Below are positions 1 to 64,000 of a stretch of DNA of 64,000 nucleotides, one piece after another. The position numbers and the translations under genes were made by a program. Every line of letters starts with the position of its first letter. The first letter of the stretch is position 1. The DNA is from Bradyrhizobium sp. S69 (lineage in GTDB: Bacteria > Pseudomonadota > Alphaproteobacteria > Rhizobiales > Xanthobacteraceae), in the NCBI RefSeq assembly GCF_009766005.1, contig NZ_LMUK01000042.1, positions 1 to 64,000 of the forward strand. The letters run 5' to 3'. The notes under the pieces were generated by a model. That model did no database searches, was not told the origin of the DNA, and worked only from the letters and a program-made list of their open reading frames with translations.

Positions 1-37
1 AGTCGTCCGCATACGCCCGTCGCTTATGCTTTACCAT
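1..37 (-). CDS. Transposase OrfA N-terminus (partial)
   Basis: A minus-strand reading frame starts at ATG 37-35 and runs off the left edge as M-V-K-H-K-R-R-A-Y-A-D-D. It is preceded by AGGAGG five bases upstream of the ATG, at 44-49. The short basic N-terminus is typical of the helix-turn-helix OrfA of IS3-type transposases, which binds the element's ends. Only 12 residues are visible, so the assignment depends on the neighbouring IS end rather than on the protein itself. Confidence 0.4.
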   Translation of the reverse strand, partial: MVKHKRRAYADD

Positions 38-96
38 TCGACACCTCCTGGCTCTTAAAGCCTACTACAGGTGTCCACTAATTCGGAGGAGGTTCA
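1..96 (-). mobile_element. Left end of an IS3-like insertion sequence (partial)
   Basis: Read on the minus strand from base 96 the sequence starts TGAACCTCCTCCGAATTAGT and continues GGACACC. This resembles the terminal inverted repeats of IS3-family elements as I recall them (TGAAC followed by a C-rich block and a TGGACA core). About 45 bases inside this end there is a strong ribosome site, AGGAGG, then a start codon and a basic N-terminus. That is the expected layout for an IS3 orfA. The rest of the element lies outside the window, so the family is inferred from the end only. Bases 97 onward belong to a chromosomal palindromic repeat, which places the insertion point inside that repeat. Confidence 0.6.
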
Positions 97-145
97 GCTA
101 TCCTTCGAGACGCGCTCGCAAGCGCGAGCGCTCCTCAGGATGACG
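97..145. repeat. Palindromic repeat family C, half copy cut by the IS
   Basis: The stretch TATCCTTCGAGACGCGCTCG followed by a short inverted arm and CTCCTCAGGATGACG matches the right half of the family-C repeats at 26901, 40976, 44468, 49064 and 51613. The left half (CGTCATCCTGAGG to CGAAGGATG) is missing because the insertion sequence begins at base 96. Confidence 0.75.
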
Positions 146-181
146 TGGTACATGGTGAGCACGACGGCGACTTGACGCCGT

Positions 182-982
182 CTACTTGCCCTTGCTCGTG
201 AACTTCTTCACGGCAATGCGAAACTCGTCCGTATGCATGCAATCGATGATGGCGTCGCGTTCGGCGTCGAGCTGTCGTTCGATCGGCGTGACATGGGACT
301 GATGGATCAGCGCCTTGGTTGCCGCCAGCGCGGCCGGCGCGTTTTGCGCCAGGCGATGGGCCAGCTCTCGCGTCGCGGCTTTCAGCTCCGCTGCCGGCAC
401 GACTTTGGCGACCAGGCCCCAGTCGCGGGCTTGCGCTGCCGAAAAGCTGTCTTCGGCGAGGTAGATCTGCAAGGCGCGCCGCGTGCCGACGCTGGCGACC
501 ACGCCGACGGTGCCGCCGCCGTCGGGCGAGACGCCGAGCTTGCCGTAGGCCGGGGTAAATTTGACGTCCTCGGCGGCGATGCAGAGGTCGGCCACGAAGG
601 CGAGCGAGAGGCCGGCGCCGGCCGCTGAACCGTGTACGCTCGACAGCACGATCTTCGGCATCCGCCGCAACGTCGTGATGAAGGCATGGTAGTGCTTCAG
701 CAGTTCACCCACCACCGGGGCAATGGTGTCGGCCGCGGCCGCCGCGCCAATGGTTTGCAGATCGCCGCCGGCGCAGAACGCGCGGCCTTCGCCCTGGATC
801 ACCAGCACCCTGATATCGTCGGCGGCCTCGACCTCCGCGCCGAGCTGTTCCAGCTTTTGGGCGATCGACAGATCAATTGAGTTGAAGGCGGCCGGCCGAT
901 TGAGCGTGATGGTCGCGATCGAGCCGTCGATGACCAGCAGGGCCGGATCGTCGGGATGAGAGGCGTTGGTGGATATAGACAT
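182..982 (-). CDS. Enoyl-CoA hydratase/isomerase family protein (PaaG-like)
   Basis: This is a 266-residue crotonase-fold enzyme, acting on a CoA thioester in the cytoplasm. The start is the ATG giving MSISTNASHP; the frame stays open further upstream, but only without family similarity. The oxyanion-hole segments are visible as AFCAGGDL and GSAAGAGLSL. The catalytic region reads YGKLGVSPDGGGTV, with an Asp where classical hydratases carry a Glu. As I recall, this single-acid pattern is seen in PaaG-type isomerases (K-x-G-L-V-P-D-S-G-G). It could therefore be a double-bond or epoxyacyl-CoA isomerase rather than a hydratase. It is divergent from the CYP199A-like gene with 165 bases between them. 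The window also holds paaABCDE, but about 52 kb away, so participation in phenylacetate breakdown is only a possibility. Confidence 0.85.
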   Translation of the reverse strand: MSISTNASHPDDPALLVIDGSIATITLNRPAAFNSIDLSIAQKLEQLGAEVEAADDIRVLVIQGEGRAFCAGGDLQTIGAAAAADTIAPVVGELLKHYHAFITTLRRMPKIVLSSVHGSAAGAGLSLAFVADLCIAAEDVKFTPAYGKLGVSPDGGGTVGVVASVGTRRALQIYLAEDSFSAAQARDWGLVAKVVPAAELKAATRELAHRLAQNAPAALAATKALIHQSHVTPIERQLDAERDAIIDCMHTDEFRIAVKKFTSKGK

Positions 983-1147
983 GGAACAGAACTCCCGATC
1001 CGCAAAGGTCGAAGGCCGCAAGGGCACCTGACGGGCATTTAAATCGCAGAAGGGAAGGGGTGACAATCCCCGGCGAAGCCTGCAAAATACCGGCAAGCGG
1101 CCGTGCGGATTACTGCATTGCAACGACCGGGATGACGGGAGAGCCAG

Positions 1148-2350
1148 ATGAGCATCGATATGACGGTCGACCGTCCGGTCTCCACCATCGATCCGTTTTC
1201 GCACGGCTTCCTCGGCGATCCCTATCCGCACCACGAAGCGATGCGCGAGGCAGGACCGGTGGTCTGGCTCGAGCCATACGGCATCTGGGCGATGGCGCGG
1301 CATCAGGAAGTCCGCGATGCCCTGACCGACTGGGAGACCTATTGTTCCGGCGCCGGCGTGGGGTTGAGCGATTTTCGTAAAGAGCCGCCGTGGCGTCCGC
1401 CGAGCATCATCCTGGAAGCCGATCCGCCGCTGCATACCCGTACCCGCGCGGTGTTGACCCGCATCCTGTCGCCGGCGGCGATCAACGTGCTGCGCGAGAC
1501 CTTTGCGCGCGAAGCCGACGCGCTGATCGATCGCCTGGTCGAGCAGCGCGAATTCGATGGCGTCGCCGACCTCGCCGAGGCTTACCCGTTAAAAGTGTTT
1601 CCGGACGCGGTTGGTATTTCCGAGCAGGGCCGCGAAAACCTGATGCCGTATGGCACCATGGTGTTCAACTCGTTCGGCCCGCGCAACGACCTGTTCGACA
1701 AGGCGATGGCCAATGCCGGTCCGGTGCGCGAATGGATCATGTCGAAATGCAGCCGTGCGGCGCTGGCGCCCGATGGATTGGGCATCAAGATTTTCCATGC
1801 GGTCGACGCCGGTGAGTTGTCGGAGGACGAAGCGGGCATGCTGGTGCGCTCGTTCCTGTCGGCCGGCATCGACACCACGGTCTATGGGCTCGGCAATGCG
1901 CTGTATTGCTTTGCCAGCAATCCCGAGCAATGGACCGTGCTGCGCGAAAATCCCAATTTGGTCCGCGGTTCGTTTGAGGAAGTGCTGCGCTTCGAATCGC
2001 CGGTGCAGACCTTCTTCCGCACCACGACGAAGCCTGTTGACGTCGGCGGCGTGCGGATCGGCGATGGCGAGAAGGTGCTGTTGTTTCTCGCCGCCGCCAA
2101 CCGCGATCCGCGCCGCTGGGAAAGACCCGACACATTCGACGTGCGTCGCCGGGCGGCCGGCCACATGACATTCGGCACCGGCATTCATGGTTGCGTCGGG
2201 CAGGCGGTGGCGCGGCTGGAAAGCGAGGCGATCTTCGGCGCGCTCGCCAAGCGCGTGGTCTCGTTCGAACTGACCGGCCAGCCGGAACGGCGGCTCAACA
2301 ACACGTTGCGCGGGTTCGATACCTTGCCGCTTCGCATCAAGGCGGCGTGA
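1148..2350 (+). CDS. Cytochrome P450, CYP199A family (para-substituted benzoate oxidation)
   Basis: This is a 400-residue soluble class I P450. The proton-relay segment AGIDTT is at 239-244, the ExxR pair at E278/R281, and the haem-ligand loop FGTGIHGCVG has Cys349. It closely follows my recollection of R. palustris CYP199A4. With a constant offset of nine residues, the residues that hold the benzoate carboxylate there (Arg92, Ser95, Arg243, Ser244) are Arg83, Ser86, Arg234 and Ser235 here. The aromatic pocket residues Phe182, Phe185 and Phe298 are Phe173, Phe176 and Phe289. Oxidation or O-demethylation of para-substituted benzoates such as 4-methoxybenzoate is therefore likely. A GGGAGAG ribosome site precedes the ATG. 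The reductase gene follows after four bases; no [2Fe-2S] ferredoxin gene is adjacent. Confidence 0.9.
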   Translation: MSIDMTVDRPVSTIDPFSHGFLGDPYPHHEAMREAGPVVWLEPYGIWAMARHQEVRDALTDWETYCSGAGVGLSDFRKEPPWRPPSIILEADPPLHTRTRAVLTRILSPAAINVLRETFAREADALIDRLVEQREFDGVADLAEAYPLKVFPDAVGISEQGRENLMPYGTMVFNSFGPRNDLFDKAMANAGPVREWIMSKCSRAALAPDGLGIKIFHAVDAGELSEDEAGMLVRSFLSAGIDTTVYGLGNALYCFASNPEQWTVLRENPNLVRGSFEEVLRFESPVQTFFRTTTKPVDVGGVRIGDGEKVLLFLAAANRDPRRWERPDTFDVRRRAAGHMTFGTGIHGCVGQAVARLESEAIFGALAKRVVSFELTGQPERRLNNTLRGFDTLPLRIKAA

Positions 2351-2354
2351 GCGA

Positions 2355-3575
2355 ATGGCGAAGCCTCCTGTTGTGATCGTCGGCGCCGGGCATGCGGGCT
2401 TTCAGCTCGCCTCATCGCTGCGGCAAGCCGGCTATGCCGAACCGATCTTCCTGCTCAATGATGAGCCGCATCTGCCGTATCAGCGGCCGCCGCTTTCAAA
2501 AGCCTATCTGAAAGGCGGCGGCGCGCCCGATAGCCTGATGTTCCGGCCGGACAAGTTTTATCGCGATCAGAACATTGAGCTGATCGCCGATCGCGCCGCT
2601 GCCATCGACCGGCCCGCGCGGAAGTTGTCGCTGGCTTCCGGCGCGGCGCTTGAGTACGAGCATCTGGTGCTCGCCACCGGCGCGCGCAATCGCCTGATCG
2701 ATCTTCCCAACGCCAACCTTGAAGACGTGCTGTACCTGCGGACGCTGGATGAAAGCGAAGTGTTGCGGCTCAGGCTCGCTTCGCGCCGGCACGTCGTGGT
2801 GATCGGCGCCGGCTTCATCGGCCTGGAATTCGCCGCCACGGCCCGCGCCAAGGGCCTCGAAGTCGACGTCGTCGAACTCGGCGCCCGTGTGATGGCGCGG
2901 GCGGTGACCGCGGAGATCTCCGAGTTCTTCCAGAACAGGCACGCCGAGGCCGGTATTCGTATTCATTTCGGCGTGCAGGTCACCAGCATCGAAAGCGACG
3001 GCGCCGGAGTGGCCGGCGTCAGCCTCAGCGACGGCCGGCATATCGCGGCGGACCTGGTCGTGGTCGGCGTCGGCGTGTTGCCGAATGTCGAACTCGCGGG
3101 TGCTGCCGGCCTGCCGGTGGCGTCAGGCATTATGGTCGGGGAGCATCTGCTGACGTCGGACCCGCATATCTCGGCGATCGGCGACTGCGCGCTCTACGCC
3201 AGCGAGCGCTTCGGCGGCTCGTTGCGGCTGGAGTCGGTGCAGAACGCCACCGATCACGCGCGTTGTGTCGCGGCGCGGCTGACCGGCGACACCAAGGTCT
3301 ATGACGGCCTGCCATGGTTCTGGAGCGATCAGGGTCCCGACAAGCTGCAGATCGCAGGGCTCACCACCGGTTATGATCGCGTGGTGGTGCGCGGCGACCG
3401 CACGCAGGGCGCGTTCTCGGCGTTTTGCTACAAAGCGGATCGGCTGGTCGGCATCGAATCGGTCAACCGCGCCGGCGATCACATGTTCGGCCGCAGGCTG
3501 TTGGCCGCCAACGGCTCGATTACGCCGGAGCAGGCGATGGATGCGGGGTTTGATCTGAAGGCGGCGCTGGGGTGA
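2355..3575 (+). CDS. FAD-dependent NADH:ferredoxin reductase (palustrisredoxin reductase type)
   Basis: This is a 406-residue two-Rossmann-fold flavoprotein. It should move electrons from NADH to a [2Fe-2S] ferredoxin that feeds a P450. The FAD motif GAGHAG is at 10-15 and the NADH motif VIGAGFIG at about 149-156. The second strand ends in DVVELG, whose acidic residue favours NADH over NADPH. The LPYQRPPLSKAYL block and the C-terminal AIGDCA flavin motif are typical of the PuR/PdR/rhodocoxin reductase group. The gene starts four bases after the P450 stop, so the two are almost certainly co-transcribed and translationally coupled. In R. palustris the P450 is next to its ferredoxin and the reductase is elsewhere; here that arrangement is reversed. 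Confidence 0.9.
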   Translation: MAKPPVVIVGAGHAGFQLASSLRQAGYAEPIFLLNDEPHLPYQRPPLSKAYLKGGGAPDSLMFRPDKFYRDQNIELIADRAAAIDRPARKLSLASGAALEYEHLVLATGARNRLIDLPNANLEDVLYLRTLDESEVLRLRLASRRHVVVIGAGFIGLEFAATARAKGLEVDVVELGARVMARAVTAEISEFFQNRHAEAGIRIHFGVQVTSIESDGAGVAGVSLSDGRHIAADLVVVGVGVLPNVELAGAAGLPVASGIMVGEHLLTSDPHISAIGDCALYASERFGGSLRLESVQNATDHARCVAARLTGDTKVYDGLPWFWSDQGPDKLQIAGLTTGYDRVVVRGDRTQGAFSAFCYKADRLVGIESVNRAGDHMFGRRLLAANGSITPEQAMDAGFDLKAALG

Positions 3576-3580
3576 AGGTC

Positions 3581-3669
3581 GTAGGGTGGGCAAAGGCGCG
3601 CTTGCGCCGTGCCCACCATCCCTCGTGCAAGTCGAAGTTGGTGGGCACGCTTCGCTTTGCCCACCCTAC
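3581..3669. repeat. Palindromic repeat family A, copy 1
   Basis: The outer arms are GTAGGGTGGGCAAAG and CTTTGCCCACCCTAC, with inner arms GTGCCCACC and GGTGGGCAC. It lies between the converging reductase and ribokinase genes and could act as a transcription terminator. A second copy is at 8333-8424. Confidence 0.85.
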
Positions 3670-3715
3670 GAATTCAAGTGAAGCGAATGCCTTCTGCAAT
3701 AACCAACGCCAGGGG

Positions 3716-4648
3716 CTATGGGGCGCGGCCTTCGCCGGGACGACGAAAGGCTTTCACCTCCGCTGCGGTCGGCATCGATGGCGCTGCGCCCATCCGCTGG
3801 ACGCAGATCGACGCGGCGATGTTGGCGTAATCGAGTGCGTCGCGAATTGATTTTCCGGCCGCTAATTGCGCGGCGACCGCGCCGACAAAACAATCGCCGG
3901 CGCCGGTGGTATCGACGGCCTTGACCGCGCGGCCTTCCACGACCAGCGGCTTTCCATCCGCCAGCGCAACCACGCCGCGTTTGCCCAAGGTGACGCAGAC
4001 GATCATGTCGCGGTCACCTCGCAAAGCTCTCGCGGCTTCAATGAAGCGCGCGGGTTCGTCGCTGTCGCGAAGCTCGGTCTTGGCCAGCAGGCTGAGTTCG
4101 GTTTCATTCAGGATCAGGACATCGACGAGGTCGAGCAGCTCAGCGCCGAATGCGATCGCCGGCGCCGGATTGAGAATGGTGGTTGCGCCTGCCGCGCGCG
4201 CGCGGTTGAAGAAGGCGCTGATAGTGGCAAGTGGAATCTCGAACTGGCTGACGGCGATGTCGCCTTTGGCCAGAGCAACTGTCGCGATATCGTCGGCGCT
4301 GACGAAGCCGTTGGCGCCGGGCACCACGACAATCGTATTGTCGGCATTGGCGAGCGTAATGATCGCCGTTCCGCTGTGTATCCCCGCCGTGTCCGTGACG
4401 TAGCTCAGATCCACGCCCTGTGCGGCGAGGAACGTCTTCAAGTCGTGCCCGAACGCATCGGTACCTAGCCGGCCGATCAACGTCGTCGGCGCGCCGAGTT
4501 TGGCGGCGGAGACCGCCTGGTTGGCTCCCTTGCCGCCTGGAAAATAAAACACTTCATGGCCGGCGACGGTCTCGCCGACTCGGGGATGCCGGTCGGCGGT
4601 CGCCACCACGTCCATGTTGATGCTGCCGGCAACAAAAACGCGGCCCAT
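3716..4648 (-). CDS. rbsK: Ribokinase (PfkB family)
   Basis: This is a 310-residue cytoplasmic kinase that should phosphorylate D-ribose at O5 with ATP. The N-terminus VFVAGSINMDVV and the GGKGANQAVSAAKLG block at about 38-52 form the sugar site and first PfkB signature. The second signature DTTGAGDCFVGA at 246-257 holds the catalytic Asp252 and the anion hole. NPAPA at 160-164 is a ribokinase hallmark. The length matches E. coli RbsK. The start codon lies two bases from the end of the upstream kinase gene (4651-5562), so the two form one transcription unit. No ribose transporter is next to it, so another pentose or nucleoside-derived sugar cannot be excluded. Confidence 0.85.
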   Translation of the reverse strand: MGRVFVAGSINMDVVATADRHPRVGETVAGHEVFYFPGGKGANQAVSAAKLGAPTTLIGRLGTDAFGHDLKTFLAAQGVDLSYVTDTAGIHSGTAIITLANADNTIVVVPGANGFVSADDIATVALAKGDIAVSQFEIPLATISAFFNRARAAGATTILNPAPAIAFGAELLDLVDVLILNETELSLLAKTELRDSDEPARFIEAARALRGDRDMIVCVTLGKRGVVALADGKPLVVEGRAVKAVDTTGAGDCFVGAVAAQLAAGKSIRDALDYANIAASICVQRMGAAPSMPTAAEVKAFRRPGEGRAP

Positions 4649-4650
4649 GT

Positions 4651-5562
4651 CTAATCCCAGAACTCTTTCTTGCGCCCGATCTGGAATTCCTGCTTGACGG
4701 ATTCGATATCGGCGAGCGTCGGCAATCCGGCCTCGTTGCCGAGGCGTTGAATCTTGTAGGTCGATGCGGCGCGGGCAAACTCGAAATGCTCTTTCCAGCC
4801 CTTGCCGGGATTGTTGAGATAGGAAAACATATAAGCGCCGTGAAACACGTCACCGGCGCCGTTGGTATCGATCACGCGCTCGCTCGCGATCGGCAGCGCG
4901 GGCAGGGTGCGAACCGCGCCGGTCTCGTCATACCAGAGCAGGCCCTTCTCGCCCTGGGTGACGCCGCCGACCCGGCAGCCTCGGCTCTTGAGATAGTCGA
5001 GCATCTTCTCGGGCGTCAGGTCCATCTGTTCGCACAGCCGCTCGGCGACGATCGCGACGTCGATGAATTCGAGCAGTTCGTGGGTGTTGGTGCGCAGGCC
5101 GCCGCCGTCGAGCGAGGTCAGGATGCCGTCCTCGCGGCACAGCTTGGCGTAATGAATGGCCGCATCCGGCTGGTGGCCATCGACGTGCAGCGCGCGGCAG
5201 CCCTTCAGGTTCAGCATCGGGAACGGATGGATATGCTCGTCGTCGCGGCAGCGTACGATGGCGCGCTTGCCGTCCTTCGGCATGATGAAGGAGAGCGAGG
5301 AGGCGTTCACCTTGCGCGGATGAATCGAGATGCCGTATTTGGCGCTCATGTCCCAGAACATCCGCCCGAGCCAGTCATTGGCCACGGTGGCGATCAGGTC
5401 CGGTACGATGCCCAATTTGGCGCAACAAAATGCCGCGGTGACCGCGTTGCCGCCGAACGAGACGGCGTAGGCCGAGGCGACATGCTTTTCATCGCCGGTC
5501 GGCATGTGATCGGTGATGAAGGTGACGTCGATATAGGTCTGTCCGATGAAGAGAGCCTGCAT
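4651..5562 (-). CDS. PfkB-family carbohydrate kinase of unknown specificity
   Basis: This is a 303-residue kinase. The N-terminal GGNAVTAAFCCAKLG block at 37-51 and DTNGAGDVFHGA at 232-243, with catalytic Asp238, are the two PfkB signatures. Substrate-side residues differ from ribokinase: it has CRDDEHIHPFP near 105-115 and DGGGLRTNTHELL near 152-164. Family members include kinases for ribose, fructose, 2-keto-3-deoxygluconate, adenosine, tagatose and inosine, and I cannot place this one. It is upstream of the ribokinase gene with a two-base gap, suggesting linked sugar or nucleoside substrates. The 185 bases upstream form the likely promoter region of the pair. Confidence 0.8.
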   Translation of the reverse strand: MQALFIGQTYIDVTFITDHMPTGDEKHVASAYAVSFGGNAVTAAFCCAKLGIVPDLIATVANDWLGRMFWDMSAKYGISIHPRKVNASSLSFIMPKDGKRAIVRCRDDEHIHPFPMLNLKGCRALHVDGHQPDAAIHYAKLCREDGILTSLDGGGLRTNTHELLEFIDVAIVAERLCEQMDLTPEKMLDYLKSRGCRVGGVTQGEKGLLWYDETGAVRTLPALPIASERVIDTNGAGDVFHGAYMFSYLNNPGKGWKEHFEFARAASTYKIQRLGNEAGLPTLADIESVKQEFQIGRKKEFWD

Positions 5563-5747
5563 TGGATTTCCGTCGTGGCTGAGGGGTGGTCCCGGCCGGC
5601 CAGATACATTAGCACTGCTTATGCCGGATCATTCGATAAAATTATCAGCAAGCCGACTGTGGGATAGGCATGCGACCATCAACCTAACAGCCGGCGGCCG
5701 CCTCAAGTTCCTGACGGCGCGGCAAACCGTGGCGCCATTTGCAGACC

Positions 5748-7160
<1,413 letters not shown>

Positions 7161-7209
7161 GGTTGTTCTCGCCTTGGTCTTCTCGGGGAGCGGGCTTTCG
7201 ATCGTGGGT

Positions 7210-7236
7210 TTGGTATTGACCCGGGGCTATTGGTAT
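7210..7236. promoter_or_regulatory. Phased direct repeat upstream of aspA
   Basis: TTGGTAT occurs at 7210-7216 and again at 7230-7236, 20 bases apart (about two helical turns) and about 50-75 bases upstream of the aspA start. Direct repeats with this phasing are a common layout for tandem regulator binding. No regulator gene is adjacent, so this is only a candidate site. Confidence 0.35.
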
Positions 7237-7445
7237 CAAAGCACATCGGTTCAGCTCCGGGTAGGGTACGGCACCGGCAATCAAGCGTGGCAAATCGGTT
7301 GATTTTGCTCAATACTGACGGAGCCACATTCAGGGACAGATTTGGCGAGAGAACCAGTGTGCGTGCGTCGCCAGGACAAACAGTGCGACAAGCGGCGTGA
7401 CACGCGACGTTCGCCTGGAGAAATCTGCGCCGAGGACTTTTTCCC

Positions 7446-8315
7446 ATGATCACAGGGCTCGATCACGTCGTCGTTCTCGTCAGCGACATCAAGGCCGGCG
7501 CCGCGGCTTACCAGACCTTGTTTGCGCGCACGCCATCGTGGCACAACGCCGGCGAGGGCGCCGAGCGCGTGCTATTTACGCTCGATAACATGACCCTGGA
7601 ACTGATGGCGCCGAGCGGCGACGGCGCGACCGCCGATCGCATTCGCGCCGTACTGGCGGAGCAAGGCGAGGGTCTCGCGAGCATCTGTTTTCGCACCGGC
7701 GACATTGCCAGGATGCACCGCAGGCTGGATCGGCTGACCTTGAAGCCGGAGCCGATCGCGGAAGTCGAGAGCCGCGACGGGATGACCGGCGCCACGCTAT
7801 CGTGGAAGCGGACCCGGGCGGCCACCGATGCCACGCGAGGGATCCGGATGTTTTTCCTGGAGCTTGCCAAGGAGCGTCCGCTGGCGGTCCGCACCGCGCC
7901 GGCTTCGATCACCGCGATGGATCATGTGGTGATCGGTACCGCCGATCCCGAAGGCGCCGCCGCGCTTTATGGCGCGCGCCTCGGGCTCGACATGGCGCTC
8001 GATCGCTCGCATCCGGAGTGGGGCCGGCTGATGTTCTTCCGCTGTGGCGACCTCATCGTCGAGGTGGCGCATCGGCCGAGCAAAGATGTTGCCAAGGACG
8101 TTGTAAAGGACGCGGTCGCGGTGCCGGACCGGTTGCGCGGCATTTGCTGGCGGGTCGCCGATATCGACGCCACCCGGGCGCGACTCGTCGAAGCGGGCGT
8201 CGATGTGTCGGAGGCGCGTCCCGGCCGCAAGCCGGGGACCCAAGTGATGACCGCGCGCAACGGCACCTGCGGCGTGCCGACCTTGCTGGTGCAACGGACG
8301 CCTAAAACGGGCTGA
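7446..8315 (+). CDS. VOC (glyoxalase/bleomycin-resistance fold) family protein
   Basis: This 289-residue protein contains two vicinal-oxygen-chelate half modules. The first begins GLDHVVVLVSD at residue 3 and the second begins MDHVVIGTADP at about 158. The second half carries His at the module start and Glu in LIVEVAH, both usual metal-ligand positions. This arrangement is annotated in many alphaproteobacteria as a glyoxalase-like protein with unknown substrate. It stands alone between divergent aspA and a family-A repeat. ATG is the first start after an in-frame stop. I cannot assign a reaction; extradiol dioxygenase, lyase or isomerase activity are all possible for this fold. Confidence 0.75.
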   Translation: MITGLDHVVVLVSDIKAGAAAYQTLFARTPSWHNAGEGAERVLFTLDNMTLELMAPSGDGATADRIRAVLAEQGEGLASICFRTGDIARMHRRLDRLTLKPEPIAEVESRDGMTGATLSWKRTRAATDATRGIRMFFLELAKERPLAVRTAPASITAMDHVVIGTADPEGAAALYGARLGLDMALDRSHPEWGRLMFFRCGDLIVEVAHRPSKDVAKDVVKDAVAVPDRLRGICWRVADIDATRARLVEAGVDVSEARPGRKPGTQVMTARNGTCGVPTLLVQRTPKTG

Positions 8316-8332
8316 GGTGAATGCCTGAGATC

Positions 8333-8424
8333 GTAGGGTGGGCAAAGGCGCACTTGCGCCGTGCCCACCCGGTCGCTTCAGGAGAAAATGGTGGGCACGG
8401 CCAACAGGCCTTTGCCCACCCTAC
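8333..8424. repeat. Palindromic repeat family A, copy 2
   Basis: It has the same outer arms as copy 1 (GTAGGGTGGGCAAAG at the left, CTTTGCCCACCCTAC at the right) with a different loop. It lies in the gap between the VOC gene and the TetR gene. Confidence 0.85.
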
Positions 8425-8516
8425 CAATCAAGCATCCACCCGAGAGCGCCGATCTTTTTCAAATCGCCCGATGCATGCTACACCATCCGGCCGAACATGG
8501 TTGACGGACGATCGAA

Positions 8517-9227
8517 TTGGTCAAGGCTAAACGCATTCTGAAGTGGCAGCGCGATCCCGAAGGCATGCGGATTCGTATTCTGGAGGCCGCCAAGCAGGAA
8601 TTCGCCACCCACGGCCTTGCCGGCGCGCGGGTCGACCGGATCGCGGCCAAGGCCGGCGCCAACAAGCGCATGCTGTATTATCACGTCGGCAAGAAGGACG
8701 ATCTCTATCTCGCGGTGCTCGAAGGCGCCTATGAGCAGATCCGGGTCGAGGAGCGCGGGCTCGATCTGGAGCATCTCGATCCGCCGGAAGCGATCGAGCG
8801 CCTGATCGGTTTTACGTGGAATTATTTCATCCGCAATCCGGAATTCCTCGCGCTGTTGAACACCGAAAATCTGGCGAAGGCGCGCCATCTCAAGCGCTCC
8901 ACCAAGGTCAAATCGATGCATTCGCCGTTCGTCGAGATGATCCGGACCGTGGTGATGCGGGGCGTCGCGAACGGCGACTTCCAGGTCGCGGTCGATCCGG
9001 TGCAGCTCTATATTTCGATCGCGGCGCTGTGCTTTTTCTATCTGTCGAACAGCGCGACCTTGAGCGTGATTTTCGGCCGCGACCTCCTGAAGAAGGAGGC
9101 GCGGGACGAGCGCCTCGACCACATGGTGGCGCTGGTGCTGGCGGCGCTGACTGGAAAATCCACCGCGGCGTTCGGCAACAGCAAGGCGCTGAAACACCGC
9201 GCCGCCGCAGCGCATTCCGACGCTTGA
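8517..9227 (+). CDS. TetR/AcrR-family transcriptional regulator
   Basis: This is a 236-residue DNA-binding repressor. The N-terminal helix-turn-helix covers about residues 18-65, with the recognition part RIAAKAGANKRMLYYHVGKKDDLYLAVL, typical of the family. A helical ligand-binding domain follows. The frame opens after a TGA at 8502 and the first possible start is TTG at 8517, giving MVKAKRILKW; the first ATG is 16 codons further on, just before the HTH. TTG is preferred because it retains the full N-terminal arm. The gene precedes the ABC transporter and catabolic operon on the same strand, separated by one repeat, so it is the probable regulator of that operon. The ligand is unknown. Confidence 0.85.
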   Translation: MVKAKRILKWQRDPEGMRIRILEAAKQEFATHGLAGARVDRIAAKAGANKRMLYYHVGKKDDLYLAVLEGAYEQIRVEERGLDLEHLDPPEAIERLIGFTWNYFIRNPEFLALLNTENLAKARHLKRSTKVKSMHSPFVEMIRTVVMRGVANGDFQVAVDPVQLYISIAALCFFYLSNSATLSVIFGRDLLKKEARDERLDHMVALVLAALTGKSTAAFGNSKALKHRAAAAHSDA

Positions 9228-9233
9228 TTTCTG

Positions 9234-9351
9234 CCATCCCGGCGAACGCAGGGACCCATAACCCCTGCGTTTGCTCGAAGGCAAGGCATCGGCCCCAATG
9301 CCTAAAACGCGACGACACGGCGTGGGTCCCGGCGCAAGGCCGGGACGACGG
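9234..9351. repeat. Repeat family D, copy 1
   Basis: Arms of the type CATCCCGGCGAACGCAGGGA at the left and GTGGGTCCCGGCGCAAGGCC plus GGGACGACGG at the right. It has the same architecture as 11400-11520 and the half copy at 44381. It sits between the TetR stop and the operon promoter. Confidence 0.7.
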
Positions 9352-9377
9352 AAGCGAGTTTCCCGCGTCAACGCCCC

Positions 9378-9409
9378 TAGACAGTAATTATCCAACGGGT
9401 TAATTTGTC
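9378..9409 (+). promoter_or_regulatory. Candidate promoter and operator of the catabolic operon
   Basis: TAGACA at 9378-9383 and TAATTT at 9401-9406, separated by 17 bases, make a plausible sigma-70-type promoter. Over the -10 region lies the imperfect palindrome AATTATCCAACGGGTTAATT at 9386-9405 (seven of nine pairs match), flanked further out by GACA and TGTC. It starts about 160 bases after the TetR gene and 35 bases before the permease start. A TetR dimer bound here would block the promoter. Confidence 0.45.
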
Positions 9410-9439
9410 CCCTGAAGCCGGCACGTGAGGGAGAGAGAT

Positions 9440-10249
9440 TTGAGCGAGTCCAAAGCGCCCGGAAGCGTCTCGAAAGCGCTGAATGTGGCGTGGATTCGCC
9501 CGTTTTTGCTGCTGATTTTCATCGTCGTGGCCTGGGATGTGGCGATCCGGCTGTTCCGGATTCCAGCCTACCAGGTGCCGGCACCGGGCGATGTCGTGGC
9601 CGTGCTCTGGAACGATTGGCCGGAGCTGTTGCGCCAGGCATGGCCCACCACCTACGCGACGCTCGGCGGATTCCTGCTGTCGGCGGCGTTCGGCATTCCG
9701 GTCGCGATGCTGATCGCGGGATCGAAGACCATCGAAAGCTACGTCTATCCGTTGCTGGTGTTCTCGCAATCGGTGCCGAAGGTCGCGATCGCGCCCTTGT
9801 TCGTGGTGTGGTTCGGCTTCGGCATCGTTCCGAAAATCATCGCCGCGTTCCTCTTAGGATTTTTTCCGGTGGTGGTCTCCGCGGTGCAAGGTTTCAAATC
9901 GGTCGACCCTGATATGGTCGATCTCGCGCGTGCGATGCAGGGCAGCCGCTTCCATGTGTTCTGCGCGGTCAATTTGCCGCACGCGATGCCGTCGATTTTC
10001 TCCGGCCTGAAAGTCTCGGTGACCTTGGCCGTGGTCGGCGCCGTGGTCGGCGAATTCGTCGGTTCCAATTCGGGCATCGGCTACGTGTTGCAGCGCTCGA
10101 TCGGGACGTTCGATTTGCCGACGATGTTTGCAGCACTGGTGATCCTGGCGCTGCTCGGTGTGATACTGTTCTGGGTGGTCGACCGGATCGAGCGTCTTGT
10201 CATTCCCTGGCATGTCAGCCAGCGCGAGGACATCATTTTCGCGGCGTGA
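9440..10249 (+). CDS. ABC transporter permease (SsuC/TauC type)
   Basis: This is a 269-residue inner-membrane permease with about six transmembrane helices. The conserved EAA-type loop is visible near FKSVDPDMVDLARAMQGS, followed by PHAMPSIFSGLKVS. It belongs to the SsuC/TauC/ThiX group that works with NMT1/SsuA-type binding proteins. TTG at 9440 (MSESKAPGSV) is chosen because a purine-rich GAGGGAGAG stretch lies just upstream; a GTG at 9425 overlaps that ribosome site. It is the first gene of the operon. The binding-protein gene follows after 130 bases that contain a family-B repeat, and the ATPase gene comes third. Confidence 0.88.
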   Translation: MSESKAPGSVSKALNVAWIRPFLLLIFIVVAWDVAIRLFRIPAYQVPAPGDVVAVLWNDWPELLRQAWPTTYATLGGFLLSAAFGIPVAMLIAGSKTIESYVYPLLVFSQSVPKVAIAPLFVVWFGFGIVPKIIAAFLLGFFPVVVSAVQGFKSVDPDMVDLARAMQGSRFHVFCAVNLPHAMPSIFSGLKVSVTLAVVGAVVGEFVGSNSGIGYVLQRSIGTFDLPTMFAALVILALLGVILFWVVDRIERLVIPWHVSQREDIIFAA

Positions 10250-10267
10250 ACGAGAAGAGATACAGAC

Positions 10268-10352
10268 CGTCATTGCGAGCGTAGCGAAGCAATCCAGTTA
10301 GGCCACAAAGGAAGAATGGATTGCTTCGTCGCTGACGCTCCTCGCAATGACG
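10268..10352. repeat. Palindromic repeat family B, copy 1
   Basis: Arms CGTCATTGCGAGCG and CTCGCAATGACG, with inner arms GAAGCAATCCAG and TGGATTGCTTCG. It lies between the permease and binding-protein genes within the operon. Other copies are at 54121, 55519 and 59609. Confidence 0.85.
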
Positions 10353-10379
10353 GAAAACAAAAGCAAAGGGAGAAATAAA

Positions 10380-11378
10380 ATGGTGCGATTAATAGTGGCG
10401 GTAGCCGCTGCCCTGATCTGGATGGGCTCAGTGGTGGCTCCGGCCGCGGCCGCCGATAAGGTCGTGCTGATGCTCAACTGGTATGTCTATGGCGAGCACG
10501 CGCCGTTTTTCTACGGCAAGGCCAAGGGCATCTATGCGGCTGAAAATATCGAGCTCGAAATTCAGGAAGGCCGCGGCTCGGCTGCGACCACCCAGGCGGT
10601 CGCGGCCAAGACCGCCGATTTCGGCTATGTCGACGTGCCCACTATGATGCGCGCGACCGTCAAGGGCGCGCCGATCATTGCGACCGGCGTGCTGCTGCAG
10701 ACCAGCCCGATGTCGGCGATGGGATTCGCCGACAAGAACATCCGCAAGCCCGAGGATATCAAGGGCAAGACCGTGGCGATCACGCCGGCGGATTCGATGA
10801 CGCAGATCTGGCCGCTGTTCCTGAAGCGGACCGGCCTCAAGGAAAGCGATTTCACCACGGTGGCCGGTGACGGCCAGACCAAGCTGAACGCGGTGATCAA
10901 CGGCCAGGCCGATCTTTTGCTCGGCTACGTGATGGACCAGTCGATGAAGATCAAGGACGCCACCGGTAAGGACGTCTATCCGATCAAGTTCGCCGACTAC
11001 GGCATCCACATGGTGAGTTCGGGCCTCGTCGCCAACACCGACTACGTCAAGACCCACACCGATCTGGTCAAGCGCTTCATGTCGGCGACCACCAAGGCGG
11101 TCGAGGCCGCTGAAAAAGATCCGAAGGGCGCGGCCCAGTCGATCCTCGATGCCAACCCCAAGGGCGGCAAGATCGACACCCTGACCCAGGGCTTCGAGCT
11201 GACGATCCCGCTGTACCGTACGCCGGAAACCAAGGGCAAGCGGCCGTTCCAGGTGACCGATCAGAACATGACCGACAGCGTCAACCTGATGGTCGAATAT
11301 GGCGGTCTCGACGCCAAGGCCAAGGACAATCCGAAGATGTTTTATACCAACGACTATCTGCCCGGCGGCGGCTCGTGA
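10380..11378 (+). CDS. ABC transporter substrate-binding protein (NMT1/THI5-like)
   Basis: This is a 332-residue periplasmic protein that captures the substrate for the adjacent permease and ATPase. The signal peptide covers about residues 1-24, ending PAAAA before DKVVLMLNWY. The N-terminus LNWYVYGEHAPFFYGKAKGI is the NMT1/ThiY pattern. The start has a good ribosome site (AAAGGGAGA); an upstream ATG at 10347 lies inside the repeat and is rejected. Relatives bind pyrimidines, riboflavin precursors, sulfonates, taurine or aromatic acids, so the sequence does not name the ligand. The downstream enzymes suggest a polyol, sugar acid or sugar derivative, which would be unusual for this transporter class. 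Confidence 0.87.
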   Translation: MVRLIVAVAAALIWMGSVVAPAAAADKVVLMLNWYVYGEHAPFFYGKAKGIYAAENIELEIQEGRGSAATTQAVAAKTADFGYVDVPTMMRATVKGAPIIATGVLLQTSPMSAMGFADKNIRKPEDIKGKTVAITPADSMTQIWPLFLKRTGLKESDFTTVAGDGQTKLNAVINGQADLLLGYVMDQSMKIKDATGKDVYPIKFADYGIHMVSSGLVANTDYVKTHTDLVKRFMSATTKAVEAAEKDPKGAAQSILDANPKGGKIDTLTQGFELTIPLYRTPETKGKRPFQVTDQNMTDSVNLMVEYGGLDAKAKDNPKMFYTNDYLPGGGS

Positions 11379-11399
11379 GCGAGCGTGTGACAAACTTAT

Positions 11400-11520
11400 C
11401 GTCGTCCCCGCGCAGGCGGGGACCCATACCCCCTGGCCTTAATTGTTGCAGAAGGTCTCCAACCCAATGGCCGAACGAAAAGTCACGGCGTATGGGTCCC
11501 TGCGTTCGCAGGGACGACGG
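11400..11520. repeat. Repeat family D, copy 2
   Basis: It starts CGTCGTCCCCGCGCAGGCGG and ends GTCCCTGCGTTCGCAGGGAC followed by GACGG. It fills most of the gap between the binding-protein and ATPase genes. Confidence 0.7.
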
Positions 11521-11553
11521 GTGGAGAGACTTCGCCTGGATGGATCCTGCTGA

Positions 11554-12402
11554 ATGAACCCAGCGACCAAAACATCGGACATCAATCAACCGGCGGCGCA
11601 TCTGCGCGTGGTGTCCGATCGCACCGCCAGCGCCACCTCAGGGATTCAACTGTCCGGGGTGTCGAAGACCTATCGGTCGCGCGACGGCGAGGTGCCGTCG
11701 TTGCGTCCGCTGGATTTCCATATCAACGAGGGCGAGTTCTTTGTCGTGGTCGGACCGTCCGGCTGCGGCAAGTCCACGCTGCTGAAAATGATATCCGGCT
11801 TGCTGCCCCCTTCGACCGGCGAAATCCTGGTCGAGGGCGAGAAGGTGACGAGCCCGCACGGCAATGTCGGGATCGTGTTTCAGAATTCGCTGCTGCTGCC
11901 GTGGCGCAACATCCTGTCCAACGTGATGCTGCCGATCGACATGAAACGGCTGCCGCGCGACGAATATCTGCCGCGCGCGAAAGCGCTGTTGAAGATGGTC
12001 GGACTCGAAGGTTTCGAGAGGAAGCTGCCGTGGCAATTGTCCGGCGGCATGCAGCAGCGCGCCTCGATCTGCCGGGCGTTGGTGCACGATCCCAAGATCA
12101 TATTAATGGACGAGCCGTTCGGCGCGCTCGATGCGATGACGCGCGAACGCATGAATGTCGAGCTGATGCGGATCCAGCGCGAAACCCGCAAGACCGTCCT
12201 GCTGATCACGCATTCGATCCCGGAAGCGGTGTTCCTGGCCGATCGGGTATTGGTGATGACCGAGCGGCCCGGCGCGATCGCGGCGATCTACGACGTGCCG
12301 ATGCCGCGGCCGCGCTCGCTGGATTCGATGGCCGATCCGGTGTTCACCGATCTGGTGCAGCGCATCCGCAAGCACTTTTTCACCCAGGGTACACTGGATT
12401 GA
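11554..12402 (+). CDS. ABC transporter ATP-binding protein (SsuB/TauB type)
   Basis: This 282-residue cytoplasmic ATPase drives the importer formed with 9440-10249 and 10380-11378. Walker A GPSGCGKS is at 67-74, the Q-loop at VFQNSLLLPW, the ABC signature LSGGM at 162-166, Walker B ILMDEP at 183-188 and the H-loop in LLITHS. The PWR after the Q-loop is typical of nitrate/sulfonate/taurine ATPases. An N-terminal extension of about 30 residues precedes the domain. The enolase-superfamily gene begins five bases after the stop, which ties transport to the catabolic genes. Confidence 0.9.
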   Translation: MNPATKTSDINQPAAHLRVVSDRTASATSGIQLSGVSKTYRSRDGEVPSLRPLDFHINEGEFFVVVGPSGCGKSTLLKMISGLLPPSTGEILVEGEKVTSPHGNVGIVFQNSLLLPWRNILSNVMLPIDMKRLPRDEYLPRAKALLKMVGLEGFERKLPWQLSGGMQQRASICRALVHDPKIILMDEPFGALDAMTRERMNVELMRIQRETRKTVLLITHSIPEAVFLADRVLVMTERPGAIAAIYDVPMPRPRSLDSMADPVFTDLVQRIRKHFFTQGTLD

Positions 12403-12407
12403 GTCCG

Positions 12408-13802
12408 ATGCGTTTGGCGGTGCGCGATATCGCGTTTTTCGAGCGGCCGGTGGCATTCGTGCGGCCGTTCCGGTTCGGCGCCGTGGTCATCAATGCCGCG
12501 TCGCAGATGTTCGTTCGCGTCGAAATCGAGGTCGAAGGCAAAGGTCCTTCAGTTGGCGCCAGCGCGGAAATGCTGGTTCCAAAGTGGTTCGACAAGCGCG
12601 CGCATCTCAGCCCGGACGAGACCGTTACCGAATTGCGCCGCTCGCTGCTTATCGCGCGCGATCTCTATCTCGGACACAAGGGCTTTGACACCGCGTTCGG
12701 TCTGCACGCCGCCTGCATCGGCGCGCAGGTCGAAGCCTGTGCGAAAGAAGACATTCCGCCGCTGGCGGCGGCCTATGGCCCCGCCGAAATCGATAAAGCC
12801 ATTCTCGACGCGCTGTTGCGCAGCGCCGGGGTCAATTTCTTCGACGGCATGATCGGCAATATCTCCGGCATCGATGCGCGGCTGTCGCCGGATCTGGCGA
12901 ATGGCGACATCGCGCAGTTTCTCAGCGATCGAAAGCGGCTGGAACGCGTCGCGATCCGCCACACCGTCGGTCTCGACGACAAGGTCGAGGGCGCGGGCGG
13001 CGTCGCGGACGCGAAAGAAAACACCGGCGCCCGCTTTTTCAAGCTGAAACTCAACGGCGATCCCGACGCCGACGCCGCGCGACTGATCCGGATCGGCAAT
13101 GAGCTCGCCACTTTGGCCTATGACTACCGCGTTTCGCTGGATGCCAACGAGCAATATGCCGACCTCGTGGCGCTGGGCGCTTTGATGGATCGGCTCGATC
13201 GCGACGGCGCGCTGCGGCCGATCGCGGCAAAGCTGCTTTATATCGAGCAACCGATGCCGCGCGATATCACCCGGCAATCGCCGCTCGGCCGACTGAGCGG
13301 CCGCGACTTCATCATCGACGAAGCCGACGATTCCTACGACGCATTTCCCGCTGCCCGGGCGCTCGGCTATCGCGGCATCTCGTCGAAATCCTGCAAAGGC
13401 ATCTACAAGTCGGTGGTCAACGCGACGCGGGCGGCGAAATGGAGTTCCGGCAGCGAAACGTTCTTCGTCACCGGCGAAGACCTGACCTGCCAGGCTGGCC
13501 TTGCCGTGCAGCAGGACCTCGCGCTCGGCGCGTTGATCGGCGTCAGCCACGCCGAGCGCAACGGCCATCATTATGTCGATGGTTTTGCCGATACGCCGCC
13601 GGCCGAGGCGCAAGCGTTTCTCGCCGCCCATCGCGATCTCTATGTCAACGACGACGGCAAGGTGCGGCTTTCCATTCGCGACGGCGATCTGCTGACGGGA
13701 TCGCTGGTCGCACCGGGTTTTGCGACGTCGGTCCATCCTGACTGGTCGTCGCTGCCGTCCCTCGAACAGCCAAAAGCAAGAACACAGGAGCAAACACTAT
13801 GA
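12408..13802 (+). CDS. Enolase-superfamily protein (mandelate racemase/muconate lactonizing enzyme-like)
   Basis: This is a 464-residue TIM-barrel enzyme. The superfamily residues are in order: a K-x-K pair at 212/214 (FKLKLNGD), the metal ligands Asp245 (SLDANEQY), Glu280 (YIEQP) and Asp304 (IIDEAD), and a second base Lys327 (GISSKSCKG). This layout supports abstraction of the proton alpha to a carboxylate, usually for acid-sugar dehydration or racemisation. It is longer and more divergent than classical sugar-acid dehydratases, with extended N- and C-terminal parts. The start is the ATG five bases after the ATPase stop. The stop overlaps the next ATG (ATGA). The likely role is the dehydratase or epimerase of the operon; the substrate is unknown. 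Confidence 0.8.
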   Translation: MRLAVRDIAFFERPVAFVRPFRFGAVVINAASQMFVRVEIEVEGKGPSVGASAEMLVPKWFDKRAHLSPDETVTELRRSLLIARDLYLGHKGFDTAFGLHAACIGAQVEACAKEDIPPLAAAYGPAEIDKAILDALLRSAGVNFFDGMIGNISGIDARLSPDLANGDIAQFLSDRKRLERVAIRHTVGLDDKVEGAGGVADAKENTGARFFKLKLNGDPDADAARLIRIGNELATLAYDYRVSLDANEQYADLVALGALMDRLDRDGALRPIAAKLLYIEQPMPRDITRQSPLGRLSGRDFIIDEADDSYDAFPAARALGYRGISSKSCKGIYKSVVNATRAAKWSSGSETFFVTGEDLTCQAGLAVQQDLALGALIGVSHAERNGHHYVDGFADTPPAEAQAFLAAHRDLYVNDDGKVRLSIRDGDLLTGSLVAPGFATSVHPDWSSLPSLEQPKARTQEQTL

Positions 13803-14950
13803 CGACCAAACGTCTCGGCGTGATCATGAACGGGATCACCGGCCGCATGGGCCTGAACCAGCATCTGATCCGCTCGATTGTGGCGATCAGGGATTCCGGC
13901 GGCGTGCAGCTTTCGAACGGCGACCGCATGATGCCGGATCCGATCCTGGTCGGCCGCGATGCCGACAAGGTCGAGCGCCTGGCCAAGCGCTTCAATGTCG
14001 AACGCTGGACCACCGATCTCGACCAGGCGCTGTCCGACAAGAACGACAGCATTTTCTTCGACGCCGCGACCACGCAGGCGCGTCCCTCGCTGCTGACCCA
14101 GGCGATCAACGCCGGCAAACACGTCTATTGCGAGAAGCCGATCGCGACCAATCTCGATGAAGCGGTGGCGGTGCTGCGATTGGCGCAAGCCAAGGGCGTC
14201 AAGCACGGCACCGTGCAGGATAAGCTGTTCCTGCCGGGCCTGAAGAAGCTGGCGTTCCTGCGCGATTCCGGTTTCTTCGGCCGCATGCTCTCGGTGCGCG
14301 GCGAATTCGGCTACTGGGTGTTCGAAGGCGGCTGGCAGGAGGCGCAGCGGCCGTCCTGGAACTATCGCAGCGAAGACGGCGGCGGCATCATTCTCGACAT
14401 GGTCTGCCACTGGCGCTACGTGCTCGACAATCTGTTCGGCGAAGTCGAGAGCGTCAGCTGCACCGGCACCACCGACATTCCCGAGCGCTTCGACGAGAAG
14501 AACAAGAAATACACCGCGACCGCGGACGATTCCGCCTACGCGACCTTTCGCCTCAAGGGCGGCGTGATCGCGCACATCAACATGTCCTGGGTCACGCGGG
14601 TATATCGCGACGATCTCGTCACCTTCCAGGTCGATGGCACCCATGGCTCGGCGGTGGCGGGCCTGACCGATTGCGTGATCCAGGCGCGGCAGGCGACACC
14701 GCGGCCGGTGTGGAATCCGGACGAGAAGCGCACGCATGATTTCTATGCCGATTGGCAGAAGCTGCCGGAGAACGTCAGCTACGATAACGGCTTCAAGGAG
14801 CAGTGGGAGATGTTCATCCGCCACGTCTGCGAGGACGCGCCCTATAAATATACGCTGCTGGAGGGCGCCAAGGGCGTGCAGCTTGCCGAATGCGCGCTGC
14901 AGAGTTGGCGTGAACGGCGCTGGGTCGACGTTGCTCCGATCAAGGTGTGA
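13799..14950 (+). CDS. Gfo/Idh/MocA-family oxidoreductase
   Basis: This is a 383-residue NAD(P)-dependent dehydrogenase. The N-terminal Rossmann fold begins RLGVIMNGITGRMG. The catalytic lysine motif CEKPIA is at 111-116, and a D-x-x-x-H pair at Asp200/His204 (ILDMVCHW) sits where the family's proton-relay residues usually lie. The family oxidises hydroxyl groups of sugars, inositols and glycosides, including C3 oxidation to 3-keto sugars. It overlaps the upstream gene by four bases and is followed ten bases later by the DUF993 gene. It probably performs the first oxidation in this pathway, but neither the substrate nor the position of oxidation can be read from the sequence. Confidence 0.85.
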   Translation: MTTKRLGVIMNGITGRMGLNQHLIRSIVAIRDSGGVQLSNGDRMMPDPILVGRDADKVERLAKRFNVERWTTDLDQALSDKNDSIFFDAATTQARPSLLTQAINAGKHVYCEKPIATNLDEAVAVLRLAQAKGVKHGTVQDKLFLPGLKKLAFLRDSGFFGRMLSVRGEFGYWVFEGGWQEAQRPSWNYRSEDGGGIILDMVCHWRYVLDNLFGEVESVSCTGTTDIPERFDEKNKKYTATADDSAYATFRLKGGVIAHINMSWVTRVYRDDLVTFQVDGTHGSAVAGLTDCVIQARQATPRPVWNPDEKRTHDFYADWQKLPENVSYDNGFKEQWEMFIRHVCEDAPYKYTLLEGAKGVQLAECALQSWRERRWVDVAPIKV

Positions 14951-14960
14951 GGATCAAGCC

Positions 14961-16154
14961 ATGAACAAGCCGGTTTTGTCCGTCTCGTCGCTGTCGCTGA
15001 AATTGCCCACCGGCACTCGCGAGATCGAGACCTATCGCCTCGCGGCATCACGAACGTTTCCGGCCAAACTTGAAGGCACGTTGAACCGCGTGGCGTTTTC
15101 CGCAGCGCATGTCGTCGCCGATCCGCTGGCCGATGTCGATCCGTGGCTGAGCGCCGCGGTCGATTGGGACAGGACCATCGCCTTTCGCGAACATGTCTGG
15201 GACCTCGGTCTCGGCGTCGCCGAAGCGATGGATACCGCGCAGCGCGGCATGGGACTGGACTGGCCGACCTCGCTGGAACTGATCACGCGTTCGGTGAGGG
15301 CGGCGAAGGCGAGGGGCGGCGCGCTGGTGTTTTCCGGCGCCGGCACTGATCATCTCGCGGTCGAGGATGCCAGGACGATCGACGACGTGATCCGCGCCTA
15401 TGAGGAACAAATCGCGGCGGTCGAGAAGGCCGGTGGCCGGATCATCCTGATGGCGTCGCGGGCACTGGCGAAGCTCGGCCGCAACGCGGACGACTACGCC
15501 AAAGTCTATGACCGCGTGCTGTCGCAGGTCCGCGAGCCCGTGATCATCCATTGGCTCGGCGACATGTTCGATCCGGCGCTGGCGAATTACTGGGGCACGG
15601 CGAGCCTCGACCAGGCGATGGATATCGCGGTCGGCATCATCAACGCCAATGCCGCCAAGGTCGATGGCGTAAAAGTTTCGTTGCTCGACAAGCAGCGCGA
15701 GATCGACATGCGCCGGCGGCTCGATCAACGCGTCAAGATGTATACCGGCGACGATTTCAACTACGCCGAACTGATTGCCGGCGACGCGCAGGGCTTTTCG
15801 CATGCGCTGCTCGGCATCTTCGATGCGATCGCGCCGGCGGCGTCCTATGCGCTGTCGCGGCTCGCGGCGGGCGACGAGGCCGGTTTCCGCGACGTGCTGG
15901 AACCAACGGTGCCGCTGTCGCGTCATATCTTCAAGGCGCCGACACGCTTCTACAAGACCGGCGTGGTGTTCATGGCCTATCTCAATGGCCATCAGGATCA
16001 TTTTACGATGGTCGGCGGGCAGGAGAGCACGCGATCGACCTTGCATCTGGCCGAACTGTTTCGCCTGGCCGACAAAGCAGGGTTGCTGGCAAATCCGGAA
16101 GTAGCGACGCGGCGGATGAAGGCCGTGCTCGCGCTGCGAGGCATCGAACCCTGA
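14961..16154 (+). CDS. DUF993 protein, dihydrodipicolinate-synthase-like TIM barrel
   Basis: This 397-residue cytoplasmic protein matches the DUF993 family as I recognise it. Conserved segments include GMGLDWPTSLELI at about 96-108, VFSGAGTDHL, VIIHWLGDMFDPAL, the lysine-rich VDGVKVSLLDKQREIDMR, and GDDFNYAELIAGD. The family is often annotated as dihydrodipicolinate synthase-like, so an aldolase or retro-aldol role is plausible; I am not aware of an established reaction. The lysine in GVKVSLLDK could form a Schiff base. The start ATG follows the oxidoreductase stop by ten bases. The stop overlaps the next start (TGATG). Confidence 0.8.
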   Translation: MNKPVLSVSSLSLKLPTGTREIETYRLAASRTFPAKLEGTLNRVAFSAAHVVADPLADVDPWLSAAVDWDRTIAFREHVWDLGLGVAEAMDTAQRGMGLDWPTSLELITRSVRAAKARGGALVFSGAGTDHLAVEDARTIDDVIRAYEEQIAAVEKAGGRIILMASRALAKLGRNADDYAKVYDRVLSQVREPVIIHWLGDMFDPALANYWGTASLDQAMDIAVGIINANAAKVDGVKVSLLDKQREIDMRRRLDQRVKMYTGDDFNYAELIAGDAQGFSHALLGIFDAIAPAASYALSRLAAGDEAGFRDVLEPTVPLSRHIFKAPTRFYKTGVVFMAYLNGHQDHFTMVGGQESTRSTLHLAELFRLADKAGLLANPEVATRRMKAVLALRGIEP

Positions 16155-17017
16155 TGCGGGACTTTTCCGCCGACCATCGCTGGCTGTCGCTCAATACCGC
16201 GACGGTTCGCAAGCAGGGCGACCTTGTGCACATCGTCGAGGCCTGTGCGCGGCATGGCATTCGTGCCATCGATCCCTGGCGCGACCAGGTCGCTTCCATC
16301 GGTCTTGATCGCGCGGTACGCGCGGTGCGCGATGCCGGGCTTGAACTATCGGGCTATTGCCGCGGCGGCATGTTTACCTCGGACGCCGCGCGCCGCATCG
16401 AAGTGCGCGACGACAATCGCCGCGCCATCGATGAAGCCGTGGCGCTGGGCGCCCCCTGCATCGTGCTGGTGGCCGGCGGCCTGCCGCAATATTCGCGGCC
16501 GGGCAGTGCGGCCTCCAGGGACATCGTCAAGGCGCGGACGCAGGTCACCGATGCGATCGCCGAAATGCTGGTCTATGCGAGCGAAGCCAAGATGCCGCTG
16601 GCGATCGAGCCGCTGCATCCGGCCTATGCCGCGGACCGCGCCTGCGTCAATACGACGATGCAGGCGCTGGATATTTGCGACCAACTGGACCCGCAACGCA
16701 CCGGCGCACTCGGTGTTGCGCTCGATGTCTATCACATCTGGTGGGATCCGGAGGTGTTGCCGCAGATCGCGCGCGCCGGCCAGGATCGCCTGCTCGCGTT
16801 TCACGTCTGCGACTGGATGGTGCCGACTAAGGACATCCTCAACGACCGCGGCATGATGGGCGACGGCGTCATCGACATCAGGTCGCTGCGCTCGGCGGTC
16901 GAGGCGGAAGGATTTTCAGGCTATTCCGAGATCGAGATCTTTTCCAACGCCTGGTGGGACAGACCGATCGACGAAGTTTTGCAGACCTGCATCGAGAGAC
17001 ATCGGTCGGCGGTCTGA
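16154..17017 (+). CDS. Sugar phosphate isomerase/epimerase-like TIM barrel protein
   Basis: This is a 287-residue protein of the xylose-isomerase-like (AP-endonuclease 2) fold. Four probable metal ligands occur at the usual positions: Glu152 (IEPLHP), Asp191 (LDVYHIWWD), His217 (FHVCDW) and Glu261 (EIEIFSN). The RGMMGDGVIDI segment lies where substrate phosphate or hydroxyls bind in relatives. The family includes ketose 3-epimerases, inosose dehydratases and enzymes that cleave 3-keto glycosides. It overlaps the DUF993 stop by one base and is the last gene of the tightly packed operon. With the Gfo/Idh/MocA partner it may act on an oxidised sugar or inosose. Confidence 0.82.
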   Translation: MRDFSADHRWLSLNTATVRKQGDLVHIVEACARHGIRAIDPWRDQVASIGLDRAVRAVRDAGLELSGYCRGGMFTSDAARRIEVRDDNRRAIDEAVALGAPCIVLVAGGLPQYSRPGSAASRDIVKARTQVTDAIAEMLVYASEAKMPLAIEPLHPAYAADRACVNTTMQALDICDQLDPQRTGALGVALDVYHIWWDPEVLPQIARAGQDRLLAFHVCDWMVPTKDILNDRGMMGDGVIDIRSLRSAVEAEGFSGYSEIEIFSNAWWDRPIDEVLQTCIERHRSAV

Positions 17018-17134
17018 GCGCTTAGCGAGCGAGATCGCGGGTATCCTGTCGTCGGCATATCTTGTTCCGATCCCGTTGCCGTGCTTTCTGGTGCCGAGCG
17101 CTGCCGCCTGGGGCGTGCGTGAGCCGATAGAAGT

Positions 17135-18292
17135 ATGAGACGCAGGATGCGGGTGCGTGATTGTCATAATTTTCATGATTTCCGCGAGCTGGCACGGCGG
17201 CGGTTACCTGGTCCGATCTTTGACTACATCGACGGCGCGGCGGACGACGAGGCTACTCTTCGCCAGAATACCGCAAGTTTCGAGCGCTGCGATCTGGTGC
17301 CGAATGTCCTGCGCGGGGTGGGAACGGTCGATATGTCCGTGACCGTGATGGGCCAGAAGTTGGCAACCCCGTTTTATTGTTCTCCGACCGCGTTGCAGCG
17401 CCTGTTTCACCATCAAGGCGAGCGCGCCGTTGCCGCTGCGGCGGCGAAATACGGCACGATGTTTGGCGTATCCTCGCTCGGGACCGTCAGCCTGGAGGAA
17501 TTACGAAAGGCCTACGACACGCCGCAGGTCTACCAATTTTATTTCCACAGGGATCGCGGCCTCAATCGCGCGATGATGCAACGCGCCAAACAGGCGGGCG
17601 TCGAGGTGATGATGTTGACCGTCGACAGCATCACCGGCGGAAACCGCGAACGCGACCTGCGCACCGGATTTTCGATTCCGTTCAAACTGACGCTTGGCGG
17701 GATGCTACAGTTCGCAATCAGGCCGATGTGGGGTCTCAACTATGTCAGCCATGAAAGCTTCAAACTGCCCCAGCTGGACGAACACGTCGACATGAGCGGC
17801 GGAGCCATGTCGATTGGACGTTACTTCACCGAGATGCTGGACCCTTCGATGAACTGGAACGATGTGGCTGAAATGGTCCGGATCTGGAATGGGCAATTTT
17901 GCCTCAAGGGCATCATGTCGGTGGCTGACGCGAAGCGTGCGGTTGAGATCGGTTGCACGGGCATCATCCTGTCCAATCATGGCGGCCGACAGCTCGACGG
18001 CTCGCGCGCGGCATTCGATCAACTCGCGGAGATCGTGGATGCCGTGGGCGATCGGATCGATGTCATGATGGATGGCGGCATTCAGCGCGGCACCCATGTC
18101 CTGAAGGCGCTTTCGCTCGGCGCGAAAGCCGTGGGGGTCGGGCGCTTCTATCTCTACCCGCTGGCCGCCGCCGGTCAGGCAGGCGTCGAGCGGGCCTTGG
18201 GGCTGCTGCGGACGGAGATCGAACGAGGAATGAAGCTGATGGGCTGCTCCTCGGTCAGCCAGCTCTCACGGGATAATCTGCGATTCAGGTAG
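17135..18292 (+). CDS. FMN-dependent 2-hydroxyacid dehydrogenase/oxidase (LldD family)
   Basis: This 385-residue TIM-barrel flavoprotein oxidises an L-2-hydroxy acid to a 2-keto acid. The N-terminal YIDGAADDE and the active-site signature SNHGGRQLDG are clear, with catalytic His282 and Arg285. Tyr residues in FDYIDG and YQFYFHRD match the substrate-binding tyrosines of glycolate oxidase and lactate dehydrogenase. Lactate, glycolate, mandelate and sulfolactate oxidisers all share this family. It lies 117 bases after the catabolic operon on the same strand and its end overlaps the convergent P450 gene by eight bases. ATG 17135 is used; ATG 17147 (MRVRDCHNF) is a possible alternative. Confidence 0.85.
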   Translation: MRRRMRVRDCHNFHDFRELARRRLPGPIFDYIDGAADDEATLRQNTASFERCDLVPNVLRGVGTVDMSVTVMGQKLATPFYCSPTALQRLFHHQGERAVAAAAAKYGTMFGVSSLGTVSLEELRKAYDTPQVYQFYFHRDRGLNRAMMQRAKQAGVEVMMLTVDSITGGNRERDLRTGFSIPFKLTLGGMLQFAIRPMWGLNYVSHESFKLPQLDEHVDMSGGAMSIGRYFTEMLDPSMNWNDVAEMVRIWNGQFCLKGIMSVADAKRAVEIGCTGIILSNHGGRQLDGSRAAFDQLAEIVDAVGDRIDVMMDGGIQRGTHVLKALSLGAKAVGVGRFYLYPLAAAGQAGVERALGLLRTEIERGMKLMGCSSVSQLSRDNLRFR

Positions 18293-19511
18293 TCGTCATT
18301 ATGCACGGCACCTTCGAAAATCCGCGAAAGCGCACCCGGCCCCCGCGCACCGGCGCGCCGTTCAGCGCGTAGCCGGGAAACCGCGCCAGGAAGCGCGAGA
18401 TCGCGATCGCGCCTTCCAGTCGCGCCAGTGCCATTCCGGCGCATTGATGCGCGCCGGTGCCGAACGCCAGATGGCGGTTCGGCGTGCGGCCGATGTCGAG
18501 GTTTTCCGGATCGGAAAATTGCGCGGGATCGCGATTGGCGGCTCCGATGCACAGCGTCACCGGTGTTCCGGCCGCGAGCGCGATGCCACCGAGTTCGACC
18601 GGCTCCGTCGTCATGCGATTGCCGAGCTGGTTCGAGCTTTCAAACCGCAGGATTTCCTCGACCGCGGTCTTGATCAGATCGGGCTGTTCGATCAGGCGGG
18701 CTTTTTGCGCGGGGTTTTCCGACAGCGCCACCAGTCCGTTGCCGATCAGATTGGTGGTGGTCTCGTGCCCGGCGTTGAGCAGGAAGATGCAGTTGTGCAG
18801 CAGCTCCTTGGCCGTCAGGCGTTCGCCATTGTCCTCGCCCTGAATCAGGCGCGTCAGCACGTCGTGCTGCGGATTGCCGGGTTTGGCGCGGCGGCGCTCG
18901 ACCAGAACTTCGAGATAGCTGAGAAAATCCCTCACCGCCTTGTTGCCGCGGGCAAAAGCGTCGGGGCTGATCACGGGCTCGAGCGCGCCCAGGATCGCCA
19001 GCGACCAGTCGCGCAGCGGTTCGCGCTCGTCGTGCGGCACGTCCAGCAGATTGCCGATCACCTCGATCGGGATCGCAGCGGCAAAATCCTCGATAAGGTC
19101 GACATCATCCTTCGCGGCAAGCCGATCGAGCAGCCGGTCCACCAGCGCGATCAGATCAGGCTCCATTGCCGCGATCGCGCGCGGCGACAGCGCGCCCATG
19201 ATCAGCCGCCGCACCCTGGTGTGGGCCGGCGGGTCGTTGAAGACGAGGCTGGTGGTGTGATGCTCGTACAGAAGCGAATCGCCGTATTTCGGCGCGAACT
19301 CGCGCCGCTTGTCGGACGAGAACAGCTTGGTGTTCTTGTAGGCGCTGACGAGGTCGTCATAGCGCGTCAGAAAGTAGGAGCCGTTCGGCAAGCGCTTGAC
19401 CGGCGCATTCTCCCGCAGTGCACGATAAGTCGGATAGGGGTCGACATAGAATTCCGGCGTCAGCTTCTCAAGGTCGAAGCCCGCCGCCAGCGCCTGCGCG
19501 TTTCCACTCAT
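18285..19511 (-). CDS. Cytochrome P450 (bacterial class I)
   Basis: This is a 408-residue soluble P450. The oxygen-activation segment AGHETT is at 247-252, ExxR at Glu286/Arg289, and the haem loop FGTGAHQCAG has Cys357 as ligand. The FNDPPAHTRVRRL motif in helix C is typical of bacterial CYP families. It lacks the benzoate-binding residues seen in the 1148-2350 P450, so its substrate differs; I cannot name a family. No ferredoxin or reductase lies next to it. It faces the decarboxylase genes across a 213-base divergent promoter region that contains a MarR-like operator, and it converges with the FMN dehydrogenase gene with an eight-base overlap. Confidence 0.88.
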   Translation of the reverse strand: MSGNAQALAAGFDLEKLTPEFYVDPYPTYRALRENAPVKRLPNGSYFLTRYDDLVSAYKNTKLFSSDKRREFAPKYGDSLLYEHHTTSLVFNDPPAHTRVRRLIMGALSPRAIAAMEPDLIALVDRLLDRLAAKDDVDLIEDFAAAIPIEVIGNLLDVPHDEREPLRDWSLAILGALEPVISPDAFARGNKAVRDFLSYLEVLVERRRAKPGNPQHDVLTRLIQGEDNGERLTAKELLHNCIFLLNAGHETTTNLIGNGLVALSENPAQKARLIEQPDLIKTAVEEILRFESSNQLGNRMTTEPVELGGIALAAGTPVTLCIGAANRDPAQFSDPENLDIGRTPNRHLAFGTGAHQCAGMALARLEGAIAISRFLARFPGYALNGAPVRGGRVRFRGFSKVPCIMTTT

Positions 19512-19530
19512 CCGGGCTTTTCTCGTGAAT

Positions 19531-19548
19531 TAGTTTCACTTGCAACTA
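19531..19548. promoter_or_regulatory. MarR-type operator-like palindrome
   Basis: TAGTTTCACTTGCAACTA is an imperfect 18-base palindrome (half-sites TAGTTTCAC and TAGTTGCAA). It resembles sites of MarR-family regulators as I recall them. It lies 20-37 bases upstream of the P450 start, in the divergent region shared with the two decarboxylase genes. No MarR gene is in the window. Confidence 0.35.
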
Positions 19549-19724
19549 TCTTATGCGAAGCATCCATAGGGCGCAAGCTCATTTGGCAGCGTTTTGGGCA
19601 GGACACCCCACGCGTCTTGGAGCAACGGCCCGCTTTCGCAGAGCCATATGCGTTTTTGCGCTTTGATGAAAAACGCGGGTCTGTCTACAGTCGCGTCCGA
19701 AAAGTAAGGGAACGGAAACAGAAA

Positions 19725-20270
19725 ATGCACGTCCGCGCCGAATCCTCCGACGAACAAGCGACCGCCTGGCCGGAAGACATATTTGAGATTTTGCAGCGTT
19801 TCGATGTCCGTCAGGTGCCCTATGTGCCGGATGCCGGGCACTCCCAACTGATCAATCGGGTGCTCGGCGAGCCCTCGATGCGGGCGGTGCCGCTGACCAC
19901 GGAAGAAGAGGGTGTGGCGCTGTTGGCGGGCGCCTGGGCCGGAGGCCAGCGCGGCGCGCTGCTGATGCAGTCGAGCGGCGTCGGCAATTGCATCAATATG
20001 TTCTCGCTGACCCAGATATTCCGGCTGCCGTTCCTGACGCTGGTGACGATGCGCGGCGAATGGGGCGAATTCAATCCCTGGCAGGTGCCGATGGGATCGA
20101 GCACCCAGGCGGTGTTCGAATTGTCCGGCATCAAGGTGTTGCGGGCGTCGCGCGCCGACGAAGTCCGCGATGTCGTCGAAGCCGCGGCGGGACAGGCCTA
20201 CAACGCCTGCACGCCGACCGCCGTTTTACTGTCGCAGCGCCTGATCGGCGCAAAGGTCTTCACCAAATGA
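19725..20270 (+). CDS. ThDP-dependent decarboxylase alpha subunit (sulfopyruvate/phosphonopyruvate decarboxylase type)
   Basis: This 181-residue protein corresponds to the N-terminal (pyrimidine-binding) half of ThDP decarboxylases. The acidic TTEEEGVALLAGAW at about 58-71 supplies the Glu that activates the cofactor. LLMQSSGVGNCINMF at 79-93 is the matching family block. The start is the ATG giving MHVRAESSDE. The gene overlaps the beta-subunit gene by four bases (ATGA), so a heteromeric enzyme is likely, as in archaeal ComDE, where subunits of about 170 and 190 residues are used. The substrate could be sulfopyruvate, phosphonopyruvate or another 3-substituted pyruvate. It is divergent from the P450 gene. 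Confidence 0.75.
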   Translation: MHVRAESSDEQATAWPEDIFEILQRFDVRQVPYVPDAGHSQLINRVLGEPSMRAVPLTTEEEGVALLAGAWAGGQRGALLMQSSGVGNCINMFSLTQIFRLPFLTLVTMRGEWGEFNPWQVPMGSSTQAVFELSGIKVLRASRADEVRDVVEAAAGQAYNACTPTAVLLSQRLIGAKVFTK

Positions 20271-20857
20271 GCAAAGCCAACCTCCTCGACCGCCGCCAAG
20301 TCGTTGCCAGCCTGTTGGCGGACCGCAAGGGTGCCATCGCGATCGGCGGCCTTGGCGCCTCGACCTACGATATCGCCGCCGCCGGCGACCATGATCGCAA
20401 TTTCTATCTGTGGGGCGCCATGGGCGGCGCGGTCATGATCGGGCTCGGCATCGCGCTGGCGCAACCCAAGCTGCCGGTGGTCGTGATCACGGGCGATGGC
20501 GAGATGCTGATGGGTATGGGCAGTCTTGCCACCGTCGGCCTGCAAAAGCCCGGCAATCTCACCATCGTCGTGCTCGACAACGAGGCCTATGGCGAAACCG
20601 GCGGGCAGGCGAGCCATACCGCCGCGGGCGCCGATCTCGTCGGCGTCGCCAAGGCCTGCGGCATCGACAAGGTCTTCAGCATGACGACGATGGCCGAGGT
20701 CGAGGCGTTCGCGCCTTCCTTGCAGGATGTCTCGGCAGGGCCCCGCTTTGCCAGCGTCAAAATCGACGCCGCCAACCTCGAACGGGCGCTGTCCAACCGC
20801 GACGGCACCTTCATCGTGAACCGCATCCGCGGTTCACTGGGATTCAAGCCGATTTGA
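20267..20857 (+). CDS. ThDP-dependent decarboxylase beta subunit
   Basis: This 196-residue protein corresponds to the C-terminal (diphosphate-binding) half of ThDP enzymes. The cofactor motif begins GDGEM at 76-80 and ends with Asn105 in VLDNEAYGETG, the usual GDG to N spacing of about 26 residues. GGQASHTAAGADLVGVAKACG follows, as in phosphonopyruvate and sulfopyruvate decarboxylases. The gene begins inside the stop codon of the alpha subunit. Together the pair makes one complete decarboxylase active site at the subunit interface. The expected product is an aldehyde and CO2. An Xsc or phosphonoacetaldehyde-hydrolase gene that would settle the substrate is not nearby. Confidence 0.78.
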   Translation: MSKANLLDRRQVVASLLADRKGAIAIGGLGASTYDIAAAGDHDRNFYLWGAMGGAVMIGLGIALAQPKLPVVVITGDGEMLMGMGSLATVGLQKPGNLTIVVLDNEAYGETGGQASHTAAGADLVGVAKACGIDKVFSMTTMAEVEAFAPSLQDVSAGPRFASVKIDAANLERALSNRDGTFIVNRIRGSLGFKPI

Positions 20858-20903
20858 GCTTTTGCTGACCCCTTTGGAACCTGCTGCGGCGCAATAAAGT
20901 TTC

Positions 20904-20933
20904 TTGACATCGGTTTGGTGAGTGATTACTCAC
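20904..20933 (+). promoter_or_regulatory. Promoter and operator of the TetR-RND operon
   Basis: A perfect TTGACA is at 20904-20909. The perfect inverted repeat GTGAGT-GATT-ACTCAC at 20918-20933 follows, covering the expected -10 region just upstream of the TetR start at 20941. This is the usual place for TetR autoregulation. The -10 (TACTCA at a 17-base spacing) is weak. Confidence 0.6.
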
Positions 20934-20940
20934 GCAGCCC

Positions 20941-21642
20941 ATGTCTACCCTGCGCATGACCAGCGACCTGCGGCGGCAGCTCATTTTGGGGGCCGCCAAG
21001 CGCTGTTTTGCGCGCAACGGCTTTGCGGGGACGACGACCAAGCGGGTGGCGGCTGCGGCCGCGATCTCGGAAGCCTTGTTGTTCAAGCATTTTCCGTCGA
21101 AGGCCGCACTTTATGCCGAGATTCTGGCCGACGAGTGCGAGGCCGATCCGGACTTGGCGCATTTGTTGGGTCAGGAGCCATCGACCGCGACGCTGGTTGA
21201 ACTGACCGTGGGCATGGTCCGGCATTTCCTGCATATCTCCGATAGCCCCGATCAGCAGGAAGCGCAGCGCGTCCGGCTGATGGTGACGAGCCATCTCGAT
21301 GACGGCGAATTCGCGCGGCTGCTATATGCCAAGGTCGGCGACCTGATCGGGCCGGTGTTCGCCGCCTCGATCGATCGCGCGGTAGCGGCGGGCGAGGCGA
21401 CGCGGATCGGAGGCGAGCCGCTCAACCTGTTCTGGTTTGCCCATCACACCGTGCTGATGGCTGCGGTTTCAAGGATGCCGGCCGTGCCCTGTCTTTCCTA
21501 CGGCAACGCGGCCGATGTCGAGCGGCAGCTTTGCGAATTCATTCTCCGTGGAATTGGACTTAACGAAGCCGCGATTGCCTCGCGTCTGGCCCGCGAATTG
21601 TCGCCGGGTTCGGGGCAGCCGGTCATTGCAGAAAGTGCATGA
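20941..21642 (+). CDS. TetR/AcrR-family regulator of the RND efflux operon
   Basis: This is a 233-residue repressor. The HTH lies at about residues 10-56, with GAAKRCFARNGFAGTTTKRVAAAAAISEALLFKHFPSK being the family's N-terminal region. The C-terminal half is a helical drug- or ligand-sensing domain. The start is the ATG seven bases after the candidate operator. The stop overlaps the adaptor gene start (ATGA), so regulator and pump share one transcript and the repressor probably controls its own synthesis. The inducer is unknown; cationic drugs, dyes or solvents are typical for such systems. Confidence 0.88.
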   Translation: MSTLRMTSDLRRQLILGAAKRCFARNGFAGTTTKRVAAAAAISEALLFKHFPSKAALYAEILADECEADPDLAHLLGQEPSTATLVELTVGMVRHFLHISDSPDQQEAQRVRLMVTSHLDDGEFARLLYAKVGDLIGPVFAASIDRAVAAGEATRIGGEPLNLFWFAHHTVLMAAVSRMPAVPCLSYGNAADVERQLCEFILRGIGLNEAAIASRLARELSPGSGQPVIAESA

Positions 21643-22838
21643 CAATGAACATTGCGACCGAAGCTCATATCGCAGGCAAGCCGATCGCCGACAAGCCAAA
21701 GGCGCGTCCGGTCCGGATGGTGCGCTGGTTCATCATCGTCGGGTTGCTGCTGGCTTTCCTGACGGCCGCGTTGGTCGGCTTCAACGCCTTCCGCGACCAT
21801 GCGATCAAGCAGTTCTTCGCCGGCAACAAACCGCCGCCGACGCCGGTTAGCATTGCCGTGGCCAAGTCCGAGGTGATTCCGAACCTGCTGAAGGCGGTCG
21901 GCGATCTTGCCGCCGTGCATCAGGTCAACGTCACCTCCGACGTCAGCGGCCGCATCACCGGCATCATGTTTGAGGCCGGCTCGACCGTGAAGGCGGACAG
22001 CCCGCTGGTGCAGTTGTTCGACGCTCCCGATCAGGGCGATCTCGCGAGCTTCAAGGCGCAGGCCGTGGTGGGGCAATTGTCGCTGGATCGTGCCAAGCAG
22101 CTCGCTGCAAAACAGTTCGGTCCGCAGTCGACCGTCGATCAGGCGCAGGCGACGTACGACCAGGCTATCGCGGGTATCGCCAAGACCCAGGCGTTGATTT
22201 CGCAGAAGCTGGTGCGGGCGCCGTTCGACGGCGAGCTCGGCGTGCGTCACATCGAGGTCGGCCAGTACCTCACCGCCGGCACGATGATCGTCACCTTGAC
22301 CGACCTGTCGATGCTGTACGCCAATTTCACCGTAACCGAAAAGCAAAGCGCCCAGCTCAAGGTCGGACAGACCGTGCGCGTACAGGTCGATGCTTATCCA
22401 CAGCGTAATTTCGAGGGCAAGATCACCACGATCGAACCTCAGATCTCAGCCGACACCCGCAACATCCATGTTCAGGCGACGATCGCCAATCCCGATCTTA
22501 TCCTGAAGACCGGTATGTTCACGACCACCACGGTGGTGCTGCCGGACAATCCGGCGGTCGTCACCGTCCCGGAAACCGCGGTCGATTACACGCTCTACGG
22601 CGATTCGGTCTTCCTTCTCACCGAGAAGAAAGATGATGACGGCAAGACCAGCCTGACCGCCGTACGCACCTTCGTGCGGACCGGTAACCGGATTGAGGGC
22701 AGGACCGAGATCCTCAGTGGCGTGAAGCCCGGCGATCGCGTGGTCGCGGTGGGCCAGCTCAAGCTGCAATCGGGAGCCGCGGTGGCCATTTCGCCCGACG
22801 GGCCGCCGCCGATGCCCGCCAATCTTCCGCGCTACTAA
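21639..22838 (+). CDS. RND efflux transporter periplasmic adaptor (MexE/AcrA type)
   Basis: This is a 399-residue membrane-fusion protein. A single N-terminal membrane anchor, WFIIVGLLLAFLTAALVGF, lies at about 30-48 with no lipobox. The biotinyl-lipoyl halves (VTSDVSGRITGIMFEAGSTV and VRAPFDGELGVRHIEVGQYL) flank a short helical hairpin rich in Ala and Gln. A beta-barrel and membrane-proximal domain follow. It links the inner-membrane pump to an outer-membrane channel. It overlaps the TetR stop by four bases and the pump gene follows after 32 bases. No outer-membrane factor gene is present, so a channel encoded elsewhere must be shared. Confidence 0.9.
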   Translation: MTMNIATEAHIAGKPIADKPKARPVRMVRWFIIVGLLLAFLTAALVGFNAFRDHAIKQFFAGNKPPPTPVSIAVAKSEVIPNLLKAVGDLAAVHQVNVTSDVSGRITGIMFEAGSTVKADSPLVQLFDAPDQGDLASFKAQAVVGQLSLDRAKQLAAKQFGPQSTVDQAQATYDQAIAGIAKTQALISQKLVRAPFDGELGVRHIEVGQYLTAGTMIVTLTDLSMLYANFTVTEKQSAQLKVGQTVRVQVDAYPQRNFEGKITTIEPQISADTRNIHVQATIANPDLILKTGMFTTTTVVLPDNPAVVTVPETAVDYTLYGDSVFLLTEKKDDDGKTSLTAVRTFVRTGNRIEGRTEILSGVKPGDRVVAVGQLKLQSGAAVAISPDGPPPMPANLPRY

Positions 22839-22870
22839 TTTGCCGCGCTACTAATTTTTGGAGTTGAGCG

Positions 22871-25800
22871 ATGGCCTGGACCGATATCTTTATCAAGCGG
22901 CCGGTGTTGGCGCTGGTCGTGAGCCTTTTGATCCTGCTGATCGGATTCAAGGCCGCGACCAGCCTGCCGATCCGGCAATATCCGAAACTGTCGAACACGG
23001 TGGTCAATGTCACCACGGTTTATCCGGGTGCGTCGGCCGATTTGATCCAGGGTTTCATCACGACCCCGATCGAGCAGGCCGTCGCCTCGGCAGAAGGCGT
23101 CGACTACATGACGTCGTCGTCGGTGCTCGGCACCAGCACGATCCAGGTCTACATCAAGCTGAACTTCGACCCGAACCAGGCGCTGACCGAAGTCCTCGCC
23201 AAGGTCAACTCGGTCAAATATTTGATCCCGAAGGAATCCAACGATCCGATCGTGACCAAGACCACCGGCCAAACCACGGCCGTGATGTATCTCGGGTTTT
23301 CCAGTGAAACGCTATCGGGATCGGCGATCTCGGATTACCTGACGCGCGTGGTTCAGCCGGTGCTGTCCACCGTCGATGGCGTGGCGTCCGCCGATATTCT
23401 CGGCGGCCAGACCTTCGCGATGCGCCTGTGGCTCGACCCCGCCCGCATGGCGGGCCGTGGCGTTTCGCCGCTCGATGTTTCCGCCGCGATCGCCGCCAAC
23501 AACTTTCAGTCCGCGGCGGGTCAGTCCAAGGGTTATTTCATCGTCTCCAACGTTTCGACCAATACCGACCTGCAGAACATCGATCAGTTCAAGCGCATGA
23601 TCGTCAAGGCAAAGGACGGCGGTTTCGTGCGGATGGAGGACGTCGCCACCGTCGAACTCGCGGCGCAAAGCACCGATGCCAGCGTCGCCTTCAACGGCGA
23701 GCATGCGATCTTCATCGGCGTGCAGGCAACCCCGCAGGGCAACCCCTTGACCCTGGTCAAGGGTGTCCGCACGCTGTTTCCCGAACTCGAACGCAATCTG
23801 CCGCCATCGATGAAGATGAAGGTGGCTTACGATTCGACCAAATTCATCCAGTCGTCGATCGACGAAGTGGAAAAGACGCTGGGCGAGGCGATCCTGATCG
23901 TGGTCGTGGTGATCTTCCTGTTCCTCGCGTCACTTCGATCGGTGATCATCCCCGTGGTGACGATACCGTTGTCGCTGGTCGGCGTCTGCAGCCTGATGCT
24001 GGTGATGGGATTCAGCATCAATCTGCTGACCTTGCTGGCGATGGTGCTGGCGATCGGTCTCGTGGTCGACGACGCCATCGTGGTGGTGGAGAACATCCAT
24101 CGGCATCTGGAGGAAGGCAAACCTCCGGTGCAGGCCGCGATGCAGGGCGCGCGCGAGATCGTCGGCCCGGTCATCTCGATGACGATTACGCTGGCGGCGG
24201 TGTATGCGCCGATCGGCTTTCTCGGCGGCCTCACCGGCGCGCTGTTTCGGGAGTTCGCCTTCACGCTGGCCGGTTCGGTGATCGTATCAGGCGTCATCGC
24301 GCTGACGCTGTCGCCGATGATGTGTTCGATCTTCCTCAAGAACACCGAGGAAGGGCGGTTTGCCAAGCTCGTCAACAAGGTCTTCGGCGCGGTGACGCGC
24401 TGGTACGGCCGGCAGCTCGATCGCTCGCTCGACTATCGTCCGATCACCGCGATGTTCGCGCTGACCATCCTCGGGCTGGTCGGCTTCCTCTACATGCATA
24501 CGTCGAAGGAACTCGCGCCCGAGGAAGACCAGGGTATCGTGTTCGCGGTGACCAAGGCGCCGAAATACGCCAACATCGATTATGCGGATTTTTACAGCGA
24601 GAAGCTCGACAAGGCTTTTGCCGGCTTTCCCGAAACCGATCTGCGCTTCATCATCAATGGCATCAACGGCCCGCAGGGCGGTATCGCCGGCATGCTGCTC
24701 AAGCCGTGGGACGAGCGGACGCGCTCGGCCATCAAGCTGAAGCCGCTGGTGCAGGCGCAAATCAGCAAAATCGAGGGCGTCAACGCGTTCGCCTTCAACC
24801 TGCCGCCGTTGCCCGGTGGTCCGGGTGGTTTGCCCGTGCAGATGGTAATCTACTCGACCAACGGCTTTCAGTCGATCTATGAGCAGATGGTCAAGTTGAA
24901 GGATGCTGCGCGCAAGAGCGGCATGTTCATCGTCTCCGATAGCGATCTCGACTTCAACCAACCGGTGGTGAGGATCAAGATCGACCGCACCAAGGCCAGC
25001 GATCTCGGTATCACGATGCAGAGCATCGGCAATACACTGGCGACGCTGCTCGGCGGCAATTACGTCAACCGCTTCAATCTCGAGGGGCGGTCGTATCAGG
25101 TGATCCCGCAGGTGCCGCGCGATATGCGGCTGTCGCCGGAATCGCTCGGCGAATATTATGTGCCGACCGCAACCGGCCAGCAGGTGCCGCTGTCGACACT
25201 GGTTTCGATCGAGACCGGCACCGATGCCAATGCGTTGACGCATTACAATCAGCTCAACTCGGCGACCTTCTCGGCCGTGCCGATGCCGGGCGTGACCGTC
25301 GGTCAGGCGGTGGACTTCCTGGAGGCTCAGGCCAAGAACCTGCCGACCGGCTTCAGCCACGATTATCTGGCGGATTCCCGGCAATATGTGCAGGAAGGCA
25401 ACCAGCTCGCGGTGACCTTCGGGTTTGCGCTGATCATCATCTTCTTGGTGCTGGCCGCGCAATTCGAGAGCCTGCGCGATCCCTTGGTGATCATGATCAG
25501 CGTTCCCATGGCCATTGTCGGCGCCATGCTGCCGCTGTTCTTCGGCGCCGCCACCATGAACATCTATACCCAGGTGGGCCTGCTCACGCTGGTCGGGCTG
25601 ATCAGCAAGCACGGCATCCTGATGGTCGAGTTCGCCAACGAGTTGCAGCTCAATGAGGGTCTCGACCGCCGTTCGGCGATCGAGATGTCGGCGCGGGTTC
25701 GGCTGCGGCCGATCCTGATGACGACCGCGGCGATGGTCACCGGCCTGATTCCGCTGCTGACGGCGTCCGGCGCGGGTGCGGCGAGCCGGTTCTCGATCGG

Positions 25801-25966
25801 GCTGGTTGTCGTCGCGGGCATGTCGATCGGCACATTGTTCACGCTGTTCGTGCTGCCCGCGGTCTATGTCGCGATCGCGACCGACCACCGGGCGGCGGCC
25901 GACTCCGAGCGTGCCAAGGAAATCGCTGAATTCGATCTGGATACGAAGGCGCTCAAGCCGATCTGA
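22871..25966 (+). CDS. RND multidrug efflux inner-membrane transporter (MexF/AcrB family)
   Basis: This is a 1031-residue proton antiporter with 12 predicted transmembrane helices and two large periplasmic loops. The N-terminus FIKRPVLALVVSLLILLIG is TM1. The proton-relay acidic pair is in GLVVDDAIVVVENIHRH near residue 400, and the second-half relay lysine is probably in GLISKHGILMVEFANE. The length is normal for HAE1-type pumps. Substrate specificity cannot be inferred from sequence. It is the last gene of the tetR-adaptor-pump operon and is followed by a clear terminator. Confidence 0.93.
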   Translation: MAWTDIFIKRPVLALVVSLLILLIGFKAATSLPIRQYPKLSNTVVNVTTVYPGASADLIQGFITTPIEQAVASAEGVDYMTSSSVLGTSTIQVYIKLNFDPNQALTEVLAKVNSVKYLIPKESNDPIVTKTTGQTTAVMYLGFSSETLSGSAISDYLTRVVQPVLSTVDGVASADILGGQTFAMRLWLDPARMAGRGVSPLDVSAAIAANNFQSAAGQSKGYFIVSNVSTNTDLQNIDQFKRMIVKAKDGGFVRMEDVATVELAAQSTDASVAFNGEHAIFIGVQATPQGNPLTLVKGVRTLFPELERNLPPSMKMKVAYDSTKFIQSSIDEVEKTLGEAILIVVVVIFLFLASLRSVIIPVVTIPLSLVGVCSLMLVMGFSINLLTLLAMVLAIGLVVDDAIVVVENIHRHLEEGKPPVQAAMQGAREIVGPVISMTITLAAVYAPIGFLGGLTGALFREFAFTLAGSVIVSGVIALTLSPMMCSIFLKNTEEGRFAKLVNKVFGAVTRWYGRQLDRSLDYRPITAMFALTILGLVGFLYMHTSKELAPEEDQGIVFAVTKAPKYANIDYADFYSEKLDKAFAGFPETDLRFIINGINGPQGGIAGMLLKPWDERTRSAIKLKPLVQAQISKIEGVNAFAFNLPPLPGGPGGLPVQMVIYSTNGFQSIYEQMVKLKDAARKSGMFIVSDSDLDFNQPVVRIKIDRTKASDLGITMQSIGNTLATLLGGNYVNRFNLEGRSYQVIPQVPRDMRLSPESLGEYYVPTATGQQVPLSTLVSIETGTDANALTHYNQLNSATFSAVPMPGVTVGQAVDFLEAQAKNLPTGFSHDYLADSRQYVQEGNQLAVTFGFALIIIFLVLAAQFESLRDPLVIMISVPMAIVGAMLPLFFGAATMNIYTQVGLLTLVGLISKHGILMVEFANELQLNEGLDRRSAIEMSARVRLRPILMTTAAMVTGLIPLLTASGAGAASRFSIGLVVVAGMSIGTLFTLFVLPAVYVAIATDHRAAADSERAKEIAEFDLDTKALKPI

Positions 25967-25992
25967 GCGCCGGACCAATACGACTTTGCGCG

Positions 25993-26020
25993 ACGGCGGC
26001 CTTCGGGCCGCCGTTTGCGT
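25993..26020 (+). terminator. Rho-independent terminator after the RND pump
   Basis: A nine-base-pair GC stem (ACGGCGGCC / GGCCGCCGT) with a TTCG tetraloop at 25993-26014 is followed by TTGCGTTTT. It lies 27 bases after the pump stop. Confidence 0.85.
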
Positions 26021-26109
26021 TTTCTGATGGATCGCTCTGCGTCGCCTCCGATGGCGTGGGCCATGTCCGCGTGCCATGGTGATGGGGGTAAGCAGGAGGA
26101 TTTCAGGAC

Positions 26110-26856
26110 ATGACGACGCAGGATTTCCCGGCCGGCAATTACCGTTTCATCCCGGCCGTGTTTCAGTATTCGAGCGGGGCTGCGGCCGATCCGGGCTTTG
26201 AGATCGAGCGCGTGCGCTTCGACCGGATGCCGGCGCTCGCCGAGGGGTTTGCCGCGATCGCGAAATATATCGGCGCCGCGGGGCGGCCGCTGACTTCGTT
26301 CTGCGCCTGCGAATTGCGCTCGCCGGCGGCGTTCACCGAGGACGGCTTCCGGAATTTCAATCTGCACTATGTCAAGACGCTCACCGAATGGGGCTTGTAC
26401 GATGGCAAGTCCAATCCGGTGGCGCGCAGCAATGTCTGTCCGGAAATCGACCCGCCGGCCGAGCCGTCGTTTTATGCGTTCTCGTTCACGCGGCCGAGCA
26501 ACAACAAGACGCCGTCCTTTGTGATCGCCGGCGGCGCCGAAACCCGCGGCGGCAGCGGCAGCTATCCCGAGCGCATCGTGCGATACCGTGATGCCAGCCC
26601 GGAAGGCTTGAAGGAAAAGGTGCAGCGCACCGTCAACGAAATGGAAAATCGCCTCGAGACCTTCGGGTTTTCTTGGAAGGACACCACCGCGGCGCAGGCC
26701 TATTCGATCCGCGACTTCCACCATGTGCTCGCCGACGAACTCGTTCGCCACGGCGCGCTGCGTTCCGGCCTGACCTGGCATTTCGCCAGACCGCCCGTGG
26801 TCGATCTGGAATACGAAATGGATTGCCGCCGCGTGATGCGGGAAGTGGTGATTTAG
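26110..26856 (+). CDS. Uncharacterised protein, possibly CnbZ-like (2-aminomuconate deaminase type)
   Basis: This is a 248-residue soluble protein without a signal peptide or membrane segment. It opens with NYRFIPAVFQYSSGAAADPGFEIERVRFD and later has FCACELRSPAAFTEDGFRNFN and a C-terminal HGALRSGLTWHFARPPVVDLEYEMDCR. The pattern recalls RidA-related proteins annotated as 2-amino-5-chloromuconate deaminase CnbZ, but that match is from memory and uncertain. A good AGGAGG lies upstream. The gene stands alone between the pump terminator and a family-C repeat. A role in detoxifying a reactive imine or enamine from aromatic breakdown would fit the aromatic-degradation genes in the window, but is speculative. 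Confidence 0.5.
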   Translation: MTTQDFPAGNYRFIPAVFQYSSGAAADPGFEIERVRFDRMPALAEGFAAIAKYIGAAGRPLTSFCACELRSPAAFTEDGFRNFNLHYVKTLTEWGLYDGKSNPVARSNVCPEIDPPAEPSFYAFSFTRPSNNKTPSFVIAGGAETRGGSGSYPERIVRYRDASPEGLKEKVQRTVNEMENRLETFGFSWKDTTAAQAYSIRDFHHVLADELVRHGALRSGLTWHFARPPVVDLEYEMDCRRVMREVVI

Positions 26857-26900
26857 TGAGGCCGTGCGTTTACTTCGCTTCTCTCGTGAAGAATTAAAGA

Positions 26901-27041
26901 CCGTCATCCCCGGGATGAACGCAATTGCGTTCACCCGTGAGGAGCGGCCTCTTGGCCGCGTCTCGAAGGATGTTGTTCCGCGTGGAGCTTGCGGCCATCC
27001 TTCGAGGCCCGCCGAAGACGGCGGGCACCTCAGGATGACGG
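26901..27041. repeat. Palindromic repeat family C, copy with inner GAACGCAATTGCGTTC
   Basis: It begins CCGTCATCCCCGGGATGAAC, contains the perfect palindrome GAACGCAATTGCGTTC, then the paired CTCGAAGGATG and CATCCTTCGAG arms, and ends CCTCAGGATGACGG. Sister copies with the same inner palindrome are at 49064 and 51613. Confidence 0.85.
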
Positions 27042-27061
27042 CGGAGGCCGTAACGGAGACC

Positions 27062-27784
27062 TCACCGCTTGTCCGCGATTCCGGCGGCGATACTGGCTTT
27101 GATTCCGGCATCGATGGTGTCGCGGTCGGTGGTGCCGGCCGGATTATTGCGGTTGGGCAGAAACTGACGAAAATGGATCCAATGCGCGCGGCTGACTTGT
27201 TCGAGCCGGGCGAGTTCGGCGAGCGGATCGGAATGGTCATCGACGCGCAGATCGAGAGCGGACCATTCCTCTTCGCCATAAATCACCAGCGCCGCCGATT
27301 GCCTGCCGCGCTTGTCGCCGCCGGCGGCTTCGCCGGCGACCATCGCCGCGATCAGGCGCTGCGCGAAGGGCAATGCCGTGTGTTCAGCGTAAGCGCCTGC
27401 AGTGTCGTCCAGCACTTGCGCGCCCGTCAACATATTGCCGGCAATTGAAAAACCGTGGCCCTCGAGATGTCCGCACCAGCCGACGCATTCCTGGCCGGTA
27501 TGGCTAGCGACGCGGCCGGCCGCATCCATCACGTGCAATTGCCGGCTGGCATGGCCGCCATCGCCTGCGATCAGGGTATCGATAATCTCGCGCGGACTGC
27601 GCCCGTCACGCAGCAGCTTTAGACCGTCGATGCCGTAATAGGGATTGACCAGCGCCTGCGTCGCGATCGCGCCAAAGCCTGCCGCGACATAGGGCACACG
27701 CGCGCCAACGGCGAAGAATCGTGTCGCGACCGCGATGCCGAACTGGCCGGTCGACGCGTCGCGAGCGATGATCGACCAGGTCAT
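27062..27784 (-). CDS. DUF1028 family protein (Ntn-hydrolase-like fold)
   Basis: This is a 240-residue protein. It begins MTWSIIARDASTGQFGIAVATRFFAVGARVPYV, the diagnostic N-terminus of DUF1028. GAIATQALVNPYYG, GGHASRQLHVMDAAG and HGFSIAGNMLTG are the other conserved blocks. The family is thought to adopt an Ntn-hydrolase-like fold and often occurs near gamma-glutamyltransferases and peptide transporters; its activity is not established to my knowledge. The downstream ATG is used because the upstream extension is not conserved in style. It is the last gene of the dpp-ggt operon, 76 bases after ggt, and probably helps hydrolyse the imported peptide or gamma-glutamyl compound. Confidence 0.8.
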   Translation of the reverse strand: MTWSIIARDASTGQFGIAVATRFFAVGARVPYVAAGFGAIATQALVNPYYGIDGLKLLRDGRSPREIIDTLIAGDGGHASRQLHVMDAAGRVASHTGQECVGWCGHLEGHGFSIAGNMLTGAQVLDDTAGAYAEHTALPFAQRLIAAMVAGEAAGGDKRGRQSAALVIYGEEEWSALDLRVDDHSDPLAELARLEQVSRAHWIHFRQFLPNRNNPAGTTDRDTIDAGIKASIAAGIADKR

Positions 27785-27860
27785 CTTTATCCCTGCGCGA
27801 GTCTTTAATTTTGACGTGTTTTCTTCACGCGAACCGGTGCCCACTTCGCTCGAAAACGCG

Positions 27861-29666
27861 CTATCTTCCGGCCGCGTAGCCTTGCATGCCGCGCGGGTTG
27901 GCGGCGGCGCGCCGGCGCCGGCCGACTTTCGAGGCCGCTGTGAGGCGGCCTTCCGACCAGTCGGGACCGGTCTCGACGATATGGCCGCGGCTCTTCAGCG
28001 TATCGACGGTCGCCTTGGGCACCCGGTTTTCAACCACCAGCACGCCGGGCCGCGCGGTGCGCGGCCAGAACGAAATCGGAAAGTGCTCGGAATGCCAGGC
28101 AGGCGCGTCGATCGCCTCCTGCAAATTCATCTTGGCGTGGACGTGCCGCAGAAAAAATTGCGTGGTCCATTGATCCTGCTGGTCGCCGCCGGGCGAACCC
28201 CAGGCCAGATACGGCTCGCCGTCGCGCAGTGCCATGGTGGGCGAGAGCGTGGTGCGCGGGCGCTTACCCGGCGCCAGCGCCGCCGGGTGGTTTTCCTCGA
28301 GCCAGAACATCTGCGCCCGGCTGCCGAGGCAGAAGCCGAGTTCCGGAATCACCGGCGAGGATTGCAGCCAGCCGCCGGATGGCGTGGCCGAGATCATGTT
28401 GCCGGCTTGGTCGATGATGTCGAAATGCACGGTGTCGCCGCGCACTTCGCCGAACCGGCCCACGGTGGGTTCGCCGGCGCCCATCGCGCCGACCGCCTCG
28501 CGATGGCCCTCCTGGCGACGCAGTTTGACGACGGAGCCGAATCCCTCGACCGAGCCGGGGAGGAAATCCAGCGACGCCTTATCCCTTGAGATCAGCTTGC
28601 GGCGCTCGTCATTGTAGGCGTCGGACAACAATGTCGAGATCGGGATTTCGGTGAATTTCGGATCGCCATAGAACTTCTCGCGATCGGCGAAAGCAAGCTT
28701 GGCGCACTCGATCTGCAAATGGATGAATTCGGGTCCCGCGGGATCGAGCCCGTCGAGCTCAAATCCCTTCAGCAGCGCGAGCTGTTGCAGCATCACCGGC
28801 CCCTGGCTCCAGACGCCGGGCTTGCACACGGTGTAGCGCCCGTAATCATAGGTCAGCGGCGCTTCGATCGTGGGCTGCCAGCGCGCCATGTCGTCGGCGG
28901 ACAGCACGCCGCGATGCGGCGAGCCGCTGACATCCATGATCTCCTGGGTGCGGCAGAATTTGTCGATCGCTTCCGCGACGAAGCCATGCGACCAGGCTTG
29001 GCGCGCGCGTTCGATCTGGGCAACACGATCGCCGCCGGCGCTTTCGGCCTCTTGCAGGATGCGGGCGTAGGTTTCGGACAGCGTGGTGTTGGTGAACAGC
29101 GTGCCGGGCCTGGGCACCTCGTTGTTCGGCAGATAGACCGCGGCCGAGGTCGGCCAGTGCTTGCGGAACAATTGCTCGACGGTCTGAATGGTGGCCGCGG
29201 CGCGCTCGACCAGCGGATAGCCGTCGCGGGCGTAGGCGATCGCCGGCTCCAGCACATCGCGCAGCCGCAGGCTGCCGTAATCGCGCAGCAGCAGCATCCA
29301 GGATTCGAACGTGCCGGGGACGCAGGCGGCGAGCAGCCCGGTGCCGGGCACCATATCGAGGCCCTCGCTGCGGTAATGTGCGATGGTGGCGCGCGACGGC
29401 GCGGGACCCTGGCCGCAGATCACCTCGGTATGGCCGCGTTTCATATCATGGACGATGATCGGCACGTCGCCGCCGGGGCCGTTCAGATGCGGCTCGACCA
29501 CTTGCAGCGTAAAGGCGGTGGCAACCCCGGCATCAAAGGCGTTGCCGCCTTTCTCCAGAATGCCCATCCCGACCGCGGTGGCGATCCAGTGCGTCGAGGT
29601 GACGACCCCGAACGTGCCTTCGATTTCCGGCCGCGTGGTGAACGGATCGGGATTGATATTGCTCAT
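27861..29666 (-). CDS. Gamma-glutamyltransferase family protein
   Basis: This is a 601-residue Ntn-hydrolase that should be made as a proenzyme and cut autocatalytically. The likely catalytic threonine is Thr412 in RGDTVHFDIID, the position where GGTs carry T-T/V-H. N-terminal blocks GVVTSTHWIATAVGMGILEKGGNAFDAGVATAF and NGPGGDVP are typical. SPGGDQQDQW near 491-500 and PRTTLSPTMAL complete the small subunit. No signal peptide is visible, so it probably acts in the cytoplasm on imported gamma-glutamyl compounds. The start is MSNINPDPFT; a longer open frame reaches 29816 and would overlap dppF, without family similarity. It follows the ABC ATPase genes by 100 bases. Confidence 0.87.
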   Translation of the reverse strand: MSNINPDPFTTRPEIEGTFGVVTSTHWIATAVGMGILEKGGNAFDAGVATAFTLQVVEPHLNGPGGDVPIIVHDMKRGHTEVICGQGPAPSRATIAHYRSEGLDMVPGTGLLAACVPGTFESWMLLLRDYGSLRLRDVLEPAIAYARDGYPLVERAAATIQTVEQLFRKHWPTSAAVYLPNNEVPRPGTLFTNTTLSETYARILQEAESAGGDRVAQIERARQAWSHGFVAEAIDKFCRTQEIMDVSGSPHRGVLSADDMARWQPTIEAPLTYDYGRYTVCKPGVWSQGPVMLQQLALLKGFELDGLDPAGPEFIHLQIECAKLAFADREKFYGDPKFTEIPISTLLSDAYNDERRKLISRDKASLDFLPGSVEGFGSVVKLRRQEGHREAVGAMGAGEPTVGRFGEVRGDTVHFDIIDQAGNMISATPSGGWLQSSPVIPELGFCLGSRAQMFWLEENHPAALAPGKRPRTTLSPTMALRDGEPYLAWGSPGGDQQDQWTTQFFLRHVHAKMNLQEAIDAPAWHSEHFPISFWPRTARPGVLVVENRVPKATVDTLKSRGHIVETGPDWSEGRLTAASKVGRRRRAAANPRGMQGYAAGR

Positions 29667-29766
29667 GAGGATTTGTCTCGCTGGTAACGTCGTGCGGCCG
29701 CACTTGACCACACCGGGGGCTAACTGCCAACCGGCCCCGGACGCAGGCCTGCTCGCAACCCCGTGA

Positions 29767-30768
29767 TCACGCCGGCACGGCGGCAGAGGCCGGATCGTTG
29801 ACGGCGTGGCAGGCAACGCCGTCGATCAGCGCCGGCGCTTGCTCCCGGCAACGCTCGAACACCAGCGGACAGCGCGGGTTGAAGGCGCAGCCGGGCGGCG
29901 GGTTAATCGGATTGGGGATTTCGCCCTTGACCGGAATCCGCTGACGGCCGGACATCGCGAGATCGGGCACCGCGCCCAGCAGCATTTTGGTGTAGGGCAT
30001 GCGCGGGTTGTCGAACAGCTCGCGCGCTTTGGCGATTTCGACGATGCGGCCGAGATACATCACGCCGATCCGGCTCGCCATATGCCTGACGACCGCGAGG
30101 TTGTGGCTGATGAAGAGGTAGGTGAGGCCGAACTTGTCCTGGAGGTCGCGCATCAGGTTCAGGATCTGCGCCTGCACCGAGACGTCGAGCGCCGAGGTCG
30201 GCTCGTCGCAGACGATGAATTCGGCTTCGGAGGCCAGCGCACGCGCGATCGCGATGCGTTGCCGCTGGCCGCCGGAAAATTCATGCGGATATTTCAGGCC
30301 ATCGTCGGCGTGCAGGCCGACCAGTCCCAGCAATTCACCGACCCGGGCCTGGATGTCGCGCTCGCCCTGGATCAGGTCGAAGGCGCGGATCGGCTCGGCA
30401 ATGATCGCATCGACCCGAAAGCGCGGATTGAGGCTCGCATAGGGATCCTGGAAGATCATCTGGATGCGGCGGCGCAGCTTGCGGCGCGCCTGTGCCTGCC
30501 GGGCGTTGCTCATCGAAACGCCGTCGATGATCACTTCGCCTGACGTCGGCGGCAGCAGCCCGACCACCATGCGCGCCACGGTGGTTTTGCCGGAGCCGGA
30601 TTCGCCGACCAATGCAAACGTCTCGCCCTTGGCGATGTCGAAGCTGATGCCGTCGACGGCTTTCAGAAATTCCGGCCGGCCGCCTTCCAGCACGCGGTTG
30701 AGCCAGGGTTTTGAAACGTCGAACAGGCAACGCAGGTTCTTGACGTCGATGAAGGGCGCCGATGTCAT
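29767..30768 (-). CDS. Oligopeptide/dipeptide ABC transporter ATP-binding protein (DppF type)
   Basis: This 333-residue ATPase is one of the two that power the importer. Walker A GESGSGKTT, the Q-loop QMIFQDPYASLNPR, the signature FSGGQRQR, Walker B IVCDEPTSALDVS and the H-loop FISHNL are all present. The C-terminal oligopeptide-transporter extension contains NPPPGCAFNPRCP and later FERC, the cysteine pattern that in DppD/DppF types can hold an Fe-S cluster. It overlaps the dppD stop by four bases. Nucleotide-binding and dipeptide-specific features cannot tell dipeptides from glutathione or nickel. Confidence 0.9.
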   Translation of the reverse strand: MTSAPFIDVKNLRCLFDVSKPWLNRVLEGGRPEFLKAVDGISFDIAKGETFALVGESGSGKTTVARMVVGLLPPTSGEVIIDGVSMSNARQAQARRKLRRRIQMIFQDPYASLNPRFRVDAIIAEPIRAFDLIQGERDIQARVGELLGLVGLHADDGLKYPHEFSGGQRQRIAIARALASEAEFIVCDEPTSALDVSVQAQILNLMRDLQDKFGLTYLFISHNLAVVRHMASRIGVMYLGRIVEIAKARELFDNPRMPYTKMLLGAVPDLAMSGRQRIPVKGEIPNPINPPPGCAFNPRCPLVFERCREQAPALIDGVACHAVNDPASAAVPA

Positions 30769-31760
30769 GCCGCGGTTTCCTCCGCCGGTTCTTTGGCGTC
30801 GTCGTAGAGATGGCAGGCCACGGCTTGCGTGCCATGCCGGACCGGTTCCGGCCGTTCGATCCGGCAGCGATCGAACGCCACATCGCAGCGCGGATTGAAC
30901 GAGCAGCCCGGCGGAATCGCCGAAAGCCGCGGCATCGAGCCGGGAATTTGCACCAGCCGCGCGTTGTCGCCGGCCAGCGTCGGGATCGCGCCCATCAGGC
31001 CCTTGGCATAGGGGTGCAGCGGGTTCTGCACGACGTCTTGCACCGGACCGATCTCGGCGATGCGGCCGGCATACATCACGGCGACGCGATCACAGGTCTC
31101 GGCGATCACGCCCATGTCGTGGGTCACCAGCATCACCGCGGTGCCGTGGTCGCGTCCGAGGCGTTTTATCAGGGCGATGATCTGGGCCTGGACCGAGACG
31201 TCGAGCGCGGTGGTCGGCTCATCCGCGACGATCAGTTCCGGTTCGGCGCAAATCGCCAGCGCAATGACGACGCGCTGGCGCATGCCGCCGGAGAACTCGT
31301 GGGGATAGGCGTCGATGCGCTTGTCGGGCGCGGGAATACCCACTTCGGCGAGCAGGTCAATCGCGCGTTTGCGCGCGGCGGTCTTTGATAGATTGAGATG
31401 GGTGGTGATGGTCTCGACCAGTTGATCGCCGACCCGATAGAGCGGATTGAGGCTGGTGAGCGGATCCTGAAAAATCATGCCGATCCGCTTGCCCCGGATG
31501 CGGCGCAGTTGCTCCGGCGCGAGATTGTCGATCCGCAGGCCGGACAGACGGATCTCGCCGCCCGAGATCCGGCCGGGCGGATCGATCAGGCCGATCACCG
31601 CAAGGCCGGTGACGGATTTTCCCGCACCGGATTCACCGACCACGCCCAGCACTTCGCCGCGCGCGATATCGAAGGAAATGCCATCGATCGCGCGCAGCAC
31701 GTGGCGGCGGGTGGCGAATTCCACCTGAAGTTTTCGTACCGAGAGCACGGGTTCGGTCAT
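30765..31760 (-). CDS. Oligopeptide/dipeptide ABC transporter ATP-binding protein (DppD type)
   Basis: This is the 331-residue second ATPase of the importer. Walker A GESGAGKSV, QDPLTSLNP, the signature FSGGMRQR, Walker B IVADEPTTALDVS and LVTHDMGV are visible, and the C-terminus has PPGCSFNPRCDVAFDRC. Its ATG (31760-31758) is overlapped by the stop of a 22-codon mini-ORF that begins in the dppC stop codon. No convincing ribosome site lies in front of this ATG; the sequence there is CCCGGGGATCGCTTCGC. Translation is therefore probably coupled to the upstream reading frames. The downstream dppF start overlaps its stop. Confidence 0.9.
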   Translation of the reverse strand: MTEPVLSVRKLQVEFATRRHVLRAIDGISFDIARGEVLGVVGESGAGKSVTGLAVIGLIDPPGRISGGEIRLSGLRIDNLAPEQLRRIRGKRIGMIFQDPLTSLNPLYRVGDQLVETITTHLNLSKTAARKRAIDLLAEVGIPAPDKRIDAYPHEFSGGMRQRVVIALAICAEPELIVADEPTTALDVSVQAQIIALIKRLGRDHGTAVMLVTHDMGVIAETCDRVAVMYAGRIAEIGPVQDVVQNPLHPYAKGLMGAIPTLAGDNARLVQIPGSMPRLSAIPPGCSFNPRCDVAFDRCRIERPEPVRHGTQAVACHLYDDAKEPAEETAA

Positions 31761-31825
31761 GCGAAGCGATCCCCGGGAGCCACTGGACTTGTCATAGGAG
31801 GACTTGTCATCGGCAGACTTATCAT
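31757..31825 (-). CDS. 22-codon bridging mini-ORF with 15-base tandem repeats
   Basis: On the minus strand an ATG at 31825-31823 overlaps the dppC stop codon (ATGA). It opens a frame M-I-S-L-P-M-T-S-P-P-M-T-S-P-V and ends 22 codons later in a TGA that overlaps the dppD start (again ATGA). The DNA contains three copies of ATGAyAAGTC at 15-base intervals. No function is suggested by the peptide. Its likely value is as a ribosome bridge that keeps ribosomes moving from dppC into dppD. It could also be a chance by-product of the tandem duplication. Confidence 0.4.
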   Translation of the reverse strand: MISLPMTSPPMTSPVAPGDRFA

Positions 31826-32796
31826 CGAAGTTTTGGATTGAGCGCGTCGCGCAGCCAATCCCCGAGCAGATTGATGGAGAGGATCAGCGCCGCCAGCGAA
31901 AAGCCGGGGAAAGCGACAATCCACCATTCGCCGGAAAACAGATAATTGTTGCCGACCCGGATCAGGGTGCCGAGCGACGGCATGGTGTCGGGCATGCCGG
32001 CGCCGAGAAACGACAGCGTGGCCTCGGTGATGATCGCGAGCGCCAGATTGATGGTGGCGATCACCAGAATAGGTCCCATCGTATTCGGCAGCACGTGCCG
32101 CAACATGATCACGGGGGCGGGAAGGCCGATCAGTTGGGCGGCGGCGACATAATCGCGATTCTTTTCCACCATCACGGAGCCTCGCACGGTGCGGGCATAT
32201 TGCACCCAGAAGCTCAAGCCGATGGCGAACACCAGCACGGCCAAAGTACTCGCGGCATCGAGCCGATTGCCGAACACCGACTTGACGACGCCGTTGACCA
32301 ATAGAGCGATCAGGATTGCCGGGAACGTCAACTGCACATCGGCGATGCGCATGATCAGGCTGTCGACGGCGCCGCCGAAATAGCCGGCGATCAGTCCGAG
32401 CAGGATGCCAAGCGCGCCCGCGAACACCACGCCGAGCACACCGACGGCAAGCGAAATGCGCAAGCCGTAGAGAATGGCGGAGAGCACGTCGCGGCCCTGC
32501 TCGTCGGTGCCGAGCAGGAACGGGCTTTGTCCGTCCGCGGTCCATAGCGGGGCGATCCGCGAATTCATCAGTTGAAGCTGTGCCGGATCGAACGGGTCTT
32601 GCACCGCGAGCAGGGGAGCGAGAATGGCGACCAGAAAGAACAGCAGGGTTACCGCGCCCGCGATCATGGTGAGGCGGGAGCGGCGGAACGAATAAAACAC
32701 GTCGCTGTCGAGCGCACGCCCGAGCCAGCCCGCGGGGGCCGCGCGTGGGCGCGGCGCGCTCGGTTCGGCTTGCTGCGGGACGGCGGTTTCGGTCAT
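31822..32796 (-). CDS. Dipeptide ABC transporter permease (DppC type)
   Basis: This is a 324-residue inner-membrane permease. A cytoplasmic N-terminal tail rich in Pro and Ala precedes TM1 (TMIAGAVTLLFFLVAILAPLLA, about 43-64). The EAA-loop region reads NRDYVAAAQLIGLPAPVIMLRHVLPN. FLLGTDEQGRDVLS before TM2 is the DppC hallmark. The start is the ATG giving MTETAVPQQA, 14 bases after the dppB stop and with GAGAG in front. A much longer frame upstream is only the shadow of dppB. The stop is shared with the mini-ORF start. Confidence 0.9.
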   Translation of the reverse strand: MTETAVPQQAEPSAPRPRAAPAGWLGRALDSDVFYSFRRSRLTMIAGAVTLLFFLVAILAPLLAVQDPFDPAQLQLMNSRIAPLWTADGQSPFLLGTDEQGRDVLSAILYGLRISLAVGVLGVVFAGALGILLGLIAGYFGGAVDSLIMRIADVQLTFPAILIALLVNGVVKSVFGNRLDAASTLAVLVFAIGLSFWVQYARTVRGSVMVEKNRDYVAAAQLIGLPAPVIMLRHVLPNTMGPILVIATINLALAIITEATLSFLGAGMPDTMPSLGTLIRVGNNYLFSGEWWIVAFPGFSLAALILSINLLGDWLRDALNPKLR

Positions 32797-32810
32797 GGAA
32801 TCTCTCGCGC

Positions 32811-33791
32811 TCACGCCGGACGGCTGATGGTCGCGCGCAGGCGCGGATCGACCACCGTATAGAGAATATCGACAATGAAATTGATGGTGACGAAGATCAG
32901 GGACACCATCAGCAAATAGGCCGCCATGATCGGGATATCGACATTCTGCACGGCTTGCAGGAACAACAGTCCCATGCCGGGCCACTGGAAGACGGTTTCG
33001 GTAATGATCGCAAATGCAATAACCGAGCCAAACTGCAACCCGGCCACGGTGATGACCGGAACCAGGGTGTTCTTCAGCGCGTGACCGAAATGGATCGCCC
33101 GCGTCGTCAAGCCGCGCGCGCGGGCAAAGCGGATGTAATCGGTGCGCAGCACCTCGAGCATCTCGGCGCGCACCAGCCGCATGATCAATGTCATCTGGAA
33201 CAGCCCGAGCGTGACCGAGGGCATGATCAGGGCCTTGAGCCCGGAGACCGTGAGCAGGCCGGTGGTCCACCAGCCGATCCGCACCACGTCGCCGCGCCCG
33301 AACGACGGCAGCCAGCCCAGCGTCACGGCGAACAGATAGATCAGGAGTATGCCGATCAGGAAGGTCGGCAGCGAGATGCCGATCAGCGACACCGCCTGGA
33401 ATATTTTCGCGAGCAGGCTGTCGCGCCGCAGCGCCGAATAGACCCCCATCAGGATGCCGAACACCATCGAAAGAACGGTGGCGCAGATCGCAAGCTCGAG
33501 CGTTGCCGGCATCCGTTCCGCCAGCAGGCTGGCGACCGGCTGGCGAAATTGATAGGAGACGCCGAATTTGAATTGCGCGGCGTTGACAAAATAATGCGCG
33601 AACTGCACTGGAATCGGATCGTCGAGGCCGAGCGAGTGACGCAGCGCGGCGCGGTCGGCGGCCGAGGTGTCGATCGCGACCATCTGATTGACGGGATCGC
33701 CGGCGAAACGGAACATCGAGAAGGCGATGATGCCGACGGCGATCATGACGCCCACGGCCTGGATGGCGCGGCGAACAGTGAAAGCGAGCAT
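32811..33791 (-). CDS. Dipeptide ABC transporter permease (DppB type)
   Basis: This is a 326-residue inner-membrane permease with six predicted helices; TM1 is in RRAIQAVGVMIAVGIIAFSMF. The periplasmic loop FAGDPVNQM and LGLDDPIPVQFAHY are the DppB features. The EAA loop lies at RTDYIRFARARGLTTRAIHFGHALKN. It forms the channel together with DppC. It follows the binding-protein gene after 141 bases that contain a strong hairpin, which probably lowers transcription of the permease genes relative to the binding protein. Confidence 0.9.
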   Translation of the reverse strand: MLAFTVRRAIQAVGVMIAVGIIAFSMFRFAGDPVNQMVAIDTSAADRAALRHSLGLDDPIPVQFAHYFVNAAQFKFGVSYQFRQPVASLLAERMPATLELAICATVLSMVFGILMGVYSALRRDSLLAKIFQAVSLIGISLPTFLIGILLIYLFAVTLGWLPSFGRGDVVRIGWWTTGLLTVSGLKALIMPSVTLGLFQMTLIMRLVRAEMLEVLRTDYIRFARARGLTTRAIHFGHALKNTLVPVITVAGLQFGSVIAFAIITETVFQWPGMGLLFLQAVQNVDIPIMAAYLLMVSLIFVTINFIVDILYTVVDPRLRATISRPA

Positions 33792-33885
33792 GTGGTCCTT
33801 TCACTTCCCTGTGGAGCCCGTGATGCATCGTTGCATCGGGCGAGACTTCCAATCGTCGGGCTTTTCCAATCGTTCTTCTAAAACG

Positions 33886-33918
33886 AAGGGTCCCGGAAGC
33901 GACGCCGCCGGGACCCTT
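33886..33918 (-). terminator. Terminator-like hairpin between dppA and dppB
   Basis: An 11-base-pair perfect stem AAGGGTCCCGG / CCGGGACCCTT with an 11-base loop is followed, on the minus strand, by CGTTTTAG. It lies 14 bases after the dppA stop. Such hairpins after binding-protein genes act as partial terminators or mRNA stabilisers. Confidence 0.7.
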
Positions 33919-33932
33919 GATGCCGTTACCGA

Positions 33933-35549
33933 TTACTGTTCCTGTTTGGTCGCCCAGTAGAGCAAGACCTGATTGTCGGGACGCTGGGTCAGCTTCACCT
34001 TGTTCGAGACGCCCCACGCCAGCGCCTGCTGATGCAGCGGAATATAGGCGTAATCCTTGATGGAAATCTCGAACGCCTGCTTGATCAACTGGTCGCGCTT
34101 GGCAGCGTCGGTCTCGACCAACGCCTTGTCGGTGAGCGCATCGAAATCCTTGTTGCAGTAGCCGCTCAGATTGGTGGCGCCCCGCGAGGTGTCCTGCGGG
34201 TCTTCCCGGCAACCCATGATGTCATGCATCACGTTGTGGGAGTCCTGCGAGGCGGGCTGCCAGCCGAGCATGAAGAAGGAGGTCTTGAAGCCGCCCGGCT
34301 TCAGGACCTTGGCGAAATACAGCTGCTTCGGTTGCGCCAGCAGGTCGATCTTGACGCCGATCCGCGCCAGCATGCCCACCACCGCCTCGCAGATCGCGGC
34401 GTCGTTGACGTAGCGGTCGTTGGGGCAGTCCATCGTGACCTCGAAGCCATCGGGATAGCCGGCCGCGACCATCAGCTTCTTGGCGGCTTCGGGATCGGCC
34501 TTCGGGCGGATGAAGTCCTTGGACAGCGAGAACAGCTCGGGCGCGATCATCAGCGCCGACGGCGTCGACAGCCCGCGCATTACCCGGTTCTTGATCAGGT
34601 CGACGTCGATCGCTTTGTAGAAGGCCTCGCGGACGCGGATGTCCTTGAACGGGTTCTTGCCCTTGATGTTGGAATACAACAGCTCGTCACGGAGCTGGTC
34701 CATGCCGATGAAGAGGGTGCGCAGTTCCGGCCCGGTCAGAACCTTGGCGTTGCCGCTCGCGTTGACCCGCTGGATGTCCTGGATCGGCACCGGCTCGATG
34801 ACGTCGACTTCGCCCGACAACAGCGCTGCGACGCGGGTGGATGCCGAGGCAATCGGGGTGAAGACGATCTCCTTCAGATTATGCTCGGGCTTGCGCCACC
34901 AGCCGGCATAGGGCTTGAAAACGGTCTTTACGCCGGGCTGATGGCTCTCGATGAAGAAGGGCCCGGTGCCGTTTTCGTGCAGCGAAGCGTAGCTCGGCGT
35001 GGTTGCCGACGCCGGCGTCGGCGCCACCGCGCTGTTCTCCTCGCACCATTTCTTGTCCATGATGTACCAGCCATCCCACTGCGTGATCAGGATGGGATTG
35101 GGCGAGGCCAGCATGACGTCGACCGTGTAGTCGTCGACCTTGACGAACTTGGCGCCGGCCGGAAGGACGGTGGCGAAATCCGATCCGACGGCGCGGACGC
35201 GGTCGGCCGAAAACAGCACGTCATCGGCGGTGAAGGGATCGCCGTTGTGGAACTTGACGTCGTGCCGCAGATGAAAGCGCCAGCGGGTCGGCTCGGGCGT
35301 TTCCCAGCTTTCGGCAAGCCCGGGAACGACCTTCAGCTCCTTGTCGCGGGCGACGAGGCCTTCATAGACATGCCCGTGATGGGCGATGGTCGTGGTTTCC
35401 CGGAGCGTGTAGGGATCGAGCGATTTGAGGTCGCCCTGGTTGGCGTAGCGCAGCGTCTGGGCCGATGCCGGTGCAAAAGCTGCGATCGAGGCGGTGATCG
35501 CTGCAAGCAGGATTTGACGTACCGACATTTGACGCACCGACATCTGCAT
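33933..35549 (-). CDS. ABC transporter substrate-binding protein (DppA/GsiB type)
   Basis: This is a 538-residue periplasmic binding protein of the SBP_bac_5 family. The signal peptide covers residues 1-30, ending FAPASA before QTLRYANQGD. LKSLDPYTLRETTTIAHHGHVYEGL and HDVKFHNGDPFTADDVLFS are the family's N-terminal lobe motifs. The start is the ATG preceded by GGAG five bases upstream. The signal region contains a direct duplication, MSVRQ-MSVRQ, encoded by a 15-base tandem repeat. It heads the operon with dppBCDF, ggt and the DUF1028 gene. Glutathione or gamma-glutamyl peptides are likely ligands because of the ggt gene, but this is inferred from context only. Confidence 0.9.
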   Translation of the reverse strand: MQMSVRQMSVRQILLAAITASIAAFAPASAQTLRYANQGDLKSLDPYTLRETTTIAHHGHVYEGLVARDKELKVVPGLAESWETPEPTRWRFHLRHDVKFHNGDPFTADDVLFSADRVRAVGSDFATVLPAGAKFVKVDDYTVDVMLASPNPILITQWDGWYIMDKKWCEENSAVAPTPASATTPSYASLHENGTGPFFIESHQPGVKTVFKPYAGWWRKPEHNLKEIVFTPIASASTRVAALLSGEVDVIEPVPIQDIQRVNASGNAKVLTGPELRTLFIGMDQLRDELLYSNIKGKNPFKDIRVREAFYKAIDVDLIKNRVMRGLSTPSALMIAPELFSLSKDFIRPKADPEAAKKLMVAAGYPDGFEVTMDCPNDRYVNDAAICEAVVGMLARIGVKIDLLAQPKQLYFAKVLKPGGFKTSFFMLGWQPASQDSHNVMHDIMGCREDPQDTSRGATNLSGYCNKDFDALTDKALVETDAAKRDQLIKQAFEISIKDYAYIPLHQQALAWGVSNKVKLTQRPDNQVLLYWATKQEQ

Positions 35550-35677
35550 TCGTTCTCCGTGATCGACGATGCCCGCGTTGATCCAGGAGCCATCGCCGTT
35601 CCATGTTGCCAGAGTTTGGCCGCCGCGCAAGCGTGATTCCGCCGCCGTAAAGCGGTTTGCGCCGCGATGCCGCTATC

Positions 35678-35722
35678 ACTAGGGCGGGATGACTCATCTT
35701 CGAATCGTCATCCCGCCCTAGT
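35678..35722. repeat. Long hairpin in the dppA-dadA divergent region
   Basis: A perfect 16-base-pair inverted repeat: ACTAGGGCGGGATGAC at 35678-35693 and its complement at 35707-35722, with a 13-base loop. It lies upstream of both divergent genes. It is followed by GTTTATTG, so it could stop antisense read-through toward dadA. It may also be another repeat element. Confidence 0.6.
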
Positions 35723-35731
35723 TTATTGTTT

Positions 35732-35780
35732 GAGCATGACCTTATCGGAAAACCGGTTTCCACTTTTCCGGGTCATGCTC
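35732..35780. repeat. Rhizobial palindromic repeat family E
   Basis: Arms GAGCATGACC and GGTCATGCTC enclose GGAAAACCGGTTTCC. I recognise this as a common small palindromic element in Bradyrhizobium and related genomes. One copy is seen in the window. Confidence 0.65.
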
Positions 35781-35837
35781 TAGCTTCACATCAAGCAAAG
35801 ATAATGGATGCGTTACATTCAACTTTCGGAGTGCGGG

Positions 35838-37091
35838 ATGGCGGAACTGAAGGCCGATCTCGTGGTGCTGGGCGCGGGTATGGTCGGCGTCGGCGCCGCG
35901 CTGCATCTGCAGCAGCGGGGACGCGACGTGATGCTGGTCGACCGGCATGAACTCGCGGGCGAGGAAACCAGCTATGGCAATGCCGGGATGATCGAATGCG
36001 CCTCGGTTTTCCCCTACATGTTTCCGCGGGATTTCGGACAATTGCTGCGATACGCGCTGAACCAGGCACCGCAAGCGCATTATCGGCTGTCCGATGTGCC
36101 GGCCTTTCTGCCTTGGCTGGCGCGCTACTTCCTCGCTTCTTCGCCGGAGCGGGCGCTGCGCAGCGCAATGGCCGAATTGCCCCTGATCCGGCGCAGCCTG
36201 ATCGAACATGAGGCGTTGATCGCGGAGGCCGGCGTGCCGGAATTGTTGCGACGAACCGGCTGGATCAAGCTGTTTCGCTCCGAAGCGACGCTTGTCGGAG
36301 CGGTCGGCGATCTCGATCGGGCGAGGCCCTATGGCGTCGAAGGCGAGGTGCTCGATGCCAGGGCGATCGCGGAGCGGGAGCCCAATCTGACCGGGGAATT
36401 CGCCGGCGCGGTTTACTTTCCGGCGCCCGGCTTCATTCCCGATCCCGGGGGATTGGCCAAGGCCTATGCGTCGCTGTTCCAGCGCAAGGGCGGCCGCTGT
36501 GCCGTGGGCGACGCGCGAACCCTGGAACAATCCGGCGGCAAATGGCGCGTCGGCGTCACGGCAGGCACGGTGGTCGCGCGCGACATCGTGGTCGCGTTGG
36601 GGCCGTGGTCCGATCTGGTGTTTCGTCCGCTGGGATATTCCCTGCCGCTCGGCATCAAGCGCGGCTATCATTTGCATCTGGCGCCGGGCGGCAACGCCGT
36701 GCTGCATCATCCGGTGCTCGATTCGGACAATGGGTATCTGCTGGCGCCGATGAATAGAGGCATCCGCCTCACCACCGGCGTGGAGTTTGCCCGCCGCGAT
36801 GCGCCGCCGACGCCGCTTCAGGTCGATCGCGCGCTCCCCCGGGCGCGGACGTTGTTTCCGCTCGGTGATGCCGTCGATGCCAAGCCGTGGATGGGAGCCC
36901 GGCCGTGTATGCCCGACATGATTCCGGTGATCGGCAAGGCGCCCCGCCACGCCGGTCTCTGGTTCGATTTCGGCCACCAGCACCACGGCCTGACGCTCGG
37001 CCCCGCCACCGGCCGCTTGCTGGCGGAAATGATGACCGGCGAGGCGCCGTTCACCGATCCCAAGCCCTATGCCGCCGAGCGCTTTGGTTGA
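35838..37091 (+). CDS. FAD-dependent amino-acid dehydrogenase (DadA/DAO family)
   Basis: This is a 417-residue flavoprotein. The FAD motif GAGMVG is at 12-17, with Asp35 ending the second strand, and GEETSYGNAGMIE at 41-53 is the DadA pattern. The C-terminal FGHQHHGLTLGPATGRL is typical of D-amino-acid dehydrogenases, which pass electrons to the respiratory chain. PWMGARPCMPDMIPVIG is another conserved block. The start MAELKAD is preferred over an ATG ten codons upstream because a GGAG lies ten bases before it. It is divergent from the peptide-transport operon and may use D-amino acids released from imported peptides; other cyclic or secondary amino acids are possible. Confidence 0.83.
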   Translation: MAELKADLVVLGAGMVGVGAALHLQQRGRDVMLVDRHELAGEETSYGNAGMIECASVFPYMFPRDFGQLLRYALNQAPQAHYRLSDVPAFLPWLARYFLASSPERALRSAMAELPLIRRSLIEHEALIAEAGVPELLRRTGWIKLFRSEATLVGAVGDLDRARPYGVEGEVLDARAIAEREPNLTGEFAGAVYFPAPGFIPDPGGLAKAYASLFQRKGGRCAVGDARTLEQSGGKWRVGVTAGTVVARDIVVALGPWSDLVFRPLGYSLPLGIKRGYHLHLAPGGNAVLHHPVLDSDNGYLLAPMNRGIRLTTGVEFARRDAPPTPLQVDRALPRARTLFPLGDAVDAKPWMGARPCMPDMIPVIGKAPRHAGLWFDFGHQHHGLTLGPATGRLLAEMMTGEAPFTDPKPYAAERFG

Positions 37092-37236
37092 GCAACCTTG
37101 CAGATCGCAGGCCCAGGGTGCAGCTTGCGCAGGCGAGGCCGCTTGCGTCGTGCGGCCGGTCGTGGCGATACTGACAGGGGCGTTCGAACGGCGGCCCAAA
37201 AGGCCAGCCAAAGAAGATCAGGCAGGAGCGGCGGAC

Positions 37237-37494
37237 ATGAAGGTAAACATCGAGATCGATTGCACGCCGCTGGAGGCCCGGCAATTTATCGGACTTCCCG
37301 ACGTCCAGCCGATGCAAACGGCGGTGATGGAAAGACTGCAAAACCAGATGCTGAGCAATATCGAAAAGGTCTCGCCGGAAGCGCTGATGCAGAGCTGGTT
37401 CACCTTCGATCCCAAGCTCGCCGAGCGTTTCCAGGATATGTTCGTGACGATGGCGGGCCTTGGTGGCACACGCCCCAGCGACAAGAAAAAATGA
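37237..37494 (+). CDS. Small conserved protein (DUF6489-like)
   Basis: This 85-residue protein has the sequence pattern of a small family I associate with DUF6489. It begins MKVNIEIDCTPLEARQFIGLPDVQPMQ and contains an amphipathic segment QNQMLSNIEKVSPEALMQSWF, then FDPKLAERFQDMF, with a lysine-rich tail. A CAGGAG ribosome site lies upstream. The stop overlaps the start of the alpha/beta hydrolase gene (ATGATG), so the two are co-translated. The F-D-P-K/F-Q-D-M-F wording resembles short PHA-synthase-associated or phasin-like proteins, so a link to lipid granules is conceivable but not shown. Confidence 0.75.
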   Translation: MKVNIEIDCTPLEARQFIGLPDVQPMQTAVMERLQNQMLSNIEKVSPEALMQSWFTFDPKLAERFQDMFVTMAGLGGTRPSDKKK

Positions 37495-38309
37495 TGTCAT
37501 CCCAGGAACGCGAACCGCGCGAATCCAACGAGCTTCATCCGCCAAAACTTCGTGCGCCAGGTCTCGGCCTGCTACTGGCCGAAATGAGGGGGGTGTTCGA
37601 ATTCAACGCCAGCGTTTTGCTGTCGCCGCTGTTGATGCGCGCCCCGCGCGGCGACGGTCATCCGGTGTTGGTCCTGCCCGGATTCCTCGCCAGCGATCTG
37701 TCGACCGCGCCGCTGCGACGATATCTGCGCGAACTCGGCTACGACACCCACGGCTGGCAGATGGGCCGCAACACCGGCGGCCTGGCGCGGATGCGGGCGG
37801 CGCTATCGGATCGGCTGGCCGCGATCCACGCTGCCACCGGCCGCAAGGTCAGTCTGGTCGGATGGAGTCTCGGTGGCGTCTATGCGCGCGATCTGGCGTT
37901 GCAGGTCCCGGACATGGTGCGGTCTGTCGTGACCTTGGGAAGCCCGTTTGCGGGCGATGTGCGGGCGACCAATGCGCGCCGGCTCTACGAGGCGCTGTCG
38001 GGCGAAGTCGTGGGAGATGATCCGCAACTGCGTGAGGCGATCGCGGGCGACCTGCCGGTACCGGCGACGTCGATCTATTCGCGCACCGACGGCATCGTCA
38101 ACTGGAGGACTTGCCTGCTTCGGCCCTCGGCAACGGCTGAAAACATCGAGGTGCATCTGGCGAGCCACACCGGCCTCGGCGTCAATGCCGCCGCTCTATG
38201 GGCAGTCGCGGACCGTCTGGCCCAAGCCGAAGGTCAATTCAGCCAATTTGAACGATCGGGGCCGTTTGCCATTGCATATGGGGCTCCGGAAAAGGCACAA
38301 TCGAGCTAA
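37491..38309 (+). CDS. Alpha/beta hydrolase (paralogue of 50773-51543)
   Basis: This is a 272-residue cytoplasmic hydrolase. The nucleophile elbow GWSLGG has Ser126. LVLPGFLASDLST at 60-72 forms the oxyanion strand, and SRTDGIVNW carries a likely acid. The closing histidine is probably in ASHTGLGVN. The same blocks recur in the hydrolase at 50773-51543, so the two are paralogues. It overlaps the small upstream gene by four bases and precedes the wax ester synthase gene by 80 bases. An esterase or lipase-like role in storage-lipid turnover is inferred from this position. Confidence 0.8.
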   Translation: MMSSQEREPRESNELHPPKLRAPGLGLLLAEMRGVFEFNASVLLSPLLMRAPRGDGHPVLVLPGFLASDLSTAPLRRYLRELGYDTHGWQMGRNTGGLARMRAALSDRLAAIHAATGRKVSLVGWSLGGVYARDLALQVPDMVRSVVTLGSPFAGDVRATNARRLYEALSGEVVGDDPQLREAIAGDLPVPATSIYSRTDGIVNWRTCLLRPSATAENIEVHLASHTGLGVNAAALWAVADRLAQAEGQFSQFERSGPFAIAYGAPEKAQSS

Positions 38310-38389
38310 AGGCACAATCGAGCTAAAGACCTGCCACCTAAATGCGAGAGCGTCGAAAAGGCGCCGTGCAATCTCTTCGGGAGGGAATC

Positions 38390-39934
38390 ATGAGTGACGC
38401 CAAGAAGCTGTCCTCGATGGATGCGTCGTTTCTGTATCTGGAAACGCCGGAAATGCCGATGCATGTCGGGAGCATGGCGATCTTCCGCTTGCCCGAGAAT
38501 TACAACGGGAGCTTCTTCGAGGACTTCAAGGCGATGATCGCGTCGCGGCTGCACATCGCGCCGATCCTTAAAGCACGCCTGGAAAAAGCCCCGCTCGACA
38601 TCGACCATCCCTCCTGGGTCGAGGACGATCAGTTCGATATCGACCGCCATATCTTCCGCGGCAGCCTTCCGGCGCCGTACGACCGCGCGACGCTGGAGCG
38701 CATCGTCGGCTGGATGCATGCCAAGCTGCTCAATCGGGCCCGGCCGTTGTGGGAGTTCTATGTCTTCGAAGGCATGAAGGACAACGAGATCGGTCTTTAT
38801 TCCAAGATGCATCACGCCTGCATCGACGGCGGCGCAGGTGCTGCCCTCACCAACATGATCTACGACGTGACGCCGGTGCCCCGCGAGATCGAGAAGCCGT
38901 CGGTGCAAAAAGTCGCGCAGGAGCCGCGCGACATCGCCGCCAATTTCATCGATTCCTATCAGCAGCTCTGGCGCCAGCCGTTCGACGCCTCGGCCGCCGC
39001 CAAGGGCATCGAGCTGCCGCGCTCGGGCAAAAGCGATATCGGCTCGATCCTGTTCGACAATGCGATGTACCAGATCGAATCCGCGGTCAAATTCGCCGGC
39101 AACGTTCCGACCATCCTCAAGAGCGTCTCCGAGGTGGTCGGCAAGATTTCCGATCCCAAATCGCGCGACAGCCTCGCCAGCATGATGTCGCCGCCGACCA
39201 TCCTGAACAAATCGATTTCGTCGGAACGCAGTTTTGCCGGCTCCTCGATCTCGCTGTCGGAGGCGAAGGCGCTGGCCAAGCAGGCCGGCGGCAAGCTCAA
39301 CGACGTGGTATTGGCGATCTCCTCCGGGGTGGTCCGGCGCTATCTCCTGGAGCGCGGCGCGCTGCCGTCGAAATCGCTGACGGCGGCGGTGCCGATCTCG
39401 TTGCGCGAAGAAGGCAACACCGACGCCAACAATCAGGTGTTCGGCATGATCTGCTCGATCGCCACCAACATCGAAGACCCCAAGGCGCGGCTGGAAGCGA
39501 TCATCGCGCAATCCACCAAATCCAAGGAGATGTCGCATCCGCTGCGGGCGCTGATGCCGCAGGTCTCCAACATCTCGCTGCTCGGCACGCCGATCCTGGT
39601 CCAGATCATGGCGCTGCTGTACAGCCGGTCGAACCTGTCCGACGTGCTGCCGCCGAGCGCGAACATCACGGTCTCCAACGTGCCGGGTCCGCGCCAGACC
39701 CTGTATGCGGCGGGCGCCGAACTGCTGCACATCTTTCCGGTTTCGATCTCGACCCATGGCCTGGCGCTGAACATCACGGTGCAGAGCTATCGCGATCAAC
39801 TGGATTTCGGCTTCATCGCCGGCGCCAACATCATTCCCCATGTCCAGGAGCTCTGCGACATGCTGCCGGGGGAATTCGCCGCGCTGCAGGCCGCCTTTGC
39901 GCCGCCGGCCGATCTGAAAAGCGCGGCCAGCTAA
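38390..39934 (+). CDS. Wax ester synthase/diacylglycerol acyltransferase (WS/DGAT)
   Basis: This is a 514-residue acyltransferase that joins acyl-CoA to a fatty alcohol or diacylglycerol. The active-site HHxxxDG motif is HHACIDG at 141-147. LSSMDASFLYLETPEMPMHVGS at the N-terminus and VSNVPGPRQTLYAAGAEL near the C-terminus are the conserved PLW/NVPGP-type regions. The start has GGGAGGG in front. The length is in the normal range for bacterial enzymes. It sits between two hydrolases. With the PHA genes 6 kb away it marks this part of the window as a neutral-lipid and storage region. Confidence 0.9.
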   Translation: MSDAKKLSSMDASFLYLETPEMPMHVGSMAIFRLPENYNGSFFEDFKAMIASRLHIAPILKARLEKAPLDIDHPSWVEDDQFDIDRHIFRGSLPAPYDRATLERIVGWMHAKLLNRARPLWEFYVFEGMKDNEIGLYSKMHHACIDGGAGAALTNMIYDVTPVPREIEKPSVQKVAQEPRDIAANFIDSYQQLWRQPFDASAAAKGIELPRSGKSDIGSILFDNAMYQIESAVKFAGNVPTILKSVSEVVGKISDPKSRDSLASMMSPPTILNKSISSERSFAGSSISLSEAKALAKQAGGKLNDVVLAISSGVVRRYLLERGALPSKSLTAAVPISLREEGNTDANNQVFGMICSIATNIEDPKARLEAIIAQSTKSKEMSHPLRALMPQVSNISLLGTPILVQIMALLYSRSNLSDVLPPSANITVSNVPGPRQTLYAAGAELLHIFPVSISTHGLALNITVQSYRDQLDFGFIAGANIIPHVQELCDMLPGEFAALQAAFAPPADLKSAAS

Positions 39935-39947
39935 CAGGAACCGATAC

Positions 39948-40943
39948 ATGATCGAGATGCCGCCGCTGCAATTCGCCCAGACCAACGGCATTCGCATGGG
40001 CTATTACGACGCCGGCCCGAAAACCGACGCGCCGCCGCTGATCCTCTGCCACGGCTGGCCGGAGATGGCGTTTTCCTGGCGTCACCAGCTCTGGGCACTG
40101 GCCGCAGCCGGCATAAGGGTGATCGCGCCGGACCAGCGCGGCTATGGCGCGACCGACCGGCCCGAACCGGTCGAGGCCTACGACATGGAGCATCTGACCG
40201 GCGATCTGGTCGGCCTGATGGATCACCTTGGAATCGACAAGGCGATTTTCGTCGGCCATGACTGGGGCGGCTTTGTCGTCTGGCAAATGCCGCTGCGCCA
40301 TCCGCATCGCGTCGCCGGTGTCGTGGGCGTCAACACGCCGCATTGGGGCCGCAGCCCGGCCGATCCGATCGAACTGTTTCGCAAGCGGTTTGGCGACAGC
40401 ATGTATATCGTTCAATTCCAGGATCCGGCCCGCGAGCCGGACCGCATCTTCGGCAGCCGGGTCGAGCAAACCTTTGACGCCTTCATGCGCAAGCCGCTGC
40501 CACGCAAGGAAGAGCCTTCCAGCGGACCGCCGGTGGCCGGCGTCGGGGCTGCGCCGACCACCAACCTGGCATTCCCGCAGATGATCGCGGCCTACGATGC
40601 CAGGCATGATCCGCGGACGCCGATCCTGTCGCCGGAGGAGAAGAAGGTCTTCGTCGATACCTTCACCAGGACCGGCTTCACCGGCGGCATCAACTGGTAC
40701 CGCAATTTTTCACGCAACTGGCAGCGCTCCGCCGACATCGATCATATGGTGAAAGTGCCGTCGCTGATGATCATGGCCGAGAACGACGCCGTGCTGCCGC
40801 CGTCGGCGGCCGACGGCATGGAGAAGCTGGTTCCCGACCTCGAGAAATACCTGGTGAAGGACAGCGGCCATTGGACGCAGCAGGAAAAGCCGGAAGAAGT
40901 CAGCAACAAGCTGATCGAGTGGCGTAGGAAGCGGTTCGGGTGA
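39948..40943 (+). CDS. Alpha/beta hydrolase, epoxide hydrolase type
   Basis: This is a 331-residue enzyme. The oxyanion motif HGWPE is at 35-39, the nucleophile elbow GHDWGG has Asp105, lid tyrosine candidates include the Tyr of INWYRNF, and the catalytic His is in DSGHWTQQEKP. An Asp nucleophile with HGWPE is the soluble epoxide hydrolase pattern; haloalkane dehalogenase is less likely. It starts 14 bases after the WS/DGAT stop, so co-transcription is likely. The next gene encodes a CYP102A P450, which could form epoxides from unsaturated fatty acids, so the two may act in sequence. Confidence 0.87.
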   Translation: MIEMPPLQFAQTNGIRMGYYDAGPKTDAPPLILCHGWPEMAFSWRHQLWALAAAGIRVIAPDQRGYGATDRPEPVEAYDMEHLTGDLVGLMDHLGIDKAIFVGHDWGGFVVWQMPLRHPHRVAGVVGVNTPHWGRSPADPIELFRKRFGDSMYIVQFQDPAREPDRIFGSRVEQTFDAFMRKPLPRKEEPSSGPPVAGVGAAPTTNLAFPQMIAAYDARHDPRTPILSPEEKKVFVDTFTRTGFTGGINWYRNFSRNWQRSADIDHMVKVPSLMIMAENDAVLPPSAADGMEKLVPDLEKYLVKDSGHWTQQEKPEEVSNKLIEWRRKRFG

Positions 40944-40975
40944 GGGCGTCCAGAGATAATTGATCCTCAAGGGAG

Positions 40976-41090
40976 CGTCATCCTGAGGTGCGAGCCGTCT
41001 TCGGCGAGCCTCGAAGGATGAGCAAGGAAACGAAGGTGCTTGCGGCCATCCTTCGAGACGCCCGCAAGCGGCGGGCTCCTCAGGATGACG
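40976..41090. repeat. Palindromic repeat family C copy
   Basis: CGTCATCCTGAGG at the left and CCTCAGGATGACG at the right, with paired CTCGAAGGATG and CATCCTTCGAG arms inside. It ends 28 bases before the CYP102A start. Confidence 0.85.
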
Positions 41091-41117
41091 ACGGCGCAGC
41101 AGGAGATACTTTCGCAT

Positions 41118-44100
41118 ATGGCGTCCAGCAACAGACTGAGCCCGATACCGCAACCGCCGACCAAACCTGTGGTCGGCAATATGCTGTCGCTGGATTCGAG
41201 CGCGCCGGTACAGAATTTGGCGCGGCTCGCCAAGGAGCTCGGGCCGATCTTCTGGCTCGACATGATGGGCGCGCCGATAGTCATCGTGTCCGGTCACGAC
41301 CTCGTCGAAGAGCTCAGCGACGAAAAGCGCTTCGACAAGGCGGTACGCGGCGCGCTCCGCCGCGTCCGCGCCGTCGGTGGCGACGGCCTGTTCACGGCCG
41401 ATACGACTGAGCCGAACTGGGGCAAGGCGCACAATATCCTGATGCAACCGTTCGGCAATCGGGCGATGCAATCCTATCATCCGAGCATGGTCGATATCGC
41501 CGAGCAACTGGTGAAGAAGTGGGAGCGGCTCAACGGCGACGAGGAGATCGACGTCGTCCACGACATGACGGCCCTGACGCTCGACACCATCGGCCTCTGT
41601 GGTTTCGACTACCGCTTCAATTCGTTCTATCGGCGCGACTATCATCCGTTCGTGGCGTCGCTGGTGCGATCGCTCGAGACCATCATGATGATCCGCGGTC
41701 TTCCGATGGAGAATCTGTGGATGAGAAAACGCCGGCGCGATCTTGCCGGCGACGTCGCCTTCATGAACAAGATGGTCGACGAGATCGTCGCCGAACGGCG
41801 CAAGAACGCCGAAGCCGCCGCCGACAAGAAAGACATGCTCGGCGCCATGATGACCGGCGTCGACCGCTCGAGCGGCGAGCAGCTCGACGACGTCAACATC
41901 CGCTACCAGATCAACACCTTCCTGATCGCGGGGCACGAAACCACCAGCGGTCTGTTGTCCTGCGCGATCTATGCACTGCTCAAGCACCCGGACGTACTGA
42001 AGAAAGCCTATGAGGAAGTCGACCGCGTGCTCGGGCCCGATATCGAGGTCAGGCCGACCTATCAGCAGGTCACCCAGCTCACCTACGTCACGCAGATCCT
42101 GAAAGAAGCGCTGCGGCTGTGGCCGCCGGCGCCGGCCTATGGCATCACGCCGCTCAGCGATGAGACCATCGGCGGCAAATACAAGCTCAAGAAGAACACG
42201 TTCATCACCGTGCTGGTGCTGGCGCTGCACCGGGACCCGAGCGTGTGGGGACCCAACCCTGATGCGTTCGACCCGGAGAATTTCAGCCGCGAAGCGGAGG
42301 CGGCGCGTCCGCTCAATGCCTGGAAGCCGTTCGGCAACGGCCAGCGCGCGTGCATCGGGCGCGGTTTTGCGATGCACGAGGCGGCGTTGGCGATCGGCAT
42401 GATCCTGCAACGCTTCAAGCTGATCGACGTCAATCGCTACCAGATGGTGCTGAAGGAAACGCTGACCATCAAGCCGGACGGCTTCAAGATCAAGGTGCGC
42501 CCGCGGGCCGAAGCGGATCGCGGCGCCTATGCCGGCCGGGCCGCTTCCGTAGCGGCAACGTCTGCTGCCGCGGCGCCGCGCAGCCAGGCGCGCCCGGGAC
42601 ACAACACGCCGCTGCTGGTGCTGTACGGCTCAAACCTTGGCACCGCGGAGGAGCTTGCGACCCGCGTTGCCGATCTCGCCGAGGTCAATGGCTTTTCGAC
42701 CAGGCTGGCGCCGCTCGATGATTTTGTCGGCAAGCTGCCGGAGCAGGGCGGCGTGCTGATTTTCTGCGCCTCCTACAATGGCGTGCCGCCCGATAACGCG
42801 ACGCGATTTCATCAATGGCTCGGCGGCGACCTGCCGAAGGACGCCTTCGCCAAACTGCGTTACGCGGTGTTCGGCTGCGGCAACAGCGACTGGGCCGCGA
42901 CCTATCAGTCGGTGCCGCGTTTCATCGACGAGCAGTTGGCGGCGCATGGTGCGCGCAGCCTGTATGCGCGCGGCGAGGGCGATGCCCGCAGCGATCTCGA
43001 CGGCCAGTTCGAGAGCTGGTTTGCCGCCGCGGCTCCGGCCGCGATGAAGGAACTCGGCGTCGACACCACCCTCAGCCGCAGCGCCGACGATGCGCCGCTC
43101 TACACCGTCGAGCCGGTAGCGCCGTCGGCGATCAACACCATCGTCACCCAGGGCGGCGTCGCGCCGATGAAGGTGATGGCGAATTCCGAACTGCAAAACA
43201 AGATCGGCGCCAACGCTTCCGAGCGATCGACCCGCCATATCGAGGTGCATCTGCCCAATGGTGCGACCTATCGCGTCGGCGATCACCTCAGCGTCGTGCC
43301 GCGCAACGATCCGGCGCTGGTCGATTCCGTCGCGCGCCGCTTCGGCTTCCTGCCGGCCGACCAGATCCGCTTGCAGGTCGCGGAAGGCCGCCGCGCGCAA
43401 CTGCCGACCGGCGATACGGTCTCGGTCGGGCGTCTGCTGACCGAGTTCGTCGAGCTGCAGCAAGTCGCGACCCGCAAGCAGATCCAGATCATGTCGGAAC
43501 ACACGCGCTGTCCGATGACCAAGCCGAAGCTGCTGGCGTTTGTCGGCGACGATGCGGCCTCCGCCGAGCGCTACCGCGGCGAAGTTCTGGCTATGCGCAA
43601 ATCGGTGTTCGACCTGCTGGAGGAGCATCCGGCGTGCGAATTGCCGTTCCACGCGTTTCTCGAAATGCTGTCATTGCTGGCGCCGCGCTATTACTCGATC
43701 TCGTCGTCGCCATCGGGCGAGGCCGGCAGATGCAGCATCACGGTCGCGGTGGTCGCGGCGCCCGCGAGTTCGGGGCGCGGCGTCTATCGGGGGGTCTGCT
43801 CGAATTATCTCGCGGGCCGCCGCGCCGGCGATACCGTGCATGCGACCGTGCGCGAAACCAAGGCCGGCTTCCGGCTGCCGGAGGATGCGGCGGTGCCGAT
43901 CATCATGATCGGCCCCGGAACCGGGCTGGCGCCGTTTCGCGGCTTTTTGCAGGAGCGCGCCGCGCGAAAGGCCGCAGCCGCGAGCCTCGGTCCGGCGATG
44001 CTGTTCTTCGGTTGCCGTCATCCGGACCAGGATTATCTCTACGCCGACGAACTGAAAGCCTTCGCGGCCGATGGCATCACCGAACTGCACACCGCGTTTT

Positions 44101-44354
44101 CGCGCGCGGACGGACCCAAGACCTATGTGCAGCATCTGGTCTCAGCGCAAAAGGACCGCGTCTGGAGCCTGATCGAGAATGGCGCGATCATCTATGTCTG
44201 CGGCGACGGCGGCAAGATGGAGCCGGACGTCAAGGCGGCATTGGTTGCGATCTATCGCGAGCGCAGCGGCGCCGATGCCGCGGCGGGGTCGCGCTGGATC
44301 GATGACCTCGGCGCCAAGAACCGCTATGTGCTGGATGTGTGGGCCGGCGGGTAG
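41118..44354 (+). CDS. Self-sufficient cytochrome P450:NADPH-P450 reductase fusion (CYP102A, P450BM3 type)
   Basis: This is a 1078-residue fusion. The P450 domain spans 1-465: AGHETT at 271-276, ExxR in KEALRLWP, and the haem loop FGNGQRACIG with Cys412. An Ala-rich linker leads to the FMN domain (VLYGSNLGTAEELA, about 501-514), the FAD domain (PRYYSISSSPSGE) and the NADPH domain (GPGTGLAPFRGF), ending in the conserved DVWAG. It should hydroxylate or epoxidise medium- to long-chain fatty acids with NADPH. The active-site Phe (BM3 Phe87) is kept as Phe92. The BM3 carboxylate anchors Arg47/Tyr51 appear replaced by Ala52/Ile56. MASSNRLSP is used as start; upstream ATGs lie in the repeat. Confidence 0.95.
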   Translation: MASSNRLSPIPQPPTKPVVGNMLSLDSSAPVQNLARLAKELGPIFWLDMMGAPIVIVSGHDLVEELSDEKRFDKAVRGALRRVRAVGGDGLFTADTTEPNWGKAHNILMQPFGNRAMQSYHPSMVDIAEQLVKKWERLNGDEEIDVVHDMTALTLDTIGLCGFDYRFNSFYRRDYHPFVASLVRSLETIMMIRGLPMENLWMRKRRRDLAGDVAFMNKMVDEIVAERRKNAEAAADKKDMLGAMMTGVDRSSGEQLDDVNIRYQINTFLIAGHETTSGLLSCAIYALLKHPDVLKKAYEEVDRVLGPDIEVRPTYQQVTQLTYVTQILKEALRLWPPAPAYGITPLSDETIGGKYKLKKNTFITVLVLALHRDPSVWGPNPDAFDPENFSREAEAARPLNAWKPFGNGQRACIGRGFAMHEAALAIGMILQRFKLIDVNRYQMVLKETLTIKPDGFKIKVRPRAEADRGAYAGRAASVAATSAAAAPRSQARPGHNTPLLVLYGSNLGTAEELATRVADLAEVNGFSTRLAPLDDFVGKLPEQGGVLIFCASYNGVPPDNATRFHQWLGGDLPKDAFAKLRYAVFGCGNSDWAATYQSVPRFIDEQLAAHGARSLYARGEGDARSDLDGQFESWFAAAAPAAMKELGVDTTLSRSADDAPLYTVEPVAPSAINTIVTQGGVAPMKVMANSELQNKIGANASERSTRHIEVHLPNGATYRVGDHLSVVPRNDPALVDSVARRFGFLPADQIRLQVAEGRRAQLPTGDTVSVGRLLTEFVELQQVATRKQIQIMSEHTRCPMTKPKLLAFVGDDAASAERYRGEVLAMRKSVFDLLEEHPACELPFHAFLEMLSLLAPRYYSISSSPSGEAGRCSITVAVVAAPASSGRGVYRGVCSNYLAGRRAGDTVHATVRETKAGFRLPEDAAVPIIMIGPGTGLAPFRGFLQERAARKAAAASLGPAMLFFGCRHPDQDYLYADELKAFAADGITELHTAFSRADGPKTYVQHLVSAQKDRVWSLIENGAIIYVCGDGGKMEPDVKAALVAIYRERSGADAAAGSRWIDDLGAKNRYVLDVWAGG

Positions 44355-44380
44355 AGTTTTTAGAACAAATCCTCACCACT

Positions 44381-44420
44381 GTCGTCCCGGCCTTGCGCCG
44401 GGACCCATACGCCGTGTCGC
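44381..44420. repeat. Repeat family D, half copy
   Basis: GTCGTCCCGGCCTTGCGCCG followed by GGACCCATACGCCGTGTC, matching the outer arm of the family-D elements at 9234 and 11400. Confidence 0.6.
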
Positions 44421-44467
44421 CTCATTTTAGCAGGGCCGTTGAGCCATCTGCCTGAAGCTATCTCGGC

Positions 44468-44574
44468 CGTCATCCTGAGGTGCTCGCCGTCTTTGGCGAG
44501 CCTCGAAGGATGATGTTCAGCGTCGTTTGCGGCCACCCTTCGAGGCTCGCAAGGGCTCGCACCTCAGGATGACG
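44468..44574. repeat. Palindromic repeat family C copy
   Basis: CGTCATCCTGAGG to CCTCAGGATGACG with internal CTCGAAGGATG and CCCTTCGAG arms. It lies between the convergent CYP102A and GFA genes. Confidence 0.85.
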
Positions 44575-44627
44575 GTTCCGGTGTGTCCCGGCCTTCGCCG
44601 GGGCAACGTGATGTTGTTTTCCTTCGC

Positions 44628-45035
44628 TTACATCGGCGGCAGGCGTTCGAATGCCGGCATGCCCTGGGGAATCTGGTGGAAGTCCTGCTTGTCGACGGTA
44701 TAGATCGCCATTTGCGAGGTGCCGAACTGCGTGGGGTCGTCGAGCGTACCGACCTTCACCACCACGGCGGGCATGCCGACCGGCCGGGTGACGATATGCG
44801 TGCCGCATTCGGCGCAGAATTCCCGCGTCACCGGGTGTTCAAGATCGGTGCGCGAAAACTTCTTCGGCGTTCCCTTGGTGTACCCGAAGCTGTCGACCGG
44901 CATCAGCACGAACATGTTGGGCGAGCCGCCACTGATATATTGGCATTCGCGGCAATGGCATTGCCCCTTCAGCATCGGCGTGCCTTCGGCCTTGTAGCGC
45001 ACTTCGCCGCAATAACATCCGCCTTCCAGTTTCAT
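44628..45035 (-). CDS. GFA-domain protein (glutathione-dependent formaldehyde-activating enzyme-like)
   Basis: This is a 135-residue single-domain zinc protein. Cys7/Cys9 (GGCYCG), Cys26/Cys28/Cys31 (GQCHCREC) and Cys74/Cys77 (FCAECGTH) give the usual two zinc sites of the GFA/Mss4-like fold. The founding member was proposed to speed glutathione-formaldehyde adduct formation, but most family members have no proven reaction. The P450s in the window that could demethylate substrates would release formaldehyde, so a detoxification role is conceivable. It starts 21 bases after the alpha/beta hydrolase stop, suggesting a two-gene unit. Confidence 0.85.
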   Translation of the reverse strand: MKLEGGCYCGEVRYKAEGTPMLKGQCHCRECQYISGGSPNMFVLMPVDSFGYTKGTPKKFSRTDLEHPVTREFCAECGTHIVTRPVGMPAVVVKVGTLDDPTQFGTSQMAIYTVDKQDFHQIPQGMPAFERLPPM

Positions 45036-45056
45036 GTCGTCCTCCCTCGGTTGTGG

Positions 45057-45980
45057 TTAGTGTGTCGTCTTGCCGGACGCCGCGTGGGCATGTTGGTCGA
45101 TCGCGCCGATGATCTGAGGCCACATCGGGATCGGCAGCGCGTGTCCCATGCCGTCGATCATCAACAGCTTGGCGCCGGGGATTGAGGCCGCGGTATCCTT
45201 GCCGCCCTCCGGGCGCACCAGCGGATCGACGGTGCCGTGAATGACCAACGTCGGCGCCTTCACCGAGGCCAGCCGCGGCTTGCGGCTGCCGGACGCCAGG
45301 ATCGCGCGAAGCTGCCGTCCGACCCCGGCTGGATTCAGCCCGCGCTCGAAGCTGCGTTCGGCGCGCGCGCGATCCTGCGCCTCGTCTTCCGGGAAATGAC
45401 CGACGCGCAGCACCTTCCAGGTCTGGGCAAAGCGTATGATGTACTCGTCCCGCGTCGCGACCGGTGGTGCCATCAGCATCGCGGTCGCTTCGCGGGTCGG
45501 CGGCGGCACTTTGGGATTACCGGTGGTCGACATGATCGAGGTCAGCGACCGCACCCGTTCGGGAAACGAGATCGCGACTTCCTGGGCGATCATGCCGCCC
45601 ATCGACGCGCCCACCAGATGCGCCGATTTGATTTTCAGCGCGTCCATCAGTCCGACCACATCCTGCGCCATGTCGTAGAGCTTGTAGGGCGCGGCGACCG
45701 GGATCCTCAGGAAACGCAGCTTGAGCAGTTCGAGCGGCGTCAGGCGCCCGCCGCCGGAGAGCTGGCTCGACTTGCCGATGTCGCGATTGTCGAAGCGGAT
45801 GACGCGAAATCCGCGCGCCGCCAACTGCCGGCAGAATTCGTCGTCCCAAAGAATCATCTGGGCGCCGAGCCCCATGATCAGCAGCAGCGGTTCGGCATCG
45901 GCGTCGCCGAAGATTTCGTAGCAAAGATCGAGGCCATTGGCGCGGGCGATCTGCGCAGGCTGATGGGCGAGCGAATTCAC
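45057..45980 (-). CDS. Alpha/beta hydrolase
   Basis: This is a 307-residue hydrolase. The oxyanion strand is LLLIMGLGAQMILWDDEFC, the nucleophile elbow GASMGG holds the Ser, the acid is in IHGTVDPLV and the His in DGMGHALPIPMW. It matches the broad esterase/lipase group often annotated as PF00561 alpha/beta hydrolases. No substrate is indicated. It is divergent from the PHA gene set, with 180 bases between, and probably forms a unit with the GFA gene downstream. Confidence 0.83.
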   Translation of the reverse strand: MNSLAHQPAQIARANGLDLCYEIFGDADAEPLLLIMGLGAQMILWDDEFCRQLAARGFRVIRFDNRDIGKSSQLSGGGRLTPLELLKLRFLRIPVAAPYKLYDMAQDVVGLMDALKIKSAHLVGASMGGMIAQEVAISFPERVRSLTSIMSTTGNPKVPPPTREATAMLMAPPVATRDEYIIRFAQTWKVLRVGHFPEDEAQDRARAERSFERGLNPAGVGRQLRAILASGSRKPRLASVKAPTLVIHGTVDPLVRPEGGKDTAASIPGAKLLMIDGMGHALPIPMWPQIIGAIDQHAHAASGKTTH

Positions 45981-46161
45981 TTGGGCCGTTCCTCCGGTGG
46001 CAGACTTTCCGCAACCTTATGACACGGCTTCCCGCAACGCAAAGGTCTTCCGATTCGCGGCGACCGAGGCCGGCGCAGTTGACCCGGCCGCCGCAACGGT
46101 GTCGTATGCGCGAAAATGAGGAGGGCAAAAAAGCTCTCGTGAGTAGCGCGGGAGGGCGCCA

Positions 46162-46548
46162 ATGGCCGACAAAGGCAACGATCCGGTCGCGATCTGGCAG
46201 ACCATGATCGGCGAGATGGAGAAGGGATTCAACTCCTTCGCCAATCAGGCGATGGCGTCGCCGGAATTCAGCAAGGTCGTCAACCAGGTTGGCGGAGCCT
46301 CGACGGGCGCGCAGAAGCAGCTCGGCGATCTCATGGAGAAATACCTCGTCAGCATGAACCTGCCGAGCCGAGCGCAGATGGTCGGCATGGCCGAGCGCCT
46401 GCAATCGATGGAAGGGCAGTTGAACGAGATCAAGGCGATGCTGCATCAGATGCAGCGCGCCTCCGGCGCGGGCGATGACGGGTCTTCCGGCGCGGCGCGC
46501 CCGCCGCGCACCAAACGTCCGCCGTCGCCGGGCGGAGAACCAAAATGA
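46162..46548 (+). CDS. Short PhaE-like subunit of class III PHA synthase
   Basis: This 128-residue protein is mostly helical. It begins MADKGNDPVAIWQTMIGEMEKGFNSFANQAMASPEFSK and has a coiled-coil-like stretch near 60-100 (MEKYLVSMNLPSRAQMVGMAERLQSMEGQLNEIKAML). The NLPSRAQ-x-x-x-x-x-ERL wording is the conserved C-terminal part of PhaE as I recall it. A proline/lysine-rich tail follows. Known PhaE proteins are about 350 residues, so this one is strongly shortened and keeps mainly the PhaC-contacting region. The next gene, phaC, overlaps its stop by four bases. It has a good GGGAGG ribosome site. Confidence 0.7.
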   Translation: MADKGNDPVAIWQTMIGEMEKGFNSFANQAMASPEFSKVVNQVGGASTGAQKQLGDLMEKYLVSMNLPSRAQMVGMAERLQSMEGQLNEIKAMLHQMQRASGAGDDGSSGAARPPRTKRPPSPGGEPK

Positions 46549-47642
46549 GCGCCGGTGCTGGTCTGAATCCTGCGGGCCTCGATCTGGCGGCGATCCCGGA
46601 GCGGATCCAGTCCGAGGTGCAACGCGCGATCCAGCGCAGCATCAAGGGCGTCGAATATCTTTCGACCTCGGGGCCGTCGCTCGGATCGACGCCAAAGGAC
46701 ATCCTGCATTCCCGCGGCACCATGAACCTCTATCACTATCGCCCGATGTCGGACGAGATCTACCGCGTGCCGATCCTGATCGTGATGGCGACCACCAACC
46801 GTGGCTACATTCTCGACCTGGTGCCCGGCCAGAGCTTCGTCGAGTTCCTGCTCAAGCGCGGCTACGACGTCTACATGCTGGACTGGACCGCACCGAAGCC
46901 GGAAGAGAAAAGCTTGCGGATGGAGGATTACGTCCTCGACTTCATTCCCGACTGCATTCGCCGCGTGCAGCAGGATTCCGGCGAGACCGATGTCTCGGTG
47001 ATCGGCTATTGCTTCGGCGGCGTGCTGTCGCTGCTCTATGGCTCGATTTTCAATGACGGGCCGATGAAGAACCTGATCTGCTTCACCACGCCGATCGATT
47101 TCCGCGAGATGAAGCTGTTCCAGAATTTCTCGGACCGGCGCTATTTCGATGTCGACGGTCTGGTCGACAGCGTTGGCAACGTGCCGGGCGACATGATCAT
47201 GACGTCGTTCGATATGCTGCGGCCGGCGTCGCGCGCATTCAGCCAGGTGCAGTTGTGGGACAACATCTGGAACGACGAGTACGTCAAAGGTTACCGGATG
47301 ATGGATCGCTGGGGCTCGGACACCTTGCCGTTGGCCGGCGAATATTTTCGTCAGACCGTCAAGGACCTGATGTGGGACAACAAGCTGTTCAACGACACCA
47401 TGTCGGTCGGCGGGCGCGCAGCCGACATCTCCAAAATCAAGGTGCCGATCCTGCACGCGGTTGCCGAGCATGATCACATCGTGCCCTATGACGCAGCCAA
47501 GCATCTGATCCCGAAGGTTGGCTCATCGGACAAGGAGGAAGTGATGCTGAAAGGCGGTCACGTCAGCCTCGTCGCCGGTGCCAATGCGATCAAGCGGCTG
47601 TGGCCGAAACTGGACTCCTGGCTAGGTGGAAGATCGATATGA
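46545..47642 (+). CDS. phaC: Polyhydroxyalkanoate synthase, class III type PhaC
   Basis: This is a 365-residue synthase that polymerises (R)-3-hydroxyacyl-CoA on the granule surface. The lipase-like box GYCFGG has catalytic Cys156; the other triad members are Asp310 (AEHDHIVP) and His339 (GGHVSLV). YDVYMLDWTAPKPEEKS at about 107-123 is a typical PhaC block. The length is that of class III catalytic subunits, which need PhaE; the upstream short PhaE-like gene overlaps its start. The next gene (GNAT) overlaps its stop. A phasin gene follows 900 bases later. Short-chain monomers such as 3-hydroxybutyrate are typical of this class. Confidence 0.9.
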   Translation: MSAGAGLNPAGLDLAAIPERIQSEVQRAIQRSIKGVEYLSTSGPSLGSTPKDILHSRGTMNLYHYRPMSDEIYRVPILIVMATTNRGYILDLVPGQSFVEFLLKRGYDVYMLDWTAPKPEEKSLRMEDYVLDFIPDCIRRVQQDSGETDVSVIGYCFGGVLSLLYGSIFNDGPMKNLICFTTPIDFREMKLFQNFSDRRYFDVDGLVDSVGNVPGDMIMTSFDMLRPASRAFSQVQLWDNIWNDEYVKGYRMMDRWGSDTLPLAGEYFRQTVKDLMWDNKLFNDTMSVGGRAADISKIKVPILHAVAEHDHIVPYDAAKHLIPKVGSSDKEEVMLKGGHVSLVAGANAIKRLWPKLDSWLGGRSI

Positions 47643-48232
47643 ACGAGACGCGCAGCTACCCCCGGCACATCAGGTCCGACGCCGGCGATATCGAATTCCG
47701 CCTGATGAGCCGGGCCGACGAAGCCGCGGTGCTGGCCTTCGCGCAAAAACTCCCGAGCCACGATCTTCTGTTCCTGCCGCGGAATATCAGCCAGCCCAAG
47801 GTGCTGTCGGCCTGGATCAACGAGATCGAGCGCGGCGCGATCACCAGCCTGCTCGCGGTCAAGGACGGCGAGGTCGTCGGCTGCGGCACGGTGGTGCGCG
47901 ATCCGCACTCATGGTCGCCGCATGTCGGCGAAATCCGCATGGTGGTATCGCTCGATGTCCGCGGCGCGGGCGTCGGACGGGCGTTGTCGCAGGAGACCTT
48001 TGCGCTGGCGCTCGCCGCCGGACTGGAAAAGATGTCGGTGCAGATGACGGTGGACCAGCAGGCGGCGATTACGCTGTTCGAGGGCCTCGGCTTCAAGGCC
48101 GAGGCGCTGCTGCGCGACCACGTCCGCGACGTTGATGGCAAGACGCACGATATCGTCATGCTCGGGCATAACGTGGCGCAGGTCAGGGCGCAGATGGAGG
48201 CCTATGGGCTGCCGGGGGCCGTACAACACTAG
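47639..48232 (+). CDS. GNAT-family N-acetyltransferase
   Basis: This is a 197-residue acetyltransferase. The acetyl-CoA loop is in VSLDVRGAGVGRALSQE, preceded by the IRMVVS strand, and LFEGLGFKAEALLRDHVRDVDGKTHD is the usual C-terminal motif. The acceptor is unknown. The start ATG overlaps the phaC stop (ATGA), with GGTGGA upstream, so it is translated with the PHA synthase; modification of a PHA protein or a CoA-related metabolite is possible but not shown. Confidence 0.83.
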   Translation: MNETRSYPRHIRSDAGDIEFRLMSRADEAAVLAFAQKLPSHDLLFLPRNISQPKVLSAWINEIERGAITSLLAVKDGEVVGCGTVVRDPHSWSPHVGEIRMVVSLDVRGAGVGRALSQETFALALAAGLEKMSVQMTVDQQAAITLFEGLGFKAEALLRDHVRDVDGKTHDIVMLGHNVAQVRAQMEAYGLPGAVQH

Positions 48233-48381
48233 AGGCGCCTCTGCCGACGCGACACCGTACCGCGGAGCCAGACACAAAATTGCGAAAACGACCCCATGCA
48301 CAGTAGATGGGGCCGACTCGGCATTAGCCCAAAGTGGATCTTTTGCCGGTTCTCTGGGTAGAACGCTCATCCATCGGGCTA

Positions 48382-48429
48382 ATCACGAATTCGTGATATC
48401 GCGGTGCAACATTGATGTTGCGATGCACC
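48382..48429. promoter_or_regulatory. Palindrome cluster upstream of the phasin gene
   Basis: A perfect 16-base palindrome ATCACGAATTCGTGAT lies at 48382-48397. It is followed by nested inverted repeats GGTGCA/TGCACC (48403-48429) and GCAACA-TTGA-TGTTGC (48406-48421). PhaR-type PHA regulators bind TGC-rich inverted repeats, so the second site is a candidate phasin operator. The start codon is at 48514. Confidence 0.45.
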
Positions 48430-48513
48430 ATTAACTATGGCACAAGGATCTCGCCCCGGGCCACACCGGACGGGGTGAGCCCATAGCTCAAACCTGAGGA
48501 TGGAGAGACCCAC

Positions 48514-48981
48514 ATGACCACCGAAACCAATTCCGTGCTGAACAGCGTCAAGGACGCTTTCGCTCCCGTTACCGACGCCTTCAAGAACCTTGAAGTGCCC
48601 GAGGCTGCCCGCGAATTCGTGCGCAAGCAGGCCGAGACCGCCAAGGTGCGCGCTGCCGACCTGCACGCGGGTTCCGAGAAGGTGACCGCCGCGATCGAGA
48701 CCGCTGTTACCGGTTCGGTCTCCGAGGCCGCCAAGATCAGCCGCAACATCCAGCAGGCGCTCTACCAGGACGCCGAAGCGTTCTTCGCCGGCATCGACAA
48801 GCTCGCTTCCGCCAAGTCGCTCAATGAAGCGGTTCAGATCCAGTCGGACATGCTCCGTTCGCGTGGCGAAGTGTTCGTGTCGCGCGCCAAGTCGACCACC
48901 GAATATCTCGGCAAGCTCGTCGCCGACGGTGCCAAGACCGCGCAGGACAACTTCTCCAAGGTCTACACCAAGACCGCCTGA
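48514..48981 (+). CDS. Phasin
   Basis: This 155-residue amphipathic helical protein should coat polyhydroxyalkanoate granules. It has no signal peptide or membrane helix. FKNLEVPEAAREFVRKQAETAKVRAADLHAG and the later EAFFAGIDKLASAKSLNEAVQIQSDMLR match the alphaproteobacterial phasin family. The size is typical. It has its own upstream region with nested palindromes and its own terminator, so it is a single-gene unit. It is probably strongly expressed and linked to PHA levels. Confidence 0.92.
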   Translation: MTTETNSVLNSVKDAFAPVTDAFKNLEVPEAAREFVRKQAETAKVRAADLHAGSEKVTAAIETAVTGSVSEAAKISRNIQQALYQDAEAFFAGIDKLASAKSLNEAVQIQSDMLRSRGEVFVSRAKSTTEYLGKLVADGAKTAQDNFSKVYTKTA

Positions 48982-49010
48982 TCGCGACCGTTCAGCCAAC
49001 TGCTCTTTTC

Positions 49011-49039
49011 GAAGGCTCGCTTAGGCGGGCCTTCTTTTT
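49011..49039 (+). terminator. Rho-independent terminator after phasin
   Basis: A ten-base stem GAAGGCTCGC / GCGGGCCTTC (one G-T pair) with a TTAG loop is followed by TTTTT. It lies 30 bases after the phasin stop. Confidence 0.88.
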
Positions 49040-49063
49040 GACTGGCATACCCTACATCGGCAC

Positions 49064-49200
49064 CGTCATCCCCGGGATGAACGCAATTGCGTTCACCCCT
49101 GAGGTGCGCGCTCTTGCGCGCCTCGAAGGATGGCCACAGGCACGGCGCTGAACAGCATCCTTCGAGGCGCGCAAGAAAGTGCGCGCACCTCAGGATGACG
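49064..49200. repeat. Palindromic repeat family C copy
   Basis: It begins CGTCATCCCCGGGATGAACG, includes GAACGCAATTGCGTTC, and ends CCTCAGGATGACG. The two inner arms are CTCGAAGGATG and CATCCTTCGAG. It lies between the phasin terminator and the DUF445 gene. Confidence 0.85.
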
Positions 49201-49250
49201 CTGGTGCGAGTGGCACCTATCTACAACCAAGATCAGCCGCGAAAGCCGTC

Positions 49251-50537
49251 ATGCCCCTTCCCAGCACCTTCTCGTTCTCGTCTCCCGGCGACGCGGCGCG
49301 CGCGGCGGAGTTGCGGCGCGTCAAGGCGCTGGCGACGCTGGTGCTGGCGGCCACACTCGCGCTGTTCGTGACGGCCAAGATCCTGCTGCCGGTGCATCCG
49401 GCGTTCGGCTTTGTCGCGGCTTTCGCCGAAGCCGCCACCATCGGCGGCCTCGCCGATTGGTACGCCGTGGTGGCGCTGTTTCGCAGGCCTCTGGGATTGC
49501 CGATCCCGCACACCGCGATCATCCAGGGCAACCAGCACCGCATCGCCGACAAGCTCGGCGAATTCATCGAGCAGCATTTTCTCGAAGCAGCCCCGGTCGA
49601 TGCGAAATTGCGCCAGATCGATTTCGGCTCGTTCATCGCCGACTGGTTGCGCGACCGCAAGCGCAGCACCGATCTCGCCCGCTTCGTGCTGCATTTGATG
49701 CCCGAGGCGCTCTCGGCGACCGAGAATTCGGGCCTGATGACCTTCATCACCCGGCGTGTCACCACGCAATTGCAGTCGATCGATCTGGCGCCGCTTGCCG
49801 CCGGCACGCTGCGTGCTTTCGTCGCCGAAGGCCGCCATCAGGGATTGCTCGACGATATCCTGCGCGCCATCGATCAGTCGCTGAAGCAGCCGAAAACCAT
49901 GGCGATGGTCCGCGAGAAAGTCCGCGACGAATTGCCGACGCTTTTGAAACTCTATCGCGCCGACAAGTTCCTGGTGAACAAGCTCCTTGCCTCCGCGACC
50001 TCGTTCTTCGACGACGTACGCAACGATCCCAGCCATCCGTTCCGCGGCGAGTTCGACCGCATGGTGCTGTCGTTCGTCGACCGGCTCGGCAGCGATCCGC
50101 TGTATGCCGGCAAGATCGACGGCCTGAAACGCGATCTGCTGGCGCGGCCCGAACTGGCCGATCTGGCGCGAAACATCTGGTCGAACGCGCGATCGTTCAT
50201 CGAGCGCAGCGCATCCGGCGAGAGCCAGGTGTTGCAGCAGCATCTCGGCCGTATGTTCATGGAAGCCGGGGAGGCGCTGGTCGGCGATGGCGAACTGCGC
50301 GGCGAAATCAACCAGGGTTTTGTCGCCGTGCTGCGAAGTTTCATCGCCGACCAGAAGAGCGGCGTCTCCACCTTCATCTCCGACCAGGTCAAGGGCTGGG
50401 ATATGGGTCAACTGATTTCGCTGATCGAAATCAACATCGGCCGCGACCTGCAATATATCCGCTTCAACGGCTCGCTGATCGGCGGTCTCGCGGGATTGGG
50501 GCTCTACACGGCCGAATTCCTGTTGCGGTGGCTGTGA
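49251..50537 (+). CDS. DUF445 membrane protein
   Basis: This is a 428-residue protein with one or two N-terminal membrane helices (ATLVLAATLALFVTAKILL and FGFVAAFAEAATIGGLADWYAVVALF, about 28-75) and one at the C-terminus (IGGLAGLGLYTAEFLLRWL). Between them is a long soluble helical part. GGLADWYAVVALFRRPLGLPIPHTAIIQGNQHRIADKLGEFI is the conserved DUF445 signature. The family's function is not established. The start MPLPSTFSF is the first ATG after the repeat. It appears to be a single gene. Confidence 0.85.
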   Translation: MPLPSTFSFSSPGDAARAAELRRVKALATLVLAATLALFVTAKILLPVHPAFGFVAAFAEAATIGGLADWYAVVALFRRPLGLPIPHTAIIQGNQHRIADKLGEFIEQHFLEAAPVDAKLRQIDFGSFIADWLRDRKRSTDLARFVLHLMPEALSATENSGLMTFITRRVTTQLQSIDLAPLAAGTLRAFVAEGRHQGLLDDILRAIDQSLKQPKTMAMVREKVRDELPTLLKLYRADKFLVNKLLASATSFFDDVRNDPSHPFRGEFDRMVLSFVDRLGSDPLYAGKIDGLKRDLLARPELADLARNIWSNARSFIERSASGESQVLQQHLGRMFMEAGEALVGDGELRGEINQGFVAVLRSFIADQKSGVSTFISDQVKGWDMGQLISLIEINIGRDLQYIRFNGSLIGGLAGLGLYTAEFLLRWL

Positions 50538-50772
50538 CTTTTAAACCACGGAAGCGAGTTTAGTTGTTGATGCCTATTGTCCGGTCCGGGCTCACCCGCT
50601 TGAATGCGCAAGACGACGACCTAACTTGATTCACAGGTTTTGTTGCATTGCGGAACGATTTGTCGAGATTGGCGTCTTCCCATCGATCGGGGTTGATTGA
50701 TCCCCGAATTTCATTTGACCTAATTGGCCGGCTGCCGCGACGTAAGGGGCCGGGCCAGAACAGGAGCTAAGA

Positions 50773-51543
50773 ATGTCCGTTGCTGCGCAGACGCTTGCCC
50801 CGCCTTCCAGGACCCTGATGTTTCTGGAAGGGCGCGCCATGCATGAATTCGGCGCCTTTCTCGGGGCGCTGCCGCTGCTCAGCCTGGCGCCGCGCGGCGA
50901 TGGCCATCCGGTGCTGGTGCTGCCCGGGCTGGTCGCTTCCGACATGTCGACCCGGCCGCTGCGCAGCTTCCTGAAGAGCCGCGGCTACGCCGTCAGCGGC
51001 TGGCGCCAAGGCCGCAATCTCGGACTGCGCGACGGCGTACAGCACGCGATGGTCGATCTGGTGAATGAACTCAGCGACGCGCATGGCCGCAAGATCAGCC
51101 TGGTCGGCTGGAGCCTGGGCGGTCTCTATGCGCGACAGCTCGCCAAGATGATGCCGGACCGGGTGCGCTCGGTGATCACGCTCGGCAGTCCGTTTGCCGG
51201 CAGCCCGAAGGCGACCAATGCCTGGCGGGTTTATGAGATGGCCAGCGGCCGCCGCGCCGACGAAGAGGACAGGCGGTTTGGCGGATCGCTGTCGGAAACG
51301 CCGCCGGTGCCGACCACCGCGATCTTCAGCCGCACCGATGGCATCTGCGCCTGGCAGGGCTGCATGGAAAAGACCTCGGCGACGTCGGAAAGCATCGAAG
51401 TCGAAAGCAGCCATTGCGGCATGGGCCATCACCCCGCCGTGGTCTATGCGGTGGCCGATCGCCTGGCGCAGCCCGAAGGCAAATGGGCGCCGTTCGATCG
51501 CTCGGGCTGGCGCAGCATGGTTTATCCGGATCCCACTCGCTAA
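50773..51543 (+). CDS. Alpha/beta hydrolase (paralogue of 37491-38309)
   Basis: This is a 256-residue hydrolase. The nucleophile elbow GWSLGG has Ser114. RGDGHPVLVLPGLVASDMST, VRSVITLGSPFAGSPKATNAWRVYE and SRTDGICAW are shared nearly word for word with the hydrolase at 37491, so the two arose by duplication. The closing His is probably in SSHCGMGHHPAVV. An AGGAG ribosome site is present. It stands alone between the DUF445 gene and paaX, with 234 bases upstream in which no clear element was found. Confidence 0.8.
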   Translation: MSVAAQTLAPPSRTLMFLEGRAMHEFGAFLGALPLLSLAPRGDGHPVLVLPGLVASDMSTRPLRSFLKSRGYAVSGWRQGRNLGLRDGVQHAMVDLVNELSDAHGRKISLVGWSLGGLYARQLAKMMPDRVRSVITLGSPFAGSPKATNAWRVYEMASGRRADEEDRRFGGSLSETPPVPTTAIFSRTDGICAWQGCMEKTSATSESIEVESSHCGMGHHPAVVYAVADRLAQPEGKWAPFDRSGWRSMVYPDPTR

Positions 51544-51847
51544 CGCGCGTGATGCGGCCACGGTTCGGGACGCGCGGCGTTGCCGCGCTCCTCACCATGA
51601 GGCTATCTCCGACGTCATCCTGAGGAGCGGCGTTTTCGCCGCGTCTCGAAGGATGGCCGCGAGTGCACGTGTTGCGTCCATCCTTCGAGACGCGCGCAAG
51701 AGCGCGCTCCTCACGGGTGAACGCAATTGCGTTCATCCCGGGGATGACGGCCGAGATACCTTCACAGGCTCCGCGGCGTATCGAGGGATCGCGCGCCGGT
51801 TAATGCCGCCGTTGTAGCGGCCGCGCAAAACGCGCTATGCGTTTCGG
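51544..51847. other. 304-base gap, mostly repeat
   Basis: This is the only gap above 300 bases in the window. Bases 51613-51749 are a family-C repeat. The remaining flanks (51544-51612 and 51750-51847) show no gene, RNA or clear promoter motif, although the paaX promoter must lie in the latter. Confidence 0.7.
51613..51749. repeat. Palindromic repeat family C copy, inverted form
   Basis: It begins CGTCATCCTGAGGAGCGGCG and ends in GAACGCAATTGCGTTCATCC plus CGGGGATGACG. Compared with 26901 and 49064 the inner palindrome is at the right side, so this copy is in the opposite orientation. Confidence 0.85.
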
Positions 51848-52711
51848 ATGCCGCAGCCGCTCTCCCGCATTATCGACCAGCTCAAGCGCGAACCCTCGCG
51901 TACCGGCTCCATCGTCATCACGCTGTTCGGCGATGCCATCGTGCCGCGCGGCGGTTCGGTCTGGCTCGGCACGCTGCTGGAGTTTTTCAAAGCACTCGAC
52001 ATCGACAGCGGCGTGGTGCGCACCGCGATGTCGCGGTTGGCCGCCGATGGCTGGCTCGAGCGCCATAAGGTCGGCCGCAACGCTTACTACGGGCTGGTCA
52101 CGAAGGGGCGGCAGACCTTCGATGCCGCGACCCGGCATATCTACGATCCGCCGCCGTCCGACTGGACCGGACGCTTTGAGTTGTTGCTGATTCCAGCCAG
52201 CGAGGATCGCGACACCAGCCGGGAGGCGCTGAAGAATGCCGGTTTTGGCAGCCCGCTGCCGGGCGTATGGCTCGCGCCGTCGGGCGTTGCCATCCCCGAG
52301 GAAGCCGCCTCCGCGATCCGGCTGGAGGTCTCCGCCGAAGACGACAGCGGCAGGCGATTGCTGAGCCAGAGCTGGCCGCTCGATCGCACCTCGGATGCCT
52401 ATCTGAAGTTCATGAAGACCTTTGAACCCCTGCGCGGCTGGATCGGCCGCGGCGAGGCGCTTTCGGACGCCGACGCCTTCACCGCGCGCATTCTGCTGAT
52501 CCACCATTATCGCCGGGTGGTGCTGCGCGATCCGCTGTTGCCCACCGCGCTATTGCCGGCGGATTGGCCGGGCAGGGCGGCGCGTGCGCTCTGCGGCGAG
52601 ATCTATCGCGGGCTGCTTCCGGCGTCCGAACAATGGCTCGACCGCCATGCCAGCAACGAAAATGGACCGCTTCCGCCGCCGGGCGGGGAACTCGGGCGCC
52701 GGTTCGGCTAG
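51848..52711 (+). CDS. paaX: PaaX-family transcriptional repressor of phenylacetate catabolism
   Basis: This is a 287-residue repressor that in characterised systems binds phenylacetyl-CoA and releases paa promoters. The N-terminal winged HTH includes GSIVITLFGDAIVPRGGSVWLGTLLEFFKALDIDSGVVRTAMSRLAADGW; LERHKVGRNAYYGLVTKG is the wing. The C-terminal PaaX domain follows (ILLIHHYRRVVLRDPLLPTALLPADWPG). It lies 81 bases upstream of paaA on the same strand, so it very likely controls the genes that follow. ATG 51848 keeps the full N-terminal helix. Confidence 0.9.
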   Translation: MPQPLSRIIDQLKREPSRTGSIVITLFGDAIVPRGGSVWLGTLLEFFKALDIDSGVVRTAMSRLAADGWLERHKVGRNAYYGLVTKGRQTFDAATRHIYDPPPSDWTGRFELLLIPASEDRDTSREALKNAGFGSPLPGVWLAPSGVAIPEEAASAIRLEVSAEDDSGRRLLSQSWPLDRTSDAYLKFMKTFEPLRGWIGRGEALSDADAFTARILLIHHYRRVVLRDPLLPTALLPADWPGRAARALCGEIYRGLLPASEQWLDRHASNENGPLPPPGGELGRRFG

Positions 52712-52792
52712 GTACGAATATGTTACAAAATTAACTTGCGTTTCGATTTTTATGTTATATGTTGGCGTCAACAACTTCCCGGGAGGAAGGCC
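52712..52792 (+). promoter_or_regulatory. AT-rich paaA promoter region with direct repeats
   Basis: The gap between paaX and paaA is strikingly AT-rich for this genome. TATGTTA occurs at 52719-52725 and 52751-52757, 32 bases apart. TTGCGT (52736-52741) with TATGTT (52758-52763) at a 16-base spacing is a weak promoter candidate. A strong GGGAGGAAGG ribosome site precedes paaA. A PaaX site is expected here, but I cannot match a known operator. Confidence 0.5.
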
Positions 52793-53785
52793 ATGTATAC
52801 GCAAGCGCTGAACAATGCGGATACCGACGACCGCAATATCGAGGACGCCGAACGCTCCGCGCAATTCCAGGCGCGCATCGATGTCGATGACCGCATCGAG
52901 CCCAATGACTGGATGCCGGCGGCCTATCGCAAGACGCTGACGCGGCAGATTTCCCAGCACGCTCATTCCGAAATCGTCGGCATGCTTCCCGAAGGCAACT
53001 GGATCACGCGCGCGCCGTCGCTGCGCCGCAAGGCGGCCTTGCTCGCCAAGGTGCAGGACGAATGCGGCCACGGACTTTATCTCTATGCGGCCGCCGAGAC
53101 GCTCGGCACTTCGCGCGAAGAGCTGGTCGATATGATGCTGGCGGGGAAGTCGAGGTATTCCTCGATCTTCAATTATCCCACTTTGACCTGGGCCGATATC
53201 GGCGCGGTCGGATGGCTGGTCGATGGCGCCGCGATCATGAACCAGATTCCGTTGTGCCGCTGTTCTTACGGTCCCTATGCCCGCGCGATGATCCGCGTCT
53301 GCAAGGAAGAGTCGTTCCATCAACGACAGGGTTTTGAGATCATGATGACGCTGGCGCGCGGCAGCGAAGACCAGAAGGCGATGGCGCAGGGCGCGCTCGA
53401 TCGCTGGTGGTGGCCGGTGCTGATGATGTTCGGGCCGCCCGATAAAGCGAGCCAGCACTCGGACACCTCGACCAAATGGAAGATCAAGCGGTTTTCCAAC
53501 GACGAGCTGCGCCAGAAATTCGTCGACGCCACCGTGCCGCAGGCGCAGTTTCTCGGCCTGACCATTCCGGATCCCGGCATGAAGCAGAACGCCGATGGCA
53601 ATTGGGAATACAGCGCGATCGATTGGGACGAATTCAACCAGGTGCTCGCCGGCAACGGCCCGTGTAACCGCGAGCGGCTGGCGGCGCGACGCAAGGCCCA
53701 TGACGACGGCGCCTGGGTGCGCGAGGCCGCCTCGGCCTATGCCGAAAAGCGCCGGCAACGCTCCGCTCTGCAAGCGGCCGAATAG
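52793..53785 (+). CDS. paaA: 1,2-phenylacetyl-CoA epoxidase, catalytic subunit PaaA
   Basis: This is the 330-residue di-iron subunit of the PaaABCE monooxygenase, which epoxidises the ring of phenylacetyl-CoA. Iron-ligand E-x-x-H pairs are at Glu90/His93 ([10 protein letters not shown]) and Glu173/His176 ([10 protein letters not shown]). [22 protein letters not shown] is the typical N-terminus. The start MYTQALNN follows a strong ribosome site. It is the first gene of the operon; paaB follows after ten bases. Its expression is probably under PaaX control. Confidence 0.96.
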
Positions 53786-53795
53786 GGAGATCATC

Positions 53796-54083
53796 ATGGC
53801 GACGCCGAACGTGCCGCTTTGGGAAGTTTTCATCCGCAGCCGCAACGGGCTTGCGCACAAGCATGTCGGCTCGCTGCACGCGACCGACACGACCCTGGCG
53901 CTACAGGCCGCACGCGACATCTACACCCGCCGCGGCGAAGGATTGTCGATCTGGGTGGTGCCGTCAAACGCGATCACCGCCTCCGATCCCGCCGAGAAGG
54001 GCATGATGTTCGAGCCGGCGGAATCCAAGATCTATCGCCATCCGACGTTTTACGACGTGCCGGACGAAGTCGGGCATATGTGA
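53796..54083 (+). CDS. paaB: 1,2-phenylacetyl-CoA epoxidase subunit PaaB
   Basis: This 95-residue small subunit is a structural component of the PaaABCE complex. It begins MATPNVPLWEVFIRSRNGLAHKHVGSLHATD, and ARDIYTRRGEGLSIWVVPSNAI is fully conserved. The size matches E. coli PaaB. It lies ten bases after paaA and is followed by a 147-base gap that contains a family-B repeat before paaC, unlike the compact arrangement of most paa operons. Confidence 0.95.
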   Translation: MATPNVPLWEVFIRSRNGLAHKHVGSLHATDTTLALQAARDIYTRRGEGLSIWVVPSNAITASDPAEKGMMFEPAESKIYRHPTFYDVPDEVGHM

Positions 54084-54120
54084 AGAGCACTGCCCTCATC
54101 CTGAGGAGCTTGCCACCGGC

Positions 54121-54201
54121 CGTCATTGCGAGCGCAGCGAAGCAATCCAGGGCAACAAGGAAGAACTGGATTGCTTCGTCGCTTCGCTCCTCACAATGAC
54201 G
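54121..54201. repeat. Palindromic repeat family B inside the paa operon (paaB-paaC gap)
   Basis: CGTCATTGCGAGCGCAGCGA at the left, with inner AGCAATCCAG and CTGGATTGCT arms, ending CTCACAATGACG (one base changed from CTCGCAATGACG). Confidence 0.85.
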
Positions 54202-54230
54202 AACGCAACCTCTTAACCTGATTGTGGAAC

Positions 54231-55007
54231 ATGTCCGTCGCATCGATATCAGTCTCCGAAACCCCGCTGGTGCTGTACACGCTGCGCCGGGCCGACGATG
54301 CCTTGGTCCTCGGACACCGGCTGTCGGAATGGTGCGGCCATGCGCCGGCGCTGGAAGAGGACATGGCGCTGGCCAACATGGGGCTCGATCTGCTCGGCCA
54401 GGCGCGTGAGCTGTATGCTTACGCGGCAAAAGTCGAAGACCGGGATAACGACGAAGACAAGTTTGCCTATCTGCGCGATGTGCGGCAGTACCGCAATCTG
54501 TTGCTGGTCGAACAGCTGAACGGCGATTTCGCGCGCACCATGGTGCGGCAGTTCTTCTATGCGGTATTCGCCGATCTGTATTGGCGCGCGATGATGCACT
54601 CGTCGGATGCCACGCTGGCGGCGATTGCCGCGAAGTCCGAGAAGGAGAGCGCCTATCATGTGCGGCATTCCTCGGAATGGATCGTTCGTCTCGGCGACGG
54701 CACCGAGGAAAGCCATCGCCGTGCGCAGACCGCGATTGACGACCTCTGGGCCTTTACCGGCGAGATGTTCGCGGTGGATGACAGTGAGCGCGGCTTGATC
54801 GATCGCGGCATCGCCTGCGATCCCGCATCGTTGCGCCCGCAATGGCTCAAGACGATTTCAAGCGTGGTGGCTGAGGCGACGCTGGCGCTGCCGAAAAGCG
54901 ACTGGATGCAGCAGGGCGGCCGCAGCGGTCGCCATAGCGAGCATCTCGGTCATCTGCTCAGCGATCTGCAATCGATGCAGCGGAGTTTTCCGGGGGCGAC
55001 ATGGTGA
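54231..55007 (+). CDS. paaC: 1,2-phenylacetyl-CoA epoxidase subunit PaaC
   Basis: This is a 258-residue ferritin-like subunit that pairs with PaaA as its structural partner. Conserved segments are VLGHRLSEWCGHAPALEEDMALANMGLDLLGQAR, then DKFAYLRDVRQYRNLLLVEQLNGDFARTMVRQFFY. GGRSGRHSEHLGHLLSDLQ is the C-terminal hallmark. ATG 54231 (MSVASISV) is chosen over a TTG three codons earlier. The start follows the repeat by 30 bases; the end overlaps paaD by seven bases. Confidence 0.94.
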   Translation: MSVASISVSETPLVLYTLRRADDALVLGHRLSEWCGHAPALEEDMALANMGLDLLGQARELYAYAAKVEDRDNDEDKFAYLRDVRQYRNLLLVEQLNGDFARTMVRQFFYAVFADLYWRAMMHSSDATLAAIAAKSEKESAYHVRHSSEWIVRLGDGTEESHRRAQTAIDDLWAFTGEMFAVDDSERGLIDRGIACDPASLRPQWLKTISSVVAEATLALPKSDWMQQGGRSGRHSEHLGHLLSDLQSMQRSFPGATW

Positions 55008-55504
55008 CCGCCACGATCAGCGACAACGAATTACGGCAACGCGCCTGGGATGCCGCGGCTTCCGTGGTCGATCCCGAGATCCCGGTGCTGACCATCGCCG
55101 ATCTCGGCGTGCTGCGCGATGTCGTGGTCAGCGATGGCCATGTCGAGGTTGCGATCACGCCGACCTATTCGGGCTGTCCCGCGATGAACATGATCGCACT
55201 CGAAATCGAACTGGCGCTGGAGCGCGAAGGTTTCGGCCGTCCGAAGGTCCGCACTGTGCTGTCGCCGGCCTGGACCACCGACTGGATGAGCGACGATGGC
55301 CGCCGCAAGCTCCGCGAATATGGCATCGCGCCGCCACAAGCCGGCAGCGGCCGCCGTGCGCTGTTCGGCGAGCAGCAGGTGGCTTGCCCGCAATGCGGTT
55401 CCGACAATACCGAATTGCTGTCCGAATTCGGCTCGACCTCCTGCAAGGCGCTGTGGCGTTGCAAGAGCTGCCGCGAACCTTTTGATTATTTCAAGTGTCA
55501 TTGA
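55001..55504 (+). CDS. paaD: PaaD, iron-sulfur assembly factor for the epoxidase
   Basis: This 167-residue protein is needed for maturation of the Fe-S or di-iron centres of the epoxidase in known systems. The N-terminal MIP18/DUF59 domain includes DPEIPVLTIADLGVLRDV and PTYSGCPAMNMI, with a conserved Cys. The C-terminal zinc-ribbon-like part has CPQCGSDN and CKSCREPFDYFKCH. It overlaps paaC by seven bases. A family-B repeat follows before paaE. Confidence 0.94.
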   Translation: MVTATISDNELRQRAWDAAASVVDPEIPVLTIADLGVLRDVVVSDGHVEVAITPTYSGCPAMNMIALEIELALEREGFGRPKVRTVLSPAWTTDWMSDDGRRKLREYGIAPPQAGSGRRALFGEQQVACPQCGSDNTELLSEFGSTSCKALWRCKSCREPFDYFKCH

Positions 55505-55518
55505 GGCTAATCTAATGT

Positions 55519-55598
55519 CGTCATTGCGAGCGCAGCGAAGCAATCCAGGGCTGCAAGAAAGACTGGATTGCTTCGTCGCTTCGCTCCTCGCAATGACG
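55519..55598. repeat. Palindromic repeat family B inside the paa operon (paaD-paaE gap)
   Basis: CGTCATTGCGAGCGCAGCGA at the left and CGCTCCTCGCAATGACG at the right, with inner AAGCAATCCAG/CTGGATTGCTT arms. It ends 15 bases before the paaE start. Confidence 0.88.
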
Positions 55599-55612
55599 CT
55601 GGGAAATAACCG

Positions 55613-56692
55613 ATGTCACTAACCCCTCGCTTTCACCGTCTCGCCGTCGATGATTTGCGCCGTGAATCGTCCGACGCGGTGTCGTTGACGTTTGCGATCC
55701 CCCAGGAATTGGAAGATGATTTCAGCTTCGCGCCCGGCCAGTATCTGACCCTGCGCACCACGATGGACGGCGAGGAAGTGCGCCGCTCTTATTCGATCTG
55801 CTCCGGCCCGGACGATGGCGAATTGCGCATCGCGGTGAAGAAGGTCGATGGCGGCGCGTTCTCGAACTGGGCCGCCGATGAATTGAAGGCCGGCGACCAG
55901 CTCGACGTGATGACGCCGACCGGCCGTTTCGGCATCGCGCCGGCGCCGGCTGAGGCGAGGGTCTATGTCGGCTTCGCCGCGGGCTCCGGCATCACGCCGA
56001 TCCTGTCGATCGTGAAGGGCGTCCTCGCGCGCGAGCCGCTGAGCCGGTTCTTCCTGTTCTACGGCAACCGCTCGACCGGCGGCATGCTGTTCCGCGAGGC
56101 GCTCGAAGAACTCAAGGACCGCTTCATGCAGCGGCTGTCGATCTTCCATGTCATCTCCGGCGAGGAGCAGGATATCCCGATCCTGCATGGCCGGCTCGAT
56201 GGCGAAAAAGTGCGGGTGCTGCTGCGCTCGCTGGTGCCGGCGACAAGTGTCGATCACGTCTTCATCTGCGGCCCCACCGGCATGAGCGAGGATATCGAGG
56301 CGACCTGCCGCGATATCGGCATCGCCGAGGACCGTATCCATGTCGAGCGTTTTGTGTCCGGGCTCGGCGGCAAGCCGCGCGCCAAAGCGGTGGTCGCGCC
56401 GGGCGCGCCGCCGAAGGCGGTGGCCTCGCTGACGGTGGACGGCAAACGCCGCGAAGTGCCGGTCGCCGAGGGTGAGTCCATTCTCGACGCCGCGTTGCGC
56501 GCCGGCATGGACCTGCCGTTCGCCTGCAAGGGCGGCATGTGCTCGACCTGCCGCGCTCATCTCGTCGAGGGCGCGGCGCCGATGGACGTCAATTATTCGC
56601 TGGAGCCGTGGGAGCTGAAGGCGGGGTTTATCCTGACCTGTCAGGCGCGGCCGGCGTCGGATAGGGTTGTGGTGGATTATGATCATGTCTGA
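55613..56692 (+). CDS. paaE: 1,2-phenylacetyl-CoA epoxidase reductase PaaE
   Basis: This 359-residue reductase passes electrons from NADPH to the PaaA di-iron site. The FAD site is RRSYSICSGP at 57-66, the nucleotide site GFAAGSGITPILS at 120-132, and the C-terminal plant-type [2Fe-2S] domain has Cys305, Cys310, Cys313 and Cys343. The order FAD-NAD-ferredoxin is that of PaaE. The start is 15 bases after the repeat. The stop lies eight bases inside the paaI gene, so these two are coupled. Confidence 0.95.
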   Translation: MSLTPRFHRLAVDDLRRESSDAVSLTFAIPQELEDDFSFAPGQYLTLRTTMDGEEVRRSYSICSGPDDGELRIAVKKVDGGAFSNWAADELKAGDQLDVMTPTGRFGIAPAPAEARVYVGFAAGSGITPILSIVKGVLAREPLSRFFLFYGNRSTGGMLFREALEELKDRFMQRLSIFHVISGEEQDIPILHGRLDGEKVRVLLRSLVPATSVDHVFICGPTGMSEDIEATCRDIGIAEDRIHVERFVSGLGGKPRAKAVVAPGAPPKAVASLTVDGKRREVPVAEGESILDAALRAGMDLPFACKGGMCSTCRAHLVEGAAPMDVNYSLEPWELKAGFILTCQARPASDRVVVDYDHV

Positions 56693-57146
56693 CGCCGCAG
56701 CCACGCTCTCGCCGGACCAACTCGCGCGCGCCTGTGCGGACGCGATGTGGGCGGAAGACGATGCCAGCAAGGGTCTCGGCATGGAGATCGTCGAGGTCGG
56801 GCCGGGGCGCGCGACCTTGGCGATGACGGTCAAGCCGCATATGGTCAACGGCCAGCGCATCGCCCATGGCGGTTTTATCTTCCTGCTGGCGGATTCGACG
56901 TTCGCGTTTGCCTGCAATTCGCGCAACGAGCGTGCCGTGGCGGCGCAATGCGATATCACCTTCATCCGACCGGGCAAGCTCGGCGACCGGCTGGTCGCGA
57001 CCGCACGCGAAATCTCGCGCAGCGGGCGGTCGGGGATTTACGATATTCAGGTCATGGCGGATGATGTCGTGATCGCGGAATTCCGCGGGCATTCCCGCAC
57101 CATCGCCGGCACGTGGCTGCCGGTGGCGGATAAAGGCGAAAAATAG
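56685..57146 (+). CDS. paaI: Hydroxyphenylacetyl-CoA thioesterase PaaI
   Basis: This is a 153-residue hotdog-fold thioesterase. The active-site motif HGGFIFLLAD is at 61-70, with the Asp70 equivalent to the catalytic Asp of E. coli PaaI. CDITFIRPGKLGDRLVATAREI is also typical. It removes CoA from ring-hydroxylated or stalled phenylacetyl-CoA intermediates and so protects the CoA pool. ATG 56685 (MSDAAATL) is used; ATG 56679 is two codons earlier. It overlaps paaE by eight bases and is followed by the ligase gene after 50 bases. Confidence 0.92.
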   Translation: MSDAAATLSPDQLARACADAMWAEDDASKGLGMEIVEVGPGRATLAMTVKPHMVNGQRIAHGGFIFLLADSTFAFACNSRNERAVAAQCDITFIRPGKLGDRLVATAREISRSGRSGIYDIQVMADDVVIAEFRGHSRTIAGTWLPVADKGEK

Positions 57147-57196
57147 AACGACAAGTCAAAACAATAAAAGCAAAAAGCAAACCAGGGAAACGCGAG

Positions 57197-58531
57197 ATGG
57201 CTACCACAAGGCTTAAGTCCGCAGGAAGCGGCGGCTACCAGGCCGAACTTGACGACGCCGAGCGAGCGTCGCGCGACGAAATCCTGGCCCTGCAAACCAA
57301 ACGCCTCGCATGGTCGCTGGCGCATGCCTACGACAATGTCGCGCACTACAAAAAGGCGTTCGACAGAGCCGGCGTTCATCCGGCCGATTTCAGGCAGATA
57401 TCCGATCTCGCCAAATTTCCGTTCACGGTGAAAACCGATTTACGCGACAATTATCCCTTCAACATGTTCGCGGTGCCGCGCGAGCAACTGGTGCGGGTCC
57501 ACGCCTCTTCCGGCACCACCGGCAAGCCGATCGTGGTCGGCTACACCCAGGCCGACATCGACATGTGGGCGGATGTGATGGCCCGCTCGATCCGCGCCGC
57601 GGGCGGCCGCCGCGGCATGATCATGCATAACGCCTATGGCTATGGCCTGTTCACCGGCGGCCTTGGCGCGCATTACGGCGCGGAGCGGCTCGGCTGCACC
57701 GTGGTGCCGGTTTCCGGCGGCATGACCGAGCGGCAGGTGCAACTGATCAACGACTTCAAGCCCGACATCATCACGGTGACGCCGAGCTACATGCTGGCGA
57801 TATCAGATGAATTCAAGAAACAAGGTCTCGACCCCCGGAAGTCATCGCTGAAATTCGGCATCTTCGGCGCCGAGCCCTGGACCAACGCGATGCGTGCCGA
57901 GATCGAAACCACCTTCGGCCTCGACGCCACCGACATCTACGGGCTGTCGGAAGTGATCGGTCCCGGCGTGGCGCAGGAATGCGTGGAGACCAAGGACGGG
58001 CTGCATATCTGGGAGGATCATTTCTACCCTGAAGTGATCGACCCCGAGACCGGCGCGGTGTTGCCGGATGGTGAAAAGGGTGAGCTGGTCTTCACCTCGC
58101 TGACCAAGGAAGCATTTCCCATCATCCGCTATCGCACCCGCGACCTGACACGGCTGTTGCCCGGAACCGCGCGGCCGGGCATGCGGCGCATGGAAAAGGT
58201 CACGGGCCGTTCCGACGACATGATTATCCTGCGCGGCGTCAATGTGTTCCCGACCCAGATCGAGGAAGTGCTGCTCGCGACCGACTGGTGCGGCGGCCAT
58301 TTCATCATCGAATTGATGCGCGAGGGCCGGATGGATGAGATGATCGTCAAGGCCGAAGCGCGCCCCGAGAGCTGGGACGGCAGCGGGCTGATCGTCCACG
58401 CCGAAAAGATTTCCAGCTTCATCAAGAACACCATCGGCATCACCACCGGCGTGCAGATCGTGGCACCCGACACGCTGGAGCGGTCCGCGGGCAAGGCCAA
58501 GCGGGTTTACGACAGGCGGCCGAAAGGGTAA
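57197..58531 (+). CDS. paaK: Phenylacetate-CoA ligase
   Basis: This is a 444-residue AMP-forming ligase that makes phenylacetyl-CoA, the inducer and the epoxidase substrate. The P-loop SSGTTGK is at 104-110. IYGLSEVIGPGVAQEC binds adenylate, GRSDDMIILRGVNVFPTQIEE is the hinge region, and SAGKAKRVYD at the C-terminus carries the catalytic lysine. The length agrees with PaaK from other proteobacteria. It is the last paa gene on this strand. Genes for ring cleavage and beta-oxidation are missing in the window and must be elsewhere. Confidence 0.95.
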   Translation: MATTRLKSAGSGGYQAELDDAERASRDEILALQTKRLAWSLAHAYDNVAHYKKAFDRAGVHPADFRQISDLAKFPFTVKTDLRDNYPFNMFAVPREQLVRVHASSGTTGKPIVVGYTQADIDMWADVMARSIRAAGGRRGMIMHNAYGYGLFTGGLGAHYGAERLGCTVVPVSGGMTERQVQLINDFKPDIITVTPSYMLAISDEFKKQGLDPRKSSLKFGIFGAEPWTNAMRAEIETTFGLDATDIYGLSEVIGPGVAQECVETKDGLHIWEDHFYPEVIDPETGAVLPDGEKGELVFTSLTKEAFPIIRYRTRDLTRLLPGTARPGMRRMEKVTGRSDDMIILRGVNVFPTQIEEVLLATDWCGGHFIIELMREGRMDEMIVKAEARPESWDGSGLIVHAEKISSFIKNTIGITTGVQIVAPDTLERSAGKAKRVYDRRPKG

Positions 58532-58562
58532 CTCCTGCTCTCATGAGAATGAGAAGCAGGGA

Positions 58563-59597
58563 ATGTCGCTGATGCCGCTTGCCCAAAAGCCGGGTGCCGG
58601 CCCGGTCGAGGCGCGCTGCGTGCGCCTGCTTGCCAAGGCCGCCGACGCGGCGTCGATTGAGCCTGTCGTCGAGCCGCATCTGCTGTCGCGGGCGGCCAAT
58701 GAACTGCTGATCGAGCTTAGGGCGTCCGCGGTGAACCCGTCCGACGTCAAGGCTGCCACCGGGCTGATGCCCTATGCGGTGTTTCCACGCACCTCCGGCC
58801 GCGATTATGCGGGTGTCGTGATCGACGGCCCCGAGGGCTGGATCGGGCGGGAGGTGTTCGGCTCGTCGGGCGATCTCGGGATCCGGCGGGACGGCACCCA
58901 TGCCACGCACCTCGCGGTCGAGGCCGACGCGGTGGTGGAGAAGCCGAAAGGCCTGTCCTGGGAAGAGGCCGCCGGCATCGGCGTTCCCTTTGTCACCGCG
59001 ATGGAAGGCCTGCGCCGCGCCGGTATCCCGAAATCCGGCGAGACCATCGTGGTGATGGGCGTCAACGGCAAGGTCGGCCAGGCCGCGGTGCAAATCGCGA
59101 GCTGGCACGGCGCGCGCGTGATCGGCGTGGTGCGAAAGCGCGAGGCCTATGAAGGGCACGCCAACTCGGCCGTCGAGGTGATTGATGCTTCCGCGACCGA
59201 TGTCGCGACCCGGGTTCGCGAATTGACCGGCGGCAAGGGCGCCGATGTCGTTTTCAACACCGTCGGCGATCCGTATTTCGAGGCGGCGCATAAATCGCTG
59301 GCCTTGCGCGGCCGCCAGATCCTGATCGCGACCATCGAGCGGGTGGTACCGTTCAACATCCTGGAATTCTACCGGGGCCAGCATACCTATGTCGGCATCG
59401 ATACGCTGGGGCTGTCTTCGGTCGCGACCGGTGCGGTGCTGCGCGAGCTCGGTTCCGGCTTTGCCAGCGGCCATCTCAAGCCGTTCCCGATCAAGGCCAA
59501 CGCGATCTATCCGCTGCGCGACGCCAAGGCTGCCTTCGCCGCGGTGGCCGGTTCGTCGCGCGATCGGGTGATCCTGCGGCCGGACGCTGCCGAATAA
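58563..59597 (+). CDS. MDR-family oxidoreductase (quinone oxidoreductase-like)
   Basis: This is a 344-residue NAD(P)H-dependent medium-chain reductase. It has an N-terminal GroES-like part (ELLIELRASAVNPSDVKAATGLM, then PRTSGRDYAGVVIDGP) and a Rossmann domain with VVMGVNGKVGQAAVQIA. The zinc-ligand cysteines of alcohol dehydrogenases are absent, so a zinc-independent reductase is indicated. GLSWEEAAGIGVPFVTAMEGL is the usual catalytic-domain hinge. It starts 31 bases after the ligase stop and may be co-transcribed, perhaps for aromatic or unsaturated acyl intermediates. The substrate is unknown. Confidence 0.83.
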   Translation: MSLMPLAQKPGAGPVEARCVRLLAKAADAASIEPVVEPHLLSRAANELLIELRASAVNPSDVKAATGLMPYAVFPRTSGRDYAGVVIDGPEGWIGREVFGSSGDLGIRRDGTHATHLAVEADAVVEKPKGLSWEEAAGIGVPFVTAMEGLRRAGIPKSGETIVVMGVNGKVGQAAVQIASWHGARVIGVVRKREAYEGHANSAVEVIDASATDVATRVRELTGGKGADVVFNTVGDPYFEAAHKSLALRGRQILIATIERVVPFNILEFYRGQHTYVGIDTLGLSSVATGAVLRELGSGFASGHLKPFPIKANAIYPLRDAKAAFAAVAGSSRDRVILRPDAAE

Positions 59598-59608
59598 TTC
59601 ACGGAGGT

Positions 59609-59683
59609 CGTCATTGCGAGCGAAGCGAAGCAATCCAGAGCTACAAGGGAAGAATGGATTGCTTCGCTACGCTCGCAATGACG
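59609..59683. repeat. Palindromic repeat family B, copy 4
   Basis: CGTCATTGCGAGCGAAGCGA at the left and CTACGCTCGCAATGACG at the right, with AAGCAATCCAG and TGGATTGCTT arms. It lies between the MDR and YeeE genes. Confidence 0.85.
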
Positions 59684-59708
59684 GGGGCTAACTTAGAGGA
59701 AGACAACC

Positions 59709-60773
59709 ATGCCAACCGCCGCCAATCTCGTCATCCTCTGCGGCCTCTTGATCGGCCTTGTCTATGGCGCGGTCGGACTGCTCAGCGGGTTCTGCATGAT
59801 GAGCAGCTTGCGCGGCTGGTGGGCGCAGGGCGACAGCCGGCTGGTGCGCAGCTATGCCCTGGCGATGGGGGTCGCGATCGCAGCGACGCAGCTATTGGCG
59901 GTGCGCGACGTCGTCGATCTCGGTAAATCGATCTATCTGCAACCGACATTCTCGGTGCCGCTGATGTTCGTCGGCGGCGTTCTGTTCGGCTACGGCATGG
60001 TGCTCTCGAATGGCTGCGGCTCGCGGGCGCTGGTGCTGCTCGGCCGCGGTAATTTGCGCTCGCTGGTGGTGGTGATCGTGCTCGGTGTTGCCGCGCAAAT
60101 GACGCTGAAGGGACTGATCGCGCCGGGCCGGATCGCGGTGCTGCAATGGACGCAGATGACGGTGAGTATCACCTCGCTGCCGGCTTTGGTCGCCAAATTC
60201 GGCGTCAGTGAAGCGTTCGCGCGTTCGCTGGCAGCACCTGTCGTCAGCGCGGCGCTGATCATCTTTGCCTTTGCCCATGCGCCGTTCCAGCGCGCCTGGG
60301 GCCAGATCGCGGCGGGGCTGATCGTGGGACTTTTGGTCGCCGCCGGCTGGTACGCCACCGGTCATCTCGGCGCCGACGATTTCAACCCGACGCCTGTGAC
60401 CTCGCTGACCTTCGTCGCGCCGATCGCCGATACGCTGCAATACATGATGCTGTCGACCGGACTGACTTTGAATTTCGGCATCGTCACGGTGGCCGGCGTG
60501 TTCGTCGGCAGCCTGGTGACGGCGCTGGCGACCCATCGCTTTCACTGGGAGGGTTATCATTCGCCAAGCCACATGCTGCGCTCGATCAGCGGCGCGGTGC
60601 TGATGGGCGCGGGCGGCGCGATGGCCTTGGGCTGCTCGGTCGGGCAGGGCCTGACCGGACTGTCGACGCTGTCGTTCGGTTCGTTGGTCGCGGTGGCCGG
60701 AATTATGCTGGGAACCGGCATCGGCCTGCGCGGCGCGCTTCGGGTGCGCCCGCTGGCGTCGACCTCTGCTTGA
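59709..60773 (+). CDS. YeeE/YedE family sulfur transporter
   Basis: This is a 354-residue inner-membrane protein with about nine to ten helices. Two half-repeats each carry a conserved cysteine block: LSNGCGSRALVLLGRGNLRSL near 100-120 and LGCSVGQGLTGLSTLSFGSL near 320-340. In TsuA (thiosulfate transporter) such cysteines guide thiosulfate through the pore. The N-terminal GFCMM adds a further Cys. Import of thiosulfate or another reduced sulfur compound is the likely role. It stops one base before the end of the convergent desaturase gene. The sulfite-oxidase-like gene 2.4 kb away is another sulfur-linked function. Confidence 0.85.
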   Translation: MPTAANLVILCGLLIGLVYGAVGLLSGFCMMSSLRGWWAQGDSRLVRSYALAMGVAIAATQLLAVRDVVDLGKSIYLQPTFSVPLMFVGGVLFGYGMVLSNGCGSRALVLLGRGNLRSLVVVIVLGVAAQMTLKGLIAPGRIAVLQWTQMTVSITSLPALVAKFGVSEAFARSLAAPVVSAALIIFAFAHAPFQRAWGQIAAGLIVGLLVAAGWYATGHLGADDFNPTPVTSLTFVAPIADTLQYMMLSTGLTLNFGIVTVAGVFVGSLVTALATHRFHWEGYHSPSHMLRSISGAVLMGAGGAMALGCSVGQGLTGLSTLSFGSLVAVAGIMLGTGIGLRGALRVRPLASTSA

Positions 60774-60774
60774 A

Positions 60775-61728
60775 TCAAGCTTGGCCGTTCGACGTCGCCA
60801 GCCGCATCATGTCGAGATAGCCGGGTTTCACTTCCATCCGCGTGACAAAGCCTTTTTCGGCCAGCAGCCGATGCGCTTCTTGTAGCCGGTAGCACGGCAG
60901 ATACATGAACAGATGATGCTCGGCGTGATAGTTTACCCAATAGGGCGCGATCAACAATCGCTCGACCGGGTTCGCGAGCGTGGTGCGGGCGTGGCTGAAC
61001 GGGTCTTCGCCGGTCGAGGTGCAGGCGTGTTCGGCGATGTTGCGGATCCGCGTCACCAGCGGTAGCCACGTCGCCATCGCCAAAACCCAGACGGCAAAAT
61101 ACCAGATGCCGGCGCCGGCGAGCCAGAACAGCACAAACAGCAGGGCATTGAGGCCAAGGAAACGCGCCGTCTTTTCGCGGCCGGTCGCGACGAAGCTCTC
61201 GTGCGAGACCGTTTCGTCATTCGCCGCGCGCTGGAACAGCGACCGCAATAGCGGCAGCCGCTGCTTCACAAAAGTCTGTCCGGTGAGATCGCGGATCGCC
61301 TTGCGGGTGTAGCTCTCTTTGGTGATCGGGAACGGCGCCGACAGCGACAGGTCAGGGTCTTCCGGCTGCTGGGTGAATTTGTGGTGCTGCAGATGATAGG
61401 AACGGTAGCTCGCGAGATCGGCGCCCACCGGCACCGCGCATAGCCACTGTCCGACCCATTCATTGACCGCCTTGTTGTGGTGAAGCCCGCCATGGGCGGC
61501 CTCGTGCATCAGGATCGCCAGCCCCAGTTGCCGCGTGCCGACCACCATCACCGCGATCAGCCAGCTCAGCGGGTTGGGCCACAGCACGACCAGCGCGATG
61601 GCCGCGGCGATGGTACCCCAGGCATGCGCCACCAGCCACATGCCGCGCCACGAACTGCGCGAGGTCAGATGGCTCCATTCGTCAGCCGAAAAGACCGTTT
61701 TGGGATCGACGCGTGCAACGACCGGCAT
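60775..61728 (-). CDS. Membrane fatty-acid desaturase
   Basis: This is a 317-residue integral di-iron enzyme. The three His boxes are HEAAHGGLHH at 75-84, YHLQHHKF at 111-118 and NYHAEHHLF near 264-272. Hydrophobic helices are in between (IAAAIALVVLW, LFVLFWLAGAGIWYFAVWVL). The arrangement and length fit the acyl-lipid/carotenoid desaturase family. The regiochemistry cannot be read. It is convergent with the YeeE gene and 60 bases upstream of it lies the hydrolase-OsmC gene, on the same strand. Confidence 0.88.
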   Translation of the reverse strand: MPVVARVDPKTVFSADEWSHLTSRSSWRGMWLVAHAWGTIAAAIALVVLWPNPLSWLIAVMVVGTRQLGLAILMHEAAHGGLHHNKAVNEWVGQWLCAVPVGADLASYRSYHLQHHKFTQQPEDPDLSLSAPFPITKESYTRKAIRDLTGQTFVKQRLPLLRSLFQRAANDETVSHESFVATGREKTARFLGLNALLFVLFWLAGAGIWYFAVWVLAMATWLPLVTRIRNIAEHACTSTGEDPFSHARTTLANPVERLLIAPYWVNYHAEHHLFMYLPCYRLQEAHRLLAEKGFVTRMEVKPGYLDMMRLATSNGQA

Positions 61729-61788
61729 GGGCTGGTTGCTCTCAGGTTTGACGCGCTCATGCCGATGATACGCCCGCCTGTTCGCGGG

Positions 61789-63024
61789 TCAATCCGCCGC
61801 CTTGGTCACGATATGAATTTCCGAGGTCAGGGTGCGGTGCACCGGGCACTTGTCGGCGATTTCCATCAGTTTCTTGCGCTGTTCGGCATCGAGCGTGCCT
61901 TCCATCGATATCACCCGGTCGAACTGGTCGAGCATGCCGACCCGGGTTTCGCACTCGGCGCAGTCCTCGGCGTGGATCTTGCTGTGCGACAGCGTCACCG
62001 TGACCCGATCGAGCGGCAGCGATTTGCGCTCGGCATACATCCGCATCGTCATCGAGGTGCAGGCCCCAAGACCTGCGAGCACATAATCATACGGCCCCGG
62101 TCCGCTGTCCGCGCCGCCGACGGCGGCGGGCTCGTCGGCCAAAAGATGATGCGGCCCGACGGTGACGGTATTCTGGAATCGGCTGTCGCGGGTTTCGCGG
62201 ACCACGACGAGGCGCGGGCCCTGGCCTTGATCTTGGCCGGAATCGGCGGCCTGTTGCGGCGCTGCGGATGCGAGATAGCGGCTGGCCCAGGCTGCGATCA
62301 TGTCGGCGACATAGGCCGCGTCGCCTCTGTCGGTCAGCAGATGATCGGCGTCCGACAGCGACACGAAGCTCTTGGGATGCCTGGCCGTGACGAAGATTTT
62401 GGTCGCATTGTCGATGCTGACGGTGTCGTCGGTCGGCGAATGCATGATCAGCAGCGCCTTGTGCAGCTTTGCGATATGCGACGTCAGGCTGTGCTCGGCG
62501 ATGTCGTCGAGGAATTCGCGCTTGATGCTGAAGGGGCGGCCGGCCAGCGAAACCTCGACCTTGCCCTGTTGGCGGATGTCCTCGATCTTGTCCCTGAAGA
62601 AGTTTGTGACATGGGAGGGATCGGAGGGCGCGGCGATGGTGACGACGGCTTTGGCGTCGGGAATTTGGTCGGCGGCCGCGAGAACCGCGGCGCCGCCGAG
62701 GCTGTGGCCGATCAGGATGGCAGGGACCCCTCGGGTCTCGCGCAAATGATCGGCGGCGCGGACCAGATCGGCGACGTTGGATGAAAATGTCGAATTGGCG
62801 AAATCGCCTTCGCTGGAACCAAGCCCGGTGAAATCGAACCGCAGCACGGCGATGCCCTTGGATGCCAGCGCGAGCGCGATGCGGCTGGCGGCCAGCACGT
62901 CCTTGCCGCAGGTGAAGCAATGGGCGAACAGCGCATAGCCGCGAATCCCGCCTTCCGGCGTGTCCAGAGCCGCGGCCAGTTGCTGGCCTTCCGAACCGGT
63001 GAATTGAAAACGCTCATGCGGCAC
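61789..63024 (-). CDS. Bifunctional alpha/beta hydrolase-OsmC fusion
   Basis: This is a 411-residue two-domain protein. Residues 1-250 form an alpha/beta hydrolase with nucleophile elbow GHSLGG (Ser108) and HSPTDDTVSID for the acid. Residues 265-411 form an OsmC/Ohr-like domain with GLGACTSMTMRMYAERK and DKCPVHRTLT carrying the two peroxidatic cysteines. Fusions of this architecture are known in proteobacteria. A role in removing organic hydroperoxides from hydrolysed esters is plausible. It is upstream of the desaturase on the same strand, so peroxidised fatty acids could be a natural substrate. Confidence 0.88.
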   Translation of the reverse strand: MPHERFQFTGSEGQQLAAALDTPEGGIRGYALFAHCFTCGKDVLAASRIALALASKGIAVLRFDFTGLGSSEGDFANSTFSSNVADLVRAADHLRETRGVPAILIGHSLGGAAVLAAADQIPDAKAVVTIAAPSDPSHVTNFFRDKIEDIRQQGKVEVSLAGRPFSIKREFLDDIAEHSLTSHIAKLHKALLIMHSPTDDTVSIDNATKIFVTARHPKSFVSLSDADHLLTDRGDAAYVADMIAAWASRYLASAAPQQAADSGQDQGQGPRLVVVRETRDSRFQNTVTVGPHHLLADEPAAVGGADSGPGPYDYVLAGLGACTSMTMRMYAERKSLPLDRVTVTLSHSKIHAEDCAECETRVGMLDQFDRVISMEGTLDAEQRKKLMEIADKCPVHRTLTSEIHIVTKAAD

Positions 63025-63050
63025 GTTCGGTCTCCTCTGGGTTGGCTTTC

Positions 63051-63184
63051 ACCTCTCCCGTTGGGAGAGGTCGGATCGCCCCTTCGCGATCCGGGTGAGG
63101 GGTTACAGCCTAACGATAGATTGTAACCCCTCACCCGAATTCCTCGCTTCGCTCGAAATTCGACCTCTCCCGCAGGGAGAGGTG
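63051..63184. repeat. Long inverted repeat family F
   Basis: A two-fold symmetric element: ACCTCTCCCGTTGGGAGAGG at the left and CCTCTCCCGCAGGGAGAGGT at the right. Nested inside are CGGGTGAGGGGTTACA and TGTAACCCCTCACCCG. The left arm lies 26 bases upstream of the hydrolase-OsmC gene and the right arm 21 bases after the sulfite-oxidase-like gene. Confidence 0.8.
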
Positions 63185-63205
63185 TAGCTAAACTCTAGCG
63201 TCAAC

Positions 63206-63871
63206 CTAATCGTTAGAATAGCGCTGCTCGGCCCACGGATCGCCGCGGTTGTGATAGCCGCGCACTTCCCAATAGCCCGGCACATCCTCCGCGACGAATT
63301 CGATCCGCTGCAGCCACTTCGCGCTCTTCCAGAAATAAAGATGCGGCACCACCAGCCGCACGGGGCCGCCATGTTCCGCTTCCAGTGGCGTTTCCGACCA
63401 GCGATGCGCGAGCAGCGCGTCTTCGGCGGCGAAGTCTTCCAGCGCGAGGTTGGTGGTGTAGCCGTCGTGGGCATGTAGTACGACATGGCGGGCTTCGTCG
63501 CGCGGGCGGCAGGCCATCAGGAGATCGCGGGTCGCCAATCCTTCCCAGGCATTGTCGTAACGGGACCAGGTGGTGACGCAATGGATGTCGGAGATGAAGC
63601 GGGTCTGCGGCTGCGCGGTGAATTGCCTCCAGTCCCAGAAGATCGGATTTTCTACAGCTCCATAAACGTCGAGACGCCAGCGTTCCCTTGTTATCTGCGG
63701 CGTCAGGCCAAGATCGAGGGTCGGCCAGTCCTTGGTGAGGTGCTGTCCCGGCGGCAGGCGCTGATCCTCCGGGCGGGAAGTTTTGCCGGTGAGGAATCGG
63801 CCCTCGCGCGCCCAGCGTTCCTTGCTGCGGGTCAGCTTGCTTTCCGGAGGTTGCTCTTCGTCGTCGGCCAT
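63206..63871 (-). CDS. Sulfite-oxidase-like molybdopterin oxidoreductase
   Basis: This is a 221-residue protein with the molybdenum-cofactor domain of the sulfite oxidase family. The molybdenum-ligand cysteine is Cys98 in SDIHCVTTWSRYDN. LPPGQHLTKDWPTLDLGLTP is the typical N-terminus and GGPVRLVVPHLYFWKSAKWLQRIEF is the cofactor-domain signature. There is no signal peptide or Tat motif, so it acts in the cytoplasm. The length agrees with the short YuiH/MsrP-related group whose substrates are unproven. The start MADDEEQPP is preferred to an upstream alternative. The tail of another minus-strand gene ends 53 bases upstream. Confidence 0.88.
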   Translation of the reverse strand: MADDEEQPPESKLTRSKERWAREGRFLTGKTSRPEDQRLPPGQHLTKDWPTLDLGLTPQITRERWRLDVYGAVENPIFWDWRQFTAQPQTRFISDIHCVTTWSRYDNAWEGLATRDLLMACRPRDEARHVVLHAHDGYTTNLALEDFAAEDALLAHRWSETPLEAEHGGPVRLVVPHLYFWKSAKWLQRIEFVAEDVPGYWEVRGYHNRGDPWAEQRYSND

Positions 63872-63924
63872 GTTCAGTCCCCGATGCGCGGGTCGGCGCA
63901 TCAGGGCCAGTATAGCCGAAAAAT

Positions 63925-64000
63925 TCAGCCGGCGTTTCCAAACAACATCGGCAACTGCCGCGGCCCGCGCACGGTGCCTTCCGACCAACTGACCCGACCG
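63925..64000 (-). CDS. C-terminal end of a minus-strand gene (partial, unrecognised)
   Basis: The minus strand has an open frame from the right edge to a TGA at 63927-63925. The last 24 residues read GRVSWSEGTVRGPRQLPMLFGNAG when split around the middle (GRVSWSEGTVRG, PRQLPMLFGNAG). The codon use is typical of the genome and the stop lies 53 bases before the sulfite-oxidase-like gene, a normal operon spacing. I do not recognise the family. A short chance frame cannot be excluded. Confidence 0.35.
   Translation of the reverse strand, partial: GRVSWSEGTVRGPRQLPMLFGNAG

Follow-up and report, generated by a model that had tools for sequence, protein, structure and literature searches.

An eight-gene operon around a DUF993 enzyme in Bradyrhizobium, possibly for a polyhydroxylated carboxylic acid

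Eight genes on the + strand of the window, the whole stretch of 64,000 nucleotides from Bradyrhizobium sp. S69 that was analysed, likely encode a single catabolic pathway. We propose, with a probability of roughly 0.45, that this operon mediates the TetR-repressed uptake and catabolism of a polyhydroxylated carboxylic acid, which would be a sugar acid or cyclitol acid, either unconjugated or in a small conjugate. The first-pass annotation had likewise read the genes as one catabolic route, and that part stands, whereas the chemistry it assigned to the steps needs correction and its deduction of a substrate from the importer is weak.

Arrangement and co-occurrence of the genes

The operon consists, in order, of genes for a TetR regulator, a permease, a binding protein, an ATPase, an enolase-superfamily enzyme (ENO), a Gfo/Idh/MocA dehydrogenase (GFO), a DUF993 enzyme and a TIM-barrel protein (ISO). 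The ATPase and ENO genes are 5 bases apart and GFO and DUF993 10 bases; ENO overlaps GFO by 4 bases (ATGA) and DUF993 overlaps ISO by 1 base (TGATG). The eight genes and families called initially agree in position and, ENO apart, in their Pfam assignments, as does the description of the enzyme genes as overlapping or nearly touching. For the permease, TTG 9440 is more plausible as the start than GTG 9425, since a stretch resembling a ribosome-binding site precedes the former codon, and 10380 is the likelier start of the binding protein than 10347, because the ATG at 10347 sits within a dispersed repeat.

The seven-gene order is kept in 69 of the 80 relatives fetched, which places the arrangement beyond chance, and a TetR homologue is present in 72/80 related loci. 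Among 25 DUF993 loci of an unselected class sample, which omits the window itself, ISO was found at 22 and GFO together with ISO at 18, so the enzyme genes do stay together in other genomes, as the single-pathway idea had demanded. Two loci in this count (G087 and G200) have DUF993 alone, and three (L254, L262 and L263) are close to a contig end or on a short contig; in G200, DUF993 is on one contig, and ENO, GFO, TetR and a second DHDPS-like gene are on another. Four SDR neighbours were counted, one of which (G044) is just 29% identical. ENO is optional, being present at 10/25 loci in a count that omits G200, and it frequently adjoins a second isomerase and a TctABC importer; for these two reasons it is probably a feeder step.

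Over 288 genomes, with the weak or partial ENO hits in G021, G125, G178 and G229 left out, 16 have both ENO and DUF993, 4 only ENO, 8 only DUF993 and 260 neither (Fisher p 4.5e-17, uncorrected for shared ancestry). In 5 of the 16 genomes with both, DUF993 is on a different contig from ENO, and in G182 the two are about 1.7 Mb apart on the same contig. DUF993 is missing in 4 of the 20 ENO genomes, which speaks against the reading proposed here. Within the genus, DUF993 itself was found in 56 of the 60 genomes searched, including the genome analysed here; it also occurs on 147 records of plasmids, with Pseudomonadota, Actinomycetota and Gemmatimonadota represented.

Three genes beside the operon were considered as pathway members and rejected from the DNA around the loci: an upstream VOC gene (50/58 close relatives), a downstream P450 (41/58) and a downstream FMN dehydrogenase (3/58) each occur in 0/22 of the other relatives.

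The regulator and a shared palindrome

The TetR-family regulator (8517–9227; TetR_C_29 E 2.3e-42, TetR_N also matched) has RutR as its top NCBIfam model, with a score far under the cut-off, and is the probable repressor of the operon. Its probable operator, TTATCC-AACG-GGTTAA at 9388–9403, is proposed because it is conserved across loci and because the 7.5-Mb genome contains no other exact copy of TTAWCCNNNNGGTTAA. When up to one mismatch was allowed, the window-type pattern was no commoner in that genome than chance predicts (19 rows, control 39), so that the exact match alone counts there.

An initial scan gave palindromes that were mostly lineage-specific, and the Azospirillum palindrome alone proved productive. 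With up to two mismatches the palindrome lies 5′ of the permease in 63 of 74 loci, compared with 2 of 74 shuffled ones, and with up to one mismatch 52 sites fall in 31/57 loci (0.95 expected), mostly 5′ of permease, TetR, GFO, ISO2 (a second TIM barrel), TctC, SBP or ATP genes; both locus counts are partly circular, the consensus having been derived in part from loci later scored. The fairer test is a count over 25 whole genomes with a reversed-pattern control, in which 29 exact sites were found against 14 control hits. The evidence lies in where the sites fall and not in how many there are: 25 of the 29 are at or near pathway genes, and those with no core pathway gene close by are G279:C23, G200:C140, G200:C190 and G194:C119. 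The exact palindrome is absent from 5 of the 25 genomes.

A related palindrome stands 5′ of many DUF993, ENO and TctABC operons and of some CoA-type DUF993 operons, where it precedes acyl-CoA-dehydrogenase or CoA-transferase genes. PhyH dioxygenase genes lie behind or near the same palindrome in other genera, and some regulons hold ISO2 and a second Gfo/Idh/MocA gene. Among loci of other kinds, 23/33 are without the palindrome; all three Rhizobium loci that have ENO only belong here, as does the GMC/LacI type. The positive loci include three near-identical Sinorhizobium operons that are non-independent. The recurrence of palindromes at or near pathway genes in many loci and genomes argues for one regulon. 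With a common operator, a reporter could be used to test directly for the inducer and so for the substrate.

Enzymes and importer

DUF993 (14961–16154; DUF993 E 1.2e-187) belongs to its own family, PF06187, the only one reported at E 0.001, with no match to PF00701, the superfamily of DHDPS, N-acetylneuraminate lyase and KDG aldolase. Its AlphaFold model is moderate (pLDDT 75.1), and conclusions on its fold thus rest on the match to 4dnh (SMc04132; Z 43.1), next to which stands a Z of 24.9 to DHDPS 4i7u (rmsd 2.6 over 282 residues). The alignment of DUF993 and DHDPS sequences is weak, with an hhalign probability of 45% and E 2e-4 for a single comparison after a misframed row (L232) was dropped from the DHDPS profile (64% and 9e-6 with that row), and the relation is deduced mainly from the fold. 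Lys238, invariant in 40/40 sequences, is aligned with the strand-6 Schiff-base lysine (GVK) of DHDPS. The catalytic tyrosine of DHDPS follows strand 5 (Tyr133 in E. coli). Its place in the alignment is occupied in DUF993 by His197, also invariant (40/40) and followed by Trp198, and DUF993 is about 100 residues longer than members of PF00701. The DHDPS fold and the aligned lysine suggest a lyase role. DUF993 had been taken for a DHDPS-like 2-keto-acid aldolase; if it is one, it is not an ordinary one, and with the tyrosine replaced by histidine the standard chemistry of the family cannot be assumed.

The sequence of ENO (12408–13802) has no match in Pfam, NCBIfam or the PDB; it was placed in the enolase superfamily through a profile search, its predicted fold and a relative (L167) matching MR_MLE_C (E 1e-11). 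The AlphaFold model (pLDDT 89.6, pTM 0.92) shows a capping domain plus barrel and superposes on 3dg6 with Z 32.4 (rmsd 3.0 over 349 residues); Foldseek matched it to MLE/epimerase structures at E 1.5e-15. The closest folds are those of muconate lactonizing enzymes (MLE), dipeptide epimerases and N-acylamino-acid racemases, a subgroup from which ENO differs in its low identity (12–20% among the 50 matches listed), about 100 additional residues and the lack of a Pfam match of its own. Three acids that bind metal, together with lysines on strands 2 and 6, characterise the MLE-type subgroup, while MR/GlucD-type acid-sugar dehydratases use a His-Asp dyad with the histidine on strand 7. ENO has the former set, K212-x-K214, D245, E280, D304 and K327, all invariant in 32/32 sequences, and the HMMER alignment puts K327, at strand 6, on the SLKLC lysine of 1nu5. 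Strand 7 (353–359) contains no histidine, which argues against the MR/GlucD type specifically. The claim that ENO is an acid-sugar dehydratase is thus not supported by its fold and its strand-6 lysine, and the doubt whether ENO and DUF993 retain catalytic residues is answered by their invariance in both.

GFO (13799–14950; Pfam GFO_IDH_MocA) is very close to PDB 3oqb (803 bits, residues 1–382), followed at 61 bits by a scyllo-inositol/L-glucose dehydrogenase, the nearest entry with a named substrate. It has the Rossmann and C-terminal domains, the lysine of EKP and the D-x3-H motif of the Gfo/Idh/MocA family, and K113, D200 and H204 are conserved in at least 98% of 60 rows; a Lys-Asp-His triad is named for Pl-scyllo-IDH in the available text of PMC5969746. 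Against the NCBIfam equivalogs for inositol, L-glucose and levoglucosan, GFO scores far under every cut-off, with IolG best and a weak match to levoglucosan dehydrogenase. ISO (16154–17017; AP_endonuc_2 E 6.6e-36), a TIM barrel of the isomerase, epimerase or beta-eliminase class, matches 3ju2 and 3qc0 (335 bits) and 7vpf (242 bits), entries named by family only, and its best NCBIfam match, IolO, is far under the curated cut-off. Its residues E152, D191, H217, E259 and E261, conserved in at least 98% of 123 rows, would be compatible with a metal site, yet they are probably common to much of the AP_endonuc_2 class.

The importer consists of a permease (9425–10249; BPD_transp_1 E 1.5e-33) whose top NCBIfam models, SaoP, SsuC and TauC, all score under their cut-offs, an NMT1/Thi5-like periplasmic binding protein (10380–11378; NMT1 E 1.4e-42) whose profile is closest to 4nmy, Thi5 and 3ix1, i.e. 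Thi5 or formylaminopyrimidine-binding proteins, and an ATPase of the taurine/nitrate type (11554–12402; ABC_tran E 4.7e-33). A heteroatom-containing substrate had been deduced from this importer class. That deduction is weak, since Tct, CUT1, Rbs or MFS transporters serve the same enzyme core in other lineages; with carboxylate or sugar importers taking its place, the importer class says little about the substrate.

Proposed route, alternatives and known systems

In the route that we propose, the ABC system would import the polyhydroxylated carboxylic acid, and ENO would take the proton adjacent to the carboxylate and epimerise, isomerise or eliminate, yielding a compound for the common core. 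Using NAD(P), GFO would turn a secondary alcohol into a ketone; ISO, which is probably metal-dependent, would shift or invert groups adjacent to the ketone; and Lys238 of DUF993 would form a Schiff base with the substrate, followed by cleavage into small pieces, one of them probably at the level of hydroxypyruvate, tartronate semialdehyde or glycerate. An acid is suggested because an MLE-type enolase is expected to abstract an alpha proton and because many loci combine TctABC with ENO or with the core; polyol character is suggested by the nearest, though weak, relatives of GFO (inositol, L-glucose and levoglucosan dehydrogenases) and by CUT1, Rbs and MFS transporters with the core. Glycerate is named as a product level because a glycerate kinase gene adjoins DUF993 in several operons; it lies within 6 kb of DUF993 in just 2/25 class-sample loci and is absent from the window operon. 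The oxidise-isomerise-dehydrate-cleave order put forward initially is not supported as written, ENO being optional. Two further points count against the proposed route: the binding protein, with its Thi5/formylaminopyrimidine-like character, does not hint at a sugar acid, and elsewhere DUF993 adjoins CoA enzymes, GMC oxidoreductases or a polyketide synthase, settings in which it is not evident that the chemistry would be alike.

On a broader scale, we tentatively entertain DUF993 as a distinct Schiff-base C-C lyase, with Lys and His-Trp in its active site, at the centre of an undescribed funnel pathway under one TetR operator, with exchangeable importers, dehydrogenases and feeders. DUF993 occurs in at least three phyla, and the single operator would hold within the class at least; the exchanged feeders would be ENO with ISO2, PhyH and CoA enzymes, and the substrates a family of natural compounds. 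If DUF993 is such a lyase, its new active site would give a chemistry to a Pfam family of unknown function, and it may become possible to identify a carbon source that is widespread in soil or the rhizosphere.

Two other substrates have to be weighed against the acid. It is unlikely, though conceivable, that GFO oxidises C3 of a glycosyl group, ISO eliminates the aglycone as AtOGE and LgdB1 do, and DUF993 and ENO process the 3-keto sugar. One isomerase/epimerase-like protein of the Agrobacterium OGE operon, which joins oxidoreductases to two putative sugar phosphate isomerases/epimerases, was shown to be an Mn-dependent beta-eliminase (PMC10628242), and levoglucosan is likewise opened through oxidation and beta-elimination (PMC7676230). 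The weak levoglucosan dehydrogenase match of GFO, the invariant acids and histidine of ISO, the ISO2 and second Gfo/Idh/MocA genes in some regulons and a GH39 gene near the Rhizobium relatives of ENO agree with this. However, the pathways as described in the available text of these papers involve no DHDPS-fold or enolase-superfamily enzyme and have a reductase as their last step, whereas the window operon contains no second dehydrogenase for that role, and Tct importers do not suggest neutral glycosides.

A methyl, amino or carboxy derivative of inositol, oxidised by GFO to an inosose, dehydrated or epimerised by ISO and opened or cleaved as a ring product by DUF993, is in our judgement improbable. 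IolG and IolO as top matches, the scyllo-inositol dehydrogenase beside GFO in the PDB, a KduI/IolB gene alongside an ENO relative (in Rhizobium only) and the PhyH dioxygenases, as potential catalysts of group removal or addition, point to a cyclitol, but every Iol match is far under its curated cut-off, none of IolB, IolC and IolD was noticed among the labelled neighbours of DUF993, and ENO is expected to require a carboxylate. A generic assortment of enzymes under a common promoter, which might be imagined given that the families here other than DUF993 are large and promiscuous and that transporters and dehydrogenases are exchanged among lineages, is very improbable and largely refuted already by the kept gene order, the partly unlinked co-occurrence and the common palindrome.

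In the open-licence literature, no functional paper was found on DUF993/PF06187, SMc04130–SMc04137, 3OQB, 4DNH, 3QC0, 3JU2 or 7VPF, nor any reported substrate for 3oqb, 4dnh or 3ju2/3qc0, the solved homologues of three operon proteins (GFO, DUF993 and ISO). In the text available, SMc04132, SMc04133 and SMc04135 are table rows of a PhaR paper (PMC12542648), and a network paper (PMC11387232) describes SMc04134 as a transcription factor.

Compared with known systems, the acid route resembles the L-glucose/L-gluconate pathway of Paracoccus laeviglucosivorans 43P (LgdA, LgnH, LgnI, LgnE, LgnF and LgnG), which begins with a Gfo/Idh/MocA scyllo-inositol/L-glucose dehydrogenase and proceeds by oxidation, epimerisation, dehydration and cleavage (PMC12632266, PMC5969746, as far as their available text goes). 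There, however, a KDPGal aldolase cleaves after phosphorylation, and neither DUF993 nor an enolase-superfamily enzyme is mentioned in the available text of PMC12632266; the window operon has no kinase, and its GFO resembles the 43P dehydrogenase at just 61 bits. The Agrobacterium OGE and Bacillus smithii levoglucosan operons also set a dehydrogenase and isomerase-like enzymes to work beside a new ketone (PMC10628242, PMC7676230); their products are glucose and an aglycone, or glucose, and the available text mentions no Schiff-base lyase. Likenesses are also found in Sinorhizobium: plasmid loci L175 and L187 have the order GFO-DUF993-ENO-ISO with a CUT1-type importer, and in the SMc04130–SMc04133 genes of Sinorhizobium meliloti 1021 the solved structures of SMc04130 (3ju2) and SMc04132 (4dnh) correspond to ISO and DUF993, respectively.

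Operon layout and conserved core

The genes for a TetR regulator, an ABC permease, an NMT1-type binding protein, an ATPase, an enolase-superfamily enzyme (ENO), a Gfo/Idh/MocA dehydrogenase (GFO), a DUF993 protein (PF06187) and an AP_endonuc_2 TIM barrel (ISO) all lie on the + strand at 8517-17017, and every product except ENO has a Pfam match. ENO, GFO, DUF993 and ISO are separated from their upstream neighbours by 5, -4, 10 and -1 bases, as expected from the first-pass annotation, which had described eight genes on one strand with overlapping or nearly touching enzyme genes. Spacers of 130-197 bases with inverted repeats precede the permease, binding-protein and ATPase genes. The spacer between permease and binding protein carries a dispersed palindromic repeat, CCGTCATTGCGAGCGNAGCGAAGCAATCC with its inverted partner (10267-10353), which is present in 78 genome copies at ≤2 mismatches (control 0), and the first ATG of the binding protein falls inside it. 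A second inverted repeat, of 41 bases, is located at 11400-11519.

Beyond the operon, a P450 gene (18285-19511) is adjoined by two adjacent short genes (19725-20857), the second of which matches TPP_enzyme_C while the first is without any match; the pair resembles the two halves of a TPP-dependent decarboxylase of the sulfopyruvate or phosphonopyruvate decarboxylase type. Genes for a TetR, a membrane-fusion protein and an AcrB-type RND pump follow in a row at 20941-25966. The VOC, FMN dehydrogenase and P450 neighbours were rejected as pathway members because they do not accompany the operon beyond close relatives.

With the own genome counted, DUF993 is present in 56 of the 60 searched genomes of the genus and in 68 of 100 relatives. 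Among the best 80 of 591 confirmed DUF993 loci, a set biased to near relatives, the order permease-binding protein-ATPase-ENO-GFO-DUF993-ISO is kept in 69, ENO-GFO-DUF993-ISO in 72 and GFO-DUF993-ISO in 78, so that the enzyme genes do stay together in other genomes, whereas their separation would, by the first-pass annotation, have spoken against a single pathway. Several of the 11 loci lacking the full order stop at contig edges. The full order occurs in Bradyrhizobium, Tardiphaga, Microvirga, Ancylobacter, Rhodomicrobium, Chelatococcus, Azospirillum and Phreatobacter.

An even sampling of the class, comprising 289 genomes with the own genome included, yielded 25 with DUF993 and 21 with full-length ENO. 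After removing the own genome, 16 genomes have both, 4 only ENO, 8 only DUF993 and 260 neither (Fisher p 4.5e-17, a value that ignores shared ancestry). The two genes are on separate contigs in G015, G044, G087, G093 and G200, and ~1.7 Mb apart on one contig in G182. Within 6 kb on the same strand of 25 class-sample DUF993 loci, window excluded, ISO was found 22 times, GFO 18, both 18, ENO 10, a ketoacyl-reductase-like SDR 4 (one of them just 29% identical) and glycerate kinase 2. The relatives and phylum samples contribute 36 DUF993 genomes, one of which (G028) they share with the class sample; ENO is present in 11 of the 36. On these counts, GFO, DUF993 and ISO form the core, to which ENO is often added.

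Around 19 annotated class-sample ENO loci, the neighbours were a second isomerase (ISO2, 14), GFO (11), DUF993 (10) and TctA (9). One genome, G148, has a TctABC-TetR-ISO2-ENO-GFO-ISO cluster (L217) without DUF993, which has no match anywhere in that genome; this cluster is a natural test of what DUF993 contributes.

Active sites of the enzymes

ENO has no family-model match of its own. A relative in locus L167 matches MR_MLE_C (E 1e-11), and a profile built from the ENO alignment picks up, at E 2.5e-6 to 3e-3, dipeptide epimerase, chloromuconate cycloisomerase and N-acylamino-acid racemase. The ENO model (pLDDT 89.6, pTM 0.92), a structure prediction, superposes on muconate lactonizing enzyme 3dg6 (Z 32.4, rmsd 3.0 over 349 residues) and on the putative epimerase 3r0u (Z 32.4, rmsd 2.8 over 351 residues). 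Lys212, Lys214, Asp245, Glu280, Asp304 and Lys327 are invariant in 32 of 32 sequences, and a partly overlapping set of 99 shows a concordant motif. This is the active-site arrangement of the lysine-lysine subgroup, which is known to catalyse epimerisation, cycloisomerisation and beta-elimination beside a carboxylate. It differs from the His-Asp arrangement found in acid-sugar dehydratases, the activity that the first-pass annotation had cited for enolase-superfamily enzymes.

The predicted DUF993 structure (pLDDT 75.1) matches 4dnh, the solved homologue SMc04132 of S. meliloti (Z 43.1), and also DHDPS 4i7u (Z 24.9, rmsd 2.6 over 282 residues). In a weak profile alignment with DHDPS (probability 45%, E 2e-4), Lys238 lines up with the Schiff-base lysine and His197 with the family tyrosine; neither residue varies in a set of 40 sequences (40 of 40) representing both operon types described below. 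DUF993 is probably a Schiff-base lyase. Thus neither ENO nor DUF993 shows the loss of catalytic residues that the first-pass annotation had considered.

In the PDB, GFO has a very close relative, 3oqb (803 bits); scyllo-inositol/L-glucose dehydrogenase follows at 61 bits. GFO residues Lys113, Asp200 and His204 are of the kind of the Lys-Asp-His triad named in an excerpt of PMC5969746. ISO matches 3ju2 (SMc04130), 3qc0 and 7vpf, named 'uncharacterized protein', 'sugar isomerase' and 'Xylose isomerase' respectively in the PDB, and retains Glu152, Asp191, His217, Glu259 and Glu261.

Operon variants and a palindrome common to many of them

The core is paired with NMT1-type ABC (the window type and a second, more distant subtype), TctABC, CUT1 ABC, Rbs ABC or MFS importers. 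A second operon type has an SDR in place of GFO and adds, variously combined, acyl-CoA dehydrogenase, ETF, CoA-transferase, enoyl-CoA hydratase, glycerate kinase and GMC oxidoreductase; its hosts are Janthinobacterium, Rhizobium anhuiense, Paracoccus kondratievae, and Sinorhizobium and Rhizobium plasmids. Three Rhizobium plasmids (L185, L186, L188) carry ENO relatives (44%), annotated as mandelate racemase or hypothetical protein, clustered with a Dpp-type ABC importer, KduI/IolB, GH39, a TIM barrel and a 2-hydroxyacid dehydrogenase. The plasmid search for ENO also counted Haladaptatus and Natronococcus records. On a plasmid of Streptomyces sp. NBC_00557 (L174), the DUF993 gene (9908-11095) lies directly 5' of a type I polyketide synthase gene, and DUF993 may thus also have a biosynthetic role in actinomycetes.

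Starting from Azospirillum palindromes, the consensus TTAACC-N4-GGTTAA was found 5' of the permease gene at ≤2 mismatches in 63 of 74 loci, compared with 2 of 74 when each locus was shuffled once; the remaining 11 have a poor site or none. The candidate operator in the window is at 9388-9403, and its exact form, TTAWCCNNNNGGTTAA, has no other copy in the entire own genome. A wider form, GTAACY-N4-RGTTAC at ≤1 mismatch, gave 52 sites, where shuffles predict 0.95. These are spread over 31 of 57 loci and mostly stand 25-270 bases 5' of TetR, GFO, ISO2, TctC, binding-protein, ATPase or permease matches. Twenty-five whole genomes contain 29 exact sites; the reversed control pattern occurs 14 times in them. 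Of the 29, 24 are at DUF993 or ENO loci, one is on a short contig, 1.4 kb away from an ISO homologue, and four are elsewhere; five genomes have none. The site is commoner where a TetR gene is present (24/32 loci) than where it is absent (4/16; p 0.0016, 48 loci). We infer that TetR acts at this palindrome.

Thirty-three loci of different make-up, chiefly of the SDR/GMC type but with the three ENO-only Rhizobium loci and a handful of others among them, gave 16 sites in 10 loci, two of which (L173 and L263) look like chance. The site lies ~35 bases 5' of the acyl-CoA dehydrogenase gene in S. meliloti, Sinorhizobium sp. M103, R. anhuiense and P. kondratievae, and is missing from 23 of the 33, including L185, L186, L188 and the GMC/LacI type. 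By their common site, many but not all operon variants would belong to one regulon, presumably with one effector. In other genera, a PhyH dioxygenase (L222:4522-6376, L226, L253, L256, L259), a second DHDPS-like family of ~355 residues that is below every NCBIfam cut-off (L222, L303, L304), a second Gfo/Idh/MocA enzyme, a nucleotide-sugar-epimerase-like SDR and a GNAT protein stand behind or near the site, which suggests, if they are further members of the regulon, that feeder chemistry is variable.

Substrate and relation to known pathways

The common site, the conserved core and the intact active sites make it very likely (about 0.9) that the operon encodes a single pathway, as first proposed. 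Three points make a polyhydroxylated acid our tentative choice of substrate: the feeder enzyme is expected to work beside a carboxylate, Tct importers often accompany these genes, and GFO and ISO are members of polyol and keto-sugar families. The rival readings are glycoside elimination, which would proceed in the style of the Agrobacterium OGE operon (PMC10628242) or of levoglucosan breakdown (PMC7676230), and cyclitol breakdown.

The literature searched holds no paper on DUF993, and none in this sense on PF06187, 4DNH, 3QC0, 3JU2, 7VPF or 3OQB; SMc04132, SMc04133 and SMc04135 appear there solely in a PhaR table, and SMc04134 solely as a network transcription factor. The kinds of enzyme are known, whereas their combination and the regulon are not described in that literature. 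In its logic, the proposed pathway has its nearest analogue in the L-glucose route of Paracoccus, as outlined in the available part of PMC12632266.
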